Shown here: piece after piece, positions 1 through 64,000 of the stretch
Layout: each line of letters starts with the position of its first letter
How positions within the stretch are numbered: the stretch's first letter is position 1
Assembly: GCF_001544015.1 (NCBI RefSeq)
Contig: NZ_AP014924.1
Location: 372,001-436,000 of the forward strand
Source of the DNA: Limnochorda pilosa
GTDB taxonomy: Bacteria; Bacillota; Limnochordia; Limnochordales; Limnochordaceae
DNA: 64,000 nt
Direction of reading: 5' to 3'
Notes under the pieces: model-generated
The model's input: the letters and a program-made list of their open reading frames with translations, nothing else
What the model was told of the DNA's origin: nothing
Database searches by the model: none
Made by a program: the position numbers and the translations under genes

Positions 1-46
1 AAAGCGGCCGTCATCTGTGGGCAAGCCAAATGCAACGGTGCGGTAA

Positions 47-75
47 TTGGAAGATTGAGGGTGCTGCGCTATACT
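47..75 (+). promoter_or_regulatory. sigma70-type promoter upstream of the selenium island
   Basis: A -35 box TTGGAA (47-52) and a -10 box TATACT (70-75) are separated by exactly 17 bases. This is the best promoter-like pair upstream of the first gene and would give a leader of roughly 300 bases. Assignment to the UshA-like gene, tRNA-Sec and selB is inferred from direction and position only. Confidence 0.5.
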
Positions 76-378
76 CGCCACGCACGCGCGATGGCGGAAT
101 GCCACTTGTGAAGAATAGAACGTCGAGTCAGCAAGAGAGCGTCCATTCAAGAGAGCGTGCAGGAGGGCAACGATGACCGTCGGGTAGCGCCAGGGTTTGG
201 ATGAGCCCGGGGCAGCTGCTAGGAATGGGGGTCAGCTCGATCCGGTGGATAGGCGTCCGAGTCCGGTGAACCCCCGGGGGGAACGTTGGCGTGCATGGGG
301 CGGGGAAGCACCGTCATGTCGCTGATCATGACTCGAACAACCATCATCCTGGCTTAAGAGAAGGAGTGGCGAACCAGC
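76..378. other. intergenic leader with a short direct repeat
   Basis: No coding region is recognised here. The 11-base word CAAGAGAGCGT occurs twice, at 132-142 and 148-158, so the copies start 16 bases apart. That spacing could place them on nearly the same helix face, like a two-site operator, but no regulator is identified. The rest is GC-rich and unremarkable. Confidence 0.3.
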
Positions 379-1338
379 GTGGACGCTCGTCCGTTATCCA
401 GTAGATCATGGCTGGCGGGTCGTCGGGGTATGGCCGTCCTCTCGGTTGCACTCTGTCTCCTGGCGTTTCCGGAGCCGGATGCTGGGGCTCAGGGAGCGGT
501 GCTTGTCGGGACAGTGGCCGTCGGAGGACAGGTGGAACCGTATCAAAGTATGTCTGGTGACGAGCTCGGTGGGTTGGCCCACCGTATCGGGTACCTGAAT
601 GCGCTCGCGAACGCGGGTTCGAAGCCTCTCTTCGTCGACGCGGGGGGCGGGTTCTTTGCGGATGCAACAGTGGCCCAACTCACGCCCGACCCGTCCATCA
701 TGACGGCCATGTTCATCGCGAAGATGTACGAGGAGATGCGAGCGGTGGCCGTCAATGTGGGACCCTCGGACTTGGCGTTCGGGCTTGACTTCTTGGAGGA
801 GCTCGTGGCCACCTACGAGACGCCGTTCGTTTCGGCCAACCTGACGTCGACGTCAGGGACCGCTGTCTTCGATCCTTATCGGATGGTTTCCGTGGACGGT
901 GTCAACGTCCTCGTGACCGGACTGTGGACCAGCACGGAAGGGTCAGCGATTTCGCGGGCCACGGGCTACCAGGCCGTGGTGCAAGATCCTGCTCGGGCAC
1001 TGCGGTCTGTCATCCAGTCGGCAGGAGGACAGGCGGACTGGATCGTTCTCATGTCACAACTGTCACCCAGCGAGGAGCTCTCGATCGCGCAGGCGTTTCC
1101 CACCGTTGACCTCATCCTGAGCGCACCGAGTGGCGGGAGCGATCCGGGTGAGGAGTCCGTCGGCGACGTCAGGATCCTCAGGATTCCACCTCGGGGCGGC
1201 GCCGTCGGTACCTTCGATCTGGAAGAGGAGCGCGGCGAGATCGTATGGCTGGATACAGCCGAGGTTGCCGCGGACCCGGAGTCGGCGCGTACCGTCGAGG
1301 AATTCCTGGTGGAGCTCCACGAGAAGTGCGGGTGTTGA
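379..1338 (+). CDS. secreted UshA/5'-nucleotidase-like protein ending in Cys-Gly-Cys
   Basis: The 319-residue product resembles the N-terminal metallophosphoesterase-like half of UshA-type 5'-nucleotidases. It shows a GGLAHRIGYLNAL segment, then FVDAGGGFF, then VNVGPSDLAFGLDFL and PFVSANL. Typical UshA metal-binding signatures (DxHG, GNHE) are not seen, so catalysis is doubtful. Residues 18-38 form a signal peptide. The GTG start at 379 is preceded by AGAAGGAG (359-366); ATG at 430 is an alternative. The last residues are Lys-Cys-Gly-Cys, a redox-like tail. UshA-like proteins are known in (seleno)protein forms, and this gene sits directly before tRNA-Sec and selB, which supports a selenium-linked role. 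That role is inference. Confidence 0.65.
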   Translation: MDARPLSSRSWLAGRRGMAVLSVALCLLAFPEPDAGAQGAVLVGTVAVGGQVEPYQSMSGDELGGLAHRIGYLNALANAGSKPLFVDAGGGFFADATVAQLTPDPSIMTAMFIAKMYEEMRAVAVNVGPSDLAFGLDFLEELVATYETPFVSANLTSTSGTAVFDPYRMVSVDGVNVLVTGLWTSTEGSAISRATGYQAVVQDPARALRSVIQSAGGQADWIVLMSQLSPSEELSIAQAFPTVDLILSAPSGGSDPGEESVGDVRILRIPPRGGAVGTFDLEEERGEIVWLDTAEVAADPESARTVEEFLVELHEKCGC

Positions 1339-1375
1339 GTGAGTCGGGGGAGGATGGGTTGCTGGCGCGGTGCAG

Positions 1376-1474
1376 GGAGGTGGATGAGTCCCGGTGGGCT
1401 CCCCGGTCCTCAAAACCGGTGGCGCGCCGCTGCGAGCGGGGCGCGGTGGGTTCGACTCCCACGCACTTCCGCCA
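1376..1474 (+). tRNA. selC: tRNA-Sec (anticodon UCA)
   Basis: This is a 99-base tRNA with the features of bacterial selenocysteine tRNA. The acceptor stem is long (GGAGGTG against CACTTCC, with one G-U pair and a mismatch at the eighth position). The D stem has 6 base pairs (GAGTCC/GGGCTC). The anticodon stem CCGGT/ACCGG encloses loop CCTCAAA with anticodon TCA at 1410-1412. There is a long GC-rich variable arm, a T arm GTGGG-TTCGACT-CCCAC, discriminator G and an encoded CCA. It lies 23 bases upstream of selB and supports reading UGA as selenocysteine in the genes downstream. Confidence 0.95.
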
Positions 1475-1497
1475 ACTCTTAAGGACGGGGTACGCGG

Positions 1498-3462
1498 ATG
1501 CAGACTCTGTGCACGGCGGGACACATCGATCATGGAAAGTCCGCCCTCGTGAGGGCGTTGACCGGGATCGATCCCGATCGCCTTCGAGAAGAGAAGGAAC
1601 GGGGCCTGACCATCGATCTCGGATTCGCCTGGCTTACGCTGCCAAGCGGGCGGACGGTGAACGTGATCGACGTCCCTGGACATGAGGATCTCATCAGAAA
1701 CATGCTGGCCGGGGTCAGTGCGGTTGACGCGGTGCTTCTCGTCGTGGCCGCGGACGACGGCGTCATGCCCCAAACGCGGGAGCACCTGGCCATCATGGGC
1801 CTGGCGGGTGTCTCAAGCGGCGTCGTGGCCCTGAACAAGATCGACGTGATGGACGATCAGGAGTGGATCGACCTTGTGGAGGCGGACGTGAAGGAGGCTT
1901 TAGCCGGTACGCACTTGGCGTCCGCCGAGGTGGTACCGGTGTCGGCCCGCTCGGGCAAGGGTCTGGAGCGCCTTCGCGCGACCCTTGACGAGACGCTCGC
2001 CAGGGTGAAGGCGCGCGAGGACCTGGCACACCCGCGGCTTCCCATCGATCGAGTCTTCAGTATCTCCGGGTTCGGGACGGTGGTGACGGGTACCCTAGTC
2101 GATGGGAGCATTTATCTGGGCCAGGAGCTGATGGTCTTCCCCGACAAGGGTACGGTCCGAGTAAGAGGGCTCCAGGTTCACGGGAATCCGGTCGATCGCG
2201 CGGAGCCGGGCACACGCGTTGCAGTGAACCTGCACGGAGGTACGAGCACCTTGCACCGCGGCACGGTCCTGGCCGAAGCCGACGCGCTCGAACCCGCGTA
2301 CGTGGTGCACGCCCGGGTTCGAATGCTCGGTGACCTGTCCCATGCTCTGCGTCACAATGAGGTGGTCGAGTGCTACTGGGGAACGGCGCGCACCATGGCC
2401 CGTGCCAGGCTTATTGAGGGGGATGAGCTGGAGCCGGGGAAGGAGGGGTGGGTTGAGTTCCGCTTCGCTCAACCGGTGAGCATGCTCCGGAACGACCGGT
2501 TCATCATTCGCCACCCTTCCTTAGGTGTGACCCTGGGCGGGGGGCGAGTGGCCGATCCGCGAGCTGCTCGACACTCGGGCCGGCGCAAGCGAGTTCTCGC
2601 TTCAGTTGAGCGGCTGAACGACGGGGGGCCACGTTCCGTCGTGAAGGCGGTTTTGTCAGACCTCGAACCCTGCCCGGCCGCTACCGTCATCCGAGAGAGC
2701 GCGCTTCCTCGTAAGGTAGCCGACCTTGCGTTGCAGCAGCTTCTCGACTCGGGAGAGGTGCTTTCTCTCGCGACGATCGGGGGGAAACAGCAGGAGCCGC
2801 AACCCGCGGCGTTGCTCGTGAGCCCGACAGGTTGGGCCCGCATTACGGAGCGGCTGCGCGATGCTCTACACGCATACCATCTCGAAAAGCCGTTGCGGCG
2901 GGGCATGCCGCGAGAGCAGTTGCGCCACCGTATGCGGATGGACCCTCCGACGTTCAACGCCGTGCTCGGCGCGGCGGCGCGCGAGGGTCTGGCGGTGTCG
3001 CTCGGGCCGGTAGTCTCCCTGACCGAGCACGATGTGCGCTTCACGCCAGAGCAGGAGCAACGCATTGATGGGTTGAAGCGCAGGCTCCGAGAAACCCGCA
3101 ATGCACCGCCCTCGCGCGCCGAGATGGAGGCCGCGGTCGGCCCGGACGTTTTCGAGGCCTTGGTCGAGCAAAGGTTCCTGATCAAGGTGGCCGACGATCT
3201 GTACTATCCGAGCGACGTCTACGATCGGATTGTGAACGAGCTCGTTCAGTTCATCCGCGAGAACGGACGCATATCCGTGGCGCAAGTGCGCGACCTCTTC
3301 GGGATCAGCCGAAAGTACGTCATCCCGCTCCTGCAGCACTGCGACGACCTACACCTGACGCGGCGGATCGGCGATGACCGCGTGCTCTTCGGATGTGCGC
3401 CGGAGCCTGGTGAGCGTGCTCCTGGAAGAGAAGGCATGCATCAGGAGGTGATCACGCCCTGA
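1498..3462 (+). CDS. selB: selenocysteine-specific translation elongation factor SelB
   Basis: SelB is a GTPase that delivers Sec-tRNA to the ribosome at UGA codons marked by a SECIS hairpin. The 654-residue product has the full translation-factor G domain: GHIDHGKS (8-15), switch region GLTIDLGFAWL (about 36-46), DVPGH (58-62) and NKID (113-116). EF-Tu-like beta-barrel domains follow. The C-terminal third is the set of winged-helix domains that bind SECIS RNA, ending near a FGISRKYVIPLL segment. The length is normal for the family. The ATG at 1498 follows AAGGA at 1481-1485. Its place between tRNA-Sec and three UGA-containing genes fits exactly. selA and selD are not in the window and must lie elsewhere. 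Confidence 0.97.
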   Translation: MQTLCTAGHIDHGKSALVRALTGIDPDRLREEKERGLTIDLGFAWLTLPSGRTVNVIDVPGHEDLIRNMLAGVSAVDAVLLVVAADDGVMPQTREHLAIMGLAGVSSGVVALNKIDVMDDQEWIDLVEADVKEALAGTHLASAEVVPVSARSGKGLERLRATLDETLARVKAREDLAHPRLPIDRVFSISGFGTVVTGTLVDGSIYLGQELMVFPDKGTVRVRGLQVHGNPVDRAEPGTRVAVNLHGGTSTLHRGTVLAEADALEPAYVVHARVRMLGDLSHALRHNEVVECYWGTARTMARARLIEGDELEPGKEGWVEFRFAQPVSMLRNDRFIIRHPSLGVTLGGGRVADPRAARHSGRRKRVLASVERLNDGGPRSVVKAVLSDLEPCPAATVIRESALPRKVADLALQQLLDSGEVLSLATIGGKQQEPQPAALLVSPTGWARITERLRDALHAYHLEKPLRRGMPREQLRHRMRMDPPTFNAVLGAAAREGLAVSLGPVVSLTEHDVRFTPEQEQRIDGLKRRLRETRNAPPSRAEMEAAVGPDVFEALVEQRFLIKVADDLYYPSDVYDRIVNELVQFIRENGRISVAQVRDLFGISRKYVIPLLQHCDDLHLTRRIGDDRVLFGCAPEPGERAPGREGMHQEVITP

Positions 3463-3520
3463 GTGGACCGGGATCCCAGAACGCAGAGTGACCCAAGTCA
3501 GACAGATGAGGAGGAAGACC

Positions 3521-5254
3521 GTGCGACACACACTTGCATGGCGGATGGTCATCGTGTGGGTGGCGCTGGCTGTGACTACGGTGCCGGTCGCTTTCGCGGC
3601 GGGCGGCGCGGACGTGCAGACGTGGCAACTCGTCAGTCCTGAAGGTGTCGTCGTGGTGGAACCGGTCGAGGCAAATCCGCATCCGACCACCTTGGAAGGC
3701 AGGACGATCGCCCTGTTCTGGAACGGGAAGCACAATGGCGACCTGTTCCTCACCCGAGTAGGCGAGCTTCTGATGGAGCAGGTGGAAGGCGTCGAGATCA
3801 TCAGGATCTGGGAGAATCACCCAGAGACGGCGGGCATCTCGGGATCTGTGGACAAGAGTAAGGCGAAGGCGGCGATCGTGGCCGGCTACAAGCCCGACCT
3901 CGTCATCGCCTCACAGTGCGATTGAGGGTCCTGCACGTCGTGGCTTGTCCACGACCAGGTCGAAATCGAGAAGCTGGGCATCCCGACCGTTACCATCAGC
4001 ACGACAGAGTTCGACGGGCTGGCGCTTAATTCCGCCCGCAGTTTCGGCGTAACCGACATGGCACGCGTCGTTGTGCCGCACCCCATGGGAATGATCAAGC
4101 CGGACGAGATCAGGGCCAAGGCGGATGCCGCATTCGCAGAGATCCTGAATGTGGCCACCGGGTGGCAGCCGAGCGCGGCGCAAGTGGCCGCCGCGGCACC
4201 GCCCTATCCGGCGCCCGTGATCAGGTTCACCGGCACCGATGAAGACGTCAACGAGCTCTTCTTCCGCAATGGCTGGTCTGTGGGCCTGCCCATCATCCCG
4301 CCGACGCCCGAGCGGGTGCAGGCCATGCTGAAGGGCACCAGTCACCGCCCCGACGAGGTCATCGGCATGATGACGCCCCGTATGGGTGCCGTCACGGTGG
4401 AACTGGTGGCAGTACACGCGGTGATGGCGGGCTGCAAGCCGGACCAGATGCCCGTGCTGCTCGCCGCCGTCGAGGCGCTGGTCGACCCAAGCTATCGAGG
4501 GCCTACCACAACGACCAACCCGACCGCGCCGCTGGTCGTCGTCAACGGTCCGATTGTGGACGAGGTAGGCATTGCGTATGGGCAGGGGGCGGCTGGGCCA
4601 TCCCAGCAGGCCAACGTCTGCCTCGGCCATGCGATCAACCTCATCGGCGACGTCATCGGCGGTTCAAGGCCGCCTGAGCCCGACAAGACGACCCTGGGCT
4701 GGCCTGGCAATACGGTGGCCATGGTGATCGCCGAGAACGAACAGGCTAATCCCTGGGGCCCTCTGCACGTGGAGCGGGGCTTCAACCCGGGCGATAGCAT
4801 CGTCACTGTGATGACCGGGGCTGAGATTCCGGCCAACATCAATGACCACAACAGTATCACCGGAGAGGACTTGCTGCGAGTCATTGCGCACAGTATGGAC
4901 CGGGCTGGGCAAAACACCCGCTGCTTCTCCGACTCCGATGTACTCGTGATTCTGAGCCCCGAGCACGCAGCGACCATCTTCAGCGACGGCTGGAAGAGCA
5001 AGGACGAGATGCGGCGGTTCTTGTGGGAGAACTCGAAGGTGCCCTTCGAAGCCATGCCAGGGGCAGGGGCCATTTGCAAACCCCCGCGCTGGTTTGGCAG
5101 CCCCGGGCCAGGTGACATGATCCCCATCGTCTCAAGTCCGGAGCGCATCCAGCTCATCGTGAGCGGCGGTGCCGGCAAGCACAGTGTCTACGTCTCCTCC
5201 TTCGGCGCCCAGACGCCGCGGCTGATCAGCGTGTCGGCGGACAAGTGGCGGTAA
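3521..5254 (+). CDS. secreted selenoprotein, UGSC family (first copy, UGA read as Sec135)
   Basis: The frame is open from 3521 to TAA at 5252-5254 except for one TGA at 3923-3925. Read as selenocysteine it gives a 577-residue protein with Sec at 135 in the motif U-G-S-C (135-138). GTG at 3521 is chosen because GAGGAGGAAG (3508-3517) precedes it. Residues 1-26 are a signal peptide. The N-terminal domain carries WNGKHNG (67-73) and ends IASQCD before Sec. The large C-terminal domain has GLPIIPPTPERV, then AVHAVMAGCKPDQMP, and ends GGAGKHSVYVSSFG. The UGSC family of (seleno)proteins is known but its reaction is not. U-x-x-C resembles thioredoxin-fold and glycine-reductase B redox motifs, so thiol/selenol redox chemistry outside the membrane is inferred. 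Confidence 0.88.
3923..3959 (+). promoter_or_regulatory. SECIS-like element of the first UGSC gene
   Basis: After the UGA (3923-3925) comes an 11-base gap and then a perfect 7-bp stem GTCGTGG (3937-3943) / CCACGAC (3949-3955) with loop CTTGT. An outer CCTG/CAGG stem (3930-3933 with 3956-3959) is separated by a three-base bulge. Forty bases (3919-3958) are identical to the matching region of the next selenoprotein gene, although the flanks diverge. Stem size and spacing match bacterial SECIS elements recognised by SelB. Confidence 0.75.
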
Positions 5255-5271
5255 CGACGGTGTGAAAGGGT

Positions 5272-5302
5272 GGCCGCTCGGCCCGCTCAGGGCCGAGCGG
5301 CC
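5272..5302 (+). other. intercistronic stem-loop
   Basis: A perfect 13-bp inverted repeat GGCCGCTCGGCCC (5272-5284) / GGGCCGAGCGGCC (5290-5302) has a 5-base loop. No T-run follows, so it is not a typical terminator. It lies just after the first UGSC gene and could stabilise or separate the transcript segments. Confidence 0.6.
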
Positions 5303-5431
5303 GTCCAGATCTCGGACATCCAGCGCTGCTGGCGGAAGCCAAGGTGTAGCGGACGACTGCTCGCCCAGCGGACTCGGATCGCCGGTGAGCATGGAAGCGC
5401 TGCACGGACGACAGAAGGGGGCTGGGACGGG

Positions 5432-7153
5432 ATGAAAGGGCAATGCTGGTGCATCGTGATCTGCTCGCTCGTAGTCGCCTTGGTCGGCGCCGTAAGTGCA
5501 GGCCCGATCGTCGCACAGGAGGCCCAGAAGTGGGAATTGGTCAACCCGGAGGGCGTTGCATGGGTTGAACCAGTGAAGATCGCGGAGCGAGTCGACTCGC
5601 TGGAAGGCAAGACCGTCGTGCTGTTCTGGAACGGGAAGCACAACGGCAACAACTTCCTCGACCGGCTGGCTGAACGGCTGGATGCCCAAGTGGAGGGGGT
5701 GCGTGTCCTCAAGTCGTGGGAGGAACCGCTCAACGTCCCACCCGGACAAAACGTCGCGGCCCAGATGATCGAAGCATGGCAGCGAGTAGGGATCAAACCG
5801 GATCTGGTGATCGCCTCCCAGGCCGATTGAGGGTCCTGCACGTCGTGGCTTGTCCACGACCAGATTGAGTTCGAAAAGCTGGGTGTACCGACTGTCACCG
5901 TTACCACGACGGAGTTTGAAGGATTGGCCCGGTCCACCGCGGCCAGCTTCGGTGCCGCGGACCTGTGCTTCGTCGTCCTACCTCATCCCATGGGCGGCAT
6001 CAAACGGGAGGCCATCCGCGCCCAGGCCGACAACGCCTTTGAAGCCGTCGTGCGAGCCGCGGTGGACTGGAGGCCGTCCGCTGCCCAGATGGCTTCACGA
6101 AGGGGAGCATACCCCTCAGAGCACTTCACCTTCCAAGGCAGCCTCGATGACGTGATCGCCCTCTACTCTGGCAACGGGTGGAGCGACGGGCTGCCCATCA
6201 TTCCGCCGACGCCGGACCGGGTGGCAGCCATGCTGAAGGGGACGCACCGATCCCCAGACACGGTGATCGGCACGGTTCCGCCTCGCATGGGCATGCTCAC
6301 CGTCGAGCTGGCCGCGGTCCACGCTGTGATGGCCGGTGCTCGCCCAGAGCATTTTCCGCTCATCCTGGCGGCGGCCGATGCATTGCTGGACCCACGACAC
6401 GACTTTCGTTCAGCAACCACCACCACCAACCCCTGCGCCATCTTCATTCTGGTCACCGGGCCAGCGGTGCAGGAGATCGGGGTTCAGTACGCTGAAGGCG
6501 CGCTGGCGCCGGGTCCGTTCAGTGGGCCGAACGCGACCGTCGGGCGCGCGATCAACCTCATCATGGACGTGGTGGGTGGATCGAAGCCGCCGTCGCCTGA
6601 CAAATCAACCCTCGGCTCGCCCGCCAGCTACACGATGGTATTGGGAGAGAACGTGGACGCGACCCCGTGGAAGACGGTCAACGAGCAACTGGGGTTCGAC
6701 CGTGATGCCAATTTGGTGACCGTCTTCGAGATGCGCAGCTTCGTCAACTTCAACCTGCATAACCCCAACACCGCGGAAGGGCTGCTCGATCCTATGGCGG
6801 CTACGATCGGTCCGGTGGCAGGTCTGGCTGAGAACGCGTTCGAATGCGGGCGCGGTCCTGCCAAGGTACTGGCATTGAGCCCAGAGCATGCGGCGACCAT
6901 CGCTGGGGAGGGGTGGACCGAAGCGGATGTGAAGGCCTACCTGCACGAGCATGCAAGCATCTCGATGGAGCGGTACCTCGTGCGTAACAACGGTGTGGAA
7001 CCCGACTGTCGGCAGGATGAGGCCGAACCGTCAGTCTTGGCGGAGCCTGGCAACGTCCTAGTGGTCGTGGCGGGCGGTCCGGGCAAGCACTCGGTCTATC
7101 TGGAGACCACCCGGTACGCGCCCGTCTCCAAGTCCCTGGAGGCGTGGAGATAG
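5432..7153 (+). CDS. secreted selenoprotein, UGSC family (second copy, UGA read as Sec133)
   Basis: This is a tandem paralogue of the preceding gene. The frame is open from ATG 5432 to TAG 7151-7153 apart from TGA at 5828-5830. Read through, it is 573 residues with Sec133 in U-G-S-C. A signal peptide covers about residues 1-28. The N-terminal domain again has FWNGKHNG (65-72) and the phrase KPDLVIASQAD before Sec. The C-terminal domain repeats GLPIIPPTPDRV, HAVMAGARPEHFP and a terminal GGPGKHSVYLET. In the first copy the residue two before Sec is Cys; here it is Ala, so that Cys is not essential. The start is the first ATG before the signal peptide; its ribosome site is weak. A redox role at the cell surface is inferred. 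Confidence 0.88.
5828..5863 (+). promoter_or_regulatory. SECIS-like element of the second UGSC gene
   Basis: UGA at 5828-5830 is followed by the stem GTCGTGG (5842-5848) / CCACGAC (5854-5860) with loop CTTGT. The spacing is identical to the first copy, and 40 bases match without change. The outer stem is one pair shorter because the last G is A here. Confidence 0.75.
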
Positions 7154-7180
7154 ACGGATGGCGGCGGTTGGGGTTGAGCG

Positions 7181-7271
7181 CGTCCCGGCAGTTGCAGGCT
7201 GCTCGAAACACGCCGCTTGTGCGATGGGGGCTTGAGGGTTGAGCAGTGAAGCGAGGGCAACCGCCGGGACG
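7181..7271 (+). other. structured RNA candidate between the UGSC genes
   Basis: A long-range stem pairs CGTCCCGGC (7181-7189) with GCCGGGACG (7263-7271), then after one A-C mismatch GTTGC (7191-7195) with GCAAC (7257-7261). Inside it CTGCTC (7199-7204) pairs with GAGCAG (7241-7246), leaving a 36-base purine-rich apical region. No protein is recognised in the segment. It could be a riboswitch-like leader for the downstream gene, a processing site or a decayed repeat. I do not recognise a known class. Confidence 0.35.
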
Positions 7272-7282
7272 AGAGGAGGGAT

Positions 7283-7306
7283 GGCGGGGGGTGATCGCCC
7301 CCCGCC
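7283..7306 (+). other. GC stem-loop before the short UGSC paralogue
   Basis: A perfect 9-bp stem GGCGGGGGG (7283-7291) / CCCCCCGCC (7298-7306) has a 6-base loop. It lies 50 bases upstream of the chosen start of the next gene and immediately after the larger structured segment. Confidence 0.5.
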
Positions 7307-7355
7307 GATATTCGTGCCGAGCTGCAACAGTCGGATCCGGAGGATGAGCCGCCTG

Positions 7356-8687
7356 ATGACGCGGACAAGGATCGCACTCGCAGCGTGCATGGCCGCGGCT
7401 CTCCTTGAAGCCGCGGTGGTCTCGGGCTCTAGCGGCACTGACGTCGCAGGGGAACGCTCCGTCGGACAGGAGTCGCACGAGGTGTGGATCTACAATCCTG
7501 CCGGTATCCGTCCGGACGGTCAGTACGTGGATGAACTGCTCTCGGCCACGATGCGGGAGATGGGGCTGTCGAAGCCGCCAATGGCAGGGCAGTTTCCCAA
7601 GGCACGCGTCGAGCGAATGACCGTGGAGTCGGACGTCCTGGACGAGGTCAACCGACTGTTCTACGAGCGTGGCTGGTCGGATGGTCTACCCATCGTGCCC
7701 CCCACGGCGCAACGCGTCGCCGAGATGCTCAGAGGGGCCGATCTTTCCCCAGATGTCGTCGTGGCTACCCTTCCTCCGATGGGGGGGCAGGCGACCATCG
7801 AGAAGATCGCGGTCAACGCGGTCATGGCCGGCTGCCGGCCCGTCGACATGCCCCTCCTCATCGCAGCCACCGAAGCCCTTGCCGATCCCGCTTTCGACCT
7901 CCGAGGCCTGGCTACCACAACCAGCCCCGACACGCCCATGGTCATCGTGAGCGGGCCCATCGTGTCGCAGCTCGGGCTCAACGCCGGCACCAACGCATTG
8001 GGAAGAGGATGGCGGGGGAACGCGGTCGTAGGTCGAGCGCTGCACTTGATCGTTCAAAACATAGGTGGAAGCTGGCCGGGCGTCACCGATCTGTCGTGCT
8101 TGGGCTATCCTGGGGATTTCACGATGGTCTTGGCCGAGAACGCCGAGGCGAGCCCCTGGGCCCCCTTCCACACAGATCTGGGGTTCAGCAAGCGCGCCAA
8201 CGTGGTCAGCGTCGTCGGCGCTGAAGGGACCCACAACATCCTGGGGATCGGTCAGGGCACCCGCGGCTTCATGAAGCTGGTGGCCGCCCACCTTGCTGGC
8301 ATGGATCGCCCCATCCGCTCGGTGGTCGTACTGATCGTCGCCCAGGACACCGCCCAACAGCTCGCCGAAGAGGGATGGACCCCCAAGAGCATGCGGGCGT
8401 TCATCCAGGACAACGCTGCGATTCCGTTTTACGTCTACAAGGAGCGTTTCATAGACACAGGGATGGCACGGCGGGTGCCGGATTGGGTTCACCAGACCCA
8501 ATCGCCCGACGAGCTGATTCCGACTCCCCTCATTGAGCAAATGCTGATCCTGGTTTCAGGAGGGCCGGGTGAGAAGAGCATGGTCGTTCCAGGATGGCCG
8601 GCTGGTTCGATGGTGAGCCGGGAGATACGACTGCCCTGGAATTGGGACGAGCTGGTCGAAGCCTATGTGCCAGACTACGATCGATAG
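7356..8687 (+). CDS. exported UGSC-family paralogue lacking the selenocysteine domain
   Basis: The 443-residue product aligns with the C-terminal part of the flanking selenoproteins: GLPIVPPTAQRV, AVNAVMAGCRPVDMP, ATTTSPDTPMVIVSGPIV and a terminal LVSGGPGEKSMVV. The N-terminal domain and U-x-x-C motif are missing. A WIYNPAGI phrase just after the signal peptide recalls the start of the mature selenoproteins. ATG 7356 begins a good signal sequence (about residues 1-22) and lies 12 bases after GGAGG (7339-7343); ATG 7344 is possible but lies directly against it. A naturally shortened partner or subunit is more likely than a pseudogene, because the frame is intact over its whole length. Confidence 0.75.
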   Translation: MTRTRIALAACMAAALLEAAVVSGSSGTDVAGERSVGQESHEVWIYNPAGIRPDGQYVDELLSATMREMGLSKPPMAGQFPKARVERMTVESDVLDEVNRLFYERGWSDGLPIVPPTAQRVAEMLRGADLSPDVVVATLPPMGGQATIEKIAVNAVMAGCRPVDMPLLIAATEALADPAFDLRGLATTTSPDTPMVIVSGPIVSQLGLNAGTNALGRGWRGNAVVGRALHLIVQNIGGSWPGVTDLSCLGYPGDFTMVLAENAEASPWAPFHTDLGFSKRANVVSVVGAEGTHNILGIGQGTRGFMKLVAAHLAGMDRPIRSVVVLIVAQDTAQQLAEEGWTPKSMRAFIQDNAAIPFYVYKERFIDTGMARRVPDWVHQTQSPDELIPTPLIEQMLILVSGGPGEKSMVVPGWPAGSMVSREIRLPWNWDELVEAYVPDYDR

Positions 8688-8868
8688 ATGAACCGTCGAG
8701 TCGACGAAGGGACTCGCTGGCTCATCGCCGCGCGGGCCGCGTCGTAGCCGGGATTGGATCAGCAAACTGAAGCGACTCCGCGAGCATCGGGCAATCGGCG
8801 TGCAAGCTGGCATTGATACACTAGGCATTGTGGGAAGGGAACTTCACGCGAACGGGGTGATGTTTGGT

Positions 8869-9339
8869 ATGCAAGGATTCGCAGTGCGGCGGCAGATGTT
8901 GAGCCGTCTGGGCGTCGCATCCTTCGTGCTGTTGCTGGGAGGCCTCCTCCTGGCGCGGGGGGCATCGGCGCAAGCTTTTCAGATGATCTCGGCCCAAGAT
9001 CTGAGGTCGCTGATCGATGGGCCCGAGGCTCCGGTCGTGTTGGACGTACGGCTGGCCGACGAGGTTTCGGTACTGGGCAAGATCCCGGAGGCGACGGTCG
9101 TCTCCCTGAACGACCTCATGCTTCAAGTGTCCTCCGTTGTGCCCGACCAGGGCGCAACTGTCGTCATCTACGCGGCAAGCGACGCCACGGCGAAGATGGC
9201 CGCGTTGGCCCTCACCCAACTCCTCGGTTACACCGACGTACGGTTTCTCGAGGGAGGCTTCGACGCCTGGGACCTATCGGGATACCCCGTGGAACCGTGG
9301 GAGGGTCCTCAGGCGGCACCCATTCCCGGAGGCTGCTAA
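8869..9339 (+). CDS. secreted rhodanese-like protein without the catalytic cysteine
   Basis: The roughly 156-residue product has a signal peptide followed by one rhodanese fold: QDLRSLIDGPEAPVVLDVR, then IPEATVVSLNDL, VVIYAASDATAKMAALAL and FLEGGFDAWDLSGYPV. In active rhodaneses the loop after VVIY starts with Cys; here it reads Ala-Ala-Ser, so persulfide transfer by the usual residue is not possible. The only cysteine in the mature part is the final residue. ATG 8869 is used; 8860 and 8896 are alternatives with no decisive ribosome site. It sits between two UGSC-family genes, so a binding or scaffolding role in the same extracytoplasmic system is inferred. Confidence 0.7.
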   Translation: MQGFAVRRQMLSRLGVASFVLLLGGLLLARGASAQAFQMISAQDLRSLIDGPEAPVVLDVRLADEVSVLGKIPEATVVSLNDLMLQVSSVVPDQGATVVIYAASDATAKMAALALTQLLGYTDVRFLEGGFDAWDLSGYPVEPWEGPQAAPIPGGC

Positions 9340-9378
9340 CCACGAGAGGATAGGATCAGGCGTGACCGAGCGACGGGG

Positions 9379-9405
9379 CTGGTCGCTCCCGATGGGAGCG
9401 GCCAG
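9379..9405 (+). other. intercistronic stem-loop
   Basis: A 12-bp stem CTGGTCGCTCCC (9379-9390) / GGGAGCGGCCAG (9394-9405) with one G-U pair and loop GAT. No T-run follows. It lies between the rhodanese-like gene and the third selenoprotein gene. Confidence 0.6.
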
Positions 9406-9457
9406 TCTCCTCCATCGGGAAACGCGGGTGGAGCGGCATGGAGTGGAGATACGCTCT

Positions 9458-11269
9458 ATGGATATGTGGGTAAGAAGGAGGTTCGCCCAAGTGCACGGTG
9501 CGCGTGGTTGGCGGAGATGGAGCATGCTCTTGGCCGTCGTCATGTCGTGGTCGTTGGCTGCGGCCATCAGCCCTACGGCCTCAGCTGCCGTTCAGTTCTC
9601 GGTGTTGAATCCATCGGCCGAAATCGAAATCACCCATCCGATCGCTGCCCGACCGGGAGACCTCAACGGCAAGAGGATCGGCCTCTGGGCTTCGTCCGCC
9701 GATCCAATCTACGGGTACGGTGCCGCGTTCCTCGAGAGCCTCGGCGAAGCTCTTCAGGAGCGGTACCCAGACATTGCGTTGATCCCGCCGGCGGAGTTCC
9801 CAACGGACTACCACATGCAGGACGAACTCTTCGCAGCGATCGAGGCCCACGGCGTGGAGGCCGTCATCGGCGGGGTGGGCGGCTGAGGCGGGTGCAATCG
9901 GGCGATGGGTCTCATCGCCGTCGAGCTCGAAAAGGCGGGTATCCCGACCACGTTCGTGCTGTTCGAGGACCAGGAAGCGACCTTTCTTGCTCAGGCAGGC
10001 TTGAACGGCCAAGGTGTGCTGCCCGCCGTGACCGTGCCGGCAGCTGAACTGACGGAAGAAGCGCGCGCTCGGCAAGCCGGACGTGAAGTCGTGGATGACG
10101 TAGTGAACGGGCTTACCCGAGGCATCCCACCCTATCTGGAACGCAACGAGAATAGGCTGATTCCGTCTCCTTCGGTCTTGACGTTTAGGGGCGAAGACTA
10201 CGGCGGGGCCTATCAGGCCTTCATGGAGACGTTCACCGAGAGGCGTTGGGGGGACGGCCTGCCTTTGATCCCACCGACACCGGAGCGGGTGGAATGGGTC
10301 CTCGAGGGGACCGATCGCACGCCGGGCACCGTCCTTGGCGCCATGGGGCCCAGCATGGGAGAGGTCACGGTGCGTCAGCTGGCCATCAACGCGGCCATGG
10401 CAGGAGCTCGACCCGAGCACCTGCCGGTCATCATCGCGGCCATGGAGGCCATCACCGCCTACCCTTACGACTACCATGCGCCTCTGGCTCGCGGTGTGGC
10501 GCCACTGGTGATCGTGAACGGGCCGATCGTGGATCAACTGGGGATCAACCACGCACAGAACGAGCTGGGGCCCCACCCGGGCTATCCGGCCGGGGCCGTG
10601 ATCGGTCGGGCCATCAACCTTGCCATGCGCAATCTCGGCGGGTTTGGCCGAGGGTACGTTCCACCCGCCCAGCACGGGCAACCAGGAACGTACACGGGCC
10701 TCGTCATCGGTGAGGCAGAGGACGTGGTGCCCTGGACACCCCTCAACGTGGAACTGGGCTTTGAGCGGGGAACGAATACGGTGACGGTCCTCGGTGTGTC
10801 TGGAACCGTCGGCGTTCCTGGACCCAACCCGGAGCACGCGGCGGCCTTCGTGCCCCCGAGTATCCCATTCTGGCCGTCAACGCGGTTCGCGTGGCAACGT
10901 TCCACCGTCGGCGTCCTCCTGGTCACGCCTTTGCAGGCGCGGCGTTTCTTCGGCCAAGGGCGGTCCAAGCAGGACATCAAGGAGGTTCTGTACACCTACG
11001 CCCGGACCCCTCGTGACGAATTCGAGCGGACGTGGCAACTCGATGAGTTCGAACCGACCGGATTCATTGGGTGGCTCCTCCGGACCACTCCCGAAGACGA
11101 GCCCATTCCGATCGCTGCTGGCCCCGACAGCTTCCTCGTGGTCACAGCCGGCGGGTGGGACAGCTCGGTCGCGTTCTCGTGGCTGTTCACAGACCTCTAT
11201 ATGAACGTTCCAACAACCAAGGTGGTGCACCTTCCACAGGACTGGGAGGACCTCTTGAGCGAGCGGTAG
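9458..11269 (+). CDS. secreted selenoprotein, UGGC variant of the UGSC family (UGA read as Sec143)
   Basis: One TGA (9884-9886) interrupts an otherwise open frame from ATG 9458 to TAG 11267-11269. Read through, it is 603 residues with Sec143 in U-G-G-C, followed by NRAMGLIAVELEKAGIPT. The flanking U-x-x-C then alpha-helix then AGIPT layout resembles the selenoprotein B family of glycine/betaine reductases. A signal peptide covers about residues 1-43. The C-terminal part matches the other paralogues (GLPLIPPTPERVEWVL, AINAAMAGARPEHLP, a final VVTAGGWDSSV). The N-terminal domain is divergent and lacks WNGKHNG. The reaction is unknown; exported selenol redox chemistry is inferred. Confidence 0.85.
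9884..9919 (+). promoter_or_regulatory. SECIS-like element with GGUCU loop
   Basis: UGA (9884-9886) is followed after 14 bases by a perfect 7-bp stem GGCGATG (9901-9907) / CATCGCC (9913-9919). The loop GGTCT matches the apical loop of the well-studied E. coli formate dehydrogenase SECIS, where the G and U contact SelB. It differs in sequence from the two upstream elements. Confidence 0.8.
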
Positions 11270-11290
11270 GGCAGGGAAGGGGATCGATCT

Positions 11291-12778
11291 GTGACGGGAC
11301 GGTATCGTGAGCCACGACGACACAGCAGCACCGTGCTGATGTTGATCGTCCTTCTGGGAGCGAGCCAGGCAGTTCGGGCATCGGCGTCCAGTGCTGACCC
11401 GGTTCCCTCGCACGCACGGGGGGCCCTGGAGAGTTGCGAGATGTGCCACTTCAGCCGCCAGCGCCTTATCCAGACGGCGGACTCGCCTGAGGAGGCGGAG
11501 GCGGTCTGGGTGGATCAGAGGGCCTTTCTCATGGCGAGGCATCCCTTTCAATGTGTCGTCTGTCACGGAGGGGTGTCGCCGGCAAGCGGGAAGGAGATGG
11601 CCCACGAAGGGCTCATTGAGGACCCGGGAGCACCGGAGGTGCTGGGCCAGTCGTGCGGGCAGGAGAAGTGCCATCCAGAGATAGCCGAAACCTACCCCAC
11701 TTCCCTTCACGCTACCGTTCAGGGTCTCAAGAACGGGGCTTATGAGGTGTTGCCCCCCGAGGAGGCGGAGCGGGTTGTCTCCGGCCGGTGCAATACGTGC
11801 CACGCAGGGTGTTCGGATTGCCACCTCGCTGAGGGCGACGGGAACCTGCGCGTGGCCAGCCACGACTTCAGCGCGACGAACGGCTCGGACGTCTGCATCC
11901 GCTGCCATCAGGAAACGGGAACGGGCTTCGAAGGGGCCGAGGGCTTCTTCGGCCCCAGCGTCCACGCCTCGGCTGGGCTGGAGTGCACCGATTGCCACCG
12001 GGGGTCGGAGGTACACGGCACGGGGGAGGCTCTGAGCAACCTCCGTCAGGCCATCGCGATCTCGTGCACGGACTGCCATCGGCAACCAGGTACCGTGGTA
12101 CGCGGTCTCGAAGTACCCCAGTACCAGACCGGCGGTGAGAACGTCTCCCACGCTCTCCACGAAGAGAGCCTGGACTGCACCGCGTGTCACATCGAGTGGA
12201 ACTACAACTGCTACGGCTGCCATGGCTACGACGAGGCGGCCCAACCCAAGGGCTACCAGAGCTTCGATACCGAGGTGCACCTCGCGGTGGACCCGGCGAA
12301 GGACAAGGTGGCAACGGTGGTCCACGCCCCCATGAGTCGCACCGTCGGCGGCCGGGAGTACGCATACGGCGCGTGGGCGTTCAAGAACCGCCATGCACTC
12401 CAAGTGGCCCCTCGTTCGTGCGAGGAGTGCCATGCTGACGGTTCCATCTTCATCGACAGCCGGTGGCGGCGAGCCCCCTTCGTGGGGACCTTCTCAGGCG
12501 CTGAATTCGTCGCGGACGAGACCGTCGACGCGATCCGAGTCTCCCGAGAGGCGGCGCTGGCTCTGGCGGCCTGGTTCATGCCGGAGCGAGACCAGGCGAC
12601 AGCCCAAGCTGCCCAGGTCAGTCTGGATGGGGTGGAGGAAGGGGATCACGTGGCCGTCCGGTGGGCCCTGTGGTTCTATCGGGTACTGATTCCCCTGGTC
12701 ATCGGAGGCTTCATCCTGCTCATCGTCCTGGACGTGCGAAGGCGCTCGCTGCACCGGCGGGAGGGGAGGGCTTCCTGA
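11291..12778 (+). CDS. membrane-anchored multiheme cytochrome c
   Basis: The 495-residue product has an N-terminal signal sequence, ten CxxCH heme motifs and one CGQEKCH motif (Cx4CH). This suggests up to eleven c-type hemes on the outer side of the membrane. A transmembrane helix near residues 460-480 (WFYRVLIPLVIGGFILLIVL) followed by basic residues anchors it. GTG 11291 follows AGGGAAGGGG. The stop overlaps the start of the cytochrome b gene by one base, so the two are probably made together and pass electrons between the quinol pool and exported partners. Similarity to NapC/NrfH-type or tetrathionate/DMSO chains is only general. Confidence 0.88.
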   Translation: MTGRYREPRRHSSTVLMLIVLLGASQAVRASASSADPVPSHARGALESCEMCHFSRQRLIQTADSPEEAEAVWVDQRAFLMARHPFQCVVCHGGVSPASGKEMAHEGLIEDPGAPEVLGQSCGQEKCHPEIAETYPTSLHATVQGLKNGAYEVLPPEEAERVVSGRCNTCHAGCSDCHLAEGDGNLRVASHDFSATNGSDVCIRCHQETGTGFEGAEGFFGPSVHASAGLECTDCHRGSEVHGTGEALSNLRQAIAISCTDCHRQPGTVVRGLEVPQYQTGGENVSHALHEESLDCTACHIEWNYNCYGCHGYDEAAQPKGYQSFDTEVHLAVDPAKDKVATVVHAPMSRTVGGREYAYGAWAFKNRHALQVAPRSCEECHADGSIFIDSRWRRAPFVGTFSGAEFVADETVDAIRVSREAALALAAWFMPERDQATAQAAQVSLDGVEEGDHVAVRWALWFYRVLIPLVIGGFILLIVLDVRRRSLHRREGRAS

Positions 12779-13806
12779 TGGATCAGAGGCAGAGGCATGC
12801 AGCTGGGTCCAACGAGATCAAGGGGGGGCACGGCGCACCTCCCGACCGCCACCTGCGGTTCGACGTCCCGACGCGCATCCAGCACTGGGTGATGGTGAGC
12901 GCATTCGTCGTCCTGTCCGTGACCGGCTTGCCGCAGATGTTCTCCGGCTCCGGGACCGGTGGGGCCCTGTTGGGGTGGCTGGGCGGGCAAAGCAGTGTCC
13001 GGGCGATTCACCGCGGGGCCGCCGTCGTCTTCATGGCGGTGTTCGTGTGTCATGTCCTGGAACGGGTCTACCGAGTGCTGGTGCAGGGACGGCCCTTCCG
13101 CATCCTGCCGGGGCCGCAAGACGTACGTGACCTCATCGACGAGATCCGCTACGATCTGGGCCTGCGGGCGGAGCGCCCCCGTTATGGGCGGTTCAGTTAC
13201 GCTGAGAAGGTGGAGTACTGGTCCCTCATCTGGGGTGCGGTGATCATGGGGGCGAGCGGCCTGCTTCTCTGGAACGGGGCGGCCACCGCCGTACTGACGC
13301 AGCCAGTTGTCGTTGCGGTGGCCCGAGTCGTGCACGGCTGGGAGGCGGTGCTGGCCGTCCTGGCCATCGTCATCTGGCACGTCTACCATGTCCACGTGCG
13401 ACACGTAAACCGGAGCATGTTCACAGGCTACCTGACCCGGGAGGAGATGCTCGAGGAGCACCCGCGCGAGCTTGAGGAGGCAGGCGAGACTCCTCCGGTG
13501 GTCATGGGGTGGCGGCGGTCTGTTCGCCTGGCAGGGGCCCTGCTCTCGACGGGGCTCGTGGTCTGCTTCGTGGTGGCGGCGGGCTGGTGGATGAGTCTGG
13601 ATCCATCAGGGTTGGTGCCTCCCGAGGAGGCGCGGGGGACGGTCCTGGCAGCAACGCCCAGGGCGTGGGGGCCGTCCGTACCCCACGACGTAAGCACCCG
13701 TCCCGGCTGCGGGGGCTGCCACGGAACCAGGGCAGCCTGGCCGGGACCCGGCTTCACAGCCCAGCTACCGGCCGAGACGTGCCTCTCCTGCCACGCCCAG
13801 CAGTAG
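12778..13806 (+). CDS. cytochrome b561-type membrane subunit with a C-terminal diheme c tail
   Basis: The 342-residue product resembles the cytochrome b subunit of formate dehydrogenase and thiosulfate reductase. It has HWVMVSAFVVLSVTG, then IHRGAAVVFMAVFVCHV, then HGWEAVLAVLAIVIWHVYHVHV, giving several conserved His in four helices. An extra helix near residues 250-270 leads to a short exported tail with two heme motifs, CGGCH and CLSCH. The ATG at 12778 overlaps the upstream stop. It is likely the quinol-oxidising partner of the multiheme protein. The fused diheme tail is not usual for this family and would give a direct electron exit. Confidence 0.85.
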   Translation: MDQRQRHAAGSNEIKGGHGAPPDRHLRFDVPTRIQHWVMVSAFVVLSVTGLPQMFSGSGTGGALLGWLGGQSSVRAIHRGAAVVFMAVFVCHVLERVYRVLVQGRPFRILPGPQDVRDLIDEIRYDLGLRAERPRYGRFSYAEKVEYWSLIWGAVIMGASGLLLWNGAATAVLTQPVVVAVARVVHGWEAVLAVLAIVIWHVYHVHVRHVNRSMFTGYLTREEMLEEHPRELEEAGETPPVVMGWRRSVRLAGALLSTGLVVCFVVAAGWWMSLDPSGLVPPEEARGTVLAATPRAWGPSVPHDVSTRPGCGGCHGTRAAWPGPGFTAQLPAETCLSCHAQQ

Positions 13807-13897
13807 GCGGGCGACAGTGAGCGAACCGAGACGATCCGGGACCGAGGGCTCGCAGGACCCTCTCGGGCCTGGGCCTGATCCTGGAGGTGGAACACCT

Positions 13898-15043
13898 GTG
13901 AAGAAGTACCTGACGGAAATGCTCACCTGGCCTGTCCTGACGGGTCTCGTCGTCGGCGTTCTGGCTCCCGTTCTCGTGAAGCTGGGGAATCCCCACAACA
14001 TGGGCGTCTGCGTGGCCTGCTTCACCCGGGACATCGCCGGGGCCCTGGGGTTCCACCGGACCGGGAGCGTCCAGTACCTCCGCCCGGAGATCATGGGGAT
14101 CGTCCTGGGTTCCTTGGCGGCTGGCCTGGTGTTTCGCGAGTTCCGCCCTCGAACCGGTTCCGCCCCCTTGGTCCGGTTCGTCTTGGGGTTCTTCGCCATG
14201 ATCGGTGCCTTGGTCTTCCTGGGCTGCCCGTGGCGGGCCTACCTCCGGCTGAGCGGCGGCGACTGGAACGCGCTCTATGGGATACTGGGGCTGGCGGCGG
14301 GGATCGGCGCCGGGGTGGGTTTCCTCAAGTCCGGGTTCAGCCTTGGGCGAAGCAGGCCGGCTGCACCCGCCCTCGGTTGGATGATGCCAGCAATCATGGT
14401 GGGTCTGCTGCTCTTGGCGGTCCTCGCGCCGCAGTCAGGCCTCGCTGCGGACGGAAGCCCCACAGGTCCCGTCTTCTTCTCTACCCAGGGCCCGGGGAGC
14501 CAGCATGCACCCTGGCTGAGCTCCCTGGGAGTGGGGCTCCTCCTTGGCTTCCTGGCCCAGCGCAGCAGATTCTGCACCGTGGGTGCGCTGCGTGACGTGA
14601 TGCTCTTCAGGGAGACGCATCTCTTAGGGGGAATCGTCGCGCTGATGGCCGCTGCCTTCGTGACGAACGTAGTCCTGGGCGAATTCCATGCCGGTTTTGA
14701 GAACCAGCCGGTGGCTCATTCGAACGTGCTCTGGAACGTCGGGGGCATGGTGCTGGCCGGTCTCGCCTTCACCCTGGCAGGTGGCTGTCCGGGCCGGCAA
14801 CTGATTCTGTCGGGCGAAGGGGACGGGGACGCGGCACTCTTCGTCCTCGGGATGCTTGCGGGGGCCGGAGCGGCGCACAACTTCAACATGGCCAGTTCCC
14901 CGGCCGGTCCCGGTGCGTACGGGCCCGCAGCGACCCTGGTGGGCTTGGTGATCTGCACGGTGCTCGGATTCACGATGCGCGAGGTGCCTGAGCAGAGGGC
15001 CAGCGCTACAGGATGGGGTGCGGCGAGCCAGGTCAGCAAGTAG
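13898..15043 (+). CDS. yedE: selenium metabolism membrane protein YedE/FdhT
   Basis: The 381-residue polytopic membrane protein matches the YeeE/YedE family in its selenium-linked form. NPHNMGVCVACFTRDIAGALG (30-50, Cys38 and Cys41), GCPWRAYLRLSGGD, RSRFCTVGALRDV and GGCPGRQLILSGEGDGDAA are hallmark segments. YedE is proposed to take up a selenium or sulfur species for selenoprotein synthesis. GTG 13898 is chosen because GGAGGTGG lies 8 bases upstream; an earlier GTG at 13817 would add a non-conserved extension. It is the first of four consecutive genes for selenium or sulfur handling. Confidence 0.92.
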   Translation: MKKYLTEMLTWPVLTGLVVGVLAPVLVKLGNPHNMGVCVACFTRDIAGALGFHRTGSVQYLRPEIMGIVLGSLAAGLVFREFRPRTGSAPLVRFVLGFFAMIGALVFLGCPWRAYLRLSGGDWNALYGILGLAAGIGAGVGFLKSGFSLGRSRPAAPALGWMMPAIMVGLLLLAVLAPQSGLAADGSPTGPVFFSTQGPGSQHAPWLSSLGVGLLLGFLAQRSRFCTVGALRDVMLFRETHLLGGIVALMAAAFVTNVVLGEFHAGFENQPVAHSNVLWNVGGMVLAGLAFTLAGGCPGRQLILSGEGDGDAALFVLGMLAGAGAAHNFNMASSPAGPGAYGPAATLVGLVICTVLGFTMREVPEQRASATGWGAASQVSK

Positions 15044-15077
15044 GTGACCTTCACGACCGATTGAAGGAGGACGCGAC

Positions 15078-15296
15078 GTGGATGATGCGGTGTTGGACGC
15101 CCGGGGGCTCTCCTGCCCGGAACCGGCCCTTCGAACCGTTGAGCTGCTGGAGCGGTCACACGGCGGGACGGTGATCGTCCTGGTAGACTCGGTCAACTCC
15201 CGGGACAACGTGGCCCGTACCGCGGCCTTGCACGGCTGGCAGTCCACGGTGGTCGAGTTGGCGGGCGGAGACTATCAGGTGGTCCTTCGCAAGTGA
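15078..15296 (+). CDS. TusA/YedF-like sulfurtransferase-family protein
   Basis: This 72-residue protein has the TusA/SirA fold with the signature LDARGLSCPEPALRT (7-21), including the conserved Cys-Pro. It corresponds to the N-terminal half of YedF, the partner of YedE in selenium metabolism; the second YedF domain is absent. GTG 15078 follows AAGGAGG (15064-15070). Its stop overlaps the start of the desulfurase gene (GTGA), so translation is coupled. It probably carries sulfur or selenium on the cysteine. Confidence 0.88.
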   Translation: MDDAVLDARGLSCPEPALRTVELLERSHGGTVIVLVDSVNSRDNVARTAALHGWQSTVVELAGGDYQVVLRK

Positions 15297-16447
15297 TCTA
15301 CATGGACCATGCAGCGACCTCGTGGCCCAAGCCCCCTGAGGTCCTCAAGGCGATGATACAGTACCTGGAAGAGTCTGGCGGCAATCCGGGGCGCTCAGGG
15401 CATCGTCTCTCGGTCGCCGCGGGCCGGATCATCTACGAGACTCGGGAAGCAGTGGCCGAGTTGCTGGGCGTGCGTGATCCCCTGCGGGTCATCTTCACGC
15501 TCAATGCGACGCACGCGATCAACCTGGTCCTGAGAGCCACGCTCCGTCCAGGAGATCGTGTGGTCGTTACGGGTATGGAGCACAATGCGGTGATGAGGCC
15601 CCTGCGGGCCATGGCGGTCAAGCACGGGATTCAGGTCGTGGTAGCGCCGGCCCAATCCGACGGGAGCACCGATGTGGCACAGGTGGGACCACTGCTGCAG
15701 CCGAAAGCCCGCCTTCTGGTGGCTGCTCATGCGAGCAACGTCACTGGGACTCTCGCGCCGATGGAAGAGCTCTCCCGCCTCGCGCACGCCGCGGGGGCGT
15801 TGGTCTTGGCGGACGCTGCGCAGACCGTGGGTGCGGTTCCCATCGGAATAGGGCACATGGGGGCGGACTTCCTCGTCTTCAGTGGCCACAAGGGCCTTCT
15901 GGGACCACCTGGCACGGGCGGGGTCGCCCTGGGCGACGGGGTGGATGCCACAGCCCTCGAGCCGCTGATCCTTGGTGGAACGGGGAGCCGCTCCGAATCT
16001 GAGGAGCCGCCCGCCCACCTCCCGGACCGGTTCGAGGTCGGGACGCCCAACGGTGTCGGACTGGCCGGGTTGGGGGCCGGGGTACGCTGGGTGCAGAGCC
16101 ACGGGGTGGAGGAGCTTCGCGCGCGGGAGATGAGCCTGCGCAGACAACTCGTCGAAGGGCTCAAGACGTTGCGCGGGGTCGTCGTTCACGGACCGCGCAA
16201 TCCCGCAGATGCCACGGCGGTGGTTTCGTTCACCGTGCTGGGTCGCTCGGTGTCCGAGATCGGATCACAGCTTGACGAACGTTTCGGGATCCTGTGCAGG
16301 GTGGGTCTCCACTGCGCGCCGCGCGCCCACCGAAGCATTGGAACCTATCCAGAGGGTACAGTCCGACTTTCGCCGGGCCCGTTCATCGAACCTGCGGACA
16401 TTGACGCGGTGCTCTCTGCGCTGAGACAGGTGGTGGCACGTTCATGA
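15293..16447 (+). CDS. cysteine desulfurase / selenocysteine lyase family PLP enzyme
   Basis: This class V aminotransferase-fold enzyme has 384 residues. It begins YMDHAATSWPKP, binds PLP through Lys200 in SGHKG, and carries the catalytic-type Cys341 in GLHCAP followed by AHRSIG. The pattern fits the cysteine desulfurase family close to SufS/CsdB. Such enzymes release sulfur from cysteine or selenium from selenocysteine. The overlap with the TusA-like gene upstream and the DUF3343 gene downstream points to a selenium or persulfide delivery unit for the selenoproteins and perhaps for the molybdoenzymes. Substrate choice cannot be read from sequence. Confidence 0.9.
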   Translation: MIYMDHAATSWPKPPEVLKAMIQYLEESGGNPGRSGHRLSVAAGRIIYETREAVAELLGVRDPLRVIFTLNATHAINLVLRATLRPGDRVVVTGMEHNAVMRPLRAMAVKHGIQVVVAPAQSDGSTDVAQVGPLLQPKARLLVAAHASNVTGTLAPMEELSRLAHAAGALVLADAAQTVGAVPIGIGHMGADFLVFSGHKGLLGPPGTGGVALGDGVDATALEPLILGGTGSRSESEEPPAHLPDRFEVGTPNGVGLAGLGAGVRWVQSHGVEELRAREMSLRRQLVEGLKTLRGVVVHGPRNPADATAVVSFTVLGRSVSEIGSQLDERFGILCRVGLHCAPRAHRSIGTYPEGTVRLSPGPFIEPADIDAVLSALRQVVARS

Positions 16448-16716
16448 ATCCACAGGGTGTCGTCCTCTTCCATACCAGTTCGTCCGCATTCCGAGCAGAG
16501 AAGATTCTCTTGCGGGATGGGCTCCGCTGCAAGCTCATACCCACACCCCGGGAGATGTCCAGTGACTGCGGAATAGCGCTGTGGTTTGCAGGCGTTCGGC
16601 CCGATCATGTGGCCGGCCTGCTGGATTCGGCGAACGTGGAGGTTGCGGCGATCCACGGGACAGGTGGAACGCGGGGCAGAGTCCAACGGATCTCTCGGCC
16701 TGAGAACGGTTCTTAG
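16444..16716 (+). CDS. DUF3343 putative Se/S carrier-like protein
   Basis: A 90-residue protein with the DUF3343 pattern: FHTSSSAFRAEKILLRDG, then KLIPTPREMSSDCGIAL with the conserved single Cys. Members are small thiol carriers often found beside selenium or sulfur genes; function is not proven. The ATG overlaps the desulfurase stop (ATGA), so it is translationally coupled and is the last gene of the selenium supply block. Confidence 0.85.
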   Translation: MNPQGVVLFHTSSSAFRAEKILLRDGLRCKLIPTPREMSSDCGIALWFAGVRPDHVAGLLDSANVEVAAIHGTGGTRGRVQRISRPENGS

Positions 16717-16782
16717 ATTCTTCGCTGGAGCCCCCGGTAGTGCATGGGCTGACTGTCCCGAGGATAGGTGACGAAGATCCCG

Positions 16783-16812
16783 TTGAAATGGCCTCTGACG
16801 GAGGCGTAGGAT
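16783..16812 (+). promoter_or_regulatory. promoter of the first DMSO-reductase-like operon
   Basis: TTGAAA (16783-16788) and TAGGAT (16807-16812) are 18 bases apart. The surrounding sequence GGTGACGA-x-G-x-TCCCGTTGAA is shared with the region upstream of the second operon (21297-21345), where the same two boxes occur at the same spacing. Conservation across the duplication supports a real promoter. Confidence 0.6.
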
Positions 16813-16934
16813 TGGGGCCAAGACACGGCCCGCGAATCGCGGACGGACTCCATTCTGGTTCACACTCGAAACAAAGGGCGTGACCTAGCCAGCCAGTCCT
16901 GCGGCCGCGGGATCGACGTACAGGGGGGAGTCGT

Positions 16935-17789
16935 TTGGATCTGCGAGAATGGGCGTTGATTCTGTTTACCGTTCTCATGCAGGCATGTGTCGGTTCCTTT
17001 CTCTTGACGGTCTGGTTCGACCAACGAACGAACGATTCTGCTGCCCGCAAAGCCTACCAGAGTCTCAACCTCTTCCTCATACCGGTGGCCGTCGTGGCCC
17101 TCGCCGCTTCCCTCGGCCATCTGGGCCGGCCTCTCCAAGCTCTCAGCTCACTCTCGAACCTGGGCAGCAGCTGGTTGTCTCGCGAGATCTTCTTCACGGG
17201 CGCCTTTTCGGTGCTCTTGGTACTGGCGGCCTTGCTGAAGGGCAACCCCGGTGCACGCCGGATCGTTGCGTGGCTTGCGGCGCTGGCGGGCGTGGCCGGG
17301 GTGGTCAGCATGGCGATGATCTACAACCAAACGATGAAGCCGGCCTGGCAAGGGTTCGGCACGTTCGTGGCTTTCGCGGCCACCACGCTCTTCCTGGGCG
17401 CCGCTCTGGCTGCAGCCATGCTCGCAGGACTTGGCCGGACGTACCAGGATCAGACCCGGGATCTTAAGGACTTGGCGTGGGTCGCCGTGGGCGTCGCTCT
17501 CCTTGAGGTGGTGGCCGTTCCTCTCCAGATGGCCGGCCTGGCAGGGGGTGACTCGGCAGCCCAGGCGACGGCTGGCCTCTTGGCTGGCCCATACGCCTCT
17601 TTGCTGGTGCTTCGCTGGGTGCTGGCGATCCTCGGCGGGGTGCTGGCCCTGGTGCTCGCCCTGCGCCGGCTGTCCCTGCAGCAGATCCCGTCGGGGTTGC
17701 TCTACACGGCGGGCGTGGCCATCTTGGCCGGTGAGCTCCTCGGACGGTATCTCTTCTACGCGACCGCCGTGTCCATCGGCATCGGGTGA
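16935..17789 (+). CDS. dmsC: DmsC-like membrane anchor subunit (operon 1)
   Basis: The 284-residue integral membrane protein has about eight helices and the DmsC signature HLGRPLQAL then LGSSWLSREIFF. DmsC anchors the catalytic pair and oxidises menaquinol. TTG 16935 follows GGGGGGAG at 16923-16930; the same TTG start recurs in the second copy. It is followed not by an intact torD but by a remnant. It is about three-quarters identical to the second copy by eye. Confidence 0.88.
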   Translation: MDLREWALILFTVLMQACVGSFLLTVWFDQRTNDSAARKAYQSLNLFLIPVAVVALAASLGHLGRPLQALSSLSNLGSSWLSREIFFTGAFSVLLVLAALLKGNPGARRIVAWLAALAGVAGVVSMAMIYNQTMKPAWQGFGTFVAFAATTLFLGAALAAAMLAGLGRTYQDQTRDLKDLAWVAVGVALLEVVAVPLQMAGLAGGDSAAQATAGLLAGPYASLLVLRWVLAILGGVLALVLALRRLSLQQIPSGLLYTAGVAILAGELLGRYLFYATAVSIGIG

Positions 17790-17848
17790 GGCAGAGGGAG
17801 CCGGAGGAGTCGTTCCGCCCCGGTGGGCGGGGCTGGATCGCTAGCCTC

Positions 17849-17916
17849 GGAAGTACGGGCTCGTGACGGGGAACCATCCCCACGAGGCCGACGATCACAT
17901 CGCCCTCGAACTGTGG
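17849..17916 (+). pseudogene. remnant of torD between dmsC and dmsA (operon 1)
   Basis: These 68 bases align without gaps to 22785-22852 inside the intact torD of operon 2, with roughly four in five bases equal. They would encode KYGLVTGNHPHEADDHIALEL against KYGLVTRNYPHEADDHLGFEL. Nothing else of torD remains. It sits exactly where operon 2 has the chaperone gene, so a deletion removed most of it after duplication. Confidence 0.8.
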
Positions 17917-17927
17917 AGGTGTAAGCG

Positions 17928-20531
17928 ATGCAGGGTTCGCAGACCAACATGCTCGACCCCAGGCTGAACCGACGGTCACTCCTGAAGTGGACTGCGGCCG
18001 CGGCCGGCGGGCTTGCCATCGGCGGCCGGGGCTTCGGCTTGGTACAGGCCGACCCGGCCCGCGTTGCCGCCCAGGGCGGCACCAGGACCGAGGGCGGCAG
18101 GTGGGTGGCGGTTGCTTGCTGGCACAACTGCGGGGGCCGGTGCCTCAACAAGGCGCTGGTGGTGGACGGCGTCGTGGTGCGGCAGAAGACGGACGACACC
18201 CACCCCGACACCCCCGACTTCCCGCAGCAGCGGGGCTGCGCCCGCGGCCGCTCCCAGCGCCAACAGGTGTTGGGCGCAGACCGCCTGAAGTACCCGATGA
18301 AGCGGAAGCACTGGGAGCCCGGCGGCGGCAACAAGGAGCTGCGGGGCAAGGACGAGTGGGTCCGAATCTCCTGGGAAGAAGCATTGGACATCGTCGCCAG
18401 TGAGATCAAGCGGGTCAAGGAGCAGTATGGCAACAAGTCGATCATCATGCCCCGTAGGGGCAGCAAGCTGATCAACGCCCTGGGCGGCGGTCTGGAGAGC
18501 TGGGGCGTTACGTCCGACGGGGCCTGGCCCGCGGTGACCGCACACATGGTCGGCTCCCAACCGGTCAACGACCGTTTGGACTGGCGGAATGCCAAGCTGC
18601 TGGTCCTCTGGGGTGCGAACCCCGCCTGGTCCAGCGCCGGCAACCCGGCCTACAACCTGCTGCAGGTCAAGAAGGCAGGCGCCAAGATCATCTGCGTCGA
18701 CCCGATGTACTCGGCCACGGCCCAGGCCCTGGCCGACGAGTGGATCCCGGTCCGGCCGGGCACCGATGCGGCCCTCCTGATCGGCATGGCCTACCACATG
18801 ATCACCAACAACCTGCAGGACCAGGCCTTCCTGGACAAGTACACCGTCGGCTTCGACCGGGACCACATGCCGGAGGGCGCCGATCCGAAGGAGAACTTCA
18901 AGGACTACGTACTGGGTACCTATGACGGCGTCCCCAAGACGCCGGAGTGGGCCTCTGAGATCTGTGGCATCGACCCCCGGACCATCCGTTTCTTCGCCCA
19001 GGAGCTCGCCACCACCAAGCCGGCGATCATGTCCTCCTCGTCGGCGCCAGCCCGGACGTCGCTGGGTCAGCAGTTCTGCCAGGCCTTCCTGACCGTCGGC
19101 TGGATGACCGGGAATGTGGGCATCTCCGGCGGGGGCGTCTGGCAGTCCTACCATACCAACGCGAGCTACTCCAGCCAGAGCCTGGTCCGCTCCGGGGGCA
19201 CCGGTGCAGGCAACATCCCGAACCCGCTCTTCCCTTACGGCACCTACGGTTTCTCCAGCCCGGAGAAGAGCGACTGGTACGGCATGGCGCACGAGGAGAT
19301 GTACAGCGCCATCATCAACGGTGAGTACACCCGGGGTGTGAACGGCAAGGAGAAATGCGACATCCGGCTGCTCTACTGCATCCGAGACAGCAACGGCGGC
19401 AACTTCCTCAATCAAGAAGCGGGTATCAACGAGGGCATCGAGGCGATGCGGAAGCTGGACTTCATCGTCACCAGCGACATCGTCCTCTCCACCGTCTCCA
19501 AGTACGCCGATGTGGTCCTGCCCGAGTGCACCTGGTGGGAGAAGGCGGGCACCACGCTGTCCGGCAACCCCGAGGCGATCTTCGTCTTCGGAAAGGTGAT
19601 CGAACCTCTCTATGAGGCTCGGGACGGGATGTGGATCGAGCGCGAACTGGCCAAGCGTCTGGGCCTCGATCCAGATGAGGTTCACCCGCTCTCCCGGGAG
19701 CAGCAGTTCTTCAATCAAATCGCCGGCGCGAGGGTGATGAAGCCCGACGGCTCGGGCTGGGAGCCGCTGGTCACCATCACCGAGCAGGATATCACCGCGC
19801 TCGGCGTGGAAGGCAAGCCCCAGCAGGGCCGCGTCTCCTTGCAGGAGTTCAGGGAGCGCGGGGTCTACCAGGTCGAGCGGAAGCCTGGCGATGCGTTCTC
19901 CGGGTTCATCGCCCACAAAGCTTTCCGGGACGATCCCGAGAAGAACCCCCTGCCGACCCGCAGCGGCAAGCTGGAGATCCACTGCCAGGCGCTCTCCGAG
20001 AAGATCGCCGCCTATGGGTTCACCACGTGCCCGCCCATCGCCATGTACCGGCCGCCCGTGGACGGGTACGAGGCGACTTTCAAGGACTTCGAGCACAAGG
20101 TCAAGGGCGACTACCCGCTGCAGCTCTTCACCCCGCACTACCCGCGTCGTTCCCATTCGGTCTTCGACAACATCAGGCAGCTGCGGGAGGCCTTCCCGCA
20201 GGAGTGCTGGATGAACCCCGTGGATGCCGAGCCCCGTGGCATCGTCACCGGTGACACGATCAAGATCACCTCGAAGTGCGGGACCGTCATCCGGCCGGTG
20301 GAGGTCACGGAGCGGGTGGTGCCCGGCACCGTGGCGCTCGGTGAGGGCGCCTGGGTCGAAAGGGATGATGAGACCGGCATCGACAAGGCCGGCGCCACCA
20401 ACTCTCTCACCAGGAGCCTTCTTACCGGCCAGGGCGAAGAACCGTGGAACACAGTGAACTGCCAGGTGGAAAAGTGGACCGGCGAGCCTCTGGCTCCTGA
20501 CGTCACCTGGCCGCAGCGGATTGTCTTCTGA
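17928..20531 (+). CDS. dmsA: DMSO-reductase-family molybdoenzyme, catalytic subunit (operon 1)
   Basis: The 867-residue protein starts with a twin-arginine signal (NRRSLLKW at 14-21). It has a Cys64-x3-Cys68-x3-Cys72-x31-Cys104 iron-sulfur site. Segments DEWVRISWEEALDIVASEI, DEWIPVRPGTDAALL and FTPHYPRRSHS match DmsA and its relatives. Ser196 in WGVTSDGA aligns with the serine that ligates molybdenum in DmsA. Length is normal for the family. ATG 17928 follows GGAGGT. The substrate (DMSO, another S- or N-oxide, or a selenium or other oxyanion) cannot be decided. It is exported by Tat and works with dmsB and dmsC. Confidence 0.92.
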   Translation: MQGSQTNMLDPRLNRRSLLKWTAAAAGGLAIGGRGFGLVQADPARVAAQGGTRTEGGRWVAVACWHNCGGRCLNKALVVDGVVVRQKTDDTHPDTPDFPQQRGCARGRSQRQQVLGADRLKYPMKRKHWEPGGGNKELRGKDEWVRISWEEALDIVASEIKRVKEQYGNKSIIMPRRGSKLINALGGGLESWGVTSDGAWPAVTAHMVGSQPVNDRLDWRNAKLLVLWGANPAWSSAGNPAYNLLQVKKAGAKIICVDPMYSATAQALADEWIPVRPGTDAALLIGMAYHMITNNLQDQAFLDKYTVGFDRDHMPEGADPKENFKDYVLGTYDGVPKTPEWASEICGIDPRTIRFFAQELATTKPAIMSSSSAPARTSLGQQFCQAFLTVGWMTGNVGISGGGVWQSYHTNASYSSQSLVRSGGTGAGNIPNPLFPYGTYGFSSPEKSDWYGMAHEEMYSAIINGEYTRGVNGKEKCDIRLLYCIRDSNGGNFLNQEAGINEGIEAMRKLDFIVTSDIVLSTVSKYADVVLPECTWWEKAGTTLSGNPEAIFVFGKVIEPLYEARDGMWIERELAKRLGLDPDEVHPLSREQQFFNQIAGARVMKPDGSGWEPLVTITEQDITALGVEGKPQQGRVSLQEFRERGVYQVERKPGDAFSGFIAHKAFRDDPEKNPLPTRSGKLEIHCQALSEKIAAYGFTTCPPIAMYRPPVDGYEATFKDFEHKVKGDYPLQLFTPHYPRRSHSVFDNIRQLREAFPQECWMNPVDAEPRGIVTGDTIKITSKCGTVIRPVEVTERVVPGTVALGEGAWVERDDETGIDKAGATNSLTRSLLTGQGEEPWNTVNCQVEKWTGEPLAPDVTWPQRIVF

Positions 20532-20545
20532 GGAGGCGGACGACG

Positions 20546-21094
20546 GTGGCACAGAAGGGGTTTTACTTCAACGCTACGGTCTGCATCGGGTGCAAGACCT
20601 GCCAGATCGCCTGCAAGGACAAGAACGACAATCCGGTGGGCGTCCTGTTTCGCCAGGTCCACACCTTCGAAGGCGGCAGATTCCCCCGGCCCTGGATCTA
20701 CTTCCTCTCCATGGCCTGCATGCACTGTGAGAATCCGCCGTGCGTCAGGAACTGCCCCACCGGAGCGCTGACCAAGCGGCCCGACGGTCTGGTGGTGCTG
20801 GACAAGGATCAGTGCATCGGCTGCCGGTACTGCACCTGGTCGTGCCCCTATGGTGCGCCGCAGTACATCGAAGCCGAGGGTCGCGTGGGCAAGTGCGACG
20901 GCTGCGCCGACCTGGTCGATCAGGGGCTCAACCCGGCCTGCGTCGACGCCTGCGTCATGCGTGCCATCGAATTCGGCGACATCGATGAGCTGCGCCGCAA
21001 GCACGGGGGCACCGACCGGGTGAAGGGGCTGCCTGATCCGGCGCTCACCCGCCCCGCGGTGACCGTCACGCCGAAGGCGGAGGCCGCCATCTGA
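20546..21094 (+). CDS. dmsB: DmsB-like iron-sulfur subunit (operon 1)
   Basis: The 182-residue ferredoxin-type electron transfer subunit has four cysteine groups for 4Fe-4S clusters: CIGCKTCQIAC, CMHCENPPCVRNC, CIGCRYCTWSC and CDGCADL followed by CVDAC. It carries electrons between DmsC and DmsA. GTG 20546 follows GAGGAGG (20531-20537), close behind the dmsA stop. It closely matches the second copy, including an identical stretch from RVGKCDGCADL onward. Confidence 0.92.
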   Translation: MAQKGFYFNATVCIGCKTCQIACKDKNDNPVGVLFRQVHTFEGGRFPRPWIYFLSMACMHCENPPCVRNCPTGALTKRPDGLVVLDKDQCIGCRYCTWSCPYGAPQYIEAEGRVGKCDGCADLVDQGLNPACVDACVMRAIEFGDIDELRRKHGGTDRVKGLPDPALTRPAVTVTPKAEAAI

Positions 21095-21124
21095 ACGCCT
21101 TGCCCGCTGCAGGAGGGGATCTGG

Positions 21125-21214
21125 ATGCGGGTCGAGACAGGCGGCAAGAACCTGTCCACCCACCGGAACCCCTCCTGCCCAAGGGCAAGCCCTACCGGGT
21201 CCTCCACGACATGA
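21125..21214 (+). pseudogene. remnant of the radical SAM gene after dmsB (operon 1)
   Basis: The segment starts AGGAGGGGATCTGG-ATG like the intact radical SAM gene of operon 2. It encodes MRVETGGKNLSTHRNPS, matching MLVEIDRDNLSIIQNPS. It then jumps in another frame to KGKPYRVLHD, which matches KAKPYRVLYD about 290 residues further into the intact protein. The fusion stops at TGA 21212-21214. It is therefore a deletion product of a former full gene. The rest of 21215-21456 shows nothing except the next promoter. Confidence 0.75.
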
Positions 21215-21312
21215 TGAGAGGCGATACCGTGTTTCCAATGCACCGAATCCCTGGGACCCGTCATGGCCCGTCATGAGCGGATTGTGCCGGGGTAATGGTG
21301 ACGATGGTCCCG

Positions 21313-21342
21313 TTGAAGTGATCCTCGAAAGCCGCATAGAAT
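21313..21342 (+). promoter_or_regulatory. promoter of the second DMSO-reductase-like operon
   Basis: TTGAAG (21313-21318) and TAGAAT (21337-21342) are 18 bases apart, matching the arrangement before operon 1. The flanking bases from 21297 are also shared. It would start transcription about 110 bases before dmsC. Confidence 0.6.
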
Positions 21343-21456
21343 GGGAGTTGGAGAAACGGCCGCAAGCGATGCTGATTCCCCCGCCCCGCCCCATCGGCCG
21401 AGGAGCCGGAACAGCCGCTCTCGCGGCCGTGGGAGCGACAGGCGGGAGGGATTCGC

Positions 21457-22308
21457 TTGGAACTGCGAGAATGGGCCCTGGTTCTCTTTACCGTCCTCAT
21501 GCAAGCGTGTGTGGGAGCCTTTCTCTTCATGGTCTGGTTTGACCAGCGCACCAACGACGCTGCTGCAAGGCGAACCTACCAGCGCGTCCACAGCGTGCTC
21601 ATACCGGTCGCCGTCGTGGCCCTCATCGCTTCCCTGGGCCACCTGGGCCGGCCCCTTCAGGCTCTCTCGTCTCTTGGAAACCTGGGCAGCAGCTGGTTGT
21701 CCCGTGAAATCTTCTTCACGGGCGGTTTCGCGGGGCTCCTGGTGCTGGCGGCGTTCCTAAAGAGCGGCGGTGCCCGCCGTATCATCTCGTGGCTGGCGGC
21801 CCTGTCGGGCGTGGCCGCAGTCATCAGCATGGCCATGATCTACGACAGCTCGATCCTACCTGCCTGGCAGGGCTTCGGAACCTTCGTGGCCTTCGGGGGT
21901 ACGGCCCTCTTCCTGGGTGCCGTGCTCGCAGCGGCCCTGCTGACCGGGCTGGGGCAGACGTATCAGGATCGCCTCCGGGATCTCAGGGACCTGGCCTGGG
22001 TCGCGGTGGCTGTGGCCTTGGTTGAGCTGGTCGCTGTGCCCCTCCAGATGGCAGGCCTGGCGGGTGGCGATGCAGCCGCCCAGACGACGGCGGGCCTCCT
22101 GGCCGGTCCGTACGCCTCGCTGCTCGTGCTGCGGTGGGTCCTGGCCATCTTCGGCGGCGTGGTCGGCCTGCTCCTCGTCCTTTGGCGGCTCGCTACGCAG
22201 CAGATCCCGGCGGGACTGCTCTACGTGGCAGGGAGCGCCATTCTCGCCGGCGAGCTGGTCGGGCGGTATCTCTTCTACGCGACCGCGGTCTCCATCGGTA
22301 TCGGGTGA
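21457..22308 (+). CDS. dmsC: DmsC-like membrane anchor subunit (operon 2)
   Basis: The 283-residue paralogue of the operon 1 anchor has the same eight-helix pattern and the motif HLGRPLQALSSLGNLGSSWLSREIFF. TTG 21457 follows GGGAGGG (21444-21450). It probably transfers electrons from menaquinol to the DmsB-like subunit. Both copies end in FYATAVSIGIG, showing recent common origin. Confidence 0.88.
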   Translation: MELREWALVLFTVLMQACVGAFLFMVWFDQRTNDAAARRTYQRVHSVLIPVAVVALIASLGHLGRPLQALSSLGNLGSSWLSREIFFTGGFAGLLVLAAFLKSGGARRIISWLAALSGVAAVISMAMIYDSSILPAWQGFGTFVAFGGTALFLGAVLAAALLTGLGQTYQDRLRDLRDLAWVAVAVALVELVAVPLQMAGLAGGDAAAQTTAGLLAGPYASLLVLRWVLAIFGGVVGLLLVLWRLATQQIPAGLLYVAGSAILAGELVGRYLFYATAVSIGIG

Positions 22309-22402
22309 AAGAGCGAATCGCGCACGAGACGAGGGGAGTCGACAGCGCCTCTGGCGCCTTCAGCGTCGGCGGTGCATCAACCCTCGGGGAGGGGTGGGGC
22401 CT

Positions 22403-23104
22403 GTGACGCAACGCGTGGATATCAGCGTGAACGGCATGGTTGAGGTGATGGAGGCACGCGAGGTGGCCTACAGCCTCCTGGCGCGGCTCTTCCTGGAGGA
22501 GCCCGACGAGGGATTCATCCGGGAACTGAGCCGCCGGGGCGCCTTCGACACCTTCCTCTTCGCGGAGGAAAGCGATGCCGTCGAGGTCGCGGCACGCCGC
22601 GTCGCGAGCGCCCTCTCCGAGCTCGAATCGCTGGGAGACGAGGGCTTCCAGGCGGTGCGGTGGGACTACACCCGGCTCTTCGTCGGGCCCGAACGGCTGC
22701 CGGCGCCGCCGTGGGAGTCCGCCTACCTGACGGAGGAGCGCCTCCTCTTCCAGGAATCGACCCTCGAGGTCCGGCGGGCGTACGGGAAGTACGGGCTCGT
22801 CACACGGAACTACCCTCACGAGGCCGACGATCACCTGGGCTTCGAGCTGGAGTTCATGGCCCACCTCAGTCGCTTGGCGCGTGAGGGTGTTGCAAAGCCG
22901 ACGGAGGCGGGTCGCCCGGCACCGGAACAGGTCCTGGCAGACCAGGCCGCCTTCTTGCGGGAGCACCTTCAACGCTGGGTTCCGGCCTTCGCCGCGGACG
23001 TGGAAGCCCGGGCATCCACGGTGTTCTATCGGGGCCTGGCGTGCCTGCTGAAGAGCTTTCTCCAAGCTGACGCGGCCTTCATTCAAGATATGCAGAGCAT
23101 GTGA
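22403..23104 (+). CDS. torD: TorD/DmsD-family molybdoenzyme assembly chaperone
   Basis: The 233-residue mostly helical protein belongs to the TorD/DmsD family. Signs are AREVAYSLLARLFLEEPDE near residues 15-33, RWDYTRLFVGPERLPAPPWESAYL, and YPHEADDHLGFELEFMAHL. These chaperones bind the twin-arginine leader and help cofactor loading before export. GTG 22403 follows GGGGAGGGG. It lies between dmsC and dmsA in this copy and is the only intact chaperone for both molybdoenzymes in the window. Confidence 0.9.
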   Translation: MTQRVDISVNGMVEVMEAREVAYSLLARLFLEEPDEGFIRELSRRGAFDTFLFAEESDAVEVAARRVASALSELESLGDEGFQAVRWDYTRLFVGPERLPAPPWESAYLTEERLLFQESTLEVRRAYGKYGLVTRNYPHEADDHLGFELEFMAHLSRLAREGVAKPTEAGRPAPEQVLADQAAFLREHLQRWVPAFAADVEARASTVFYRGLACLLKSFLQADAAFIQDMQSM

Positions 23105-23138
23105 CGCCACCATTTGAGATCGGTGGAGGTGCAAGGGC

Positions 23139-25733
23139 ATGGAAGGTTCCCAGACGAGCAGGCTCAACCCAAGCATGAACCGAAGGACGCTCCTCAAGTG
23201 GAGTGCGGCCGTGGCAGGCGGTCTTGCCGTCGGCACTCGGGGCTTCGGCCTCGTTCAGGCCGACCCGGCCCGCGTCGCCGCGCAGGGCGGCGCCGGGACC
23301 GAGGGCGGTAGGTGGGTGGCGGCAGCTTGCTGGCACAACTGCGGAGGCCGGTGCGTCAACAAGGCGTTCGTGGTGGAGGGCGTCGTCATGCGTCAGAAGA
23401 CCGACGACACCCACCCCGACAGCCCCGACTACCCGCAGCAGCGGGGGTGCGCCCGCGGGCGCTCCCAGCGCAAGCAGGTCTTCGGCGCCGACCGCCTGAA
23501 GTACCCGATGAAGCGGAGGCACTGGGAGCCGGGGGGCGGCCAGAAGGAGCTGCGCGGCCGCGACGAGTGGGTCCGCATCTCCTGGGACGAAGCGCTCGAC
23601 ATCGTGGCGAGCGAGATCAAGCGAATCAAGGAGACCCATGGCAACAGGGCGATCTTCCTGACGGGCGGGGGCGAGATCGGCAGGACCCTGAACCTCGCCG
23701 GTGGGTCGGTGGGCCACTGGGGCACCACCTCATGGGGTTCGTGGAGATACACGGGACCGATCATTGGTGCTCGGGAGGGTTTCAGCTCCTTCAACACCAA
23801 CGATCGGCTGGACCTCAAGAACTCGCAACTCATCGTGATGTGGGGATGCAACCCGGCCTGGTCCGCGGGCGGCAGTCCCACGTACCATTACCTGCAGGCG
23901 AAGAAGGCCGGCGCACGCTTCATCTTCATCGACCCCTTCTACTCGGATTCCGCCCAGGTGCTCGGCGACGAGTGGATCCCCATCCGGCCGGGAACGGATC
24001 ACGCGATGCTGCTTGGTATGGCCCACACGCTCCTGGTGGAGGATGACCCGGAGACCAACCCTCTCATCGACTGGGACTTCCTCAACCGGTGCACCGTGGG
24101 TTTCGACTCTGAGCACGTGCCGCCGGGAGTCGACCCAAAGGAGAACGTCAAGGACTACGTCCTGGGAACCTATGACGGTGTCCCCAAGACGGCCGAGTGG
24201 GCCGAGGAGATCTGTGGAGTGGCGGCCGCTCGGATCCGGAGTCTGGCACGGGAGATCGCACAGACGCGTCGCGTGGCACTCCTTACCACCTGGGCACCGG
24301 CCCGCATCAAGAACAGCGACTCCTGGCCCCAGATGTTCATGACGCTTGGCGCCATGACGGGCCACATCGGCCAGCCGGGCCGGATGACGGGCCTTAGCGT
24401 CCATCGGGCTACTGCCAACAGCGGTCCCTTCCTGGTTCAGGGAGGAGGAAGCGGTGTCCCTGGGATCCGCAATCCGTTGAGCGAGAGCATCAACGACAAC
24501 GAGATCTGGGACGCCGTCCTCACGGGCAAGTACACCGCCGGCTACCAAGAGGTACGGGACATCAACATCCAGCTCATCTATCACGGCGGCGGTGCCACCC
24601 TGCAGACACGGGACGGGATGACCAAGGGTATCGCGGCCCACCGCAAGGTGGAGTTCGTGGTTGCCCACGCTCAGTTCCTCACGACCAACGCCCGGTACTC
24701 CGACGTGGTGCTCCCTGTCACCACCGAGTGGGAGCGGCCCGGTGGTCTGCTGGCAGGGAACCGGGAGGCGCTCTTCGCCTACACCCAGATCACCGAGCCC
24801 CTTTACGAGGCGAAGGACGACCAGTGGATCGCCATGGAAGTGGCCCGGCGCCTCGGCTTCGACCCACAGACCGTCTACCCGATCTCGCCGAAGCAGCAGT
24901 TCTTCAACCAGCTCGCGGGGGCTCGGGTGATGAAGGACGACCGGCCCAACTCCGAGTCGGACTACGAGACGCTGCTCACCATCACGGCCGAGGACATCGC
25001 CGAATGGGGAGTGAAAGGAGAGCCCCAGCACGGCAGGATCACCCTCAAGGAGTTCCTGGAGAAGGGCGTTTACCAGATCGAGCGGCGTCCGGGTGACAAC
25101 TACGGATACATCGCCTTCAAGGACTTCCGCGAGAATCCGGAGCGGTACCCCCTGGACTCGGCGACCGGGAAACTGGAGCTCTGCTCGCCTGCACTGTCAG
25201 AACACGTGAAGAGCCGGGGATGGAACGAGATCAAGCCCATCCCCGCGTACAACCCTGCGACGGAGGGGTACGAGGAGACCTTCGCCGATTGGGAGCGGAA
25301 GGTGAAGGGTGAGTATCCGCTGCAGTTGTACACGCCGCACTACCTCCGGCGCTCCCACACCGTCTTCGACAACATCCCATGGCTACGGGAGGCGTTCCCG
25401 AATCCGCTCTACATGAACCCGCGCGACGCGGCAGAACGGGGTATCGAGCACGGTGACACCGTCCTCATCACCGGCAAGCACGGAAAGTCGCTGCGCCCCG
25501 TGCAGCTGACCGAGCGGATGATGCCCGGAGTGGTCGCCCTGCCCCACGGTGCCTGGGTCGAGCTGGACGACGAGAAAGGCGTCGACAAGGCCGGGGCGGA
25601 CAACATCATGTGCGGTGCCGTCCCGACGGGCCAGGGCACCTCAGGGTGGAACTCGGTCATCGTGCAGGTCGAGAAGTGGCAGGGTGAGCCGCTCAAGCCT
25701 GACGCCGAGTGGCCGCAGCGGATCGTGCTCTAG
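23139..25733 (+). CDS. dmsA: DMSO-reductase-family molybdoenzyme, catalytic subunit (operon 2)
   Basis: The 864-residue paralogue has twin-arginine leader NRRTLLKW (14-21), cysteines 64, 68, 72 and 104 for a 4Fe-4S cluster, and Ser198 in WGTTSWGS at the DmsA molybdenum-ligand position. DEWIPIRPGTDHAML and YTPHYLRRSHT are family hallmarks. The leaders of the two copies are almost equal. The region around residues 170-230 and the middle third differ more, which suggests different substrate pockets. ATG 23139 follows GGAGGT. Substrate unknown. Confidence 0.92.
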   Translation: MEGSQTSRLNPSMNRRTLLKWSAAVAGGLAVGTRGFGLVQADPARVAAQGGAGTEGGRWVAAACWHNCGGRCVNKAFVVEGVVMRQKTDDTHPDSPDYPQQRGCARGRSQRKQVFGADRLKYPMKRRHWEPGGGQKELRGRDEWVRISWDEALDIVASEIKRIKETHGNRAIFLTGGGEIGRTLNLAGGSVGHWGTTSWGSWRYTGPIIGAREGFSSFNTNDRLDLKNSQLIVMWGCNPAWSAGGSPTYHYLQAKKAGARFIFIDPFYSDSAQVLGDEWIPIRPGTDHAMLLGMAHTLLVEDDPETNPLIDWDFLNRCTVGFDSEHVPPGVDPKENVKDYVLGTYDGVPKTAEWAEEICGVAAARIRSLAREIAQTRRVALLTTWAPARIKNSDSWPQMFMTLGAMTGHIGQPGRMTGLSVHRATANSGPFLVQGGGSGVPGIRNPLSESINDNEIWDAVLTGKYTAGYQEVRDINIQLIYHGGGATLQTRDGMTKGIAAHRKVEFVVAHAQFLTTNARYSDVVLPVTTEWERPGGLLAGNREALFAYTQITEPLYEAKDDQWIAMEVARRLGFDPQTVYPISPKQQFFNQLAGARVMKDDRPNSESDYETLLTITAEDIAEWGVKGEPQHGRITLKEFLEKGVYQIERRPGDNYGYIAFKDFRENPERYPLDSATGKLELCSPALSEHVKSRGWNEIKPIPAYNPATEGYEETFADWERKVKGEYPLQLYTPHYLRRSHTVFDNIPWLREAFPNPLYMNPRDAAERGIEHGDTVLITGKHGKSLRPVQLTERMMPGVVALPHGAWVELDDEKGVDKAGADNIMCGAVPTGQGTSGWNSVIVQVEKWQGEPLKPDAEWPQRIVL

Positions 25734-25747
25734 GGGGTGGGTGAAGA

Positions 25748-26296
25748 ATGGGTCAGCTCGGATTCTACGTAGACATGACGGCATGCATCGGTTGCAGGAC
25801 CTGTCAGGTCGCCTGCAAGGACAAGAACAACCTCGACGTCGGCGCCCTCTACCGGCGGGTGTACACGTTCGAAGGCGGAACATACCCTCGCCCGTGGGTC
25901 TACCACCTCTCCATGGGCTGCAACCACTGCGAGGAGCCGCGCTGCGTTGAGAACTGCCCCACCGGAGCGCTCACCAAGCGGCCGGACGGCCTGGTGGTCC
26001 TCGACAAGGATGCGTGCATCGGTTGCCGCTACTGCGTCTGGTCCTGCCCCTACGGCGCGCCCCAGTACATCGAGGCCGAGGGCCGCGTGGGCAAGTGCGA
26101 CGGCTGTGCCGACCTGGTCGATCAGGGGCTCAACCCGGCCTGCGTCGACGCCTGCCCCATGCGGGCCATCGAGTTCGGTGACGTCGACGAGCTGCGCCGC
26201 AAGCACGGGGGCACCGACCGGGTGAAGGGCATGCCCGACCCGGCGCTCACCCATCCGGCGGTGACGGTGAAGCCGAAGGCAGAGGCAGCTATCTGA
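25748..26296 (+). CDS. dmsB: DmsB-like iron-sulfur subunit (operon 2)
   Basis: The 182-residue partner has four cysteine groups (CIGCRTCQVAC, CNHCEEPRCVENC, CIGCRYCVWSC, CDGCADL with CVDAC) for four 4Fe-4S clusters. It is nearly the same length and sequence as the operon 1 subunit. ATG 25748 sits 15 bases after the dmsA stop with GGGGGTGGGTG before it. It passes electrons to the Tat-exported catalytic subunit. Confidence 0.92.
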   Translation: MGQLGFYVDMTACIGCRTCQVACKDKNNLDVGALYRRVYTFEGGTYPRPWVYHLSMGCNHCEEPRCVENCPTGALTKRPDGLVVLDKDACIGCRYCVWSCPYGAPQYIEAEGRVGKCDGCADLVDQGLNPACVDACPMRAIEFGDVDELRRKHGGTDRVKGMPDPALTHPAVTVKPKAEAAI

Positions 26297-26328
26297 CCGC
26301 CCCGACGGCGGTGGGAAGGAGGATTCGG

Positions 26329-27729
26329 ATGCTGGTCGAGATCGATCGTGACAACCTATCCATCATCCAGAATCCCTCCTTCCGCGCCTACGCGGCCCGG
26401 TACGTGGCCATCGCGGAGCAGTTCCGGGAGCGGGTTCGAGAGACAGGGATGGAGTTCGAGGAGGCAGAGCCGGACATGGCTCTGCCTCCAGCCCCGTCCC
26501 AACCCGGTGAGGAAGAGATCGCCCAGGACCTTAGGCTTCCGGGGATGCCCGAGCGGCTCGCCCAAGCGCTGGCACGCCTCCGGAAGAAGGGGGCGGTTGT
26601 CCGCAACGGCGGCCGCAGCGTCTACTCCCGGTGGATCTCCCCGGCCTGCCTGGCCTGCCGGACGGGCGCGGGCAGCGCTACCTTCTTCACCTCGCTGCAG
26701 TGCCACCGGCAGTGCTTCTACTGTTTCAACCCGAACCAGGAGGGGTACGAGCAGTACCGCCAGGACTCGAGGGACTGCGTGAGCGAGCTCGGCCAGATGC
26801 AGCAGGCCGGCGTGCGGCTCGAGCACGTGGCCCTGACCGGCGGCGAGCCGCTCCTCCACAAGGAGGAGGCCGTCGCCTTCTTCGAGGCGGCCCGGCAGCA
26901 GTACCCGGAGGCGTACGGCCGTCTCTACACGTCGGGGGACTTCGTGGACGCGCAGATCCTCCAGCGACTGAAGGCCGCTGGGCTCGACGAGATCCGTTTC
27001 AGCATCCGCCTGCCCGACAGCCCGACCGCGCAGCGGAAGACGCTGGAGCGCATCGCCCTCGCCCGGGAGTACCTGCCGGCGGTCATGGTGGAGATGCCGG
27101 TGCTGCCCGACGGCTACGAACGGATGACCGAGATCCTCGTGGAGCTGGAGCGGATCGGCGCCGACGGCATCAACCTCCTGGAACTCTGCTACCCCCTGCA
27201 CAACGCCGAGGCCTTCAGGATCCGGGGCTACACCCTCAAGGCCAAGCCGTACCGGGTCCTCTACGATTACTGGTACGCAGGGGGCCTCCCGGTGGCGGGG
27301 AGCGAGGAAGCATGCCTACGCCTGGTGGACTTTGCGCTGGACCAGGACCTGAAGCTCGGTGTCCACTACTGCTCCCTGGAGAACAAGCATACGGGCCAGA
27401 TCTTCCGGCAGGATGCCACGGTGGATCCTCCGCCGCACCACGTCCTCTCGCCGCAGGACTACTTCTTCAAGTCGGTCAAGGCGTTCGGGGAGGAGATTCC
27501 CAAGGTGGCCCACGCCCTTCGGAAGGCGGGCGTCCGGAGCTACAGCGTCGATTCCGAGCACGGCTTCCTGGAGTTCCCCGTCTCCGCCGTGGGTTACCTG
27601 GCGGGCCTGGACGTGGAGCTGGGTGTTTCCACCAAGGTGATGGAGGCCGACGAAGAAGGCCTTCGGCTTCGAGAGCTCAAGGTGGAGCTGGCCGATCCGG
27701 CCTCCTTCGACCCCGGAGTCGACATCTGA
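26329..27729 (+). CDS. radical SAM protein of the molybdoenzyme operon
   Basis: The 466-residue radical SAM enzyme has the cluster motif Cys125-x3-Cys129-x2-Cys132 (CHRQCFYC), a GGEPL SAM-binding motif near 175 and a TIM-barrel-like continuation. CLAC at 107-110 and later cysteines (for example HYCSLENK) could hold further clusters. ATG 26329 is chosen because GGAAGGAGG precedes it. It lies directly after dmsB, with a former second copy after the other dmsB (now a remnant). It may modify or mature the molybdoenzyme or its cofactor, but no known maturase family is recognised. Confidence 0.8.
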   Translation: MLVEIDRDNLSIIQNPSFRAYAARYVAIAEQFRERVRETGMEFEEAEPDMALPPAPSQPGEEEIAQDLRLPGMPERLAQALARLRKKGAVVRNGGRSVYSRWISPACLACRTGAGSATFFTSLQCHRQCFYCFNPNQEGYEQYRQDSRDCVSELGQMQQAGVRLEHVALTGGEPLLHKEEAVAFFEAARQQYPEAYGRLYTSGDFVDAQILQRLKAAGLDEIRFSIRLPDSPTAQRKTLERIALAREYLPAVMVEMPVLPDGYERMTEILVELERIGADGINLLELCYPLHNAEAFRIRGYTLKAKPYRVLYDYWYAGGLPVAGSEEACLRLVDFALDQDLKLGVHYCSLENKHTGQIFRQDATVDPPPHHVLSPQDYFFKSVKAFGEEIPKVAHALRKAGVRSYSVDSEHGFLEFPVSAVGYLAGLDVELGVSTKVMEADEEGLRLRELKVELADPASFDPGVDI

Positions 27730-27750
27730 CCGAAGCGGAGGAATGGAGCG

Positions 27751-28857
27751 TTGCCGGTAGCGGCGATCGAGGAAGCAGCAGAGAGGCTCGCGGGCCTGGA
27801 GGGTTCCGCCCTCCGCGTCCGCCCGCGCCAGTGCCTCAACCTGCGCCACCTCCGGGCGGGGTGCTCGGCGTGCGCCGAAGCCTGCCCCACCAAGGCCATC
27901 CGGTGGTCGCCTAGGCTCAGGGTCGAGCCCTTCGATTGCGCCCAGTGCGGCGCCTGTGCGACGGCCTGCCCCGCGGGGGCGCTGGAGGTGCGCGACAGCG
28001 TCTGGTGCCGGCGCCTGGCCCAGATCAGCCGGGCCGTCGCGGGTACCGGCAGGGTTCTTTTCGCGTGCCCGCTGCACCTGCGGCGGGACCGGAGCCTGCG
28101 GCGCAGGACGGATGTGGTGGAGGTTCCCTGCGTCGGCGCCATCCAGCCGTGGGAGATCGTTGCAGCCGTGGCCTTCGGTGCGGCGTCGGTGCTCCTGCTC
28201 GAAGCCCGCTGCTCGCGGTGCACCTACCGGGTCGCCCACGGACGTGCGGTTCGAACGGTGGAAGAGGCGCAGTCGCTCCTGGCAGCGTGGGGGCGGAGGG
28301 AAGAGGTCCGGCTCGGCAGCGAGCCCCCCGCTTCCACGGAGGCCGGCAGCGCCTTTCGGGCCCTGGCCGGCCTGCTTCCCCAGAAAGGTCGCAGCGCCGA
28401 CGAGGAGTTGGCCCGCCGGGGCCTGGAACCGCAGGAAATCGGCGGCGACACCACGCAGCCGCAGGATCCGGGCGAAGGGCTGGAACGGTGGATCCCATCG
28501 TCCCACCGGAAGCTGCTCTTCTTCCTCCACCGGCTGGGAGAACCCGCGGCGGATCGGGTCGCCCCCAACGCGCCGCTGGCCCACGTGGAGGTCGCTCCCG
28601 ACTGCACCGGCTGCGGCATGTGCGCCTACTTCTGCCCCACCGGAGCCCTCCGAAAGCGCGAAACCGCAGGCAAGACGGAGCTCGCCTTTCGGGCGCAGGA
28701 GTGCACCAACTGCGGCTTCTGTACCCGAATCTGCTACCAGGGGGCCATCCGGACCACGGAGGCCCGGCCCGGCGCGGTCCTCTCCGGTGAGGAGCAAGTC
28801 CTGTGGAGCGGGCGCCCCTCCACGCCGCAAGAGCGCCTCGCGAGGCGGCTGGTCTAG
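27751..28857 (+). CDS. four-cluster ferredoxin-type protein
   Basis: The 368-residue cytoplasmic protein has two pairs of 4Fe-4S motifs. Near residues 35-75 are CSACAEACPTKA and CAQCGACATACPAGA; near 285-335 are CTGCGMCAYFCPTGA and CTNCGFCTRICYQGA. The middle holds further cysteines (FACPLHL, CSRCTYRV) in a segment like those of HdrA/MvhD-linked or TorD-associated ferredoxins. TTG 27751 follows GGAGGAATG-type spacing. It may supply electrons to the radical SAM protein upstream. The pairing with a dms operon is unusual. Confidence 0.8.
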   Translation: MPVAAIEEAAERLAGLEGSALRVRPRQCLNLRHLRAGCSACAEACPTKAIRWSPRLRVEPFDCAQCGACATACPAGALEVRDSVWCRRLAQISRAVAGTGRVLFACPLHLRRDRSLRRRTDVVEVPCVGAIQPWEIVAAVAFGAASVLLLEARCSRCTYRVAHGRAVRTVEEAQSLLAAWGRREEVRLGSEPPASTEAGSAFRALAGLLPQKGRSADEELARRGLEPQEIGGDTTQPQDPGEGLERWIPSSHRKLLFFLHRLGEPAADRVAPNAPLAHVEVAPDCTGCGMCAYFCPTGALRKRETAGKTELAFRAQECTNCGFCTRICYQGAIRTTEARPGAVLSGEEQVLWSGRPSTPQERLARRLV

Positions 28858-28892
28858 AGGTGAAGGACTCCACGCGAGAAGAGGGATGAGCG

Positions 28893-29075
28893 ATGCCGCG
28901 CATCGGTCCCATGGAACTGGTCATCATCCTGGCTCTGGCCCTGATCATCTTTGGCCCGGGGAAGCTGCCCCAGGTGGGCAAGGCCCTCGGCGAGGGGATC
29001 CGCGAGTTCAAGAACTCGATCACGAGCCGGAGCCAGGACGAGGAGGAGAGGCCTCGGCAAGCCCATCAGGGTTGA
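28893..29075 (+). CDS. tatA: Tat translocase pore subunit TatA/TatE
   Basis: This 60-residue protein has the TatA pattern. One N-terminal helix (MELVIILALALIIFGPGKLP) ends in the FGPGKLP hinge, then comes the amphipathic helix VGKALGEGIREFK and a charged tail. It forms the variable pore for folded twin-arginine proteins. Its place at the end of the operon fits export of the two Tat-signal molybdoenzymes. No TatC is in the window. Confidence 0.93.
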   Translation: MPRIGPMELVIILALALIIFGPGKLPQVGKALGEGIREFKNSITSRSQDEEERPRQAHQG

Positions 29076-29451
29076 GGGCTCCCCCAAGACCAAGGCTCGC
29101 AGGTCGAGAAGAGAGGTGGCGGGCGGTCGCCCGCGCATGATCCAGACACAACCCAAAGTCTCCGAGCCTTCAGGACCTAAGGCACCTGTTTCGTGAGGCG
29201 GGCGCAAAGGCCTGAGGCCGAACCTCGGCAGAATCCGAGGGACCGCCGGACGGGGAGCGCCCCCGGGCGGCGGTCGTGGGTAGGGAAGGAAACGACCCTG
29301 CCTCCCCGTGCTTGGAAAGGAGACGCCCAACCGAAGCGTCGACGCGTCGCCGGTCGAAGGGTGGGGGCCGGCGATCTTGCGCCTCGGGCACCAGCGCTTC
29401 GGGCGCCGCCTGGCTTGCACGGGTCCCTGTAGTCGAGAGGGGGCAACCCTG
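29076..29451. other. long GC-rich leader before the NTPase-ECF operon
   Basis: No convincing gene is seen in these 376 bases. A 7-bp stem TCGCCGG (29347-29353) / CCGGCGA (29368-29374) and the palindrome GCGTCGACGC nearby suggest structure. A ligand-sensing leader would fit a vitamin or cofactor transporter, but I do not recognise a known riboswitch class. Confidence 0.3.
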
Positions 29452-30072
29452 GTGCCAGGCTCCATCCTGATCCTGACCGGACCGAAGAACACCGGCAAGA
29501 GCGCCTTCTGCCGCGAGCTCGCACGCGCGGCTGCTCGGGCAGGCGTGGACGTCGCTGGCGTCTGCACCGAGAAGCGCCGGCGACGGCGCCCGCACCACCC
29601 CGGAGAGGGGCTGGAACCGGGCCTGCACCCTCGTGTCGAGCGCGAGCAGCTCGTCGTCACAGACCTTCGGAGCGGCCACCAAGCGCCACTGGGGTTCCGG
29701 GAGGGCGACCGGTGGACGCTCCTGCAGGAAGGCTTCGCACTGGGACGGGAGGCTCTCGCCGCAGCCACGCCCTGCCACCTCCTGGTGGTGGACGAGATCG
29801 GCCGGCTCGAGCTCCGGCACGGTTCCGGGTGGACGGGGGTCTTCGGGATCGTGGCGACGGGAGCCTACCGCCAGGCTGTGGTCACGGTCCGGCAGGGGTG
29901 CCTGGATGCGTTCCGCCGCGCCCTGGCCGCGGCAGCCCCGGAAGGGCGGCCGGCCCGCCTGCGCGTGCACGAGCTGCACGGAGACGACCCGCCCGGAGAG
30001 CGTGACCGCCTGCAGCAGGAGCTCCTGGCCGAGCTCACGAGGGTTCCCAGGGAGGCGGTGGAGCTGCGATGA
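29452..30072 (+). CDS. THEP1-like nucleoside-triphosphatase
   Basis: The 206-residue P-loop protein has GPKNTGKS (10-17), a Walker B-like VVDEIGRLEL near residue 105-114 and the overall layout of the THEP1/NTPase family. The start GTG 29452 gives ILILTGPKNTGKS at the N-terminus as in the family and follows GAGAGGGGG; longer forms lack support. It overlaps the ECF ATPase gene (ATGA), so the two are translationally coupled. Its role in transport or cofactor metabolism is not known. Confidence 0.72.
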   Translation: MPGSILILTGPKNTGKSAFCRELARAAARAGVDVAGVCTEKRRRRRPHHPGEGLEPGLHPRVEREQLVVTDLRSGHQAPLGFREGDRWTLLQEGFALGREALAAATPCHLLVVDEIGRLELRHGSGWTGVFGIVATGAYRQAVVTVRQGCLDAFRRALAAAAPEGRPARLRVHELHGDDPPGERDRLQQELLAELTRVPREAVELR

Positions 30073-31589
30073 TGGCGCCGCCCCCGGAATGCCTCGAGCG
30101 TCCCGCCGTCCTCCTCCACGCCGCCGGCGGCACGGGCGGGTCCGGAGCGGGTGCCGTTCCCATCCGGGCCGGTGATCTGGGCGTCCGCTTCGGGACCTGC
30201 CGCCTTCTGGAGGGCGTGGACCTGGAGATCCGAGCGGCGGACCGCGTCCTGATCACGGGCCCTTCCGGGGGAGGCAAGACCACCCTGGCGCGGGCTCTCG
30301 CGGGCATGATCCCCCTCGCCTTCCCCGGTGAGCGCGAGGGCCGCGTCTCCGTCTACGGGAGAGACCCGGCGCGGCAGCCGCTCTGGGAGACAGCGCAGCG
30401 GCTGGCCATGGTCTTCCAGCGCCCGGCCTCCCAGCTCTTCAACTTCACGGTGCGAGACGAGGTCCTCTTCGGACCCCTCAACCTCGGCCTGAAGCCTGGG
30501 GAGGCGCGGGAGCAGGCCCGGTGGGCGCTGGAGGTCATGGGCCTCCAGGGGTTCGAGGAAAGGAGCCCCCGCACCCTCTCCGGGGGCGAGCTGCAGCGGC
30601 TGGCGCTGGCCGCCGTCCTTGCGATGCGCCCGCGTGCGGTGATCCTGGACGAGCCCACCGCCCACCTGGACCGCTCGGGGCGCGAGGCCCTGGTTCAGGC
30701 GCTCACGCGGCTCAACACGGACGACGGTCTATCCGTCGTGGTCATCGAGCACCGCACTCGAGCCTGGGTTCCCTTCGCCCGCCAGCACCTTCACCTGGCC
30801 GGCGGGCGGCTCACGGCGGGCGGTCCGCTTGCAGCGGGCCTCTCCGCCGGTACCGGGGGCGGCTCCCCTCGCCTCACGCTGCTGCAGCCGGTCACGTCCT
30901 GCGGCCGGCCGGTGCTCCGCGTCGTGGACGGCGTCATCGCGCGCCGAGGCTCGATGCGGCGCGAGGAGCGCTCGCCCGTTCTGCTGAGGGACGTCAACCT
31001 GGAGCTCCATACGGGTGAACTGATCCTCCTCACCGGGGAGAACGGATCGGGCAAGACGACCCTGGCCCGGGTCCTGGCCGGCTTCGAGCGGCCTGCCAGG
31101 GGAAGGGTCGTCCGCTCGGCCCGGCCGCTCCTCCTCTTCCAGGACCCCATCGACCAGCTCTTCGCGGAGACGGTGGAGGAAGAGCTGTTCGTGGGCCTGC
31201 GGGCTGGCCGCGGGCGAGAGAAGGCGCTCCCTGGGGACCTGCTGGACGGCCTGCTCCGGATGGCGGGGCTGGAGCAACGCCGGGGGCAGCCCGTGGGCTC
31301 TCTCTCCACCGGCGAGCAGCGGCGCCTCGCCCTCGCCGCCCTGGTGGCAGCCGGTGCCACGGAGACGCAGGGCAGCCTCTTCATCCTGGACGAGCCCACG
31401 GCCGGCCAGGACGACCTGCACCTCCAAGCGATGCTCCGGATGATCCGGGACCTCAACCACGACCTGGGGGCGGCCGTCCTGGTGATCAGCCACGACGAGC
31501 GTCTCATCGCGGGCTGGCCTGGCCGTCGCCTTCGCATTCAAGGCGGTCGTCTCGTCGAAGGGGTCCAAGCCCCGAAGGAAGGAGCGTGA
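30069..31589 (+). CDS. ECF transporter ATPase, two domains fused
   Basis: The 506-residue protein contains two ABC ATPase domains in one chain. The first has GPSGGGKTT, LSGGELQRLAL and DEPTAHLD; the second has GENGSGKTT, LSTGEQRRLAL and DEPTAGQD. The Q-loops read VFQRPASQLF and LFQDPIDQLF, typical of EcfA/EcfA' of energy-coupling factor importers. It drives uptake with the S-like and T proteins encoded next. In the second domain the signature is Leu-Ser-Thr-Gly instead of Leu-Ser-Gly-Gly. Confidence 0.92.
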   Translation: MMAPPPECLERPAVLLHAAGGTGGSGAGAVPIRAGDLGVRFGTCRLLEGVDLEIRAADRVLITGPSGGGKTTLARALAGMIPLAFPGEREGRVSVYGRDPARQPLWETAQRLAMVFQRPASQLFNFTVRDEVLFGPLNLGLKPGEAREQARWALEVMGLQGFEERSPRTLSGGELQRLALAAVLAMRPRAVILDEPTAHLDRSGREALVQALTRLNTDDGLSVVVIEHRTRAWVPFARQHLHLAGGRLTAGGPLAAGLSAGTGGGSPRLTLLQPVTSCGRPVLRVVDGVIARRGSMRREERSPVLLRDVNLELHTGELILLTGENGSGKTTLARVLAGFERPARGRVVRSARPLLLFQDPIDQLFAETVEEELFVGLRAGRGREKALPGDLLDGLLRMAGLEQRRGQPVGSLSTGEQRRLALAALVAAGATETQGSLFILDEPTAGQDDLHLQAMLRMIRDLNHDLGAAVLVISHDERLIAGWPGRRLRIQGGRLVEGVQAPKEGA

Positions 31590-31591
31590 CG

Positions 31592-32191
31592 ATGGTGGTC
31601 AACCTCAGAACGCTTGTCGTCATCGGTGTCTTTGGCGCGCTCTGGGGCGCGCTGGAGCTCTCCCTCGGTTCAGCCCTCCATGCACTCAATCTCCCCTTCT
31701 CGGGAGTCTTCCTGGCCGCGGCCGGCATCGCGGTTGCCCTGATCGGCCATCGGTTCGTGCCGCAGAGGGGGGCCGTGCTGCAGATCGGTCTCGTGGCTGC
31801 GCTGATGAAGGCGGCCAGCATCGGCGGGATCGTCCTCATGCCCATGATCGGCATCCTGTTCGAGGCGCTCATCGTGCAAGGGGTGATGGCCGTCACCCGT
31901 GGGCAGAGCCGGGGGAGCTACGTCCTCGCAGGCGCCCTCGGGTGCCTCTGGCCCCTGGTTCACCCCTTCTTCGCCCATGGGCTGCTGGCGGGCCGGGGGA
32001 TCCTCACCGTGTGGGGCTGGGTGGTTGAGGACGGCGCCGCGTTCCTGCACCTGTCGCCTCGGGCCGCCGTGCTCATCATCGCGGTGCTGGGCCTGATCCA
32101 TGCCGCGGTGGGGGCCCTGGCGGGGGCCGTCGCCTGGAACACCGCGGAGCGGGTCGCCCATCGGGGTGGGGTTCGACATGCGAGCGCCTAG
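31592..32191 (+). CDS. ECF transporter S-component-like membrane protein
   Basis: About 199 residues with five or six hydrophobic helices. It starts LVVIGVFGALWGALELSLG, a pattern common in substrate-specific (S) components, and has small-residue-rich helices suitable for packing against EcfT. ATG 31592 is 8 bases after AAGGAGC; GTG 31586 overlapping the ATPase stop is possible. The vitamin or metal it binds is not clear. Linkage to molybdoenzymes makes a cofactor or metal precursor possible, but that is a guess. Confidence 0.7.
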   Translation: MVVNLRTLVVIGVFGALWGALELSLGSALHALNLPFSGVFLAAAGIAVALIGHRFVPQRGAVLQIGLVAALMKAASIGGIVLMPMIGILFEALIVQGVMAVTRGQSRGSYVLAGALGCLWPLVHPFFAHGLLAGRGILTVWGWVVEDGAAFLHLSPRAAVLIIAVLGLIHAAVGALAGAVAWNTAERVAHRGGVRHASA

Positions 32192-32891
32192 TTGCCTGGC
32201 CGGCGCGGGTCCCCTGGGGCGGCTGGGGCCGCTCGGGCTCCTGACGCTCTCGGCCCTGGGTGCCCGTCTGGCGACGGTCTGGCTCCTGGCCGCGGCGACC
32301 GTCCTCTGGGTCGCCTGGGTGGATCCGGGCGCGCTCCGGGGTCTGCGAAGCCGATGGTTCATGGCCTTCGCGATCTTCCTGGTGGTTCCCCTGGCATGCT
32401 GGGGAGGCCCCCGCACCTGGGCCCCGCTGCCCTGGCTCGCGCTCTCGCCGTCGGGCCTGAAGCTGGGCCTGGGGATGCTCGGCCGGAGCGTCGTCTTGTG
32501 GATGAGCGTCGCCACGGTCGTGGAGGGCCTCTCGCTGACGGACTGGTCAGCCCTTCTTGAGCGGTGTGGGCTGAAGGGTTTCGGCTTCACCCTGGGCGTC
32601 GCTTTCCACATGCTCCCGACGGTCCTCTCCTCGGCGGGGGACGCGTGGCACGCCTTGAGGATGCGAGGCGGTCTGGCGGCCTACGGGTGGGAGGCACCCC
32701 AACTCCTGATGGCGACGGTGGTGAGCGGAGCCCTCCGGCACGTGGACGACATCGCGGCCGCAGCCCAAGCCCGAGGCTACGATCCGGAGAAGCCCCGGCG
32801 AGGGACGGTGCGCGTGACGGGCACGGACCTCGGGCTCGTGGCGGCCTGGGCCGTCGCCTGCGTGGTCATCCGGCTCGGCCTCCGCTGGTGA
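32178..32891 (+). CDS. ecfT: ECF transporter transmembrane component EcfT
   Basis: The 237-residue membrane protein has two short Ala-Arg-Gly-type coupling motifs (ALRMRGG near 160 and AAQARGYD near 200), which in EcfT contact the ATPases. It overlaps the S-like gene by 14 bases. A further upstream GTG at 32167 is possible. With the two preceding genes it forms a complete dedicated ECF importer. Confidence 0.85.
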   Translation: MRAPSCLAGAGPLGRLGPLGLLTLSALGARLATVWLLAAATVLWVAWVDPGALRGLRSRWFMAFAIFLVVPLACWGGPRTWAPLPWLALSPSGLKLGLGMLGRSVVLWMSVATVVEGLSLTDWSALLERCGLKGFGFTLGVAFHMLPTVLSSAGDAWHALRMRGGLAAYGWEAPQLLMATVVSGALRHVDDIAAAAQARGYDPEKPRRGTVRVTGTDLGLVAAWAVACVVIRLGLRW

Positions 32892-33051
32892 GTCGGCTGG
32901 CCATGCGAGTGCAACTTGGGTGGGTGGCCCAGAAGGACGCGCTGTACTCCTCGGTACTTCCACCTCCATCACGCAACCAGCGGATACCAAGAGAAGGAGT
33001 CGCCACCTTGTATGGCGAACCGAGACATGCGAGCACAGACGGCATAATGTG

Positions 33052-33061
33052 ATGTATACAT
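33052..33061. promoter_or_regulatory. GTATAC-core operator before the first TctCBA operon
   Basis: A perfect 10-base palindrome ATGTATACAT lies 44 bases before the tctC start. It fits the T-GT-N-AC-A pattern bound by FCD-type GntR regulators, and one is encoded downstream at 38420-39115. A TGTATAC site also occurs upstream of that regulator. The other parts of 32892-33104 show no gene. Confidence 0.5.
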
Positions 33062-33104
33062 TGTCGTCTGCGTACTGCTTAAGACGGTCGGGGAGGTGCA
33101 CTTC

Positions 33105-34073
33105 GTGTTGTCAAGACACACGCGCTTGACCCTCTGCGTCCTCGTTCTCCTGGTGCTCGTCGCCAGCAGCGCGGGTGCCGCTTCATATCCCAGCAAGCCC
33201 GTACAGCTCATCGTCGCCTTTTCCCCGGGCGGCAGCAGCGACGTCCTTGCGCGCGTCGTCGCGCAGTACTTCGAACGGTTGACGGGGACCCCGATGGTCG
33301 TGATGAACAAGCCAGGGGCAGGCGGTGAGATAGGCTTCACGAGCCTGGCCCTCTCGAAACCAGACGGCTACACGGTCGGGTTGATCAACATCCCGAACCT
33401 AATGACGTTTCCGCTGATGCGTGCCGAGACCACGAAATACGACCTCGACGACCTCACCTACATCGCCAACGTCGTCACGGATCCCAGCGTGCTGGTCGTG
33501 CGAGCGCAGAGTCCTTTCCAGACGTTCGAGGATTTCGTCGCCTACGCCGGGGCGAACCCCGGCGCGATCACCATCTCCCACGACGCGGTCGGCGGTGACG
33601 ACTTCCTGTTCATCCGCAAGATCGAACATGCGACGGGGATCGATCTGACCGAAGTCCAATTCGCCGGGGACGCTCCGGCGCGCGCCGCTCTCCTCGGAGG
33701 GCACATCGCGGCGAACGCGATCAACCTCTCTGAGGCGGTGCCGATGGTTCGAGACGGCCGGGTCCGCGTGCTCGGGCTGGCGGCGCCGCGGCGGGCCGCA
33801 GAGATCCCTGACACGCCCACGTTCCGCGAGATGGGGTTCGACATCGTGAACAGCTCGTCCCGAGGCATCGGCGCTCCGGCAGGGCTTCCCGAGGACGTCG
33901 CCGATCTGCTGGCGGAGACCCTCGTCGAGATCGCCCGGGATCCCGGCTTCGTGGCCAAGCTTGCCGAAATGAAGATGCCCCTGGATGTGATCGCGAGAGA
34001 CGAATACGAGAAGTTCGTCTTGGAGCAGAACGAGATCATGCACGAGCTTTGGGAGGAGAATCCCTGGATGTAG
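33105..34073 (+). CDS. tctC: TctC-family solute-binding protein (first set)
   Basis: The 322-residue exported protein belongs to the tripartite tricarboxylate transporter receptors. After a signal peptide (to about residue 26) comes YPSKPVQLIVAFSPGGSSDVLARVVA, then KPGAGGEIGFTSLALSKPDGYT. It ends with DEYEKFVLEQNEIM. GTG 33105 is preferred because GGGGAGG (33090-33096) is 8 bases upstream, while GTG 33096 overlaps that site. It captures a carboxylate outside the cell for TctAB. Confidence 0.9.
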   Translation: MLSRHTRLTLCVLVLLVLVASSAGAASYPSKPVQLIVAFSPGGSSDVLARVVAQYFERLTGTPMVVMNKPGAGGEIGFTSLALSKPDGYTVGLINIPNLMTFPLMRAETTKYDLDDLTYIANVVTDPSVLVVRAQSPFQTFEDFVAYAGANPGAITISHDAVGGDDFLFIRKIEHATGIDLTEVQFAGDAPARAALLGGHIAANAINLSEAVPMVRDGRVRVLGLAAPRRAAEIPDTPTFREMGFDIVNSSSRGIGAPAGLPEDVADLLAETLVEIARDPGFVAKLAEMKMPLDVIARDEYEKFVLEQNEIMHELWEENPWM

Positions 34074-34080
34074 GCGACGG

Positions 34081-34104
34081 GCGGCCCCCGAGACAGGGGG
34101 CCGC
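34081..34104 (+). other. stem-loop between tctC and tctB
   Basis: A perfect 9-bp stem GCGGCCCCC (34081-34089) / GGGGGCCGC (34096-34104) with loop GAGACA and no T-run. Such hairpins after the binding-protein gene often protect the upstream mRNA so that more receptor than permease is made. Confidence 0.6.
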
Positions 34105-34134
34105 TCCTGCCCCGTAATCGGAGGAGGGACCGGA

Positions 34135-34599
34135 GTGAAGGCGCGCCTCGATGCGGCTGGCCTCGTGAACCTGTCGATCCCCGTCGCGTTCCTGGGTTTG
34201 GGCGTCTATGCGCTCGTCGCCGCGAGCGGCTTGCCGGAGCAGCCGGCCCAGTTCCCAAAGGTGTTCGCGGCGCTGCTCATCTTGCTGTCCCTTCCGTCTG
34301 CGGTCCTCGCGGCGCGCAGGTCCGGGGTGCGGTGCGCCGGTGCATCGGAGACCACCCGCGAAGGGCCAAGGCAGCGGGTCCGCTTGGTCGTGCTCAGCCT
34401 CCTCTACAGCATCAGCATCACGCAGTTCGGCTTCTACCTGTCCTCACTGGTCTGGCTCCCCATCATGTTCATCAGTCTCGGCTACCGCCGGTACCGGACA
34501 CTCCTCCTGGTGGCCGCTGTCACCTGCGCGGTTCTCTACGCCATGTTTGGGATGATTCTCGCGGTGCCCACGCCGGTTGGGAGGATCCTTGGCTTCTGA
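34135..34599 (+). CDS. tctB: TctB-family small membrane subunit (first set)
   Basis: A 154-residue protein with four hydrophobic helices and the TctB layout: LVNLSIPVAFLGLGVYALVAASGLP, then AQFPKVFAALLILLSLP, and later IMFISLGYRRYRTLLLVAA. GTG 34135 follows GAGGAGGGA. It is needed with TctA for sodium-coupled carboxylate uptake. Confidence 0.87.
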   Translation: MKARLDAAGLVNLSIPVAFLGLGVYALVAASGLPEQPAQFPKVFAALLILLSLPSAVLAARRSGVRCAGASETTREGPRQRVRLVVLSLLYSISITQFGFYLSSLVWLPIMFISLGYRRYRTLLLVAAVTCAVLYAMFGMILAVPTPVGRILGF

Positions 34600-34622
34600 T
34601 CCAGGGAGGGAGGGCGTAAAGC

Positions 34623-36125
34623 ATGCTGGACGGCATTGTAGTCGGACTTGGTGCATTGCTGCAACCGGCCAACCTGGTCTTCACCTTTCTGGGCACGCTG
34701 GGGGGCATCTTGATCGGTGCGCTGCCGGGGCTCTCGTCGACCATGGGTGTAGCCCTCCTCATCCCGGTGACCTTCTCGATGAATCCTGCAACCGGCCTGG
34801 CGATGCTGGGTGGCGTATACTGCGGCTCCGTGTACGGCGGTTCGATCACGGCAATCCTCCTGAGGACCCCGGGCACCTCCGCCTCGGTCGCCACCACCTT
34901 CGACGGCTTCGAGCTCACCAAGCAGGGGCTTGGGGGCAAAGCCATCGGGGTTTCGACCCTTGGCTCGACCGTGGGAGGTCTGTTCAGCGCCTTGGCCCTT
35001 CTCTTCCTGGCCCCGCCCCTGGCCGCGGCGTCGCTCCGGTTCGGTCCGCCGGAGTACTTCCTGCTCGCGGTCTTCGGTCTCACGATCATCGTGACCATCT
35101 CGGCCAACAACCTCGGGAAAGGGCTCATTTCGGGGGCGTTCGCGTTCCTGCTGGGAACGGTCGGGATGGATCCCGTCAGCGGATGGCCGCGCTTCACGTT
35201 CGGGTACAGCGAGCTCCTCGATGGCGTTCCGCTCCTTCCGGCGCTCATCGGACTCTTCTCCATGTCCCAGGCGATCAAGCTGGCTGGGGAGCGTCTCACC
35301 CTCCCCGAGGCGGGCTCCATCAAGGATCGGGTGATGCCGACCTGGACGGAGACCAGGAAGAACCTCGTCACCTACCTGAGATCGTCGGTCATCGGGACCT
35401 TCATCGGCATCATCCCCGGCGCGGGAACCGACATCGCCTCGTTCGTCGCGTACAACGAGGCGAAGCGCTTCGCGAAGAAGCCGGAGGAGTTCGGGAAGGG
35501 TGCGATCGAGGGAGTCGCCGCCTCCGAGGCGGCCAACAACGCGGTGACCGGCGGTTCGCTCATTCCCCTGCTCACCCTGGGCATCCCCGGCAATGCGGTG
35601 AGCGCCGTCTTCCTCGGGGGTCTGACCATCCACGGCCTCCTCCCCGGGGCGTCCCTCTTCACGGAGCGCGCCGAGGTGACGTACACCCTCATCCTCTCCC
35701 TGTTCGCGGCCAACCTCTTCATGCTGGTGGTCGGTTTCCTGGGAGCCGGTCCTGTGAGCAAGGTGACCAAAGTCTCCAACCAAATCCTGGCACCGATGAT
35801 CGTCGTACTGAGCGTGATCGGCTCATACGCCATGCGCAACAACATGTTCGACGTCTACCTGATGCTCTTCTTTGGGGTGGTCGGTTACTTCCTTGAACGG
35901 TACGACTACCCCCTCGCCCCCATGGTCCTCGGCATCATCCTGGGCCCCATGGCCGAAGGGGAGTTCCGGCGGTCCATGATGATGTTCCAGGGCAGCTTCC
36001 TCCCATTCCTGACGCGGCCCATCAGCGTGGTCCTGATCCTCCTGATCATCGCTGCATTGGTCATACCGTTGGTTCGTGTGTACAAAGAGGTCCGCTCGCG
36101 GGGCCCTGTGACCCTGACACAGTGA
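34623..36125 (+). CDS. tctA: TctA-family large membrane subunit (first set)
   Basis: The 500-residue permease has about twelve helices and the hallmark segments [78 protein letters not shown] and GSLIPLLTLGIPGN. The ATG follows a GGGAGGGAGG site. It forms the transport channel of the tripartite tricarboxylate system with TctB and TctC. Confidence 0.95.
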   Translation: MLDGIVVGLGALLQPANLVFTFLGTLGGILIGALPGLSSTMGVALLIPVTFSMNPATGLAMLGGVYCGSVYGGSITAILLRTPGTSASVATTFDGFELTKQGLGGKAIGVSTLGSTVGGLFSALALLFLAPPLAAASLRFGPPEYFLLAVFGLTIIVTISANNLGKGLISGAFAFLLGTVGMDPVSGWPRFTFGYSELLDGVPLLPALIGLFSMSQAIKLAGERLTLPEAGSIKDRVMPTWTETRKNLVTYLRSSVIGTFIGIIPGAGTDIASFVAYNEAKRFAKKPEEFGKGAIEGVAASEAANNAVTGGSLIPLLTLGIPGNAVSAVFLGGLTIHGLLPGASLFTERAEVTYTLILSLFAANLFMLVVGFLGAGPVSKVTKVSNQILAPMIVVLSVIGSYAMRNNMFDVYLMLFFGVVGYFLERYDYPLAPMVLGIILGPMAEGEFRRSMMMFQGSFLPFLTRPISVVLILLIIAALVIPLVRVYKEVRSRGPVTLTQ

Positions 36126-36143
36126 GTGGGAAGAGAGGTGTCC

Positions 36144-37322
36144 ATGGACATGGTCTTCAAGACATCCACCCGAGTCCGTCAGATCCCTCCCTCAGCGACC
36201 GTCGCCATCGCCGACAAGGCCAGGGCCCTTCGGGCGCAAGGCGTCGCCGTCATCGACCTTGCGGGGGGAGAGCCCGATTGCGCCACGCCGGCCCACATCG
36301 TCGAGGCGGGCCACCGGGCCATGCAAGAGGGTTTCACCCACTACGTGGGCAGCCGGGGCATTCCCGAGTTGCTCGAGGCGATCGCGGAGTCGCTCGAGGC
36401 CAGGATCGGCATACGCTACGACCCCCGGAGACAACTGATCGTGACCCCGGGGGGCAAGTACGCACTCTTCTCGACCCTGGCAGGGCTCCTCGACGGGGAG
36501 GACGAGGTCCTCGTCCCGGAACCCGCCTGGGTCTCGTACGCTCCGATGGTCCGCCTCGCGGGGGCCACGCCCGTCCCGGTCCGCCTCGATCCGGAGGACG
36601 GCTGGCGGCTGACCGAGGCCCGGCTGACCGAACGCCTCACCTCCCGCAGCCGGATCATCCTCCTCAACACTCCCAACAACCCGACCGGGCGGGTGCTCAC
36701 CGACCAGGAGCTCGAGGCCGTCGCCAGCATCGCCCGGCGTCACGACCTCCTGGTCATCAGCGACGAAGTGTACGACAGGTTGGTCTACGACGGTCGCACG
36801 CACAAGAGCGTCCTGACCCTGCCGGGGATGGCGGAACGGACTCTCCTGGTCAACAGCTTCTCAAAGACGTACGCCATGACGGGCTGGCGCCTGGGATACC
36901 TGGCTGGCCCCGAGCCGGCGATTCCACCCATTCTGAAGGTGGTCCAGCACTCCATGACGTGCGCGCCCTCCTTTGTCCAGCGGGCAGGCGTCGTCGCCCT
37001 CAGGGGGCCACAGGAAGCGCTGGGACAGATGTTGGAGACCTACGCCGGGCGCCGTCGCTTCGTGGTTGAAGGCCTGAATGCCATGCCCGGCATCTCGTGT
37101 TCGGTCCCCGAAGGCGCCTTCTACGCCTTCTTCGACGTCCGGGAAACCGGCATGTCATCGGCGGACTTCGCGAGCCGCATGCTCGACCGGGCCGCCGTAG
37201 CCCTGACGCCGGGAGCGGCCTTCGGTGAGGCGGGCGAAGGCTTCGTCCGCCTCTCCTTCGCTGCCGCGGACGAGAACCTCCACCAGGCTCTGGAGCGCAT
37301 GGAGGCGGCCCTGAAGGGTTAG
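36144..37322 (+). CDS. class I/II PLP-dependent aminotransferase
   Basis: The 392-residue enzyme is of the aspartate aminotransferase fold. It has NTPNNPTGR (175-183), DEVYD near 208, and the PLP lysine 241 in NSFSKTYAMTGWRLGY. ATG 36144 is preceded by AAGAGAGG; a GTG 18 bases earlier is less well placed. It follows tctA and precedes the RraA-like gene, so it likely acts on the imported carboxylate or its amino derivative. Substrate cannot be told. Confidence 0.88.
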   Translation: MDMVFKTSTRVRQIPPSATVAIADKARALRAQGVAVIDLAGGEPDCATPAHIVEAGHRAMQEGFTHYVGSRGIPELLEAIAESLEARIGIRYDPRRQLIVTPGGKYALFSTLAGLLDGEDEVLVPEPAWVSYAPMVRLAGATPVPVRLDPEDGWRLTEARLTERLTSRSRIILLNTPNNPTGRVLTDQELEAVASIARRHDLLVISDEVYDRLVYDGRTHKSVLTLPGMAERTLLVNSFSKTYAMTGWRLGYLAGPEPAIPPILKVVQHSMTCAPSFVQRAGVVALRGPQEALGQMLETYAGRRRFVVEGLNAMPGISCSVPEGAFYAFFDVRETGMSSADFASRMLDRAAVALTPGAAFGEAGEGFVRLSFAAADENLHQALERMEAALKG

Positions 37323-37673
37323 ACCGCTCGTCTGGCAGGCAGGCCGCACGGCCCGACCCATGGGTGGCACGGGTCCGGCCCTGGATTCTGGATTGCTGAG
37401 GAGGCGACGGACGAATGAGCCCTTTGACGGCGATCCCACAGCCGTGCCGGCACGCCGTGGACTCGGACGTCTTCCTCGAGGAGGACGCCGGTGGAGACCC
37501 ACGACCCCGGCGGGCTGCTCCTGGGTCGCCCGATCTCCTCGGTCCGGACCGTCGGAGTGGAGGCGTTGGCCGTCTAGGGCGGATCGACGCGCCGCAACCC
37601 GGCCCGCGCGCGGCGGGAGCCCACCCGTCTCCGAACGACGTACGTATGCTCCTACGAAGGAGGACGACGCAAG
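37323..37673. other. intergenic region with a doubtful short reading frame
   Basis: A short frame from ATG 37418 has an upstream GAGGAGG but gives a low-complexity, arginine- and proline-rich product. A different frame nearby reads GGLLLGRPISSVRTVGVEALAV before TAG 37575, which looks protein-like. This could be the frameshifted trace of a lost gene. I cannot assign it. Confidence 0.2.
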
Positions 37674-38342
37674 GTGCATCAGATCCATCATGACATCGAA
37701 CGACCCGACCCGAGGACGCTGGAGGGGCTCAAGGAGATCCCTGCCGCGACGGCGTCCGACGTGATGGGCCGCCAGCGCTCGATGAACAGCCAGATGAAGG
37801 GCATCTTCAAGGGCGCCCGCGTCTGCGGGCCTGCCATCACGGTCAAGTGCTACCCTGCCGACAACCTGATGCTCCACAAGGCGGTCACCATGGCTCGACC
37901 CGGGGACGTGCTCGTCTGCGAGGCGGGCTACAGGGACGCCGCCCTCTGGGGCGAGCTCCTGACCCGGGCTGCCCTCCAACGGGGCATCGCAGGACTGGTG
38001 ATCGACGGCGGGGTGCGAGACGTGGATGAGATCGAGGATCTGGGATTCCCGGTGTTCAGCACGGCCACCCTGCCTGGCGGGACGTTCAAGGTGAACCCCG
38101 GATCGGTCAACGTCCCCATCCAGTGTGCCGGTGTGGTCGTGCACCCGGGGGACGTGGTCATCGGGGACTCCGATGGGGTGGTGGTCGTTCCCCTGGAGGA
38201 GGCACCAGAGGTCCTGGAAAGGGCGAAGGCTGCCCTGGAGAAGGAGGAGGGTCTGAGGCGCGGCATGGCCGAGGGGAAGCTGCTGTTCGACCTGCTGAAC
38301 CTCCGTCCTCTGCTTGAACGGCCCGACGTCCTGGAACGGTAG
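37674..38342 (+). CDS. RraA-like / HMG-CHA aldolase family protein
   Basis: The 222-residue product belongs to the RraA family, which includes 4-hydroxy-4-methyl-2-oxoglutarate/4-carboxy-4-hydroxy-2-oxoadipate aldolases. GDVLVCEAGYRDAALWGELL (78-96) and DGGVRD (111-116, with Arg115 and Asp116) form the metal and pyruvate site of the aldolases. GTG 37674 follows GAAGGAGGACG. With the carboxylate transporter upstream, catabolism of a branched keto acid is likely. True RNase E regulation is unlikely in this setting. Confidence 0.82.
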   Translation: MHQIHHDIERPDPRTLEGLKEIPAATASDVMGRQRSMNSQMKGIFKGARVCGPAITVKCYPADNLMLHKAVTMARPGDVLVCEAGYRDAALWGELLTRAALQRGIAGLVIDGGVRDVDEIEDLGFPVFSTATLPGGTFKVNPGSVNVPIQCAGVVVHPGDVVIGDSDGVVVVPLEEAPEVLERAKAALEKEEGLRRGMAEGKLLFDLLNLRPLLERPDVLER

Positions 38343-38419
38343 CCGGTCTGGCGTGCAGCGGCTGGATCGAGCAGCGTCGGAGGGTCCCGTCTTTCGATCC
38401 GCCGTGCCGAGCTGCCGGT

Positions 38420-39115
38420 TCAGCGCCCCTTTGGAGGCTCCGCGTCGGAGTACTTCTCCAACAGCTCGTCCTTCGCGCTCTGAATGTGCGCGTACATCAA
38501 CGTCTCAGCCTGGTGGGCGTTTCCCGCCGCGATCTCCCGCAGGATCTCCTGATGCTCGCGGGCGGAGCGATCAGGCTCACCGGGGGCGTCGACCGTCGTC
38601 GACACCAGCAGATCCACGTGGAGCTGGATGCGGGCGAAGGCCTCCTGGAGGCGATGGTTGCCGGCAATGGCCATGATGACCCCGTGCCACTCCATGTGAC
38701 GTCGGCGGTACTCCGCGATCTTGCCCCTCCTGCGGACCTCGTTCATCTCCTCCAGAAGCCTGCTCAGCCGCGAAACGTCCTCGGGGCTGCGGGACGCGAC
38801 GCACAGCCGCACGGCCAGGCACTCCAGCGCCGCGCGAAGGTCGTAGACTTCGGCGATGTCGCGGCGGTCGAGGCGCACCACCCGCACCCCCCGGCCGGGA
38901 AGGTGCTCCGCGAGCCCGTCGTTGATCAGCCGGGTCAGGGCCTCTCGTACGGGAGTGCTGCTCACGCCGAGGTCCTCGGCGAGCCGGAGCTCCCGCAGCC
39001 AGCTGCCCTGGGGAAGCCGGCCGTCGAGAATCGCGGAGACGAGCGCGTCGTAGACCAACTGGCTTCGATTGACGGCCTGGACCTTACCCAGGACCGCTCG
39101 CCTCTCTTGGCTCAT
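38420..39115 (-). CDS. GntR-family regulator with FCD domain
   Basis: The 231-residue protein has an N-terminal winged helix (LVYDALVSAILDGRLPQGSWLREL, then SSTPVREALTRLINDGL) and a C-terminal all-helical FCD ligand domain with acid- and His-containing positions (DLRAALE, HMEWHG, EHQEIL). FCD regulators often respond to small carboxylates. It faces the transport operon tail to tail. Its own upstream region and that of tctC share a GTATAC core, so it probably controls both. Confidence 0.9.
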   Translation of the reverse strand: MSQERRAVLGKVQAVNRSQLVYDALVSAILDGRLPQGSWLRELRLAEDLGVSSTPVREALTRLINDGLAEHLPGRGVRVVRLDRRDIAEVYDLRAALECLAVRLCVASRSPEDVSRLSRLLEEMNEVRRRGKIAEYRRRHMEWHGVIMAIAGNHRLQEAFARIQLHVDLLVSTTVDAPGEPDRSAREHQEILREIAAGNAHQAETLMYAHIQSAKDELLEKYSDAEPPKGR

Positions 39116-39156
39116 GGGTCCACCCCTCGTGGTGCCGGAGATGCTCCGCGCCTTGG

Positions 39157-39164
39157 TGTATACT
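39157..39164. promoter_or_regulatory. GTATAC-core site before the GntR gene
   Basis: TGTATACT contains the same TGTATAC core found before tctC. It lies about 42 bases upstream of the regulator start on the minus strand, in the position expected for autoregulation. Confidence 0.4.
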
Positions 39165-39302
39165 CTGTTGAATGCACCATGAAGCGATTCGGTGTGGGCG
39201 GGCCGGGATCCTCCGGGCGTGACGCACCTCCGGCTCCCCCCAAGGAACCAGCGCGCCCGACGACGGGTGGACGCAGGGAACGCTACCGGTTACACTGGGA
39301 TC

Positions 39303-39839
39303 ATGAACCATTCGCCGGCCGCGGTAACCGAAGCGCTGTACCTGACCCAGGTGGAGACGCCCCTGGGCCCCATGGTGGCCGGAGCCACCGCGCAGGGTCT
39401 CTGCCTGCTGGAGTTCGGAAGCGAGCACGAGGTGGAGGAGCAGGCTGGCAGGGTGCAACAGCTCTTCGGCGCGCCCCCGGTGGAAGGTCCCAACCCCCAC
39501 CTCGAGACCCTGCAGGAGGAGCTGGCCCGGTACTTTGCCGGCCAGCTCCGCGAGTTCTCGCTGCCGCTCGTCTACTCCGGTACCCCGTTTCAGCGCCAGG
39601 TCTGGGACCAGCTTCGACGGATCCCCTATGGCGAGACGCGTTCCTACGAGGACATCGCCATCGCAGTGAGGAACCCGAAGGCGGTACGGGCCGTCGGGCG
39701 CGCGAACGGCCTCAACCCCATCGCCATCGTCATTCCCTGCCACCGGGTGGTCAACAAGAGCGGCCGGCTGGGTGGGTACGGAGGTGGGCTGGGACGCAAG
39801 GAGTACCTCCTCCGCTTGGAGCGGTCAACCCTCAGCTGA
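39303..39839 (+). CDS. ogt: methylated-DNA--protein-cysteine S-methyltransferase
   Basis: The 178-residue suicide repair enzyme removes methyl groups from O6-methylguanine. GTPFQRQVWDQLRRIPYGETRSYEDIA, then the active-site PCHRVV with Cys146, then GGYGGGLGRKEYLL are all present. No strong ribosome site precedes ATG 39303, so it may be weakly expressed. A terminator follows shortly after its stop. It is unrelated to the flanking transport genes. Confidence 0.95.
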   Translation: MNHSPAAVTEALYLTQVETPLGPMVAGATAQGLCLLEFGSEHEVEEQAGRVQQLFGAPPVEGPNPHLETLQEELARYFAGQLREFSLPLVYSGTPFQRQVWDQLRRIPYGETRSYEDIAIAVRNPKAVRAVGRANGLNPIAIVIPCHRVVNKSGRLGGYGGGLGRKEYLLRLERSTLS

Positions 39840-39892
39840 GTGGGTGCGGGCCATGCTCAGGAATGTGGGGCCCCCAGCACGTGGGAACCGCT

Positions 39893-39915
39893 CCCCGGCG
39901 CCGTCGGGGTTTTTT
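39893..39915 (+). terminator. Rho-independent terminator after the MGMT gene
   Basis: Stem CCCCG (39893-39897) / CGGGG (39905-39909) with a 7-base loop is followed by six Ts (39910-39915). It lies 54 bases after the MGMT stop and would also stop reading toward the convergent ABC operon. Confidence 0.8.
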
Positions 39916-39986
39916 CCCCTCACAGCCCCGAAGGCCTGCCGGGCGGTGCCCGCCGCCACCTGAAGGCGCCTCGAGAAGTGTGAACC

Positions 39987-40832
39987 TTACTCCTTTACCC
40001 CTCCCAGCGTCAACCCCCTGACCAGGTATTTCTGGATGACGGCCGTGAGTAGCAGGATCGGCGCCACGGCCATCACGCTTGCGGACATCATGTATCCCCA
40101 CAGCAGGCCGCGCTGAGTGTCCCAGGAAAGCATGCTCACGGGGAGGGTCCTGGCCTGCTGGCTCGTCAGGATCAGGGAGAGCGGAAACTCGTTCCACGAG
40201 AAGATGAGGCACATGATGAACGTGGCGAAGAGCCCCGGCGCCTCCAGGGGAAGCACGATCCGAAGAAATGCTCCGAGTCGGGAACTCCCGTCCACCATGG
40301 CGGCTTCCTCGAGCTCGATCGGGATCTCCCGGATGTAGCTAAGCTGGAGCCAGACCGCGATAGGAAGGTTGACCGTGAGGAGCACGATGGCCAGGCCCAC
40401 CCGCGTATCGTACAGGCCCGAGCGGATCGCCATCAGGTAGAAGGGGACCACGACGGCGATGGGCGGAATCATCCGCAGCGACAGGATCCACAGGAGGAGG
40501 TGGTTGGAGGCGCGAATGCGGAAGCGCGTGAACGCATAGGCGGCCATCGCCCCGATCAGCACGCTGAAACCGGCGGAGGAAAGGCTCACGGCGGCGCTGT
40601 TCAGCATGTACTTCAGGTACTCACTTCGCTGGAGCACGTAAGCGTAGTTCTCGAGGGTGGGCTGGAAGACCCACTTGGGCGGGTACGTGAAGATGTCCTT
40701 GTGGAGCTTCAAGGACGTCAGCACGGTCCAGGCCAAAGGCAGCAGGAAGACGGACGTGAGCCCGATGAGCACCACGAGGAGCATTGTCTCTCGGTAGTTC
40801 CGGCCGCGGGCCGTCAGGGACGTCAGTTTCAT
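39987..40832 (-). CDS. CUT1-type ABC sugar permease, MalG-like
   Basis: The 281-residue membrane protein has six helices and the permease EAA loop (ELEEAAMVDGSSRLGAFLRIVLP). It pairs with the permease encoded just upstream (3 bases apart). It is the last gene of the minus-strand operon. The import ATPase is not encoded here. Linked N-acetylglucosamine kinase-like and YhfX-like genes suggest an amino-sugar or related substrate. Confidence 0.92.
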   Translation of the reverse strand: MKLTSLTARGRNYRETMLLVVLIGLTSVFLLPLAWTVLTSLKLHKDIFTYPPKWVFQPTLENYAYVLQRSEYLKYMLNSAAVSLSSAGFSVLIGAMAAYAFTRFRIRASNHLLLWILSLRMIPPIAVVVPFYLMAIRSGLYDTRVGLAIVLLTVNLPIAVWLQLSYIREIPIELEEAAMVDGSSRLGAFLRIVLPLEAPGLFATFIMCLIFSWNEFPLSLILTSQQARTLPVSMLSWDTQRGLLWGYMMSASVMAVAPILLLTAVIQKYLVRGLTLGGVKE

Positions 40833-40835
40833 CGC

Positions 40836-41756
40836 TCAGACCTTCCCCGTCAGTTGATTCCCGATGAGCCTGAGGTAGGCGTTCGCCAGCGTCACGCCGA
40901 TGATGAGCAAGACCATGCCCATCGCGGCGGCATAACCCAGATCGCCGAACTTGAAGCCGGCCACTTGGAGGTAGATGCTCAGGCTTTCGCTGCTGGTGCC
41001 GGGTCCGCCTCGGGTCATGGAGTGGATGATATCGAAAATGCGAAGCCCATCGACGGTGCGGAAGAGGAGGGCGACCAGGAACTGATTTCGTAGCAACGGC
41101 AGGGTCACATGCCTGAACGTGGCCCAGGGGCTGGCGCCGTCCACCCGCGCCGCCTCGTAGACGCTCAATGGCAGCGACTGCAGCCCGGCCAGGAGGACGA
41201 TCATGACGAATGGCGTCCACTCCCAGATGTCGACGAGGGCCAGTGCAGGTACGACCGTACTCGGGTTCGCGGTCAGGTTGAAGCCCGGGAAGACATGCAA
41301 GAGCCTCATGAAGTACGAGATCAGGCCGTAGTCCTCCCGAAACATGTACTGAAACATGTAGCCCACGACCACCGGCGTCGTCACCACTGGAAGGAGGAGG
41401 AACGGCAGGAAATACTTGCGGTGCCGCGACGCGTTGAGGAGCAGTGCAAAGAGGAGCCCGAGTGCCAGTTGCGCCGGGATGGTGTACACCAGGAACGCCA
41501 GGGTGATCCTCAAAGACTCCCAAAACCGCGGGTCCTGCAAGAGGCGCCCGTAGTTCGACAGGCCCACGAAGGACTGCAAAGGCGAGCCCAGGCGGTACGA
41601 GGTAAAGCTGATGTAGATCTGGTACAACGCCGGGTACAGGTTGACGACGATCAGGATGAGCAGCACCGGTGCCACGAGGACCATACCGGTCGAAGCCTGG
41701 GATCGTCGGGTGAACCGTTCCAGCGCGGTTCGAAGGGCTCGGTGTTCAAGATGCAT
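40836..41756 (-). CDS. CUT1-type ABC sugar permease, MalF/UgpA-like
   Basis: The 306-residue permease has six helices and an EAA loop (YEAARVDGASPWATFRHVTLP). The ATG at 41756 is chosen because AGGGGAG lies 8 bases before it; a longer form lacks such a site. It works with the MalG-like partner and the binding protein of the same operon. Confidence 0.92.
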   Translation of the reverse strand: MHLEHRALRTALERFTRRSQASTGMVLVAPVLLILIVVNLYPALYQIYISFTSYRLGSPLQSFVGLSNYGRLLQDPRFWESLRITLAFLVYTIPAQLALGLLFALLLNASRHRKYFLPFLLLPVVTTPVVVGYMFQYMFREDYGLISYFMRLLHVFPGFNLTANPSTVVPALALVDIWEWTPFVMIVLLAGLQSLPLSVYEAARVDGASPWATFRHVTLPLLRNQFLVALLFRTVDGLRIFDIIHSMTRGGPGTSSESLSIYLQVAGFKFGDLGYAAAMGMVLLIIGVTLANAYLRLIGNQLTGKV

Positions 41757-41827
41757 CCTGTGTTCTCCCCTGACGCCGTGATGGCTTTCTCGCACCACTC
41801 TCAGCAGGCACTTCCAGTGCTCCTGGG

Positions 41828-41856
41828 AAGGGGCAGCCCCAGGCGGGCTGCCCCTT
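41828..41856 (-). other. stem-loop after the ABC binding-protein gene
   Basis: A perfect 12-bp stem AAGGGGCAGCCC (41828-41839) / GGGCTGCCCCTT (41845-41856) lies 8 bases after the binding-protein stop and before the permease start. No T-run follows on the minus strand. It likely stabilises the binding-protein message. Confidence 0.65.
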
Positions 41857-41864
41857 CGGCTCCC

Positions 41865-43142
41865 TCATCGAGAGAGGGATTCGGCGACACGCTGTGCCTG
41901 GTCCAGGGCCTCCCTGGGAGAGAGCTGACCCAGGATGGCCTTGGAGATGGCGTTCCCCAGCGCGTCCTCGATCTGCTGCCAGTTCGGGATGACGGGCACG
42001 GTTCGCACGTGGGCGAGTTCCTCCGCAACCACGCCGTAATTCGGGTACTCCTCGCCGAACGTGCGAAGCACGGAGAGCCGCGGGTGGATGCCATGCTTGA
42101 CGAAGGTGCTCGTGACCTCGGGGTCGTTGCCGAGGAAGAAGGTGAGCACCTTGAACGCCTCGTCCTTGTGACGGGAGTACTTACTGATGCCCCAGCTCCA
42201 GGCGCCCAGCAGGGGGATGCCTTCACCTGAGGGTCCAGCCGGTACCGGCGCGAAGCGCACCTGGTCGTGGAGATCCGTGTACCCGGGATCCAGAAGGGCG
42301 CCGGCGTTGTCGCCGTCCATCAGCATGATTCCGATGTCACCGGCTCCGAAGGCGCTGGTCACCTGGTCCGTTCCCATGTTGATGGCTTCCGATGGGGAGT
42401 ACTTGTAGAGATCCACATAGTACTCCAGGGCCGCGACCGCCTCGGGGGAGTTGAACGTGGGCCGGCCCTCCGTGTCCACGTAGTACCCGCCGAAGCTGAA
42501 GAGGTACGGCCCCCACGCGTAGACGTTGCCGCCGGCGCCGCCCTTGATGCCGATCACCGAGGTTCCGTGCATGCCGGGAAGGGCGTCCAGCGCTTCGACC
42601 ACCTGGCGGTACTCCTGGAAGGTGGTGGGGACGTCCATGCCGATGCGCTCCATCAGATCCTCGCGATAGACCATCACCTGGGGGAAATACATGTAGGGAA
42701 GGGCGTAGAGCTCGCCGTCGTACGACCCCACCCCCGCCAGGACCTCGGGGTTGAAGTCGTCGAGGTTGAACGCGTCTCGGTCGATGAGGTCTTCACGCTG
42801 GAAGTAGGGACCAAGCGGTTCCAGGAAGCCGCTCAGCACGTATTCACCAAAGAAGGACGTGCTCTGCATCACGAGGTCGTAGTTGCCGCGGCGCGCCATG
42901 AAGTCCAGGATCTGCATGTGGTAGATGTCCGTCCACGGGATCTCGACGACGTTCACGTCGATGTCCGGGTACCGCTCCTCGAAGATCGGTTCGATGGCCC
43001 GGGCGGCGTTGGCATTCGGACCCACAGTGACCGCAACATTGACCGTCACCTTCGCCGCCTCGACACTACCGGGCGCGAGAGCGACCCCCATGAGTACGGT
43101 CACTGCGAGGGTCAAGCTCGTAATGGCACGGGACAGTCTCAC
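41865..43142 (-). CDS. ABC extracellular sugar-binding protein
   Basis: The 425-residue family 1 solute-binding protein has a signal peptide (to about AAK), then NANAARAIEPIFEERYPDIDVNVVEIPW, a typical start for MalE-like receptors. The start at 43142 (GTG) is used because AGGAGG overlaps the earlier GTG at 43151 and sits correctly for the later one. It delivers its sugar to the two permeases downstream. Confidence 0.9.
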   Translation of the reverse strand: MRLSRAITSLTLAVTVLMGVALAPGSVEAAKVTVNVAVTVGPNANAARAIEPIFEERYPDIDVNVVEIPWTDIYHMQILDFMARRGNYDLVMQSTSFFGEYVLSGFLEPLGPYFQREDLIDRDAFNLDDFNPEVLAGVGSYDGELYALPYMYFPQVMVYREDLMERIGMDVPTTFQEYRQVVEALDALPGMHGTSVIGIKGGAGGNVYAWGPYLFSFGGYYVDTEGRPTFNSPEAVAALEYYVDLYKYSPSEAINMGTDQVTSAFGAGDIGIMLMDGDNAGALLDPGYTDLHDQVRFAPVPAGPSGEGIPLLGAWSWGISKYSRHKDEAFKVLTFFLGNDPEVTSTFVKHGIHPRLSVLRTFGEEYPNYGVVAEELAHVRTVPVIPNWQQIEDALGNAISKAILGQLSPREALDQAQRVAESLSR

Positions 43143-43183
43143 GACGTGCACCTCCTGAAAGGCGATTGAAGTGCCCTGCCAGT

Positions 43184-44254
43184 TCAGCCCAACGTGTGAT
43201 GCCCGACTATGCCGTCTCGATGGCTTGGAGCCTGTCGGCTCCCTGCGGTTCTCACCTCCTCTTCCTTGTCGACGGGGTTCATCGGGGAAGAAGCCCAGAG
43301 CGTCAGGTTGCGGTACACCTCGTCGTCAAGGACGCGGCCGAGCTGGCGGAGGGCGATCATGACGGCTCCCGCCACGGGCTCGACCTCCGGAACGACAACC
43401 TGGACCCCGGGCACGCGCTCGCGCATCCCCTCCATCACGGCCGAGCGAACAAGGTCTGAGCAGAAGACACCACCGACCAGTACGACCCGGGCGTCCGCCC
43501 CCGTAAGGCCGAGTCGCCCAAGCCCGGTACTGGCGGCGCGAATCAGCTCGCCCGCGGCCCGCTTCAGAATCGATCGGGCCAGGCGATCCCCCTGGACCGC
43601 CGCCTCGTCCACGACCAGGGCGAGGCTCGCGATCAACCGCTGGGGAGTACTGTAGGAATGGATCATGGGCAGCAGGTTGCGGACCGAGTCGACACCGTAC
43701 CGGCGGCAGAGAAGATCTCCCATGAGGGTGAACTCACCCCTGCCGTCCTCGGCCTGTAGCGCGGCTGCGAGCCCACTCCGACCGATGTCGAAGGCACTGC
43801 CTTCGTCTCCCCCCAGGTAGCCCCATCCGCCCACGCGGACCTCGTTGCCCCGGGCGTCGTGCCCTGCGACGATGGATCCCGTCCCGGCCACGATCACCAC
43901 ACCAGGGGCACCTCGTGTGCCGCTGTAGAGCGCGATGATCGCGTCGTTGACCAGCACCCGTTGAACCCCGGCCGGGAGCAAATCATCCAAGATCCGGTCG
44001 TAGGCGCGCCGATCATGGTCGGTGTCGAGGCCGCCTGCTCCCATGGCGATCGCACCCACCGCTTCGATCTTCGTCCCGGCCTTCCTGACCGTGCCTTCGA
44101 TGACGGCCCGCAGAACCCGGCGAACCCCATCCTCCCCGACGTTCTGGAGGTTGGAAGGTCCTCCATCGCAGGAGCCGAGCAGGTTTCCACGGGCGTCCAC
44201 GAGGACTGCCCGAGTCTTTGTCCCGCCTCCGTCCACACCGAGGACCAACTGCAC
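43184..44254 (-). CDS. N-acetylglucosamine kinase-like BadF/BadG/BcrA/BcrD ATPase
   Basis: The 356-residue protein has the ASKHA phosphate loop VDGGGTKT (7-14), VNDAIIALYSG near 102 and a second nucleotide motif VAGTGSIVAG with GGWGYLGGDEGSAFDIG. Members phosphorylate N-acetylglucosamine or similar sugars. Its place in an ABC sugar operon supports a role in phosphorylating the incoming sugar. Exact sugar not known. Confidence 0.85.
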   Translation of the reverse strand: MQLVLGVDGGGTKTRAVLVDARGNLLGSCDGGPSNLQNVGEDGVRRVLRAVIEGTVRKAGTKIEAVGAIAMGAGGLDTDHDRRAYDRILDDLLPAGVQRVLVNDAIIALYSGTRGAPGVVIVAGTGSIVAGHDARGNEVRVGGWGYLGGDEGSAFDIGRSGLAAALQAEDGRGEFTLMGDLLCRRYGVDSVRNLLPMIHSYSTPQRLIASLALVVDEAAVQGDRLARSILKRAAGELIRAASTGLGRLGLTGADARVVLVGGVFCSDLVRSAVMEGMRERVPGVQVVVPEVEPVAGAVMIALRQLGRVLDDEVYRNLTLWASSPMNPVDKEEEVRTAGSRQAPSHRDGIVGHHTLG

Positions 44255-44325
44255 GCGTGCTTCATCTCCCGCCCAATGGATGGATGCCCCAGTGCCCTGT
44301 GGCTGCGCCTGCTCGAGACCAAGCG

Positions 44326-45576
44326 TCAGTAGCGGCCGACGACCTGCTGGATGCGCTCCCTGGCCTCTGGGGTGGGGATCACGTCCCAGTCGAAGGTGAC
44401 CATGGTCCCCGCGTGGTTGAAGAGGCCCACCACCTCAGGGCTCCCGGTGGATATGCCCGCGACCACCGCCACGTGGGAACGGGTCATCTGCATCTGCGTG
44501 CGGAAGCCGAAAACCACCGAGTCGCCGATGCGGCAGCGGGAGATGTCCTCCAGCGCACCGTGGTAGTCGATGATCTGCTTCTTGGGGACTGAACGGACGA
44601 CGTTCTGAAGCGCCTCGTCTCCAGTGCGGCCGACGAAGGCGCTGGAGACGAAAGACGGATCGTAGATGTCGGACCAGAACCCGCCTCCGAACGTGTAGGC
44701 CTGTTGATTGACGAAGTGGCTGACTTCGGTGAGGTAGACATAGGCCGGCAACTCGGGCAGTGAATCCTTGAAGGCATGATTCGGGGTCGTGCCGAGCAGC
44801 CCGTGCCCCGGCTCGACGTGCGTGGCGCCATGCTCGGCGAGGATAGGGAAGGTTTGGCTCGAAGTGTTTCCCGGGGCGTTGATCTGCTTCACGTCGATCC
44901 CCATCTCGCGCATCCTTTGGGCGGCCCGCACGATCGTGTGGAAGTTCGGGGTCGGCTCCACGGGAATGTCGGCGGTCGGGTTGTAACGCATGCAGGGGAA
45001 GGAGGTAACACCCGCGATGGACACGTTGGGCAGGGCTCGAATGCGGCGGACGGCGTCGTCAAGATCCTGTTCGAGGATACCTCCTTCCTGTCCCTCGAAG
45101 AAGAGGTCCTTGGGTCCGACGACGCGCAGCAAGAGGTCCTGGTGCCTCCCCAAAGCCTTCGCCTTTGCCGAGATCACCTCTGCCGCGTCCACGCTGTAGA
45201 TGGTGATGACGTCCGGTTCCGCCCTGAGGGCGAACTCGACGTCGCAGCGCGGGATCTGGTTGAGGTGGCCTATGTGCCCGATGGGGACGCCGTACCGGTG
45301 CATGATCTTGGCACCCTGGATGTCGACGGCCACGGTCTTGTACAGCCCACGCTTGATGGCGACCAGGCTGACCATCGGGTTCCGAGCGTTCTGCTTGGTC
45401 ATGACGTAGGTCGTAAGCCCATGCTTCCGTGCCGCTGCGGCGAGGATGTCCGCGTTGTGCGCAATGGTGTCCAGGTCGAAGACCCAGGTATTGGGGGGGA
45501 GCTTCCCGGCTTGGTGGAGGTCTACGGCAGCTCTGACCAGACCAGGGTTCCTCTGTTGGATGGCATTGAGGAACAT
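44326..45576 (-). CDS. YhfX-like alanine-racemase-fold PLP protein
   Basis: The 416-residue protein begins MFLNAIQQRNPGLVRAAVDL and has TWVFDLDTIAHNADI, then YVMTKQNARNP, where the lysine is in the PLP position of alanine-racemase-type barrels. This layout matches E. coli YhfX and relatives of D-threonine aldolase. The activity is unknown. It is first in the five-gene minus-strand operon, downstream of the divergent promoter, which suggests an amino-containing sugar or amino acid derivative as substrate. Confidence 0.75.
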   Translation of the reverse strand: MFLNAIQQRNPGLVRAAVDLHQAGKLPPNTWVFDLDTIAHNADILAAAARKHGLTTYVMTKQNARNPMVSLVAIKRGLYKTVAVDIQGAKIMHRYGVPIGHIGHLNQIPRCDVEFALRAEPDVITIYSVDAAEVISAKAKALGRHQDLLLRVVGPKDLFFEGQEGGILEQDLDDAVRRIRALPNVSIAGVTSFPCMRYNPTADIPVEPTPNFHTIVRAAQRMREMGIDVKQINAPGNTSSQTFPILAEHGATHVEPGHGLLGTTPNHAFKDSLPELPAYVYLTEVSHFVNQQAYTFGGGFWSDIYDPSFVSSAFVGRTGDEALQNVVRSVPKKQIIDYHGALEDISRCRIGDSVVFGFRTQMQMTRSHVAVVAGISTGSPEVVGLFNHAGTMVTFDWDVIPTPEARERIQQVVGRY

Positions 45577-45648
45577 AATTAAAGAGCCTCCCTAACCTTG
45601 ATGCCATCGATAGGCTTGAGCGATGATGAAGTTGCGCTCAGGAGACAA

Positions 45649-45678
45649 TTGACTTCCATGCCATGCGATGGCTATACT
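45649..45678 (+). promoter_or_regulatory. promoter of the first ROK gene
   Basis: TTGACT (45649-45654) and TATACT (45673-45678), 18 bases apart, read toward the ROK gene at 45751. Its -10 box overlaps the inverted repeat between the divergent genes. Confidence 0.65.
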
Positions 45679-45692
45679 ACACATATATAGTA
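45675..45692. promoter_or_regulatory. operator candidate in the divergent region
   Basis: Inverted repeat TACTA (45675-45679) and TAGTA (45688-45692) separated by 8 bases. It covers the -10 boxes of both divergent promoters. The neighbouring ROK protein is the natural candidate to bind here and switch both directions. Confidence 0.5.
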
Positions 45693-45715
45693 CAACTGAC
45701 TAACCAACGTGTCAA
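45687..45715 (-). promoter_or_regulatory. promoter of the YhfX-kinase-ABC operon
   Basis: On the minus strand a perfect TTGACA (45715-45710) and TACTAT (45692-45687) are 17 bases apart, pointing to the YhfX-like gene at 45576. It overlaps the operator repeat. Confidence 0.65.
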
Positions 45716-45750
45716 GGCCATGCACCTACGCTACATGATCTAGGAGGGAC

Positions 45751-46962
45751 GTGAGGGACGGCATGCCCGGAAGGCCCGCCACCCAGGCCACGCTCCACCA
45801 GATGAACCGCGCGGCGGTCGTCAGGCTCATCCGCCAGCACGGACCTGTGTCGCGCGTCCAGTTGTCGCGCCTGGCACGCCTGAGCAAGCCAACCGTTTCC
45901 GCCGTTGTCACCGAGCTCCTTCAGGAGGGGCTCGTCCGCGAGATCGGACCGGGGGCGTCCGCCATGGGTCGGAAGCCTATCCTGGTCGAATTCGCGTCGG
46001 ACTCCGGGGTCGTCGTGGGCGTCGACCTGGGGGTCACCAAGATTCGCTGCATGGTCGCCGACCTTGACGGAACCATCCTTCGCTCGACGCACCACGACCT
46101 CGAGTCGGTCGATGCCGAGGCAGTCCTTGGCTCGCTCGTCTCCTGCATCGGCGACGCTCTACAAGGCGACCACGCGCGGCTGCGAACCATCGTGGTCGGC
46201 GTACCGGGCGTCCACGAACCGCGATCAGGTCGGGTGCGCCTGTCACCCAACCTGCCGCGCTGGGGCGATATCGCGGTGCTCTCGCCCCTCGAGAGGGCGT
46301 TCCAGGTACCGGTCATCCTCGAAAACGACGTCAACCTTGCAGCCATAGGCGAGTGGAGCTACGGGTCGGCCCGGGGCTTTCAGAACAGCATCTACGTCAA
46401 CCTGGGCGCTGGGTTGGGCGCGGGCATCATCCTCGACGGGCGTCTCTACCGAGGTGCGAACGGCGCATCGGGGGAGATCGGATTCGTTCTCCTGGACGAT
46501 CCCTCGACCGCTCCCCTGGACATGGCTCAGGGCCAGCTCGAAGGACGGGCCGGGGGCGTTGCCATGCGTGAGAGGGCGCTGGCGTTGCTCAGGGAGCCAG
46601 GCAGCGAGGGTTCGAAGCTGGCCAGTCTGGACTCCGGCGAGCTCTCGGCCAAGGCGGTCTTTGACGCGGCTCGGGAAGGCGACGCCCTCGCCGCCAGCGT
46701 GGTGCAGGACGTGGCGTCCCGCCTCACGCGGGCGCTGGTCTCCATGTGCGTGCTCTTCGATCCGGAGATTCTCGTCCTGGGCGGAGGGTTGACCCGCGCG
46801 GGAGACATCCTTTTGCGACCCATTACAGAGGGGCTCAGGCTCTATTGCCCTTATCCTCCGCAGGTCACCTTGTCCGAGCTGGAGGGGGACGCCGAGGTGC
46901 GCGGAGCCATCGCCGTCGCGGTCCAACATGTCGCGCGGGTGATCGAGGAGCCGGTGGACTGA
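45751..46962 (+). CDS. ROK-family transcriptional regulator (without zinc motif)
   Basis: The 403-residue protein has an N-terminal helix-turn-helix (VVRLIRQHGPVSRVQLSRLARLSKPTVSAVV) and a ROK sugar-kinase-like domain (VVGVDLGVTKIRC, NDVNLAAIGEW, GAGLGAGIIL). The usual zinc motif CxCGxxGCxE is absent: after GEIGF the chain runs LLDDPSTAP. That is rare for NagC/XylR regulators. GTG 45751 follows AGGAGGG. It likely represses the divergent sugar operon through the shared operator. Confidence 0.88.
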   Translation: MRDGMPGRPATQATLHQMNRAAVVRLIRQHGPVSRVQLSRLARLSKPTVSAVVTELLQEGLVREIGPGASAMGRKPILVEFASDSGVVVGVDLGVTKIRCMVADLDGTILRSTHHDLESVDAEAVLGSLVSCIGDALQGDHARLRTIVVGVPGVHEPRSGRVRLSPNLPRWGDIAVLSPLERAFQVPVILENDVNLAAIGEWSYGSARGFQNSIYVNLGAGLGAGIILDGRLYRGANGASGEIGFVLLDDPSTAPLDMAQGQLEGRAGGVAMRERALALLREPGSEGSKLASLDSGELSAKAVFDAAREGDALAASVVQDVASRLTRALVSMCVLFDPEILVLGGGLTRAGDILLRPITEGLRLYCPYPPQVTLSELEGDAEVRGAIAVAVQHVARVIEEPVD

Positions 46963-47101
46963 CCACAGGTGACGTCGAGGAGGTACCGAGCCACTCGCTC
47001 AGGCCGTTGGAGACGAAACCGAAGCCGACGCCCACCCGACCCACCCCCGACCCCGTCGCGAGAGGGAAGCTGCCTCTTCTAGGATCCCGCCCTGCGGAGA
47101 C

Positions 47102-47130
47102 TTGACAGGACCTGCCAGCAAAGATAGCAT
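47102..47130 (+). promoter_or_regulatory. promoter of the GntR-udp-ABC operon
   Basis: TTGACA (47102-47107) and TAGCAT (47125-47130) with a 17-base spacer read toward the HutC-type regulator gene. Confidence 0.65.
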
Positions 47131-47141
47131 GGGCTTGAGCC

Positions 47142-47162
47142 ATGTTGTCGGATGTCCAACAT
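47142..47162. promoter_or_regulatory. operator candidate before the HutC-type regulator
   Basis: Inverted repeat ATGTTG (47142-47147) and CAACAT (47157-47162) with a 9-base spacer, placed just after the promoter. Autoregulation by the GntR protein is likely. The rest of 46963-47208 holds no gene. Confidence 0.5.
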
Positions 47163-47208
47163 CTAACCTCCCGGAAGCGCTGCTTCATGGTCGGAGGAGG
47201 ATGACGGC

Positions 47209-48105
47209 GTGGAGCCGATACTGGGTGCACTCGTCTCCCGCAAGGAGCAGGTCACCGACCTCCTGCGTGCCTATGTGGCCCAGATGCCAAGCGGGGAGAG
47301 ACTTCCGTCAGAGCCGGAGCTCGCCCGCCGCCTCGGGGTCAGTCGAGGTACGCTTCGCGAGGCGGTGAGCGCGCTGGAGGCGGGCGGGCTGCTCTTGCGG
47401 CGGCACGGGATCGGCACGTTCGTCGTGAAGAGGCGCGCCGAAGTCCAGAGCGGGCTTGAGCGCCTCCGCGGGATTCCGAACATCATCCGATCGGATGGGC
47501 GTACCCCAGGCGTCTCCAACCAATCGGTGACCCGTATCCAGGTCCCCGGCTCCGTCGGAGAGCACCTTCGGCTGCCCGAAGGTGCGGAGGCGATCCTGGT
47601 CACTCAAACGTACCTGGCTGACCGAATCCCCGTGGTCCACGCCCTGACCTACATACCGCCCATGAGGGAACTGGGCGAAGTGTTCGCGTATCTTGAGCAG
47701 GCCTGCCGGCGGCCAGAACCCATCGTCCTCTTCGATGTCCTGGAGGCACAGTTCGGGCAACCGGTCCGGTACGCCGTCGCAGACGTTGCGGCCGTCGGCG
47801 CAACTGCTCCGATGAGCACCGCCCTTCACGTGGAGGAAGGGTGTCCTTTGCTCCTCCTCGAGGAGACGCACTACACGGCGGATGACGTTCCGGTCCTTCA
47901 TTCGCTGGACTATCTCCGCTCCGACGCGTTCCGCATGTTCGTCATCAGGGAGCGGAAGGCTCCGCTCGCTGCCCCGCGGCCGAAGGATCGAATGCGCGCG
48001 TCGACGGTCGTGTCGCAGGCGTCTCGCACCGTCGTCGCTGGAGAGAGTACCTCGGTTGATACGCCGGCCGGAGCCATGGAAGGGGAGACCCAGCATGGAA
48101 CATGA
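47209..48105 (+). CDS. GntR-family regulator with UTRA domain (HutC type)
   Basis: The 298-residue regulator has a GntR winged helix ([42 protein letters not shown]) and a UTRA effector domain with [21 protein letters not shown]. HutC-type proteins sense small sugars or amino acids. GTG 47209 is 8 bases after GGAGGAGG. It is the first gene of an operon with uridine phosphorylase and an ABC importer, so a nucleoside or related ligand is likely. The last 40 residues are unique. Confidence 0.9.
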
Positions 48106-48898
48106 GCATATCGCAGATCGCGTCGACTACCGCCTCCCGACTGGGTTGGAGGGCACGTTGCAGTACCACATCCAATGTCGGCCCGGGGACGTGGCTTCCA
48201 TCGCCATCGTTCCGGGAGACCAGGGCAGGGTTCCCAAGTTCGTGCAGCACCTGGAGCGTGTGCGAGAGGTTGCCAACAACCGAGGGTTGATCTCCTACAC
48301 CGGCCTGTACCACGGAGTGCCCGTCACCGTGACCTCCACTGGGATGGGGGGCCCCTCAGCGGCCATCGTCTATGAAGAACTGGCCAACCTCGGTGTCAGG
48401 GTCCTGATTCGTGTGGGCAGCGTGGCCGGATTACAGCCGGAGGTCGCGGAAGGGGAGAACGTCATTCCCTATGCATGCATCCGTGATGACGGTGCCACGG
48501 CCTACTACGTTCCGGAGAACTATCCTGCCGTCGCCTCGCCTCGCGTCTTCCAGGCTCTGACCACCGCAGCCGAGGAGGCCGCGTTCACCTTTCACACGGG
48601 CATCAACTGGAGCCACTCGGCCTTCTACCACCGAAACCCTGAATACTATCAGCGATGGGCCCGGAAGCGGGTCGTCAGCATGGAGATGGAGGCAGCGGCC
48701 CTCTTCGTGATCGCAGCCCTGCGAGGCGTCGAAGCGGGCTTCATCGGTACGTGCTACGCCAACCGGGCTGAGCAATCTCGCGGCGATGCGGTGGATCTTT
48801 CGGTCGAATCGCCGCAGAGGGAGGTGATTCAGGAAGGGGTGGAACGCAGCATCATCATCGCGCTGAATGCGGCGGAATCGCTTGGGACGAGGCTGTGA
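48095..48898 (+). CDS. udp: uridine phosphorylase-like nucleoside phosphorylase
   Basis: The 267-residue enzyme has the PNP/UDP family layout: [47 protein letters not shown], then [10 protein letters not shown] and [16 protein letters not shown] near 190-205. It splits pyrimidine nucleosides with phosphate. ATG 48095 overlaps the regulator stop by 11 bases and has AAGGGGAG before it. Its position between regulator and importer points to nucleoside uptake and breakdown. Confidence 0.88.
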
Positions 48899-48943
48899 GC
48901 GAACACCCGTTTGATTTGCAGCATCGTGGGAGGTGCGGCTGGC

Positions 48944-50251
48944 ATGAAACGCGGTACGTGGCGGGATTTGCTCTTAGCGACTCTCTGTATCATGGCCATT
49001 ACCCTGTCGGCAGCCGGCGTCGCCGCTTCGGGTATCACGGTCGTGAGCGAGTTCGGCATCCATACCGAGGCCTGGAAAACACGAGTGGCTGCGTTCACCG
49101 AGGAAACCGCGATCACTGTGAACGTCATCCAGTACCCATACGCCAACTACCTGGACCAGCTCACCCTGAACTTCACGGGCGGAAGGCCCAACTTCGACGT
49201 GGCCTACATCTCCGGTCTCTGGTATCCGTCCTTTGCCACCGCCGGGTACATAACTCCGCTGGACCAACTCTTCGATGACCCAGCAGATCTGGCGGACATA
49301 CCGGGGCTCGACCTCGCAAGGCAGAGAGACCACATCTGGATCGCACCCTACATGAACGAGATCGGTGGAATCGCCTATCGAAGGGATCTCTTCGAGGATC
49401 CCGTGGAGAAGGCGAGGTTCCAAGAACGTTACGGGTACGAGTTGCGACCGCCGCAGACCCTCCGGGAGTACAGAGACGTTGCAGAGTTCTTCCACCGGCC
49501 TCCTGATCTCTACGGAGTAACCCTCATGGGCCGCCGGAGCATCTTCCTCGCCACGCACTTCATGAACCGTCTTTGGGCACGAGGTGGCACCATCCTCGAC
49601 GAGGAGCTGCGGCCGGCGTTCGATGGACCTGACGGCGTGGCGGCGCTGGAAGAGACGAAGGCCATGTTCCAGTTCGCCAACCCTGCGGCACGAAACTACG
49701 ATTTCCAGGAGGCCTTGACCGAGTTCGAGGGAGGCCGAAGCGCCATGGCTGAGCTGTGGACCACCGGCCTCCTCTACGCCGACGATCCCTCTGTGTCGAC
49801 GGTGGTGGGAAAGGCCTCCTTCGCGCGGTTTCCGCAGGATGCTTCCGCCGTAGGACAGCGACTTCCCGCTCTGTACATCTTCTGGGGCTTCGCCGTGTCG
49901 TCGGCCAGTCCCAAGAAGGATGCAGCGTTCAAGTTCGTGGAGTTCATGACGCGGGCGGACCAGCAGGCGCTGGCGGCGCCAGGCCGAAACATCCCGTCTC
50001 GCCTCTCGGCCCTGGATAGCCCTCGGCTCCGATCCCTCCACCCATGGTTGGCCCCATTCCAGGATGTGCTGAGGAACGTGGTGCCTACACCTTTGGTGCC
50101 GCTGATTCCTGAGGGAAACATCATCATGAACGAGTACCTGGTTCCCGAGATCTCCGCCTACATCGCGGGCGAGAAGCCGGCCAAGCAGGCGCTCGATGAC
50201 GCGGCCGGCCGGGTGGAACGCCTTCTCCGCGAGAACGGCTACTACGACTGA
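48944..50251 (+). CDS. ABC extracellular solute-binding protein (nucleoside operon)
   Basis: The 435-residue family 1 binding protein has a signal peptide to about residue 29, then ITVVSEFGIHTEAWKTRVAAFTEETAITVNVIQYPYANYL. ATG 48944 follows GGGAGGTG. The fold is the usual sugar-binding type, although its neighbour is a nucleoside phosphorylase, so the ligand may be a nucleoside. Confidence 0.88.
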   Translation: MKRGTWRDLLLATLCIMAITLSAAGVAASGITVVSEFGIHTEAWKTRVAAFTEETAITVNVIQYPYANYLDQLTLNFTGGRPNFDVAYISGLWYPSFATAGYITPLDQLFDDPADLADIPGLDLARQRDHIWIAPYMNEIGGIAYRRDLFEDPVEKARFQERYGYELRPPQTLREYRDVAEFFHRPPDLYGVTLMGRRSIFLATHFMNRLWARGGTILDEELRPAFDGPDGVAALEETKAMFQFANPAARNYDFQEALTEFEGGRSAMAELWTTGLLYADDPSVSTVVGKASFARFPQDASAVGQRLPALYIFWGFAVSSASPKKDAAFKFVEFMTRADQQALAAPGRNIPSRLSALDSPRLRSLHPWLAPFQDVLRNVVPTPLVPLIPEGNIIMNEYLVPEISAYIAGEKPAKQALDDAAGRVERLLRENGYYD

Positions 50252-50296
50252 CAGGTGCCCACCGCGATCACGGTGGGGCACGTGGATCGAAGCAGG

Positions 50297-50326
50297 GGGG
50301 CGGTCCGCTCGAGGGCGGACCGCCCC
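50297..50326 (+). other. stem-loop after the second ABC binding-protein gene
   Basis: A perfect 12-bp stem GGGGCGGTCCGC (50297-50308) / GCGGACCGCCCC (50315-50326) with a 6-base loop lies between the binding-protein and permease genes. No T-run follows. Confidence 0.65.
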
Positions 50327-50344
50327 ACGATGGAGGCCACGCCC

Positions 50345-51280
50345 ATGAACGAAATGGCCAGGCTGGGCAGCGGCGGGAAGACCGTGGGCGGTTTGCTCGG
50401 TCACGCTCGGAAGCAAGCCGGGTGGGCCTACCTTTCTCCTGCCGTATTCTACCTTGCTCTCTTCTTCCTCGTGCCGCTGCTGTACGCATTGGCCCTTTCC
50501 CTCTTTCGCTGGAGCCTTCTGCGTCCGGACCTCGGAGTTCGATTCGTGTGGCTGTCGAACTTCCGGCGCCTCCTCTTCGAACCGGCCGTCTGGCAAGCCC
50601 TGGGCCGGACGCTCTACTTCGTCGCCGGCAGCGTTGGAATCGAGGTGGTGGCAGGACTGGTCCTTGCCCTCGCCCTGAACCGCGACTCGTTTGGATCGCG
50701 GGTGATCATCTCCATCCTCCTCATCCCGTTCATGGTGGCCCCGGTCGTCGTGGGATTCACGTGGCGGTTCTTGCTGAACAGCGACTTCGGGCCGCTTTCC
50801 ACCCTCTTCCAGTCCGTCGGGCTGCACTTCCTGCTCAACCCTCCGGTCCTCGCGAACTCGGATCTGATCATGCCGGTGCTGATCGGGGTCGATGTGTGGC
50901 AGTTCACGCCGTTCGTCTTGCTGGTTCTCCTGGCAGGCCTGCGGGCCATGTCCAGGGAGCCCTTCGAAGCCGCCATCGTGGACGGTGCTTCGGCGTTTCA
51001 GGGATTCCGCTACGTGACGCTTCCCTTGCTGCGTCCGACCCTGCTCGTTGCCGTCGTGATCCGCACCCTGACGGCATTGAGGGTCTTCGATACGGTCTTT
51101 GTCATGACGGGCGGCGGTCCCGGGTCATCCAGCGAGGTGGTCTCGTACTATGGGTACCGGATGGCCTTCCAGTCCTACGACGTCGGCTTTGCTGCAGCCG
51201 TTGGCGTTCTCACCCTGCTCCTCTCGCTGCTGTTCACTCAGCTCTACGTGCGGGTCATCGGATGGGGGGACGAGGGATGA
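50345..51280 (+). CDS. CUT1-type ABC permease (nucleoside operon, first)
   Basis: The 311-residue permease has six helices and an EAA loop (FEAAIVDGASAFQGFRYVTLP). ATG 50345 is chosen because GGAGG (50332-50336) is 8 bases before. It overlaps the next permease by ATGA. Confidence 0.92.
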   Translation: MNEMARLGSGGKTVGGLLGHARKQAGWAYLSPAVFYLALFFLVPLLYALALSLFRWSLLRPDLGVRFVWLSNFRRLLFEPAVWQALGRTLYFVAGSVGIEVVAGLVLALALNRDSFGSRVIISILLIPFMVAPVVVGFTWRFLLNSDFGPLSTLFQSVGLHFLLNPPVLANSDLIMPVLIGVDVWQFTPFVLLVLLAGLRAMSREPFEAAIVDGASAFQGFRYVTLPLLRPTLLVAVVIRTLTALRVFDTVFVMTGGGPGSSSEVVSYYGYRMAFQSYDVGFAAAVGVLTLLLSLLFTQLYVRVIGWGDEG

Positions 51281-52104
51281 GGCTGCGAACGATGCTCCAG
51301 AGCTTCGCTCGTGTGCTGATCGTCACCATGGCTTTGGTCTGGACGCTTTATCCACTCATGTGGATCGTGCTCTCCTCCTTCAAGCCTGCCTCGGAGCAGT
51401 TCATGATACCGCCCCGTTGGACTCCGTCCCAATGGTCTCTGGAGAACTACGCCCGCTTCTTCTCGAACGCTGAGTTCGTCCGTAGCCTCCTGAACTCCAT
51501 GGTAGTGACGGCCACGGCCGTAGGCATCTCTCTCCTGGTAGGCGTTCCCGCGGCGTACGGCCTCTCCCGCTTTACCTTCCGCGGGAAGCATCAAGTGACC
51601 GTGGGTGTTCTGCTGGCCCGGATGACGCCACCTATCGTCCTGGTTCTTCCCGTCTTCCTCATCGCGCGTCGCCTGGGTGTCATCGGCACCTACTTCGTAC
51701 TGATCACGGTCATGGCCGTCTTCGCGATCCCCTTCGCGGTCTGGATGCTGCGGGGCTTCTTTGCCGAGATCCCGAAGGAACTCGAGGAGGCTGCCATGGT
51801 CGATGGATGCTCACGGCTCGCCGCGATCGCCCGCGTCACGCTTCCCCTCACCGCACCGGGGATGGCGGCGACGAGCGTCCTCAACAGCCTCATCGTCTGG
51901 AACGAGTTCCTCTTCATCCTGGTCCTGAGCTCTCCCGCCACACGCACGCTCACCGTCCTGGTCAACACCTTTGTCAGCGAGAAGGTGGTCGACTGGGGGA
52001 CCATGAGCGCAGCGGCCGTGATCACCGCTCTCCCGCTCGTCATCGTCGGGCTCGCCTCTCAGAGACATCTGGTAAGGGGCCTCACGATGGGGAGCATCAA
52101 GTGA
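51277..52104 (+). CDS. CUT1-type ABC permease (nucleoside operon, second)
   Basis: The 275-residue MalG-like permease starts with ATG overlapping the upstream stop. It has the EAA loop (ELEEAAMVDGCSRLAAIARVTLP) and a typical end LVRGLTMGSIK. It completes the import channel. No ATPase is nearby. Confidence 0.92.
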   Translation: MRLRTMLQSFARVLIVTMALVWTLYPLMWIVLSSFKPASEQFMIPPRWTPSQWSLENYARFFSNAEFVRSLLNSMVVTATAVGISLLVGVPAAYGLSRFTFRGKHQVTVGVLLARMTPPIVLVLPVFLIARRLGVIGTYFVLITVMAVFAIPFAVWMLRGFFAEIPKELEEAAMVDGCSRLAAIARVTLPLTAPGMAATSVLNSLIVWNEFLFILVLSSPATRTLTVLVNTFVSEKVVDWGTMSAAAVITALPLVIVGLASQRHLVRGLTMGSIK

Positions 52105-52168
52105 GTGGTCCGCAGGCGGAGTCTGGCCGAGTACGATCTGGTTTGCCTCTGTCTATTGTCCAGCTGCC

Positions 52169-52276
52169 ATGCAGCTCGAGGCAGCGGCCCAGGCGCTCGC
52201 CGCCGAAACCCAGGACGCCCGCGAAGGCCTCAAGGCCTTTCTCGAGGGCCGGCGGCCCGAGTTCCCGGGCGGGTAG
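52169..52276 (+). pseudogene. remnant of an enoyl-CoA hydratase/isomerase gene (3' end)
   Basis: The short frame encodes AAQALAAETQDAREGLKAFLEGRRPEFPGG before TAG. This matches the end of crotonase-family enzymes (D-x-x-EG-x-x-AFLE-x-R-P-x-F). Nothing upstream continues the family. It is the last trace of a deleted gene. The remaining 52277-52471 shows no gene. Confidence 0.6.
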
Positions 52277-52471
52277 GTCCTCCCTCCATGGGGCATGACC
52301 GAGTCGAGGGAACGGGACCCGTGCCGCCTTGAGGCGAAGAGGATTCGCGATCAATACAGCGAAGCTACCCGACAACACGGAGAGTTGCGCCTTCCGAAGC
52401 CACAGACGGATCGGGCGACGCGGCGCCGCAATGGCCGCGGGGCCTATCCAACCCTCGGAGGTGACCGAGCG

Positions 52472-53476
52472 ATGCGTGCGACGAGCAAGAGAAAGCTTCG
52501 GTCTCTTGTCGCTGCTTGCGCTGTTCTGACCCTGGCAGTTCCCCTGCTCGGATGGAGTCCCACCCTGGCCCAGGGGGCTCAGCCCCCCAAGTCGGTCCGG
52601 ATCATGGCGCCCGCCAGCCCGGGCGGCGGGTGGGACCAGACCGCCCGCTTCACCCAGACGGTCCTGCGGGAGGAGGGGATCGTCCCGGGGACGGTCGAGG
52701 TCTTCAACGTACCCGGCGCCGGCGGCACCATCGGGCTGGCCCGGCTGGCCAGCACCGAGCGGGGCTCGGGTGACCTCCTGATGATCACCGGCCTGGTGAT
52801 GGTGGGTGCCATCTTGACCAACCAGTCCGCCGTCACCCTCGCTCAGACGACGCCCATCGCCCGCCTCACCGCGGAGTACGAGGTGATCGCCGTCCCGGCC
52901 AATTCCCCGTTCCAGACCCTCGACGACCTGATCGATGCCTTCCGGGCCAATCCCGGCGCCATCTCGTGGGCCGGCGGCTCCGCGGGCGGGGTCGATCACA
53001 TCCTGGTAGGCCTGCTGGCCAAGGAGGCGGGCGTCGATCCGGACCAGATCAACTACATCCCCTTCTCGGGCGGCGGCGAGGCGCTGGCCGCCATCCTGGG
53101 CGGGCACGTCTCCGCCGGGGTGACGGGGTACGGCGAGTGGGCCGGTCAGATCGAAGCCGGTGCCCTCCGGGCCCTGGCGGTCTCGTCCGCCGAGCGCATC
53201 GAGGGCGTCGACGTGCCGACCCTGATGGAGCAGGGCATCGAGCTCGAGATCGCCAACTGGAGGGGCGTGGTGGCGCCTCCGGGGATCTCGGCCCAGGCGC
53301 GGGCCTCGCTCGTCGCAGCCCTCGACCGGATGCACGCGACCAAGCGCTGGCAGCAGATCCTGGCGGACCACAACTGGAACGACTTCTACCTGTCGGGCGA
53401 CGCCTTCGCCAAGTACCTGACGGCGGAGAACGAGCGGGTCGAAGGGGTCCTCCGGGAGATCGGGCTGGTCCATTGA
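52472..53476 (+). CDS. tctC: TctC-family solute-binding protein (second set)
   Basis: The 334-residue receptor has a signal peptide to about LAQG, then [25 protein letters not shown] and [19 protein letters not shown] 52472 follows CGGAGGTGA. The PGGGWD form is typical of one TctC subgroup. It pairs with the TctB and TctA genes that follow and differs clearly from the first set. Confidence 0.9.
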
Positions 53477-53518
53477 GCGAGGTGCGCGAGTTGCCGGATC
53501 CTCTCCAACCTGGGGAAG

Positions 53519-53552
53519 GGCCCGCCGCCGCCCGGGGAGGGGGCGGCGGGCC
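53519..53552 (+). other. stem-loop between second tctC and tctB
   Basis: A perfect 11-bp stem GGCCCGCCGCC (53519-53529) / GGCGGCGGGCC (53542-53552) with a 12-base loop, again directly after a binding-protein gene. Confidence 0.6.
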
Positions 53553-53615
53553 GCCTCGCGGCCCGGCGGCGCCGGAGGGAGGAGGGGCGTCGATGTCGGC
53601 GAGCTCCTCCTCGCC

Positions 53616-54086
53616 TTGGGCGTCCTCGCCCTGGCCGTCTTCTTCCTGGGCGGCGCCCTGAAGATCCGGGTCTCCCCCAGCTACGCCCACATCGGGCCAC
53701 GCTTCTTTCCCTTCCTGGTCTCGGGCGGGCTGGCCGCCTGTGGCCTGCCGCTCCTGGCTCAGGCGCTCCGGGACCGGTCTGGGCCAGCTCAGGAGGGCGG
53801 GGCCTCGGGGCGCGGGGCCGCGGTGAACTGGGGCGCCATCGCCGTCATCGGCGTCGCCCTGCTCCTGCAGCTCCTCCTCATCGAGCGGGCAGGCTTCGTG
53901 CTCGCCTCGGCGGCCCTCTTCTGGGGCGTCGCCTTCAGTTTCGGAAGCCGGCGGTACGTGCGGGACGGGCTGATCGGGCTCCTGCTCGCCCTGGCCGTCT
54001 ACCTTGCGTTCACGCGTCTCCTGGACCTGAACCTGCCCGGCGGGATCCTCACCACCATCCTGGGGCGCGCGACAGGGGGATCGTAG
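53616..54086 (+). CDS. tctB: TctB-family small membrane subunit (second set), start unclear
   Basis: From TTG 53616 the 156-residue product has four helices and the TctB pattern ([15 protein letters not shown], then [23 protein letters not shown]). The family start seems to lie further upstream, where the same frame reads [11 protein letters not shown] but offers no ATG, GTG or TTG. A strong ribosome site (GGAGGGAGGAGGGG) leads to ATG 53593 in another frame that stops after 22 codons. A one-base insertion or deletion near the start, or a base-calling error, would explain this. Confidence 0.72.
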
Positions 54087-54087
54087 C

Positions 54088-55602
54088 TTGGAGACCCTTG
54101 GCCTCCTCCTCGACGGATTCGCCGTAGCCCTCTCACTCCAGAACCTACTCTGGGCGCTGGTCGGGGTCACCCTGGGCACCATCGTCGGCATCCTCCCCGG
54201 CATCGGACCTGCCCTCACCGTGGCGCTCCTGCTGCCGGTCACCTTCCGGCTCGATCCCGTCGGGTCGTTCATCATGTTCGCGGGGATCTACTACGGCGGC
54301 ATGTACGGCGGCTCGACCACCTCCATCCTGCTCAACACCCCGGGGGAGAGCGCCTCCATCATCACGGCGCTGGAGGGGAACCGGATGGCCCGACGGGGCC
54401 GGGGCGGGGCGGCGCTGGCCACGGCCGCCATCGGCTCCTTCGTGGCCGGGACCCTGGCCACCGTCGGGCTCACCTTCATCGCGCCGGTGATGGTGAGCGT
54501 GGCCCTCCGGTTCGGGCCCGCCGACTACTTCGCCCTGATGCTCCTCGCCTTCACCACGGTCACGTCGCTCCTGGGCTCCTCCATGGTGCGGGGCATGACG
54601 AGCCTCTTCTTCGGGCTGGCCCTGGGGCTGGTGGGGATCGACCTGCAGACGGGCCAGGCCCGCTACACCCTGGGGATGCTCGAGATGCTGGACGGGATCG
54701 ACGTCGTCATCGTGGCGGTGGGACTCTTCGCGGTGGGCGAGGCCTTCTACGTGGCCTCGAGGCGCCGGCAGGACGACCCGGAGATCATCGCCGTCCGCGG
54801 CTCCGTCTGGATGAGCCGGGAGGAGTGGCGCCGCTCGTGGCGGCCCTGGCTGCGGGGCGGCCTCCTGGGCTTCCCCCTGGGCGCCCTTCCGGCGGGCGGC
54901 GCCGAGATCCCCACCTTCCTCAGCTACTCGCTGGAGCGGCGGCTGAGCAGGCAGAAGGACGAGTTCGGGAAGGGCGCGATCGAGGGGGTGGCCGGACCCG
55001 AGGCGGCCAACAACGCGGCGGCCGCCGGCGTGCTGGTGCCGCTCCTCACCCTGGGGCTCCCCACCTCGTCCACCGCCGCCATCATGCTGGCCGCCTTCCA
55101 GCAGTTCGGGCTGCAGCCGGGGCCGCTCCTCTTCCAGACGGCTCCGGACCTGGTCTGGGGGCTGATCGCCAGCCTCTACGTCGGGAACGCCATGCTCCTG
55201 GTGCTGAACCTTCCCCTGGTGGGGATGTGGGTGCGCCTCCTCACCATCCCCCAGCCCCTGCTCTACGGGGGGATCCTCGTCTTCGCCACCCTCGGCACCT
55301 ACAGCCTCAACCACTCGGTGGTCGACCTGCTGACCCTCTACGCCATCGGCCTCGCGGGCTTCCTCATGCGGCGGTTCGACATCCCGGTGGCCCCCGCCGT
55401 CATCGGCCTGATCCTGGGTCCCATGGCCGAGCAGCAGCTCCGCCGCGCGCTCGCCATCAGCCAGGGAGACTACACCGTCTTCTTCACCCGGCCCATCTCG
55501 GCGACGCTGCTGGCGATCGCACTGGTGGCCCTGGTGGGGCCGCTGGTGGCGAGGGTGGTGAGGGCGCGGGGCCGTGTCGAGAACGAATCTGGCGCGGTCT
55601 AG
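54088..55602 (+). CDS. tctA: TctA-family large membrane subunit (second set)
   Basis: The 504-residue permease has about twelve helices and the segments [66 protein letters not shown] and [17 protein letters not shown] 54088 follows CAGGGGGA. It is an intact tripartite tricarboxylate transporter channel. Confidence 0.94.
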
Positions 55603-56067
55603 AACTGCAGGGCATTGCACGCGGGGAAGCGTAACGAGGAGAAGCCAGTCAAGCACCCAAACCGCTGTTGACGACCGCAGCGATCAGCAGTACATCCACA
55701 TGGCACGTGAAGGAGTCCCTGGCAGCACGTCGAATACCCGGCAGCATGTGGAAGAATGGCTCGCAGTATCGCTGTATCGGCGCCGTCCATGCGCCCGACC
55801 ACTCCATGAACATGGCCCCATGAGCATGTAACAACAGACGACCGTCCGAGCTCACGGCAGGTGAGCGATAGCCCTGGATTCCTGCGTCAGCAGGTGGTGC
55901 CGGGGTTGTCGTCGCTTGGTGGGTGGTGCCCTGACCGCGCGGTTCATGCGCCTTGGTTGACGGGGATGGCCTGTCGCGGGTGGCTGGCTCCCTGGAGACG
56001 TGCATGTCGCTGGGCCTCGCCCTGGAACACGCCCTGGAACAATGGAAGCGGAATCGAGGAAGAGTGC
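55603..56067. other. 465-base region without a recognised gene
   Basis: Two overlapping reading frames on the minus strand and one on the plus strand have no protein-like pattern or ribosome site that I can support. The base composition is less GC-rich than in the neighbouring operon. It may hold the promoter of the SulP gene. Confidence 0.3.
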
Positions 56068-57750
56068 GTGAAGAACCGTATCCCTGACCTGCGTCTGATG
56101 AGAGTCTGGCGTGATGAGTTTCGCGGTTATGACCTGGGCAAGCTCCGCAACGACCTGCTGGCTGGCATCACCGTGGCCGCCGTCGCTCTCCCGCTCGCGC
56201 TGGCCTTTGGTGTAGCTTCCGGGGCCACGGCGGCCGCCGGATTGGTGACGGCGATCCTGGCAGGCCTCTTGATCGGCGGGCTCGGCGGTGCTCCGCACCA
56301 GATCTCCGGTCCCACCGGTGCCATGTCGGCGGTGTTGATCGTGCTGGCGAGCCGCTATGGGCTGGAAGGGGTCTGGGTAGCCTGCCTGATAGGCGGCGTC
56401 TTGTTGGTCTTGATGGGCCTGTTCCATCTGGGACAGATCGTCAACTTCATCCCCGCGGCTGTGATCACAGGGTTTACCAGCGGCATCTCCGTCATCATCT
56501 TCGTGGGGCAGATCGACAATCTGCTCGGCGTGCAGACGCCCGCTGCCGAGAACACGCTGCTGAAACTGATTCAATATGCCCGCCTCGATTACGTGCCCAA
56601 CCCGGCGGCGCTCGGCCTGGGTCTCCTGGTGATCCTGATCATGGTTCTGTGGCCCAAGCACTGGAATGCTCGCTTTCCGGGCTCGCTCCTGGGCCTGGTG
56701 GTCGCCACCGTGACCTCCATGGTCCTGGAGCTTGATGTACCTGTGATCGGGAACATCCCTCAAACGCTTTGGTTGGATGATCGCCTGGCGGTCGCACGCA
56801 TCCCTTGGGATCATCTCGGCGAGCTGATCGCTCCCGCCCTCTCCATCGCCGCGCTGGGAGCCATCGAGAGCCTGCTGTGCGGTGCTGTCATTGGACGGCA
56901 GACCGGCGCGAAGCTCGATGCCAGCCAAGAGTTGATCGCGCAGGGCGTGGGCAACATCTTCATCCCCTTCTTCGGAGGCGTGCCAGCCACCGCCGCCATT
57001 GCCCGGTCCAGCGTCGCTGTGAGAAGTGGCGGAGCCACGCGGCTTACCAGCGTCACGCACGCTGCGGTGCTCTTGCTCGCAGCCCTGCTCTTCGCTCCCA
57101 CGCTCTCGAGAGTCCCCCTGGCCGCGCTGGGCGGTGTCCTGGCCGTGACAGCCTGGCGGACCAACGACTGGGCCGAGATTCGTGACATCTTCCGTCACGG
57201 ATTCAAGAGCGCCATCTCCACTTTCGCCATCACCCTCGTGGCCACCGTCCTGCTCGACTTGACTCAGGCGATCATCTTGGGCGTGGGCCTTTCGGCGTTG
57301 ATCTTCGTCTTCCAGAGCAGCCAGACCGAGGTGACCTACGCGCCGGTCTCCGTCGACAAGATGCGCAAGGCCGGCTACGAGATGCGCCACCAGGGCGACC
57401 GCATCCTGGTGGTCTACATCGTGGGGCCGGTCTTCTTCGGCACGGTGAGCACGCTGAACGGTGCGCTCGCGAAACTGGATGGATACGAGGACGTCGTGAT
57501 CAGCTTGCGCGCCGTGCCACTGGTCGACACGAGCGGCATCAGCGCCCTGGCGGACGTGATCGATCGCCTCGAGGGCCGTGGTCGGAGGGTCTACCTGAGC
57601 GGCCTGACCAGGCCCGTTCGTTCCTACCTCGAACGCGCCGGTGTGATCCAACGCTTGGGTGCGGACCGGGTGTACTGGAGCGCGGACCAGGCCATCGTCG
57701 CCATCGACCACTACCGGGCCGCACTCGCCGGGCAAGCGCAGATGGGTTGA
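56068..57750 (+). CDS. SulP-family anion transporter with STAS domain
   Basis: The 560-residue membrane protein belongs to the SLC26/SulP family: LRNDLLAGITVAAVALPLALAFG, then GAPHQISGPTGAMSAVLIVL, many helices, and the C-terminal STAS domain with DTSGISALADVIDRLEGRGRRVYLSGL. Such proteins move sulfate, bicarbonate, dicarboxylates or similar anions. GTG 56068 follows GAGGAAG. Selenate or sulfate uptake is possible given the selenium island, but position does not show it. Confidence 0.88.
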   Translation: MKNRIPDLRLMRVWRDEFRGYDLGKLRNDLLAGITVAAVALPLALAFGVASGATAAAGLVTAILAGLLIGGLGGAPHQISGPTGAMSAVLIVLASRYGLEGVWVACLIGGVLLVLMGLFHLGQIVNFIPAAVITGFTSGISVIIFVGQIDNLLGVQTPAAENTLLKLIQYARLDYVPNPAALGLGLLVILIMVLWPKHWNARFPGSLLGLVVATVTSMVLELDVPVIGNIPQTLWLDDRLAVARIPWDHLGELIAPALSIAALGAIESLLCGAVIGRQTGAKLDASQELIAQGVGNIFIPFFGGVPATAAIARSSVAVRSGGATRLTSVTHAAVLLLAALLFAPTLSRVPLAALGGVLAVTAWRTNDWAEIRDIFRHGFKSAISTFAITLVATVLLDLTQAIILGVGLSALIFVFQSSQTEVTYAPVSVDKMRKAGYEMRHQGDRILVVYIVGPVFFGTVSTLNGALAKLDGYEDVVISLRAVPLVDTSGISALADVIDRLEGRGRRVYLSGLTRPVRSYLERAGVIQRLGADRVYWSADQAIVAIDHYRAALAGQAQMG

Positions 57751-58139
57751 CGTCCGCCCGCTTCACCGGCTGCCTGGGCGGGCGCAGCTCCATCGCCGTT
57801 CGATGCCGAGCACTGCGGGGGTGGACTCCGACGCGCTCCCCGGTCGTGCCAGTGGGCCTTGCCGAGAGGATCGAAGGGCTGGTCGATGACGGGTAGGTTG
57901 AACGACCACTGGGACTCCACGTGATCGTAGAAGAGCTCGTCCGAGGTGACGCTTCGGAGACAAACGGCTCGCTGGGCCCAGGCGGTGGCGTTCGACTCAG
58001 TCGCCCCCCGTTCGTCCTTTCGGGTAGGAGAGGAGCCCCTCGCCGCCGCAGGAACTCCCTCCCAGGAAAGCCTTCGGCCGAATCGAAGGAAAACCTCGAA
58101 GGCGGGATTCCAGAGCCGTCTCGGCCTTTGGCCCCGGGA
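57751..58139. other. 389-base region without a supported gene
   Basis: A minus-strand stretch reads DELFYDHVESQWSFNLPVIDQPFDPLGKAHWHD, which looks more protein-like than its surroundings, but no start or family is recognised. It could be a gene trace next to the broken HNH gene. Confidence 0.25.
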
Positions 58140-58506
58140 GTGGCAGCCTTGGACGTCCTGTCCTACTGGAGGCCGGACAACTACCGGCAGGATCGGCGTT
58201 TCGGCTTCCGCTACCATCTCAACCAGGGGAGGCGGGCTCTACCGCATTTACGACGGGCGTTGCCAGCTCTGCGGCACGGGTCCCGGCAGACGCCTCGGCG
58301 CGGAGATCAGCCGGGCCCATCACGTGATCTGGCTCTCTCGGGGCGGGGAGGACGCGCTGGAGAACCTGGTGCTCCTCTCCCCCAACCACCACCGGAGCGT
58401 CCACGCGGTGGACGCCGCCTTCGACTACCGCGGCCCATCCTTCCTCTTCCCGAACGGGGTGAGCGAGGAGGTGCGGATTAACCGCCCTCTTCCGGCCTTG
58501 CTGTGA
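58140..58506 (+). pseudogene. broken HNH endonuclease-like gene
   Basis: From GTG 58140 one frame reads ALDVLSYWRPDNYRQDRRFGFRYHLNQ, like the start of HNH-containing proteins. About 58227-58235 the match shifts to another frame with RIYDGRCQLCG, then HHVIWLSRGGEDALENLVLLSPNHH, the HNH zinc-finger nuclease core. Most of the middle (roughly 200 residues in full-length relatives) is absent. It is a deleted and frameshifted remnant. Confidence 0.65.
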
Positions 58507-58564
58507 GCAGGGCTCTTTCGCTGGTTGCACATCACCGCTTGTGCCATTCGTCGCAAACTGGCCC

Positions 58565-58593
58565 TTGCGCCCCCGCTGGCGTTCTGGTAGAAT
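58565..58593 (+). promoter_or_regulatory. promoter of the second ROK gene
   Basis: TTGCGC (58565-58570) and an extended -10 TGGTAGAAT (box TAGAAT 58588-58593) with a 17-base spacer. The ROK start is about 37 bases later. Confidence 0.55.
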
Positions 58594-58600
58594 GAACCAA

Positions 58601-58618
58601 GAAAGTTTCATTGTGAAA
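58601..58618. promoter_or_regulatory. operator candidate of the second ROK regulator
   Basis: TTTCA (58606-58610) and TGAAA (58614-58618) form an inverted repeat with a 3-base spacer, extended by GAAAG before it. ROK regulators of sugar operons often bind TTTC/GAAA repeats. Its place just after the -10 box suits repression. Confidence 0.5.
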
Positions 58619-58629
58619 AAAACTCTGGG

Positions 58630-59928
58630 GTGTCGGGCCCAGTGCGAAGGAGCAGTCTCACCAGCACCAGTTTCATCCGGTCGTACAACGCCGCCTCCAT
58701 CCTCAGGACCATGCACGAGGAAGGCGCGTGCACCCGGACCTCTCTGGCCCGGACCACCAAGATGAGCCCCGCCACGGTATCGCGGATCATCGGCCAGCTC
58801 ATGGGGCACGGCATCGTGCGCGAGGAGAGCCGCATCCCGTCCAGCGCTGGCAGGAAGCCGGTGCTGCTGCGCATCGATTACGCCAAACTGCCCATCGTCG
58901 GGGTGGAACTCAGGCGCAACCCGGCGACCATCCTTCTCTCGAACCTCCGCGGCGAGCGCCTGGAACGGCGATCCTGCCAGCTCGGAACCCTGGAATCCGA
59001 AGGGCTCATCAGCGAGCTTGCAGGGTGCATCGACCGGCTGATCCGCGACAGCGGCCTGGAGCGCGCGCAGGTGCTGGGCGTCGGGCTTGCGGTGTCGGGC
59101 GTGGTGGACCACGAGGGCGGCCGGGTGGTTCGATCCCTCGACCTGGACTGGCATGACGTGCCGGTGGCTGCAGTGCTCGGGCGGAAGCTGGGTCTCCCGG
59201 CGCTGGTGGAGAACGACGCGAACGCCGCCGCCCTGGCCGAGCTCCAGTTTGGAAGGTACTCGGAGACGACCAGCTTCATGTACCTCAAGACCGAAACGAG
59301 CGTCGGTGCTGGCATCGTCCTGCAGGGAGAGCTTCTGAACGGGCCCGGCGGCATGGCAGGTGAGATTGCCCACGTCCCCGTCATCCGAGGGGGACACCCC
59401 TGTCCGTGCGGGCAACGGGGGTGCCTCCAAACCTACCTCAACGTGCCGGACGTGCTGGCGCGCTACCGTTCTCTCACGGGAGAGGCCGTGGAACGGGAGA
59501 CCTTCTTTGAGCGCGCCCTCGGCGGCGACCCCACGGCCCGGCGCCTGGTCGACGAGGCGGCCGAGGCGCTGGCCGTGGCGTCTTCCTTCGCCGGGGCGCT
59601 CTTGGATGTGAACCTGGTGGTCGTGGGAGGGGTGTGGGGGACCTTCAGCCCATCCTTCCTTCAGCGGGTCGAGGAGCGCTTCCAGGCCGTGGGGGATCGG
59701 ACCGGACTCAACAAGAAGGTGGCGGTCCGGGGCTCGTCCCTTGGCGACGACAGCGACCTGATGGGCGCCATCGGCCTGGTGAGCGACCGCTGGTTGAATC
59801 CCTATGGCTCTGTGCCCGTCGCGGGCCGGGCCGGCGAGAGGAGGGGCATGCTTCTGGGGGCGCGGGGGCGTCCCCTGGCAAGCGCACGGCAGGACGATCT
59901 CTACCTGTCAAGGGGGGAAACGGAATGA
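58630..59928 (+). CDS. ROK-family transcriptional regulator (with zinc motif)
   Basis: The 432-residue regulator has an N-terminal helix-turn-helix (CTRTSLARTTKMSPATVSRIIGQLMGHGIV), the ROK domain (NDANAAALAELQFG) and the zinc motif GHPCPCGQRGCLQ. It has a long C-terminal tail. GTG 58630 is used; GTG 58642 is possible. It overlaps the binding-protein gene by ATGA and likely senses an amino sugar released by the GH84 enzyme in the same operon. Confidence 0.9.
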   Translation: MSGPVRRSSLTSTSFIRSYNAASILRTMHEEGACTRTSLARTTKMSPATVSRIIGQLMGHGIVREESRIPSSAGRKPVLLRIDYAKLPIVGVELRRNPATILLSNLRGERLERRSCQLGTLESEGLISELAGCIDRLIRDSGLERAQVLGVGLAVSGVVDHEGGRVVRSLDLDWHDVPVAAVLGRKLGLPALVENDANAAALAELQFGRYSETTSFMYLKTETSVGAGIVLQGELLNGPGGMAGEIAHVPVIRGGHPCPCGQRGCLQTYLNVPDVLARYRSLTGEAVERETFFERALGGDPTARRLVDEAAEALAVASSFAGALLDVNLVVVGGVWGTFSPSFLQRVEERFQAVGDRTGLNKKVAVRGSSLGDDSDLMGAIGLVSDRWLNPYGSVPVAGRAGERRGMLLGARGRPLASARQDDLYLSRGETE

Positions 59929-61271
59929 GTCATGCCCGGAAACGCATCATGCTGGCCGGCTGGCTGGCCGCGGCACTGCTGGCGGGCGCCGTGTGGACGA
60001 ATGCAGGTGCCCTCGCGCAAGGGCAGCAGGGATCCCAGGAACCCGTCGTGCTCACCGTCCTCAACTTCCTGGACGCGACCGGCCCCGGAACAGAGCGGGA
60101 GATCAAGGAGATCTGGAACGCCTTCGAGCGCAACAACCCAGACATCAAGATCGTCCGGGAAGATCTCTTCCTGGAGCCCTTCCACCAGAAGACCGAGGCC
60201 TACGCGGCGGCCGGCAGGTTGCCCGACGTGTTCTACATGTGGCCGGGCGGCCGGTCCATGACGCTGCACACCCAGCGGCTGGCGAAAGACCTGGGGCCCT
60301 TCGTGGAGCCGATGCGGGACGAGTTCTCAGAGGCTGCGCTGGTGCCTCAGGCCGGCGGCTACCTGGCGATGATTCCCTTCGGCCTGTCTTCCAGCCACGT
60401 GATGTATGTGAACACGGCCCTCCTCGACAGCCTGGGGCTGCAGGTGCCCAGGACGTATGAGGAGCTGAAGGCCATGGTCCCCACGCTGCGGGCGGCGGGC
60501 AAGGAGGTCATCCTCATGGGGGCCCAGGACGACTGGGTCGTCCAGTCCACCCTGTTCAGCATGATCGTGGGCAGGCTGGTGGGCGATGAGGGCATGGATG
60601 CGATCCTGGCCGGTAAGGCCCGCTTCACCGACGAGCCCTTCGTCAAGGCGCTGGAGTTCTACGCCTCCCTCTTCGAGGACGGCGTGCTCAGCCGGCGCAT
60701 CTTCCAGACCGGCTATAACGAGGTCAACCCGCTCTTTGCCCAGGGCAAGGCACCCTTCCTGATCGATGGCGACTGGAAGGTGCGCAACTTCCTCACCGAT
60801 CCGAGCACGGACGAGGCACTCATCCCTCCGGCGGAGCAGAAGCACATCCGGATGACCATCTTCCCGGCCATTCCGGGCGAAGTGACCCACAACTCCACCT
60901 CCATGGTGCAGGGCGACGGCTACGGCATCAACGCCAAGATCCCGACGGGCTCGCGCAAGGAGGAGGCGGCGTGGCGCCTGGTCCAGTGGCTGACCTCCAC
61001 AGAGGCGCAGAGAGTGCGGATGGAGACAGGCTCCGCCTTCCCGTCCCGAAAGGGCGTGACCAGCGACAGGCTCGAGCCGCTGGCCCAGGAGCGCTCTCAG
61101 TTCTACGGAGGACTCACCGGGACCTACGTTCTCGACAACGTCCTCGACCCCAAGGTCTACGTGCCGATCAACGTAGGACTGCAGGAGATCGGCCTCGGGA
61201 TCTCGTCTCCTCGGCAGGTGGCAGAGTCGGTGCAGAAGGCCTTCGACGCATGGAAGGCCTCGCAGCAGTAG
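59925..61271 (+). CDS. ABC extracellular sugar-binding protein (amino-sugar operon)
   Basis: The 448-residue family 1 binding protein has a signal peptide to about AQG, then EPVVLTVLNFLDATGPGTEREIKEIWNAFERNNPDIKIV. ATG 59925 overlaps the ROK stop (ATGA). It is followed by two permeases and a beta-N-acetylglucosaminidase, so an N-acetylglucosamine-containing sugar is the likely ligand. Confidence 0.9.
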   Translation: MSHARKRIMLAGWLAAALLAGAVWTNAGALAQGQQGSQEPVVLTVLNFLDATGPGTEREIKEIWNAFERNNPDIKIVREDLFLEPFHQKTEAYAAAGRLPDVFYMWPGGRSMTLHTQRLAKDLGPFVEPMRDEFSEAALVPQAGGYLAMIPFGLSSSHVMYVNTALLDSLGLQVPRTYEELKAMVPTLRAAGKEVILMGAQDDWVVQSTLFSMIVGRLVGDEGMDAILAGKARFTDEPFVKALEFYASLFEDGVLSRRIFQTGYNEVNPLFAQGKAPFLIDGDWKVRNFLTDPSTDEALIPPAEQKHIRMTIFPAIPGEVTHNSTSMVQGDGYGINAKIPTGSRKEEAAWRLVQWLTSTEAQRVRMETGSAFPSRKGVTSDRLEPLAQERSQFYGGLTGTYVLDNVLDPKVYVPINVGLQEIGLGISSPRQVAESVQKAFDAWKASQQ

Positions 61272-61286
61272 CGTAGCTCACGAACC

Positions 61287-61331
61287 GGAGCGGGGTGGGA
61301 ACGGCTCACCGGCCCGCCCCGCCACCGCTCC
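61287..61331 (+). other. stem-loop after the third ABC binding-protein gene
   Basis: GGAGCGG (61287-61293) can pair with CCGCTCC (61325-61331), and the GC-rich inside can pair further. It lies between binding-protein and permease genes, as in the other transporter operons, but the stem is less perfect. Confidence 0.45.
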
Positions 61332-61364
61332 GCCCAGAGCGGCGCCAGCAGGAGGCGATGCCCG

Positions 61365-62270
61365 TTGAGCTACTCCGCCAGAGCCGAGACGCGCCACGCG
61401 TACCTGCTCCTCGCCCTGCCGGCCGTGATCGTCTACCTGGCGGTCATCGCCTTTCCGACCGTCTTTTCCTTCGGCCTGAGCCTCACCGACTACAAGGGCG
61501 GGCCCCTCTTCGGTGGCCTGAACGCCATCCGGTTCGTGGGCATCGACCACTACGTGAAGATGTTCGGGGACCGCTTCTTCTGGATCTCCCTGCAGAACAA
61601 CGTCTACATCATCCTGGTGTCGGTCTTCGGCCAGATCCCCATCGGCTTCACCGTCGCCTATGTGCTCTACCGGAAGCTGGTGGGCATGCGAGACCTCTTC
61701 CAGACCATGATCTACCTTCCGACGGTGATCTCCACGATCGTCATCGGGGTTCTGTGGCGCTCCTTCTTCTCGCCCTACGGCCCCTTCACCCAGCTGATGG
61801 AGCTCATCCGGCCCGGATGGGACAACACCCTCTTCCTGAACCCCAGCACCGCCATGATCCCCGTGCTCTTCGTCATCCTGTGGATGTACACAGGCACCTA
61901 CCTCATCATCTTCCTCGCGAGCCTTCAGAAGATCGACCCCCAGATCATCGACGCGGCCAAGATCGACGGGGCAAGCGAGTGGCAGGTGCTGGGCCGCGTG
62001 GCCCTGCCTTCGCTCTCGGGGGTCATCCTCACCACCGTGATCCTGGCCATCTCCGGCTCGCTCAAGTCCTTCGACCTGCTCTTCGCCATGACGGCAGGGA
62101 ACCCCGCCCGCAGGACGTCGGTTCTGGCCCTATACATGTATGACAACGCCTTCCGGGGATCTCCGGACTACGGGCTGGCCAACGCCGTCTCCACCTTCAT
62201 GGTGATGCTCAGCTTCGCGCTCGTCCTGATCCTGGTGGTACTCGAGAAGCGCTGGGGGGGCGGGGAGTGA
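61365..62270 (+). CDS. CUT1-type ABC permease (amino-sugar operon, first)
   Basis: The 301-residue permease has six helices and an EAA-type loop (IDAAKIDGASEWQVLGRVALP). TTG 61365 follows GGAGG at 61351-61355. It overlaps or abuts the next permease. Confidence 0.92.
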   Translation: MSYSARAETRHAYLLLALPAVIVYLAVIAFPTVFSFGLSLTDYKGGPLFGGLNAIRFVGIDHYVKMFGDRFFWISLQNNVYIILVSVFGQIPIGFTVAYVLYRKLVGMRDLFQTMIYLPTVISTIVIGVLWRSFFSPYGPFTQLMELIRPGWDNTLFLNPSTAMIPVLFVILWMYTGTYLIIFLASLQKIDPQIIDAAKIDGASEWQVLGRVALPSLSGVILTTVILAISGSLKSFDLLFAMTAGNPARRTSVLALYMYDNAFRGSPDYGLANAVSTFMVMLSFALVLILVVLEKRWGGGE

Positions 62271-63160
62271 TGGGGGTGGTCGTACCGGCCGGCCAGCACA
62301 GGCGCCCGACGGGAGGAGCCGGCCTCCGCCGGGGGGAAACCTCCCCGCTGGCGAAGGTCCTGCTCTACGGGGTGCTGGTCCTCTTCACGCTTGCCACCGT
62401 CTTTCCGCTGCTATGGCTGGTCATCAACTCGTTCAAGACCACGCAGGCCTTCCAGATGGACCGGCTGGGCCTGCCCGAGCGGTGGGTGGTGGAGAACTAC
62501 GTGCACGCCTGGAGCATCGGGGAGTTCGAGACGCTCATTCTGAACAGCGTCGTCTACACCTTCGTCTCCACGCTGGCGGCCATCCTTCTGTCGGCGGCGG
62601 CGGGCTTCGCCTTCGCCAAGCTGAGGTCCCGATGGACGCCGCTCCTCCACGGAAGCTTCGTCATCGGTATTCTGCTCACGATCCAGTCGATCATGGTGCC
62701 GCTCTTCCTCGCGGCCAACATGGTGCACCTCTACAACAGCCGGGTGGGCGTGCTCCTGGTCTATACCGGCATCAGCCTGCCTATCGGCATCTACCTCTTC
62801 ACCGCGTACATCCGGAGCATTCCCGACGCCATCGTGGAGTCGGCGCGTGTGGATGGCGCGAGCTACCTCACCATCTTCCACAGGATCGTCTTTCCCATGA
62901 CCCGACCGGTGGCGGCCACCCTGGCCATCATCAACATTGCCACCATCTGGAACGAGTTCATGCTCATCAACATCCTGGTGTCCGACGACGCGCTCAAGTC
63001 CCTGCCCGTGGGGATCCTCAGGTTCTCGGGCGCCCTCTCTTCCGACTACGGGAAGCAGTTCGCCGCGCTGGTGATCGGCATGCTGCCCATGGTCCTTTTC
63101 TACCTCGTGTTTAGGAAGCAGATCGCGAAGGGCGTTTCGGCCGGAGCGGTCAAGGGCTAG
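62270..63160 (+). CDS. CUT1-type ABC permease (amino-sugar operon, second)
   Basis: The 296-residue MalG-like permease has six helices and an EAA loop (VESARVDGASYLTIFHRIVFP). ATG 62270 shares a base with the upstream stop; GTG 62267 directly before it is possible. Again no ATPase gene is nearby. Confidence 0.92.
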   Translation: MGVVVPAGQHRRPTGGAGLRRGETSPLAKVLLYGVLVLFTLATVFPLLWLVINSFKTTQAFQMDRLGLPERWVVENYVHAWSIGEFETLILNSVVYTFVSTLAAILLSAAAGFAFAKLRSRWTPLLHGSFVIGILLTIQSIMVPLFLAANMVHLYNSRVGVLLVYTGISLPIGIYLFTAYIRSIPDAIVESARVDGASYLTIFHRIVFPMTRPVAATLAIINIATIWNEFMLINILVSDDALKSLPVGILRFSGALSSDYGKQFAALVIGMLPMVLFYLVFRKQIAKGVSAGAVKG

Positions 63161-63201
63161 GCGACAGGAACGCATCCGAGCTTCCCAGGAAGGAGATCTT
63201 C

Positions 63202-64000
63202 ATGCCCGCAGGTTTCGCCGTTCGGGGCGTGATCGAAGGATTCTACGGCACGCCCTGGACCCACGCGCAGCGCGTCTCCCTCATGGATTTCCTTCGGAGG
63301 CACGGCTACAATCTCTACGTCTACGCACCCAAGGACGATCCATACCACCGGGCGCAGTGGCGCTCGCCCTACCCGCCCGAGAAGCTGGCGGAGCTGGCGG
63401 AACTGGCCGAGGAAGCCCGCTCGGCAGGCGTCGCGTTCTGCTTTGCTGTGAGCCCGGGTCTGTCGCTGCGTTACGCCGACGAGGGGGAGGTGGAGCTCCT
63501 CTGGCGGAAGCTGGCCTCTCTGGCGGAAGCCGGCGTGAGGCACTTTGGACTTCTCTTCGACGACATCCCACCCGGGCTGCACCATCCCCAGGACCAGGCC
63601 CGCTTCGCCTCTGCCGCCGAGGCCCAGGCGCATGTGGCCGGCGTGCTGCTCGAACGCATCCGAAGGGAGGTGCCACCCCTGCCTGAGGGGTCGGGGCTCC
63701 CCAGCTCGCAGCTCTACTTCTGCCCCACCCACTACCGCGGGGATCCGGACTCGCCCTACCTCCGCCGCCTGGGCGTGCTTCTCGACCCAGAGGTGCAGGT
63801 CTTCTGGACGGGCCCTCGCGTCTGCTCCCGGGAGCTGGCGGTGGAGCACACCCGGGCCGTCGGCCAGGTCCTGCGCCGCCCGCCCCTCTACTGGGACAAC
63901 TACCCGGTGAACGACGGCATGATGACCGCCGAGCTGCACATAGGACCCTACACCGGCCGGGACCCTGGGCTGGCCGAGGTGGCGTCAGGCGTGGTGCTCA
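63202..64000 (+). CDS. GH84 beta-N-acetylglucosaminidase (partial, runs off the window)
   Basis: The N-terminal 266 residues match glycoside hydrolase family 84 (O-GlcNAcase/NagJ type): GVIEGFYGTPWTHAQRV (9-25), then LYVYAPKDDPYHRAQWR and the catalytic Asp120-Asp121 in LLFDDIPPG. Members cleave beta-linked N-acetylglucosamine. No signal peptide is visible, so it may act on imported oligosaccharides. ATG 63202 follows AGGAAGGAG. It is the fifth gene of the ROK-ABC operon. The frame is open to the window end. Confidence 0.9.
   Translation, partial: MPAGFAVRGVIEGFYGTPWTHAQRVSLMDFLRRHGYNLYVYAPKDDPYHRAQWRSPYPPEKLAELAELAEEARSAGVAFCFAVSPGLSLRYADEGEVELLWRKLASLAEAGVRHFGLLFDDIPPGLHHPQDQARFASAAEAQAHVAGVLLERIRREVPPLPEGSGLPSSQLYFCPTHYRGDPDSPYLRRLGVLLDPEVQVFWTGPRVCSRELAVEHTRAVGQVLRRPPLYWDNYPVNDGMMTAELHIGPYTGRDPGLAEVASGVVL

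Follow-up and report, generated by a model that had tools for sequence, protein, structure and literature searches.

The UGSC domain and the selenol domain of GrdB, the selenoprotein B of glycine, sarcosine and betaine reductases, are homologous to judge from comparison of sequence profiles, and gene neighborhoods show an association of the exported branch of the UGSC family with extracytoplasmic redox modules. The reading that best accommodates these findings, and that we infer from sequence comparisons, is that the exported UGSC proteins work in the periplasm as GrdB-like selenol reductases whose electron supplies are exchangeable. The genomic island described here would yield a set of such exported Sec-dependent reductases, to which multiheme and b-type cytochromes encoded in the same island probably supply the electrons.

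The window, that is, the whole stretch of 64,000 nucleotides that was analyzed (G000:C1:372001-436000), belongs to a genome of 3.82 Mb in a single contig, and its open reading frames were re-read with in-frame TGA taken as Sec (Table 1). The first-pass annotation had called three exported UGSC selenoproteins, a shorter paralogue, a "cysteine-less" exported rhodanese-like protein, an exported undecaheme-like cytochrome and a cytochrome b with a diheme tail. The gene calls hold, with the three UGA codons located inside PF24696 matches and the C-terminal heme pair of the b561/FdhI-like cytochrome b in place, and "undecaheme-like" is a fair description of the cytochrome c because one CX4CH motif accompanies its ten CXXCH motifs; the rhodanese-like protein does lack the active-site Cys, but its last residue is a Cys. 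The tRNA-Sec, SelB, YedE, the YedF/TusA-like carrier, the desulfurase and the 90-aa protein had not been listed before, and neither had SelD and, beside it, an additional (fourth) UGSC selenoprotein on the opposite strand (the upstream copy), both just upstream of the window. The Sec-decoding set is complete, with SelB, tRNA-Sec and SelD at the island and SelA elsewhere, at 3.69 Mb.

Table 1. Predicted genes of the island, with coordinates in the window.
Feature	Coordinates	Strand	Evidence
UshA-like exported protein, N-terminal part of NF041198, C-terminal ...KCGC	379..1338	+	NF041198 match
tRNA-Sec, anticodon TCA, G73 and CCA encoded	1376..1474 (genome from 373376)	+	ARAGORN; Rfam RF01852 69.3 bits
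SelB, Sec-specific elongation factor	1498..3462	+	TIGR00475 338 bits, cut-off 242
UGSC1, exported selenoprotein, UGA 3923	3521..5254	+	PF24696 125 bits across UGA; alignment
UGSC2, exported selenoprotein, UGA 5828	5432..7153	+	PF24696 138 bits; AlphaFold2 mean pLDDT 91
Stand-alone partner domain ("short paralogue"), exported, without Sec	7344..8687	+	homology to UGSC C-terminal domain; AlphaFold2 pLDDT 88.6
Rhodanese-like protein, exported, active-site Cys lost, one C-terminal Cys	8860..9339	+	PF00581 51 bits
UGSC4, divergent exported selenoprotein (UGGC), UGA 9884	9458..11269	+	PF24696 66 bits
Multiheme cytochrome c, exported, C-terminal membrane helix	11291..12778	+	ten CXXCH and one CX4CH
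Cytochrome b, b561/FdhI-like, two C-terminal CXXCH	12778..13806	+	PF01292 63.6 bits
YedE-family putative selenium transporter	13817..15043	+	TIGR04112 484 bits, cut-off 200
TusA/YedF-like carrier	15078..15296	+	PF01206 39 bits; TIGR03527 37 bits, under cut-off 110
Cysteine desulfurase / selenocysteine lyase-like	15293..16447	+	TIGR01977 414 bits, cut-off 377
Small 90-aa protein, overlaps desulfurase gene	16444..16716	+	position and sequence

From UGSC4 onward the genes are closely packed: a gap of 21 nt precedes the cytochrome c gene, the cytochrome c gene has its stop within the start of the cytochrome b gene, and the gaps, counted from this overlap on, are -1, 10, 34, -4 and -4 nt. Spacing of this kind is compatible with a single operon, and no terminator-like site was found on the + strand between 2760 and 18000. 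The small protein, for which the NCBIfam profile search gave no match, may be DUF3343-like. The TGA that follows KCGC at 1336 was considered as a further Sec codon and rejected, given that the motif position is already occupied by Cys and that the tRNA-Sec gene begins 37 nt on. Directly 3' of the island, at 16935-26296, lie two DMSO/selenate reductase-like sets (A and B subunits, DmsC-like membrane gene), and a candidate molybdenum cofactor riboswitch is located at 29148-29338 (Rfam RF01055, 39.8 bits, cut-off 36).

In UGSC1, UGSC2 and UGSC4, each with a signal-peptide-like N-terminus, the frame is open across exactly one UGA, homology extends on both sides of this codon, and the PF24696 match spans it with a score above the cut-off of 25 bits; a stem-loop is found about 19 nt past the UGA in UGSC1, UGSC2 and their relatives. 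The NF041046 model is passed by the upstream copy and, just at the cut-off, by UGSC1 and UGSC2; UGSC4, in which the motif is U-G-G-C instead of U-G-S-C, scores 42 bits against a cut-off of 125. The shorter paralogue consists of the C-terminal domain of the UGSC proteins alone, without the UGSC domain. UGSC2 alone, when searched against the genome collection, returned no matches, and the alignment of this partner domain returned at least 586. In the UGSC loci examined, the partner domain accompanies the UGSC domain either as a fusion or as an adjacent gene; the loci having been found via the partner domain, what follows is that this domain is rarely alone, not the converse. It is perhaps the domain that was denoted "Unknown_1" when UGSC was first described. 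That description, published in 2008 (PMC2398784), reported UGSC fused to the conserved "Unknown_1" domain and, for the Global Ocean Sampling metagenomes, placed UGSC among the selenoprotein families of greatest abundance. As a separate observation, UGSC genes are greatly expanded in G153 (10 matches) and G156 (19 matches), one genome each; at three G156 loci (L146, L147, L149), cytosolic UGSC genes are found beside apparent tripartite tricarboxylate transporter genes, and two such apparent sets are located near 33096-36125 and 52295-55602 of the window.

What chemistry could these proteins catalyze? When the UGSC domain profile is aligned with the GrdB profile using hhalign, the probability is 96.7% (E 3.4e-10), Sec falls on Sec, and a PHP-G motif is common to both; GrdE-like proteins also match the UGSC domain profile, if weakly. 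The Sec-on-Sec homology supplies a testable chemistry for UGSC, namely, selenolate attack and reductive cleavage, and the island UGSC proteins probably work like GrdB. Neither this relationship nor the exported clade is described in those papers naming UGSC that were searched. The UGSC2 protein is modeled by AlphaFold2 with high confidence (Table 1), and Foldseek matches its N-terminal domain to flavodoxin-like alpha/beta folds, so that the Trx-like fold proposed in 2008 (PMC2398784) is unsupported. The partner domain, modeled as the short paralogue, has no confident PDB match in Foldseek; its weak resemblance to fumarate hydratase (TM below 0.4) was set aside, and its candidacy as a relative of GrdE or GrdB was rejected since hhalign shows no relationship. 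GrdB itself acts together with GrdA and with the pyruvoyl protein GrdE.

In the phylogenetic tree, 25 exported sequences from Bacillota, Chloroflexota, Nitrospirota and deltaproteobacterial lineages form a single clade (support 100/99). Within it, separate subclades contain UGSC1, UGSC2 and the upstream copy, which are thus old paralogues; UGSC2 groups with the L031 and L096 proteins, and the upstream copy groups with those of L031 and G156. UGSC4 is a long branch outside the exported clade, a position that rejects its interpretation as a recent tandem copy.

The existence of an exported branch raises the question of how a selenol stays reduced outside the cytoplasm, and the neighborhoods suggest thiol or heme supplies, depending on the lineage. 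We compared the genes within 8 kb of 23 exported loci (25 listed, merged by hand) with those around 69 other, mostly cytosolic loci. Rhodanese-like genes and MauE/DoxX are each found near 7 of the 23 exported loci, cytochromes with at least three CXXCH motifs near 4, and CcdA near 3, compared to none of the 69 others in every case; thioredoxin-like genes are found near 6 exported and 2 other loci, both of the latter being weak matches. Taken together, some redox gene is present at 14/23 exported versus 2/69 other loci (Fisher p 6e-9), or, with thioredoxin left out, at 11/23 versus 0/69 (p 2.5e-8), the p-values serving only as a guide because the loci are non-independent and many contigs are short. 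Heme and thiol modules do not overlap among the 23 exported loci, which by our own estimate (about 0.09) is no better than chance.

The rhodaneses near exported UGSC genes elsewhere best match the LYCAU seleno-rhodanese family (61-77 bits, cut-off 115), and those inspected contain CxC. At L095, L152 and L197, a C554-type tetraheme cytochrome and a rhodanese are encoded beside exported UGSC, and the cluster also includes the short paralogue. Thus, the proposal of the first-pass annotation that UGSC selenoproteins are coupled to multiheme cytochromes survives in part: redox genes are enriched at the exported loci and a multiheme cytochrome accompanies UGSC at these three, but the cytochromes c and b of the window have no homologues (0) at other UGSC loci. 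Rarity of the cytochromes near UGSC had been named as evidence that would count against the coupling, and, the window cytochromes being absent from other UGSC loci, such rarity is what we find for them, although not for multiheme cytochromes generally.

Several arrangements at the exported loci deserve a separate mention. L031 (679-1323) and L144 (about 8290-8930) encode an exported lipoprotein that consists of a UGSC-type domain alone, with a U-G-H-C motif, the gene being located between those for a CxC rhodanese and MauE/DoxX; in L148, the rhodanese and MauE are arranged in the same manner. An exported DUF6282 amidohydrolase-like gene adjoins exported UGSC in L031 (4003-4992), L094 (11164-12135) and L151 (10067-11059), and may be a pointer to the substrate.

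Part of the Sec-decoding machinery is duplicated. The genome carries two SelB genes that are 40% identical (the island copy, at about 373507, and another at 3690905) and two tRNA-Sec genes (the island copy, at 373376-373470, and 3500497-3500588); the sole SelA above the cut-off adjoins the second SelB, not that of the island. A few bacteria have been reported to possess multiple tRNA-Sec genes (PMC5330540); an extra tRNA-Sec and SelB sitting with one selenoprotein set is unusual. The nearest relative compared, a member of the same genus with a completeness of 86%, lacks both a SelB above the cut-off and any match to the exported UGSC profile, which suggests acquisition of the island.

In mechanistic terms, the selenolate would attack a small organic substrate between the UGSC and partner domains and cleave it reductively, and the resulting Sec-Cys (UxxC) selenosulfide would need re-reduction outside the cytoplasm. 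The supply of electrons would differ by lineage, coming either from a thiol relay (CcdA, thioredoxin-like proteins, MauE/DoxX) or from hemes, the heme variant elsewhere being the C554-type tetraheme cytochrome with the CxC rhodanese. In the island, cytochrome b and the 11-heme-type cytochrome c would connect the quinol pool with the exported selenoenzymes and deliver electrons to the latter. This route, from quinol through cytochromes b and c to the exported UGSC selenol, is the best single reading of the island, even if we rate it at somewhat short of an even chance. The more elaborate version, in which a selenol is the end point of an anaerobic respiratory chain, GrdB-like enzymes reductively cleave organic compounds outside the cytoplasm, and a tRNA-Sec and SelB for them are encoded in the island itself, appears rather unlikely as a whole.

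The next best reading, doubtful but with a substantial share of the probability, is that cytochromes b and c together with the rhodanese make up a separate module for the respiration of sulfur or selenium compounds, similar to the ext cluster of Geobacter, that does not touch UGSC and is placed in the island because it would supply or detoxify selenium for the neighboring Sec genes. Homologues of the cytochrome c, with about ten hemes each, are found in ten other Bacillota, nearly always next to an exported rhodanese-like gene, and no UGSC is present near them in the sequence stretches examined; in the window, the cytochrome module directly precedes YedE. In the ext cluster (extHIJKLMNOPQS), a cytochrome b and cytochromes with 10 and 12 hemes are encoded together with a rhodanese and with ExtKL, a predicted selenoprotein cytochrome (PMC5877670). 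Against a separate module, the UGSC4 gene sits between those for the rhodanese and cytochrome c, a different rhodanese and multiheme pair occurs beside exported UGSC in three other genomes, the rhodanese of the island lacks the sulfur-transfer Cys, and the ext family profiles are far from matching (ExtM, 50 bits versus a cut-off of 800; ExtO, 20 versus 200; ExtP, no match). The Bacillota loci (L171-L180) themselves constitute a recurrent module of a small one-heme protein, the approximately ten-heme cytochrome c and the exported rhodanese-like protein, which sometimes includes cytochrome b and YeeE/TusA-like genes; L174 has both of these and a hexaheme cytochrome.

Electron flow from quinol to the selenol could also be reversed, the exported selenoenzymes oxidizing a substrate and delivering electrons to the multiheme cytochrome and then to quinone or an outside acceptor. 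The gene set would be identical and the sequence leaves the direction unfixed, but we consider this improbable, given that the relationship to GrdB indicates a reductase and that the thiol-relay neighbors elsewhere (CcdA, thioredoxin-like, MauE) better fit the supply of reductant. The least probable possibility is that a thiol relay operates here too, the cytochromes being chance neighbors: thiol-relay genes are the commoner neighbors of exported UGSC and the genome has one CcdA that might act with a thioredoxin-like protein, but this CcdA is far from the island, at 3.31 Mb, and could serve cytochrome c maturation only, and MauE is absent from the whole genome.

How does the island compare with known systems? 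It resembles the ext cluster in that multiheme cytochromes c are grouped with a cytochrome b and a rhodanese-like protein, and differs in that its cytochrome c has no family-level match there and in that UGSC was not found described for ext (PMC5877670). Sequence matches to the UshA-like (seleno)protein NF041198, a model that appears to join a UshA-like domain and a C554-type tetraheme cytochrome, also connect exported Sec proteins with hemes. The first protein of the island corresponds to the N-terminal half of the model (135 bits, model positions 17-269, cut-off 275), and the tetraheme cytochromes of L095, L152 and L197 match its C-terminal part, both being single halves under the family cut-off. 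The SAO and Tso operons, named in a review that keeps UGSC separate in its family table (PMC13188914), have multiple selenoprotein genes per operon, as does the island. Compared to GrdB, the island proteins are exported, carry another partner domain and have UGSCTSW, with the third Cys missing, in place of UxxCxxC; PF07355 is absent from the Pfam matches of UGSC proteins and from the whole genome. By these sequence features, they are members of the UGSC family (PF24696, NF041046), not of GrdB: the domain and the position of the UGA are the same as in other UGSC proteins, and what sets the island proteins apart within this family is their export, a clade of their own and the extracytoplasmic redox genes nearby.

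Follow-up and report, generated by a model that had tools for sequence, protein, structure and literature searches.

The UGA at positions 3923-3925 of the DNA analysed here, a 64,000-nucleotide stretch of the Limnochorda pilosa genome (NZ_AP014924.1, positions 372,001 to 436,000; hereafter the window), can be regarded with near certainty as a selenocysteine codon, which encodes Sec135 of a UGSC protein (gene 1). This assignment, which the first-pass annotation had proposed, is now backed by the pairing of TGA with Cys codons in distant relatives, by hairpins behind the UGA that are constrained at synonymous sites, and by a complete Sec pathway (tRNA-Sec, selB, selA and selD) in the genome. That Sec is inserted at this codon and that the domain around it is of the GrdB/PrdB type is, as a joint claim drawn from sequence comparison, very likely. 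The family to which the protein belongs is already catalogued, as PF24696, as NF041046 and in reviews as the UGSC-containing protein, known from the GOS selenoproteome.

The reading frame, its paralogues and the selenium machinery

The frame of gene 1 comprises 577 codons from the GTG at 3521, ahead of which a Shine-Dalgarno-like GAGGAGG is found at 3508-3514, to the TAA at 5252-5254, and is broken by the TGA at 3923-3925; the residue number 135 presumes this start. Past the UGA the frame is indeed open, as annotated before, with 442 sense codons, the earlier count of 443 including the stop. Of its paralogues, gene 2 shares 47% protein identity with gene 1, and the residues around the UGA are, as expected, D-U-G-S-C-T, the [UC]GSC motif being present as UGA-GSC at 3923-3934. 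With 125 bits against PF24696, where the cut-off is 25, the gene 1 product is a member of this family; its 125.1 bits against NF041046 lie barely above the cut-off of 125. Residues 37-213 form the UGSC domain, followed by a domain of about 345 residues. All coordinates are summarized in the table.

Table. Features in the window and at related places in the genome (C1, genome coordinates)
Feature	Position	Strand	Remarks
tRNA-Sec gene, anticodon UCA	1376-1474	+	Rfam RF01852, 69.3 bits
selB, Sec-specific elongation factor	1498-3462	+	TIGR00475, 337.7 bits (cut-off 242.25)
UGSC selenoprotein gene 1	3521-5254	+	577 aa with Sec135; GTG start; signal peptide-like N-terminal stretch
UGSC domain PF24696 of gene 1	3629-4159	+	Rossmann-like in model; homologue of the GrdB/PrdB Sec domain by profile comparison
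UGA as selenocysteine, U of UGSC	3923-3925	+	in frame with GTG 3521
bSECIS-like hairpin GUCGUGG-CUUGU-CCACGAC	3937-3955	+	7 bp; starts 12 nt after UGA; G in apical loop
C-terminal domain of gene 1, without named family	4217-5251	+	separate adjacent gene in Cys-form relatives
UGSC selenoprotein gene 2	5432-7153	+	Sec133; UGA 5828-5830; hairpin 5842-5860
C-terminal domain paralogue, without UGSC domain	7239-8687	+	C-only genes recur in related loci
Rhodanese, signal peptide-bearing	8800-9339		between UGSC genes
Divergent UGSC-like selenoprotein gene 3	9458-11269	+	U-G-G-C; UGA 9884-9886; hairpin 9901-9919; GGUCU-type loop
Multihaem cytochrome	11291-12778		
YedE-type putative selenium transporter	13898-15043		
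TusA/YedF-like protein	15078-15296		
Selenocysteine lyase/cysteine desulfurase-like protein	15299-16447		
Fourth UGSC gene	C1:371061-371588	-	just upstream of window
selD copy	C1:368797-369723	-	Sec form; one in-frame TGA near start
selD copy	C1:3420759-3421685	+	Sec form; one in-frame TGA near start

The genome has four UGSC genes, which all pass the PF24696 cut-off and each contain exactly one internal TGA, at the same codon throughout. Gene 1 is not the first of them, as had been assumed, since a further one, on the minus strand, precedes it just beyond the edge of the window. Gene 3 reaches 65.9 bits against the Pfam cut-off of 25 but only 42.2 bits against the NCBIfam cut-off of 125, and may thus be missed by automatic annotation. 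Compared to the UGSC family at large, gene 1 has in common the UGSC motif, the in-frame UGA for Sec and a hairpin of the bacterial type; it differs by its fusion to the C-terminal domain, its signal peptide-like N-terminus and the presence of four Sec copies at the locus.

The tRNA-Sec and selB genes lie directly upstream of gene 1, as reported before. With selA (562 bits) and the two selD copies, selA, selB, selC and selD are all present in the genome. One selD copy adjoins the fourth UGSC gene near the window and encodes the sequence KAG-U-ASKLNPEDL. Since selB itself, like other window genes, ends in a TGA used as stop, UGA is not generally reassigned. The tRNA-Sec gene is adjoined on its other side by a gene (379-1338) for an UshA-like PCGU-family protein (135 bits; cut-off 275) that ends K-C-G-C-stop, possibly the Cys version of a known selenoprotein. 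Further downstream, the YedE-type, TusA/YedF-like and lyase-like genes stand in a row with a gene for a small unassigned protein (13898-16716), an arrangement that has the appearance of a selenium supply cluster. Beyond it two related molybdopterin reductases of the DMSO/selenate type are encoded (17928-20531 and 23139-25733), accompanied by partly duplicated genes for an Fe-S subunit, an anchor and a chaperone, and a match to the Moco/tungsten riboswitch is found at 29148-29338.

Codon and hairpin across relatives

We scanned about 85,000 species genomes with the pattern QxDCGSCT, which led to 24 loci. The pattern codes only for Cys, so that Cys forms were favoured by the scan; despite this, none was found among the full-length close relatives. 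Exactly at the Sec codon, TGA is present in 36 homologous places of these loci and TGC in one, the motif being lost in one further place. The TGA bearers belong to the Desulfobacterota, Nitrospirota, Chloroflexota, Bacillota and Burkholderiales and are metagenome-assembled genomes named Desulfovibrio, Syntrophaceae, Nitrospiraceae, Chloroflexota, Syntrophomonadaceae, Thermacetogenium and Burkholderiales. Cys occupies the Sec position in distant relatives, which sit on plasmids: the codon is TGC in the homologues of Natrinema, Embleya and Variovorax, and Cys is likewise found in those of Halalkalicoccus, Halorientalis and Arthrobacter. TGA is present on the plasmids of Acidovorax sp. T1 (L068, 5741-6031) and Paracoccus ferrooxidans (L069, 5215-5502), whose UGSC genes are publicly annotated as stubs that stop exactly at the UGA; the splitting of such genes by standard gene callers, predicted from the window, is hence already on record. 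The Paracoccus record also carries a selB about 4.7 kb downstream of its UGSC gene. Two degenerate relatives were encountered, one in Sporomusa termitida (L074, 8752-10476) with M-G-T-S in place of UGSC/CGSC, and one Syntrophaceae copy (L008, 9001-9519) that reads G-D-R-C.

In bacterial selenoprotein genes, the UGA is expected to be followed at once by a stem-loop whose apical loop is small and contains a G (PMC1088965). The hairpin that the first-pass annotation had seen behind the UGA of gene 1 is of this kind, being located directly behind the codon with a small, G-bearing apical loop, and is kept across phyla. Family hairpins start 12-18 nt behind the UGA. Most of the genes share a CUGGU...ACCAG stem about 17 nt after it, while GUCGUGG-loop-CCACGAC at a distance of 12 nt is found in genes 1 and 2, in one Chloroflexota and one Syntrophobacterales gene and in Acidovorax and Paracoccus, with one or two pair changes among these sharers.

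The fold energy of the gene 1 hairpin is unexceptional compared to dinucleotide shuffles (z = -1.3, one sequence), and a synonymous shuffle scored by minimum free energy gave a weak signal (mean z = -0.53 versus -0.12 in controls). Such energy tests are too blunt, and we therefore used a position-specific stem test in which the codons of a gene are replaced by synonymous ones drawn according to the usage of that gene, with windows of the same genes as controls. Hereby, a stem score of at least 16 was obtained for 30 of 34 Sec genes compared to 31 of 873 control windows, and the real stem ranked better among its synonymous recodings (median p = 0.128) than in controls (0.560; Mann-Whitney p = 1.4e-12, a value that overstates the strength of the effect because the sequences are related). 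Codon choice in the hairpin region points the same way, Leu being encoded by CTG in 25 of 28 cases (background 39%) and Asp by GAC in 29 of 30 (background 54%). Covariation contributes a single compensatory pair (six sequences in the register of the window's hairpin), with 93 of 500 shuffles performing as well; the structural case thus draws on the constraint at synonymous sites and on pairing that is conserved, and not on covariation. Genes 1 and 2 add that their longest identical stretch, of 40 bases, encloses the UGA (3919-3958 and 5824-5863) and that degenerate codons behind it are identical in 9 of 10 positions compared to 100 of 239 elsewhere (p = 0.003), an identity to which gene conversion could have contributed. 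As judged from these comparisons, the hairpin is kept at the RNA level within a stretch that is also under protein constraint.

These data bear on three other accounts of the UGA. With a true stop, 134 N-terminal residues would be made as one product and a protein of 398 residues, starting from the ATG at 4058, as another; an open frame with this start (4058-5254) does exist, and the annotated stubs in relatives have this form. Termination at this codon would, however, cut the Rossmann-like domain mid-way and part U from GSC, whereas the truly split relatives divide behind the UGSC domain and carry a Cys codon; moreover, the stretch between the UGA and 4058 is strongly conserved as protein in 28 sequences. 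We thus consider a true stop very improbable. Even less credible, and practically negligible, is the notion that the UGA arose from a Cys codon by pseudogene mutation or reflects faulty sequencing. A single base change from TGC or TGT would suffice, and the possibility of error has been raised generally for single-copy cases (PMC2398784), but the same TGA is present in four paralogues of one finished contig and in 36 places of independent assemblies, and the genes that bear it are otherwise intact, with a conserved hairpin behind. Decoding as another amino acid, by a change of the code or by read-through with Trp, would equally keep the UGSC frames open; yet selB and other window genes end in TGA, distant relatives replace the UGA by Cys and not by Trp or Gly, and the Sec system is complete, which makes this account extremely improbable.

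Relationship of the UGSC domain to GrdB and PrdB

In hhalign, the UGSC domain and the Sec domain of GrdB can be aligned from GIPxV through HPxG with their Sec residues matched (96.9%). Compared to the C-terminal part of GrdB the value is 97.1%, again Sec on Sec, and it remains at 95.1% when both profiles have the Sec motif masked; in controls, 30 column shuffles never exceeded 1.9% and the reversed profile reached 20.3%, E-values of these pairwise runs being without database calibration. A single PrdB sequence reached 86.3%. In line with this, the NCBIfam model of GrdB (TIGR01917) matches 22 of 28 UGSC members (best 8.1e-6) and that of PrdB (TIGR04483) 13 of 28 (best 2e-5). The general Rossmann pattern adds to the signal, since the N-terminal half of GrdB (94.0%) and a part of GrdE (L078, columns 295-389; 70.9%) match the UGSC domain as well. 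The GrdE match hints at one ancestral Rossmann-type domain behind GrdB, GrdE and UGSC sequences.

The fold of the domain has been described as likely thioredoxin-like by Zhang and Gladyshev (PMC2398784). The AF2 model (pLDDT 87.5, pTM 0.85) instead shows a predicted N-terminal domain that is Rossmann-like and matches PurE, B12-binding and FtsZ-type folds at Z 9-10, with no thioredoxin among the matches listed. Given this predicted structure and the profile homology to GrdB/PrdB, a thioredoxin-like fold appears doubtful. Neither for GrdB nor for the gene 1 protein did we find a sequence relative of solved structure, and the UGSC literature consulted makes no link between UGSC proteins and GrdB/PrdB. 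On profile evidence, the UGSC domain is a homologue of the GrdB/PrdB Sec domain and probably not thioredoxin-like.

With GrdB/PrdB the gene 1 protein shares this domain, the place of Sec, the UG[ST]C motif and GIPxV, as well as HPxG with GrdB. The relationship is distant only. The gene 1 protein scores 12.5 bits against TIGR01917, far below the family cut-off of 602 (300 for TIGR04483); its signal peptide-like N-terminus is a further difference, and its partner domain is not GrdE. The C-terminal domain gave 0.2% against GrdE (hhalign), so that the partner is unlike that of glycine reductase. TIGR04483, PF07355 and PF09338 have no match in the genome, which returned no match for GrdB, PrdB or GrdE; the missing PF09338 match concerns the pyruvoyl partner GrdE/PrdA. 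Both by cut-offs and by partner, the gene 1 protein is outside GrdB/PrdB.

Partner domain and proposed mechanism

The C-terminal domain (about 345 aa) matched no Pfam or NCBIfam family. Fold candidates were rejected as weak, namely Leishmania fumarate hydratase (E = 2e-3, rmsd 17-18) and chorismate mutase (Z 5.4 over 91 residues). A fusion of UGSC to a domain named Unknown_1 was recorded in 2008 by Zhang and Gladyshev (PMC2398784), possibly the same domain. It occurs alone at 7239-8687 and in several related loci, and in haloarchaea, Arthrobacter and Embleya it is encoded, in varying order, next to a separate UGSC gene. Fused in one lineage and adjacent in another, the two domains are thus partners. 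In one record, from Arthrobacter, the order is trxB-trxA-C-domain-UGSC, and catabolic clusters surround several of the Cys-form genes that plasmids of haloarchaea and Arthrobacter carry. By eye, the Sec-form fusions mostly have hydrophobic N-termini resembling signal peptides or lipoproteins and would thus be exported; the Cys forms and the Acidovorax and Paracoccus proteins are without such N-termini.

The selenol of GrdB and PrdB is involved in reductive cleavage, after which thiols or thioredoxin reduce it again. Because of this chemistry, and because the Arthrobacter pair lies directly behind trxB and trxA, we propose a two-part selenol reductase. SelB with Sec-tRNA(Sec), directed by the hairpin, would read the UGA so that gene 1 yields one selenoprotein, which is probably exported. 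Sec135 would act as the catalytic nucleophile in the Rossmann-like domain with Cys138 of UGSC as its resolving partner, and the second domain would correspond to the partner subunit of the split relatives. The reaction would probably be a thiol- or thioredoxin-dependent reductive cleavage of a small substrate. Sequence comparison shows Sec at this position, its hairpin, the homology and an architecture of two parts. The nucleophile chemistry, electron donor, export and substrate class are inferred, and we regard this mechanistic part as a serious possibility on which we would not yet rely.

Two other functions are compatible with Sec insertion, and we consider each of them unlikely. The UxxC motif and the fold favoured in the literature would suit a general thiol-disulfide redox protein of thioredoxin type. 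This is opposed by the Rossmann-like prediction for the N-terminal domain, by homology to proteins whose Sec acts in reductive cleavage, and by the catabolic clusters around Cys forms. A mainly periplasmic role in metal(loid) binding or in sulfur/selenium carriage could be read from the neighbouring rhodanese, multihaem cytochrome, YedE-type, TusA/YedF-like, lyase-like and oxidoreductase genes, and rhodanese-like genes recur near several related loci, as seen by eye. However, selenium supply can account for these neighbours, and the plasmid-borne Cys forms of haloarchaea and Arthrobacter have catabolic neighbours instead. Returning to the selenol reductase, we suggest, more tentatively still, that UGSC proteins may constitute a third and widespread branch of GrdB/PrdB-type enzymes with another partner, either fused or separate, run by thioredoxin in the cytoplasm of Cys-form bearers and moved to the envelope in Sec-using anaerobes, to cleave their substrate there.

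In conclusion, the reading of the UGA as Sec confirms a predicted and routinely mis-annotated selenoprotein, with three such genes in the window and a fourth adjoining it. What is added is the kinship with GrdB/PrdB, together with Cys forms that are split and linked to thioredoxin. From this kinship, a family without assigned function that is abundant in metagenomes would gain a testable chemistry, namely selenolate attack on a small molecule by an enzyme of two parts, with thioredoxin as its electron donor.

Follow-up and report, generated by a model that had tools for sequence, protein, structure and literature searches.

A UGSC-family gene in a tandem array of Limnochorda pilosa with an in-frame UGA that is very probably read as selenocysteine

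Introduction

The 64,000-nucleotide stretch of the Limnochorda pilosa genome analyzed here (the window) carries neighboring genes of one family, each crossed by an in-frame UGA, and two of these genes are identical over 40 bases around that codon. The locus therefore raises the question of whether the UGA at 5828, in the second gene (copy 2), ends a protein or encodes selenocysteine (Sec), and of what the 40-base identity says about the history of the two copies. UGSC has been a recognized selenoprotein family since at least 2008, when its fusion with a domain named Unknown_1 was already described (PMC2398784).

Results

Reading frame and family of copy 2

The frame of copy 2 runs from the ATG at 5432 to the TAG at 7151-7153 and comprises 573 codons that are open across one UGA; standard table 11 translation ends the frame at 5830. 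The first-pass annotation had placed the gene at 5828-7153. Its end was correct, but its start was the UGA itself, and the gene begins at 5432 (Table 1). The peptide around codon 133 is DUGSCTSW, in keeping with the UGSC (or CGSC) motif that marks the family. A predicted signal peptide is followed by a GrdB/PrdB-like Sec domain (approximately residues 36-209) and an Unknown_1-type domain (approximately residues 226-573), and the hydrophobic N-terminal stretch, judged by eye, suggests that the protein is exported. Copy 1 is arranged in the same manner, as had been noted previously, with an in-frame UGA and then a hairpin.

Table 1. Features of the UGSC array, its surroundings, and the Sec-decoding genes. 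Plain numbers are window positions; numbers with the prefix G000:C1 are positions in the L. pilosa genome.
Feature	Position	Strand	Evidence or remark
tRNA-Sec, anticodon UCA	1376-1474	+	ARAGORN; Rfam RF01852, 69.3 bits
SelB, Sec elongation factor	1498-3462	+	TIGR00475, 337.7 bits (cut-off 242.25)
UGSC selenoprotein copy 1	3503-5254	+	UGA 3923; hairpin 3937-3955; start codon uncertain
UGSC selenoprotein copy 2	5432-7153	+	573 aa, Sec133; frame, family models, AlphaFold, profile comparison
40-base identity with 3919-3958	5824-5863	+	SECIS region and peptide
UGA for Sec133 (motif UGSC)	5828-5830	+	codon 133, in frame; most homologues likewise
SECIS hairpin GUCGUGG-CUUGU-CCACGAC	5842-5860	+	stem from base 15 (U of UGA = 1); comparative evidence
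Companion protein, Unknown_1 C-terminal domain without UGSC domain	7239-8687	+	Pfam scan
Rhodanese-like protein ending GGC	8878-9339	+	profile scans; immediately precedes copy 3; L118 has this order too
UGSC selenoprotein copy 3	9458-11269	+	Sec143; UGA 9884; motif UGGC; hairpin 9901-9919
Multihaem cytochrome c	11291-12778	+	Pfam scan
Cytochrome b561-type membrane protein	12781-13806	+	Pfam scan
YedE-family putative selenium transporter	13817-15043	+	TIGR04112, 484 bits (cut-off 200)
Cysteine desulfurase family protein	15293-16447	+	TIGR01977, 413.7 bits (cut-off 377)
UGSC selenoprotein copy 4	G000:C1:371061-371588; L005:7949-9694	-	just left of the window, other strand
tRNA-Sec pair	G000:C1:373376-373470 and 3500497-3500588		genome search
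SelB pair	G000:C1:373498-375459 and 3690047-3691975		genome search
SelD pair	G000:C1:368797-369723 and 3420759-3421685		each match with an in-frame TGA
SelA, single	G000:C1:3692069-3693409		genome search

Copy 2 scored 137.7 bits against the Pfam model PF24696 (cut-off 25) and 126 bits against the curated model NF041046, a margin of one bit over the cut-off of 125. At the homologous site outside its own genome, approximately 111 of 123 sequences had UGA, 8 had Cys, 3 had Met, and 1 had Gln; these counts were drawn from 79 public loci and from same-phylum loci that partly overlap, and are thus approximate. The genome, a single contig, had TGA at the site in all four of its paralogues and encoded tRNA-Sec, SelA, SelB, and SelD. 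The tRNA-Sec and SelB genes were located 2-4 kb upstream of copy 2 on the same strand.

A hairpin that accompanies the UGA

No Rfam SECIS family matched at any threshold listed, single-sequence folding failed to single out the hairpin at 5842-5860 (z 0.00), and an equally good hairpin arose in 2-5% of random synonymous recodings. The support for the hairpin comes from comparing homologues. The mean best-hairpin score was 18.8 in 113 distinct UGA-bearing sequences, compared with 11.4 for synonymous recodings, of which the highest mean was 11.9; the eight Cys homologues had best-hairpin scores of 7-14.5. Pairing at fixed positions was found in 509 of 588 cases against a null mean of 339; the 84 sequences of that test had been preselected by hairpin position, and the 113-sequence test is the fairer one. 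Across homologues, the SECIS hairpin follows UGA and not Cys.

The usual description of a bacterial SECIS calls for a G in the first two loop positions. The copy 2 loop, CUUGU, has no G there, yet it recurs in other phyla: the exact hairpin and loop were found in genes of Rokubacteria, a deltaproteobacterium, and a betaproteobacterium MAG. In a second SECIS form, the loop begins 5-6 nt farther from the UGA; this form, mostly GGCUGGU-5 nt-ACCAGCU or ACCAGUC, was carried by copy 4 and by loci L031, L032-L035, L111, L113, and L124.

The termination of the table 11 frame and the unremarkable single-sequence fold are what would be expected if UGA 5828 were a genuine stop, or a sequencing error for UGC or UGU, and if 5924-7153 were a separate or dead gene. 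We consider this reading hardly credible, because TGA stands at one site in all four paralogues of a single-contig genome, most homologues elsewhere have UGA at the site, the hairpin goes with UGA, and the tRNA-Sec and SelB genes adjoin. Family membership, the conserved UGA, the UGA-linked hairpin absent from Cys homologues, and the adjacent Sec machinery support the Sec133 reading that the first-pass annotation had proposed. On these comparisons, UGA 5828 is very probably decoded as Sec in an ordinary UGSC-family protein with an Unknown_1-type C domain, which is probably exported. SelB with Sec-tRNA-Sec would bind the hairpin 11 nt past the UGA codon and thereby insert Sec133.

The 40 bases common to copies 1 and 2

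The 40-base run, which the annotation had correctly reported as spanning the UGA and hairpin of both copies, was the longest that they share, the next longest being 23 bases. The annotation had also called for a comparison of synonymous changes inside and outside 5824-5863, and the outcome exceeded chance: the conserved degenerate codons were identical in 12 of 12 cases inside the run and in 100 of 240 outside it (chance of 12 of 12, approximately 3e-5, assuming independent codons). Matches to the same 40 bases were found in Rokubacteria (L095, 37/40), a deltaproteobacterial locus (L065, 37/40), and a betaproteobacterial locus (L069, 36/40), all three with a hairpin and loop identical to those of copies 1 and 2.

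In a tree of 40 proteins, copy 2 paired with the Desulfovibrio gene of L031 (54% identity, support 100/99), and copy 1 was placed in a neighboring clade. A recent tandem duplication giving rise to copies 1 and 2 was rejected, in that the tree uniting them failed the AU test (p = 5.9e-6).

The two copies are thus not sisters and yet have all 40 bases in common, and the nearest relatives of each, as well as copy 4, bear the second SECIS form; both observations would fit gene conversion between the two over a short tract. Nevertheless, genes of other phyla whose protein identity is much lower have the hairpin and loop of copies 1 and 2 together with 36-37 of the 40 bases, so that selection on an old SECIS explains most of the likeness, and the identity stops at the edge of the conserved region. 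Because relatives hold the second SECIS form while distant genes share the first, gene conversion is conceivable but not needed, and we regard it as unlikely. The 40-base identity is instead, as far as sequence comparison can tell, an old SECIS and an active-site peptide of the family that selection has preserved, and no mark of recent duplication, because the stretch is nearly the same in distant genes with an identical hairpin and loop.

Other UGSC copies

The annotation had regarded two tandem selenoproteins of one family as rare, which the survey contradicted. UGSC pairs less than 4.5 kb apart on one strand were present in 14 of 95 loci, the window included, and both genes had UGA in 17 of 18 pairs; moreover, the window array contains a third UGSC copy. 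Copy 3 scored 66 bits against PF24696, above the cut-off, and 42.2 bits against NF041046, below the cut-off; its SECIS loop is GGUCU and lies one codon farther out. The nearest relatives of copy 3 are in two same-phylum genomes (L118 and L119), where the motif is UTAC. A residue other than Gly follows Sec in members from L118, L119, L114, L125, and L126 (UTAC, UDGC, UIGC), and the UGSC motif is therefore looser than its name. Copy 4 is divergent from the cluster, adjoins the second SelD gene, and bears the shifted SECIS form.

Gene cluster and doubled Sec-decoding genes

The companion protein that follows copy 2 is 57% identical to a relative encoded in L031, the Desulfovibrio locus with the nearest copy 2 homologue. 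At the left of the cluster, 379-1338 encodes a UshA-like protein, related to NF041198 below the cut-off, that ends in ...CGC followed by UGA; the name of that model (PCGU) hints at a Sec near the C terminus in the family, whereas the gene here apparently has Cys at that place and ends at the UGA. Downstream of the cluster, 17928-20531 and 23139-25733 encode DMSO/selenate-reductase-type molybdopterin proteins (TIGR02166, below the cut-off).

The genome-wide search revealed two tRNA-Sec genes above 69 bits (a third match was barely over the cut-off), two SelB genes, two SelD genes with DNA 86.5% identical, and one SelA gene. In the SelB tree, the cluster SelB grouped with those of the three Chloroflexota genomes that the tree contained (99/97), and the other SelB grouped with genomes of the same class. 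No UGSC members were found in 59 relatives of class rank or nearer. The Chloroflexota-grouping SelB, the doubled Sec genes, and the lack of UGSC members in these relatives suggest that the cluster may have been acquired from outside together with its own SelB and tRNA-Sec.

Two partly orthogonal Sec channels could exist, with the Chloroflexota-like SelB and tRNA-Sec of the cluster serving the SECIS of copies 1 and 2 and the other pair serving different forms, for example the one in copy 4. We consider this quite improbable; the fit between SECIS form and SelB clade is unclean, and one Rokubacteria genome (G356) combines the copy 1 and copy 2 type of SECIS with a SelB of another clade. With two SelB/tRNA-Sec pairs that seem to differ in origin and no fewer than two SECIS forms, this genome is a natural test of separate SelB-SECIS channels.

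Kinship of the UGSC domain with GrdB and PrdB

We compared the UGSC domain with GrdB and PrdB proteins taken from same-phylum genomes by using hhalign, each time against a single target. The results were 97.7% for GrdB and 97.0% for PrdB, with Sec aligned on Sec and Cys on Cys, and remained at 96.3% and 94.6%, respectively, when the motif was masked; the controls yielded 6.6% (reversed) and 0.4% (SelB). PF07355 was matched neither in the Pfam scans nor in the genome, and the PF07355 model used ends before the Sec site. Judged by these profiles, the UGSC domain is a distant homologue of the GrdB/PrdB Sec domain. A literature search that covered few subscription papers found no earlier link between UGSC and GrdB/PrdB.

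The AlphaFold model of copy 2 has two domains (pLDDT 87.2, pTM 0.88), and its N domain forms a Rossmann/flavodoxin-like sandwich in which Sec sits where a helix begins. Whole-model Foldseek/VIA matches went no further than common arrangements, namely generic Rossmann/flavodoxin-like folds, and the family profile, searched against the sequences of solved structures, returned nothing significant. UGSC proteins were proposed in 2008 to be thioredoxin-like thiol oxidoreductases (PMC2398784), an opinion with which the UxxC motif agrees. That assignment now appears improbable: the strand and helix order of the model (pLDDT 87) is Rossmann/flavodoxin-like, with matches to such folds, and the profile comparison, which covered GrdB, PrdB, and the controls, yields GrdB/PrdB.

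The C domain modeled alone (pLDDT 88.6) gave a best Foldseek E value of 1e-3 with a probability of 0.51; a chorismate-mutase-like substructure reached Z 6.1, Toblerone-fold hydrolases ranked lower, and there was no clear known fold. Its comparison with the GrdE profile (0.1%) revealed no resemblance, and the genome had no match to PF09338, the pyruvoyl-forming partner.

Discussion

Glycine reductase and proline reductase cleave bonds through Se-C intermediates (PMC10298544). Because the Sec domain of copy 2 is homologous to that of GrdB/PrdB, we infer that the UGSC protein would most likely act on an exported substrate by Sec-thiol reductive cleavage. The selenolate and the Cys three residues on would most likely perform a reductive cleavage or a selenenylsulfide-forming step on a small molecule, and, more speculatively, electrons might arrive from the cytochromes encoded in the cluster. 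The UGSC domain, whose function has been unassigned since 2008, thus gains a testable chemistry through its kinship with GrdB/PrdB.

Copy 2 is one more member of a known, abundant selenoprotein family and is ordinary of its kind. It shares with the family (NF041046/PF24696) the Sec domain, the UGSC motif, and the UGA with its SECIS; its Unknown_1-type C-terminal fusion is of a previously reported kind, it has a probable signal peptide, and nothing places it outside the family.

The Photobacterium profundum 3TCK genome has two complete Sec operons and two non-identical tRNA-Sec genes (PMC5330540). The L. pilosa genome similarly has two non-identical tRNA-Sec genes, along with paired SelB and SelD genes, but differs in having a single SelA and SelB proteins that belong to different clades of the tree.

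Protein B of glycine/sarcosine/betaine reductase (GrdB) and PrdB of D-proline reductase have a homologous Sec domain, and the UGxC motif, the next helix, and an E-x-GIP stretch align with those of copy 2. In contrast to GrdB/PrdB, copy 2 occurs in a genome without the PF09338 partner, has its Sec domain at the N terminus, is probably exported, and carries a C domain that is unrelated to GrdE by profile; given the missing partner match and this C domain, its chemistry may therefore differ from that of glycine and proline reductase.
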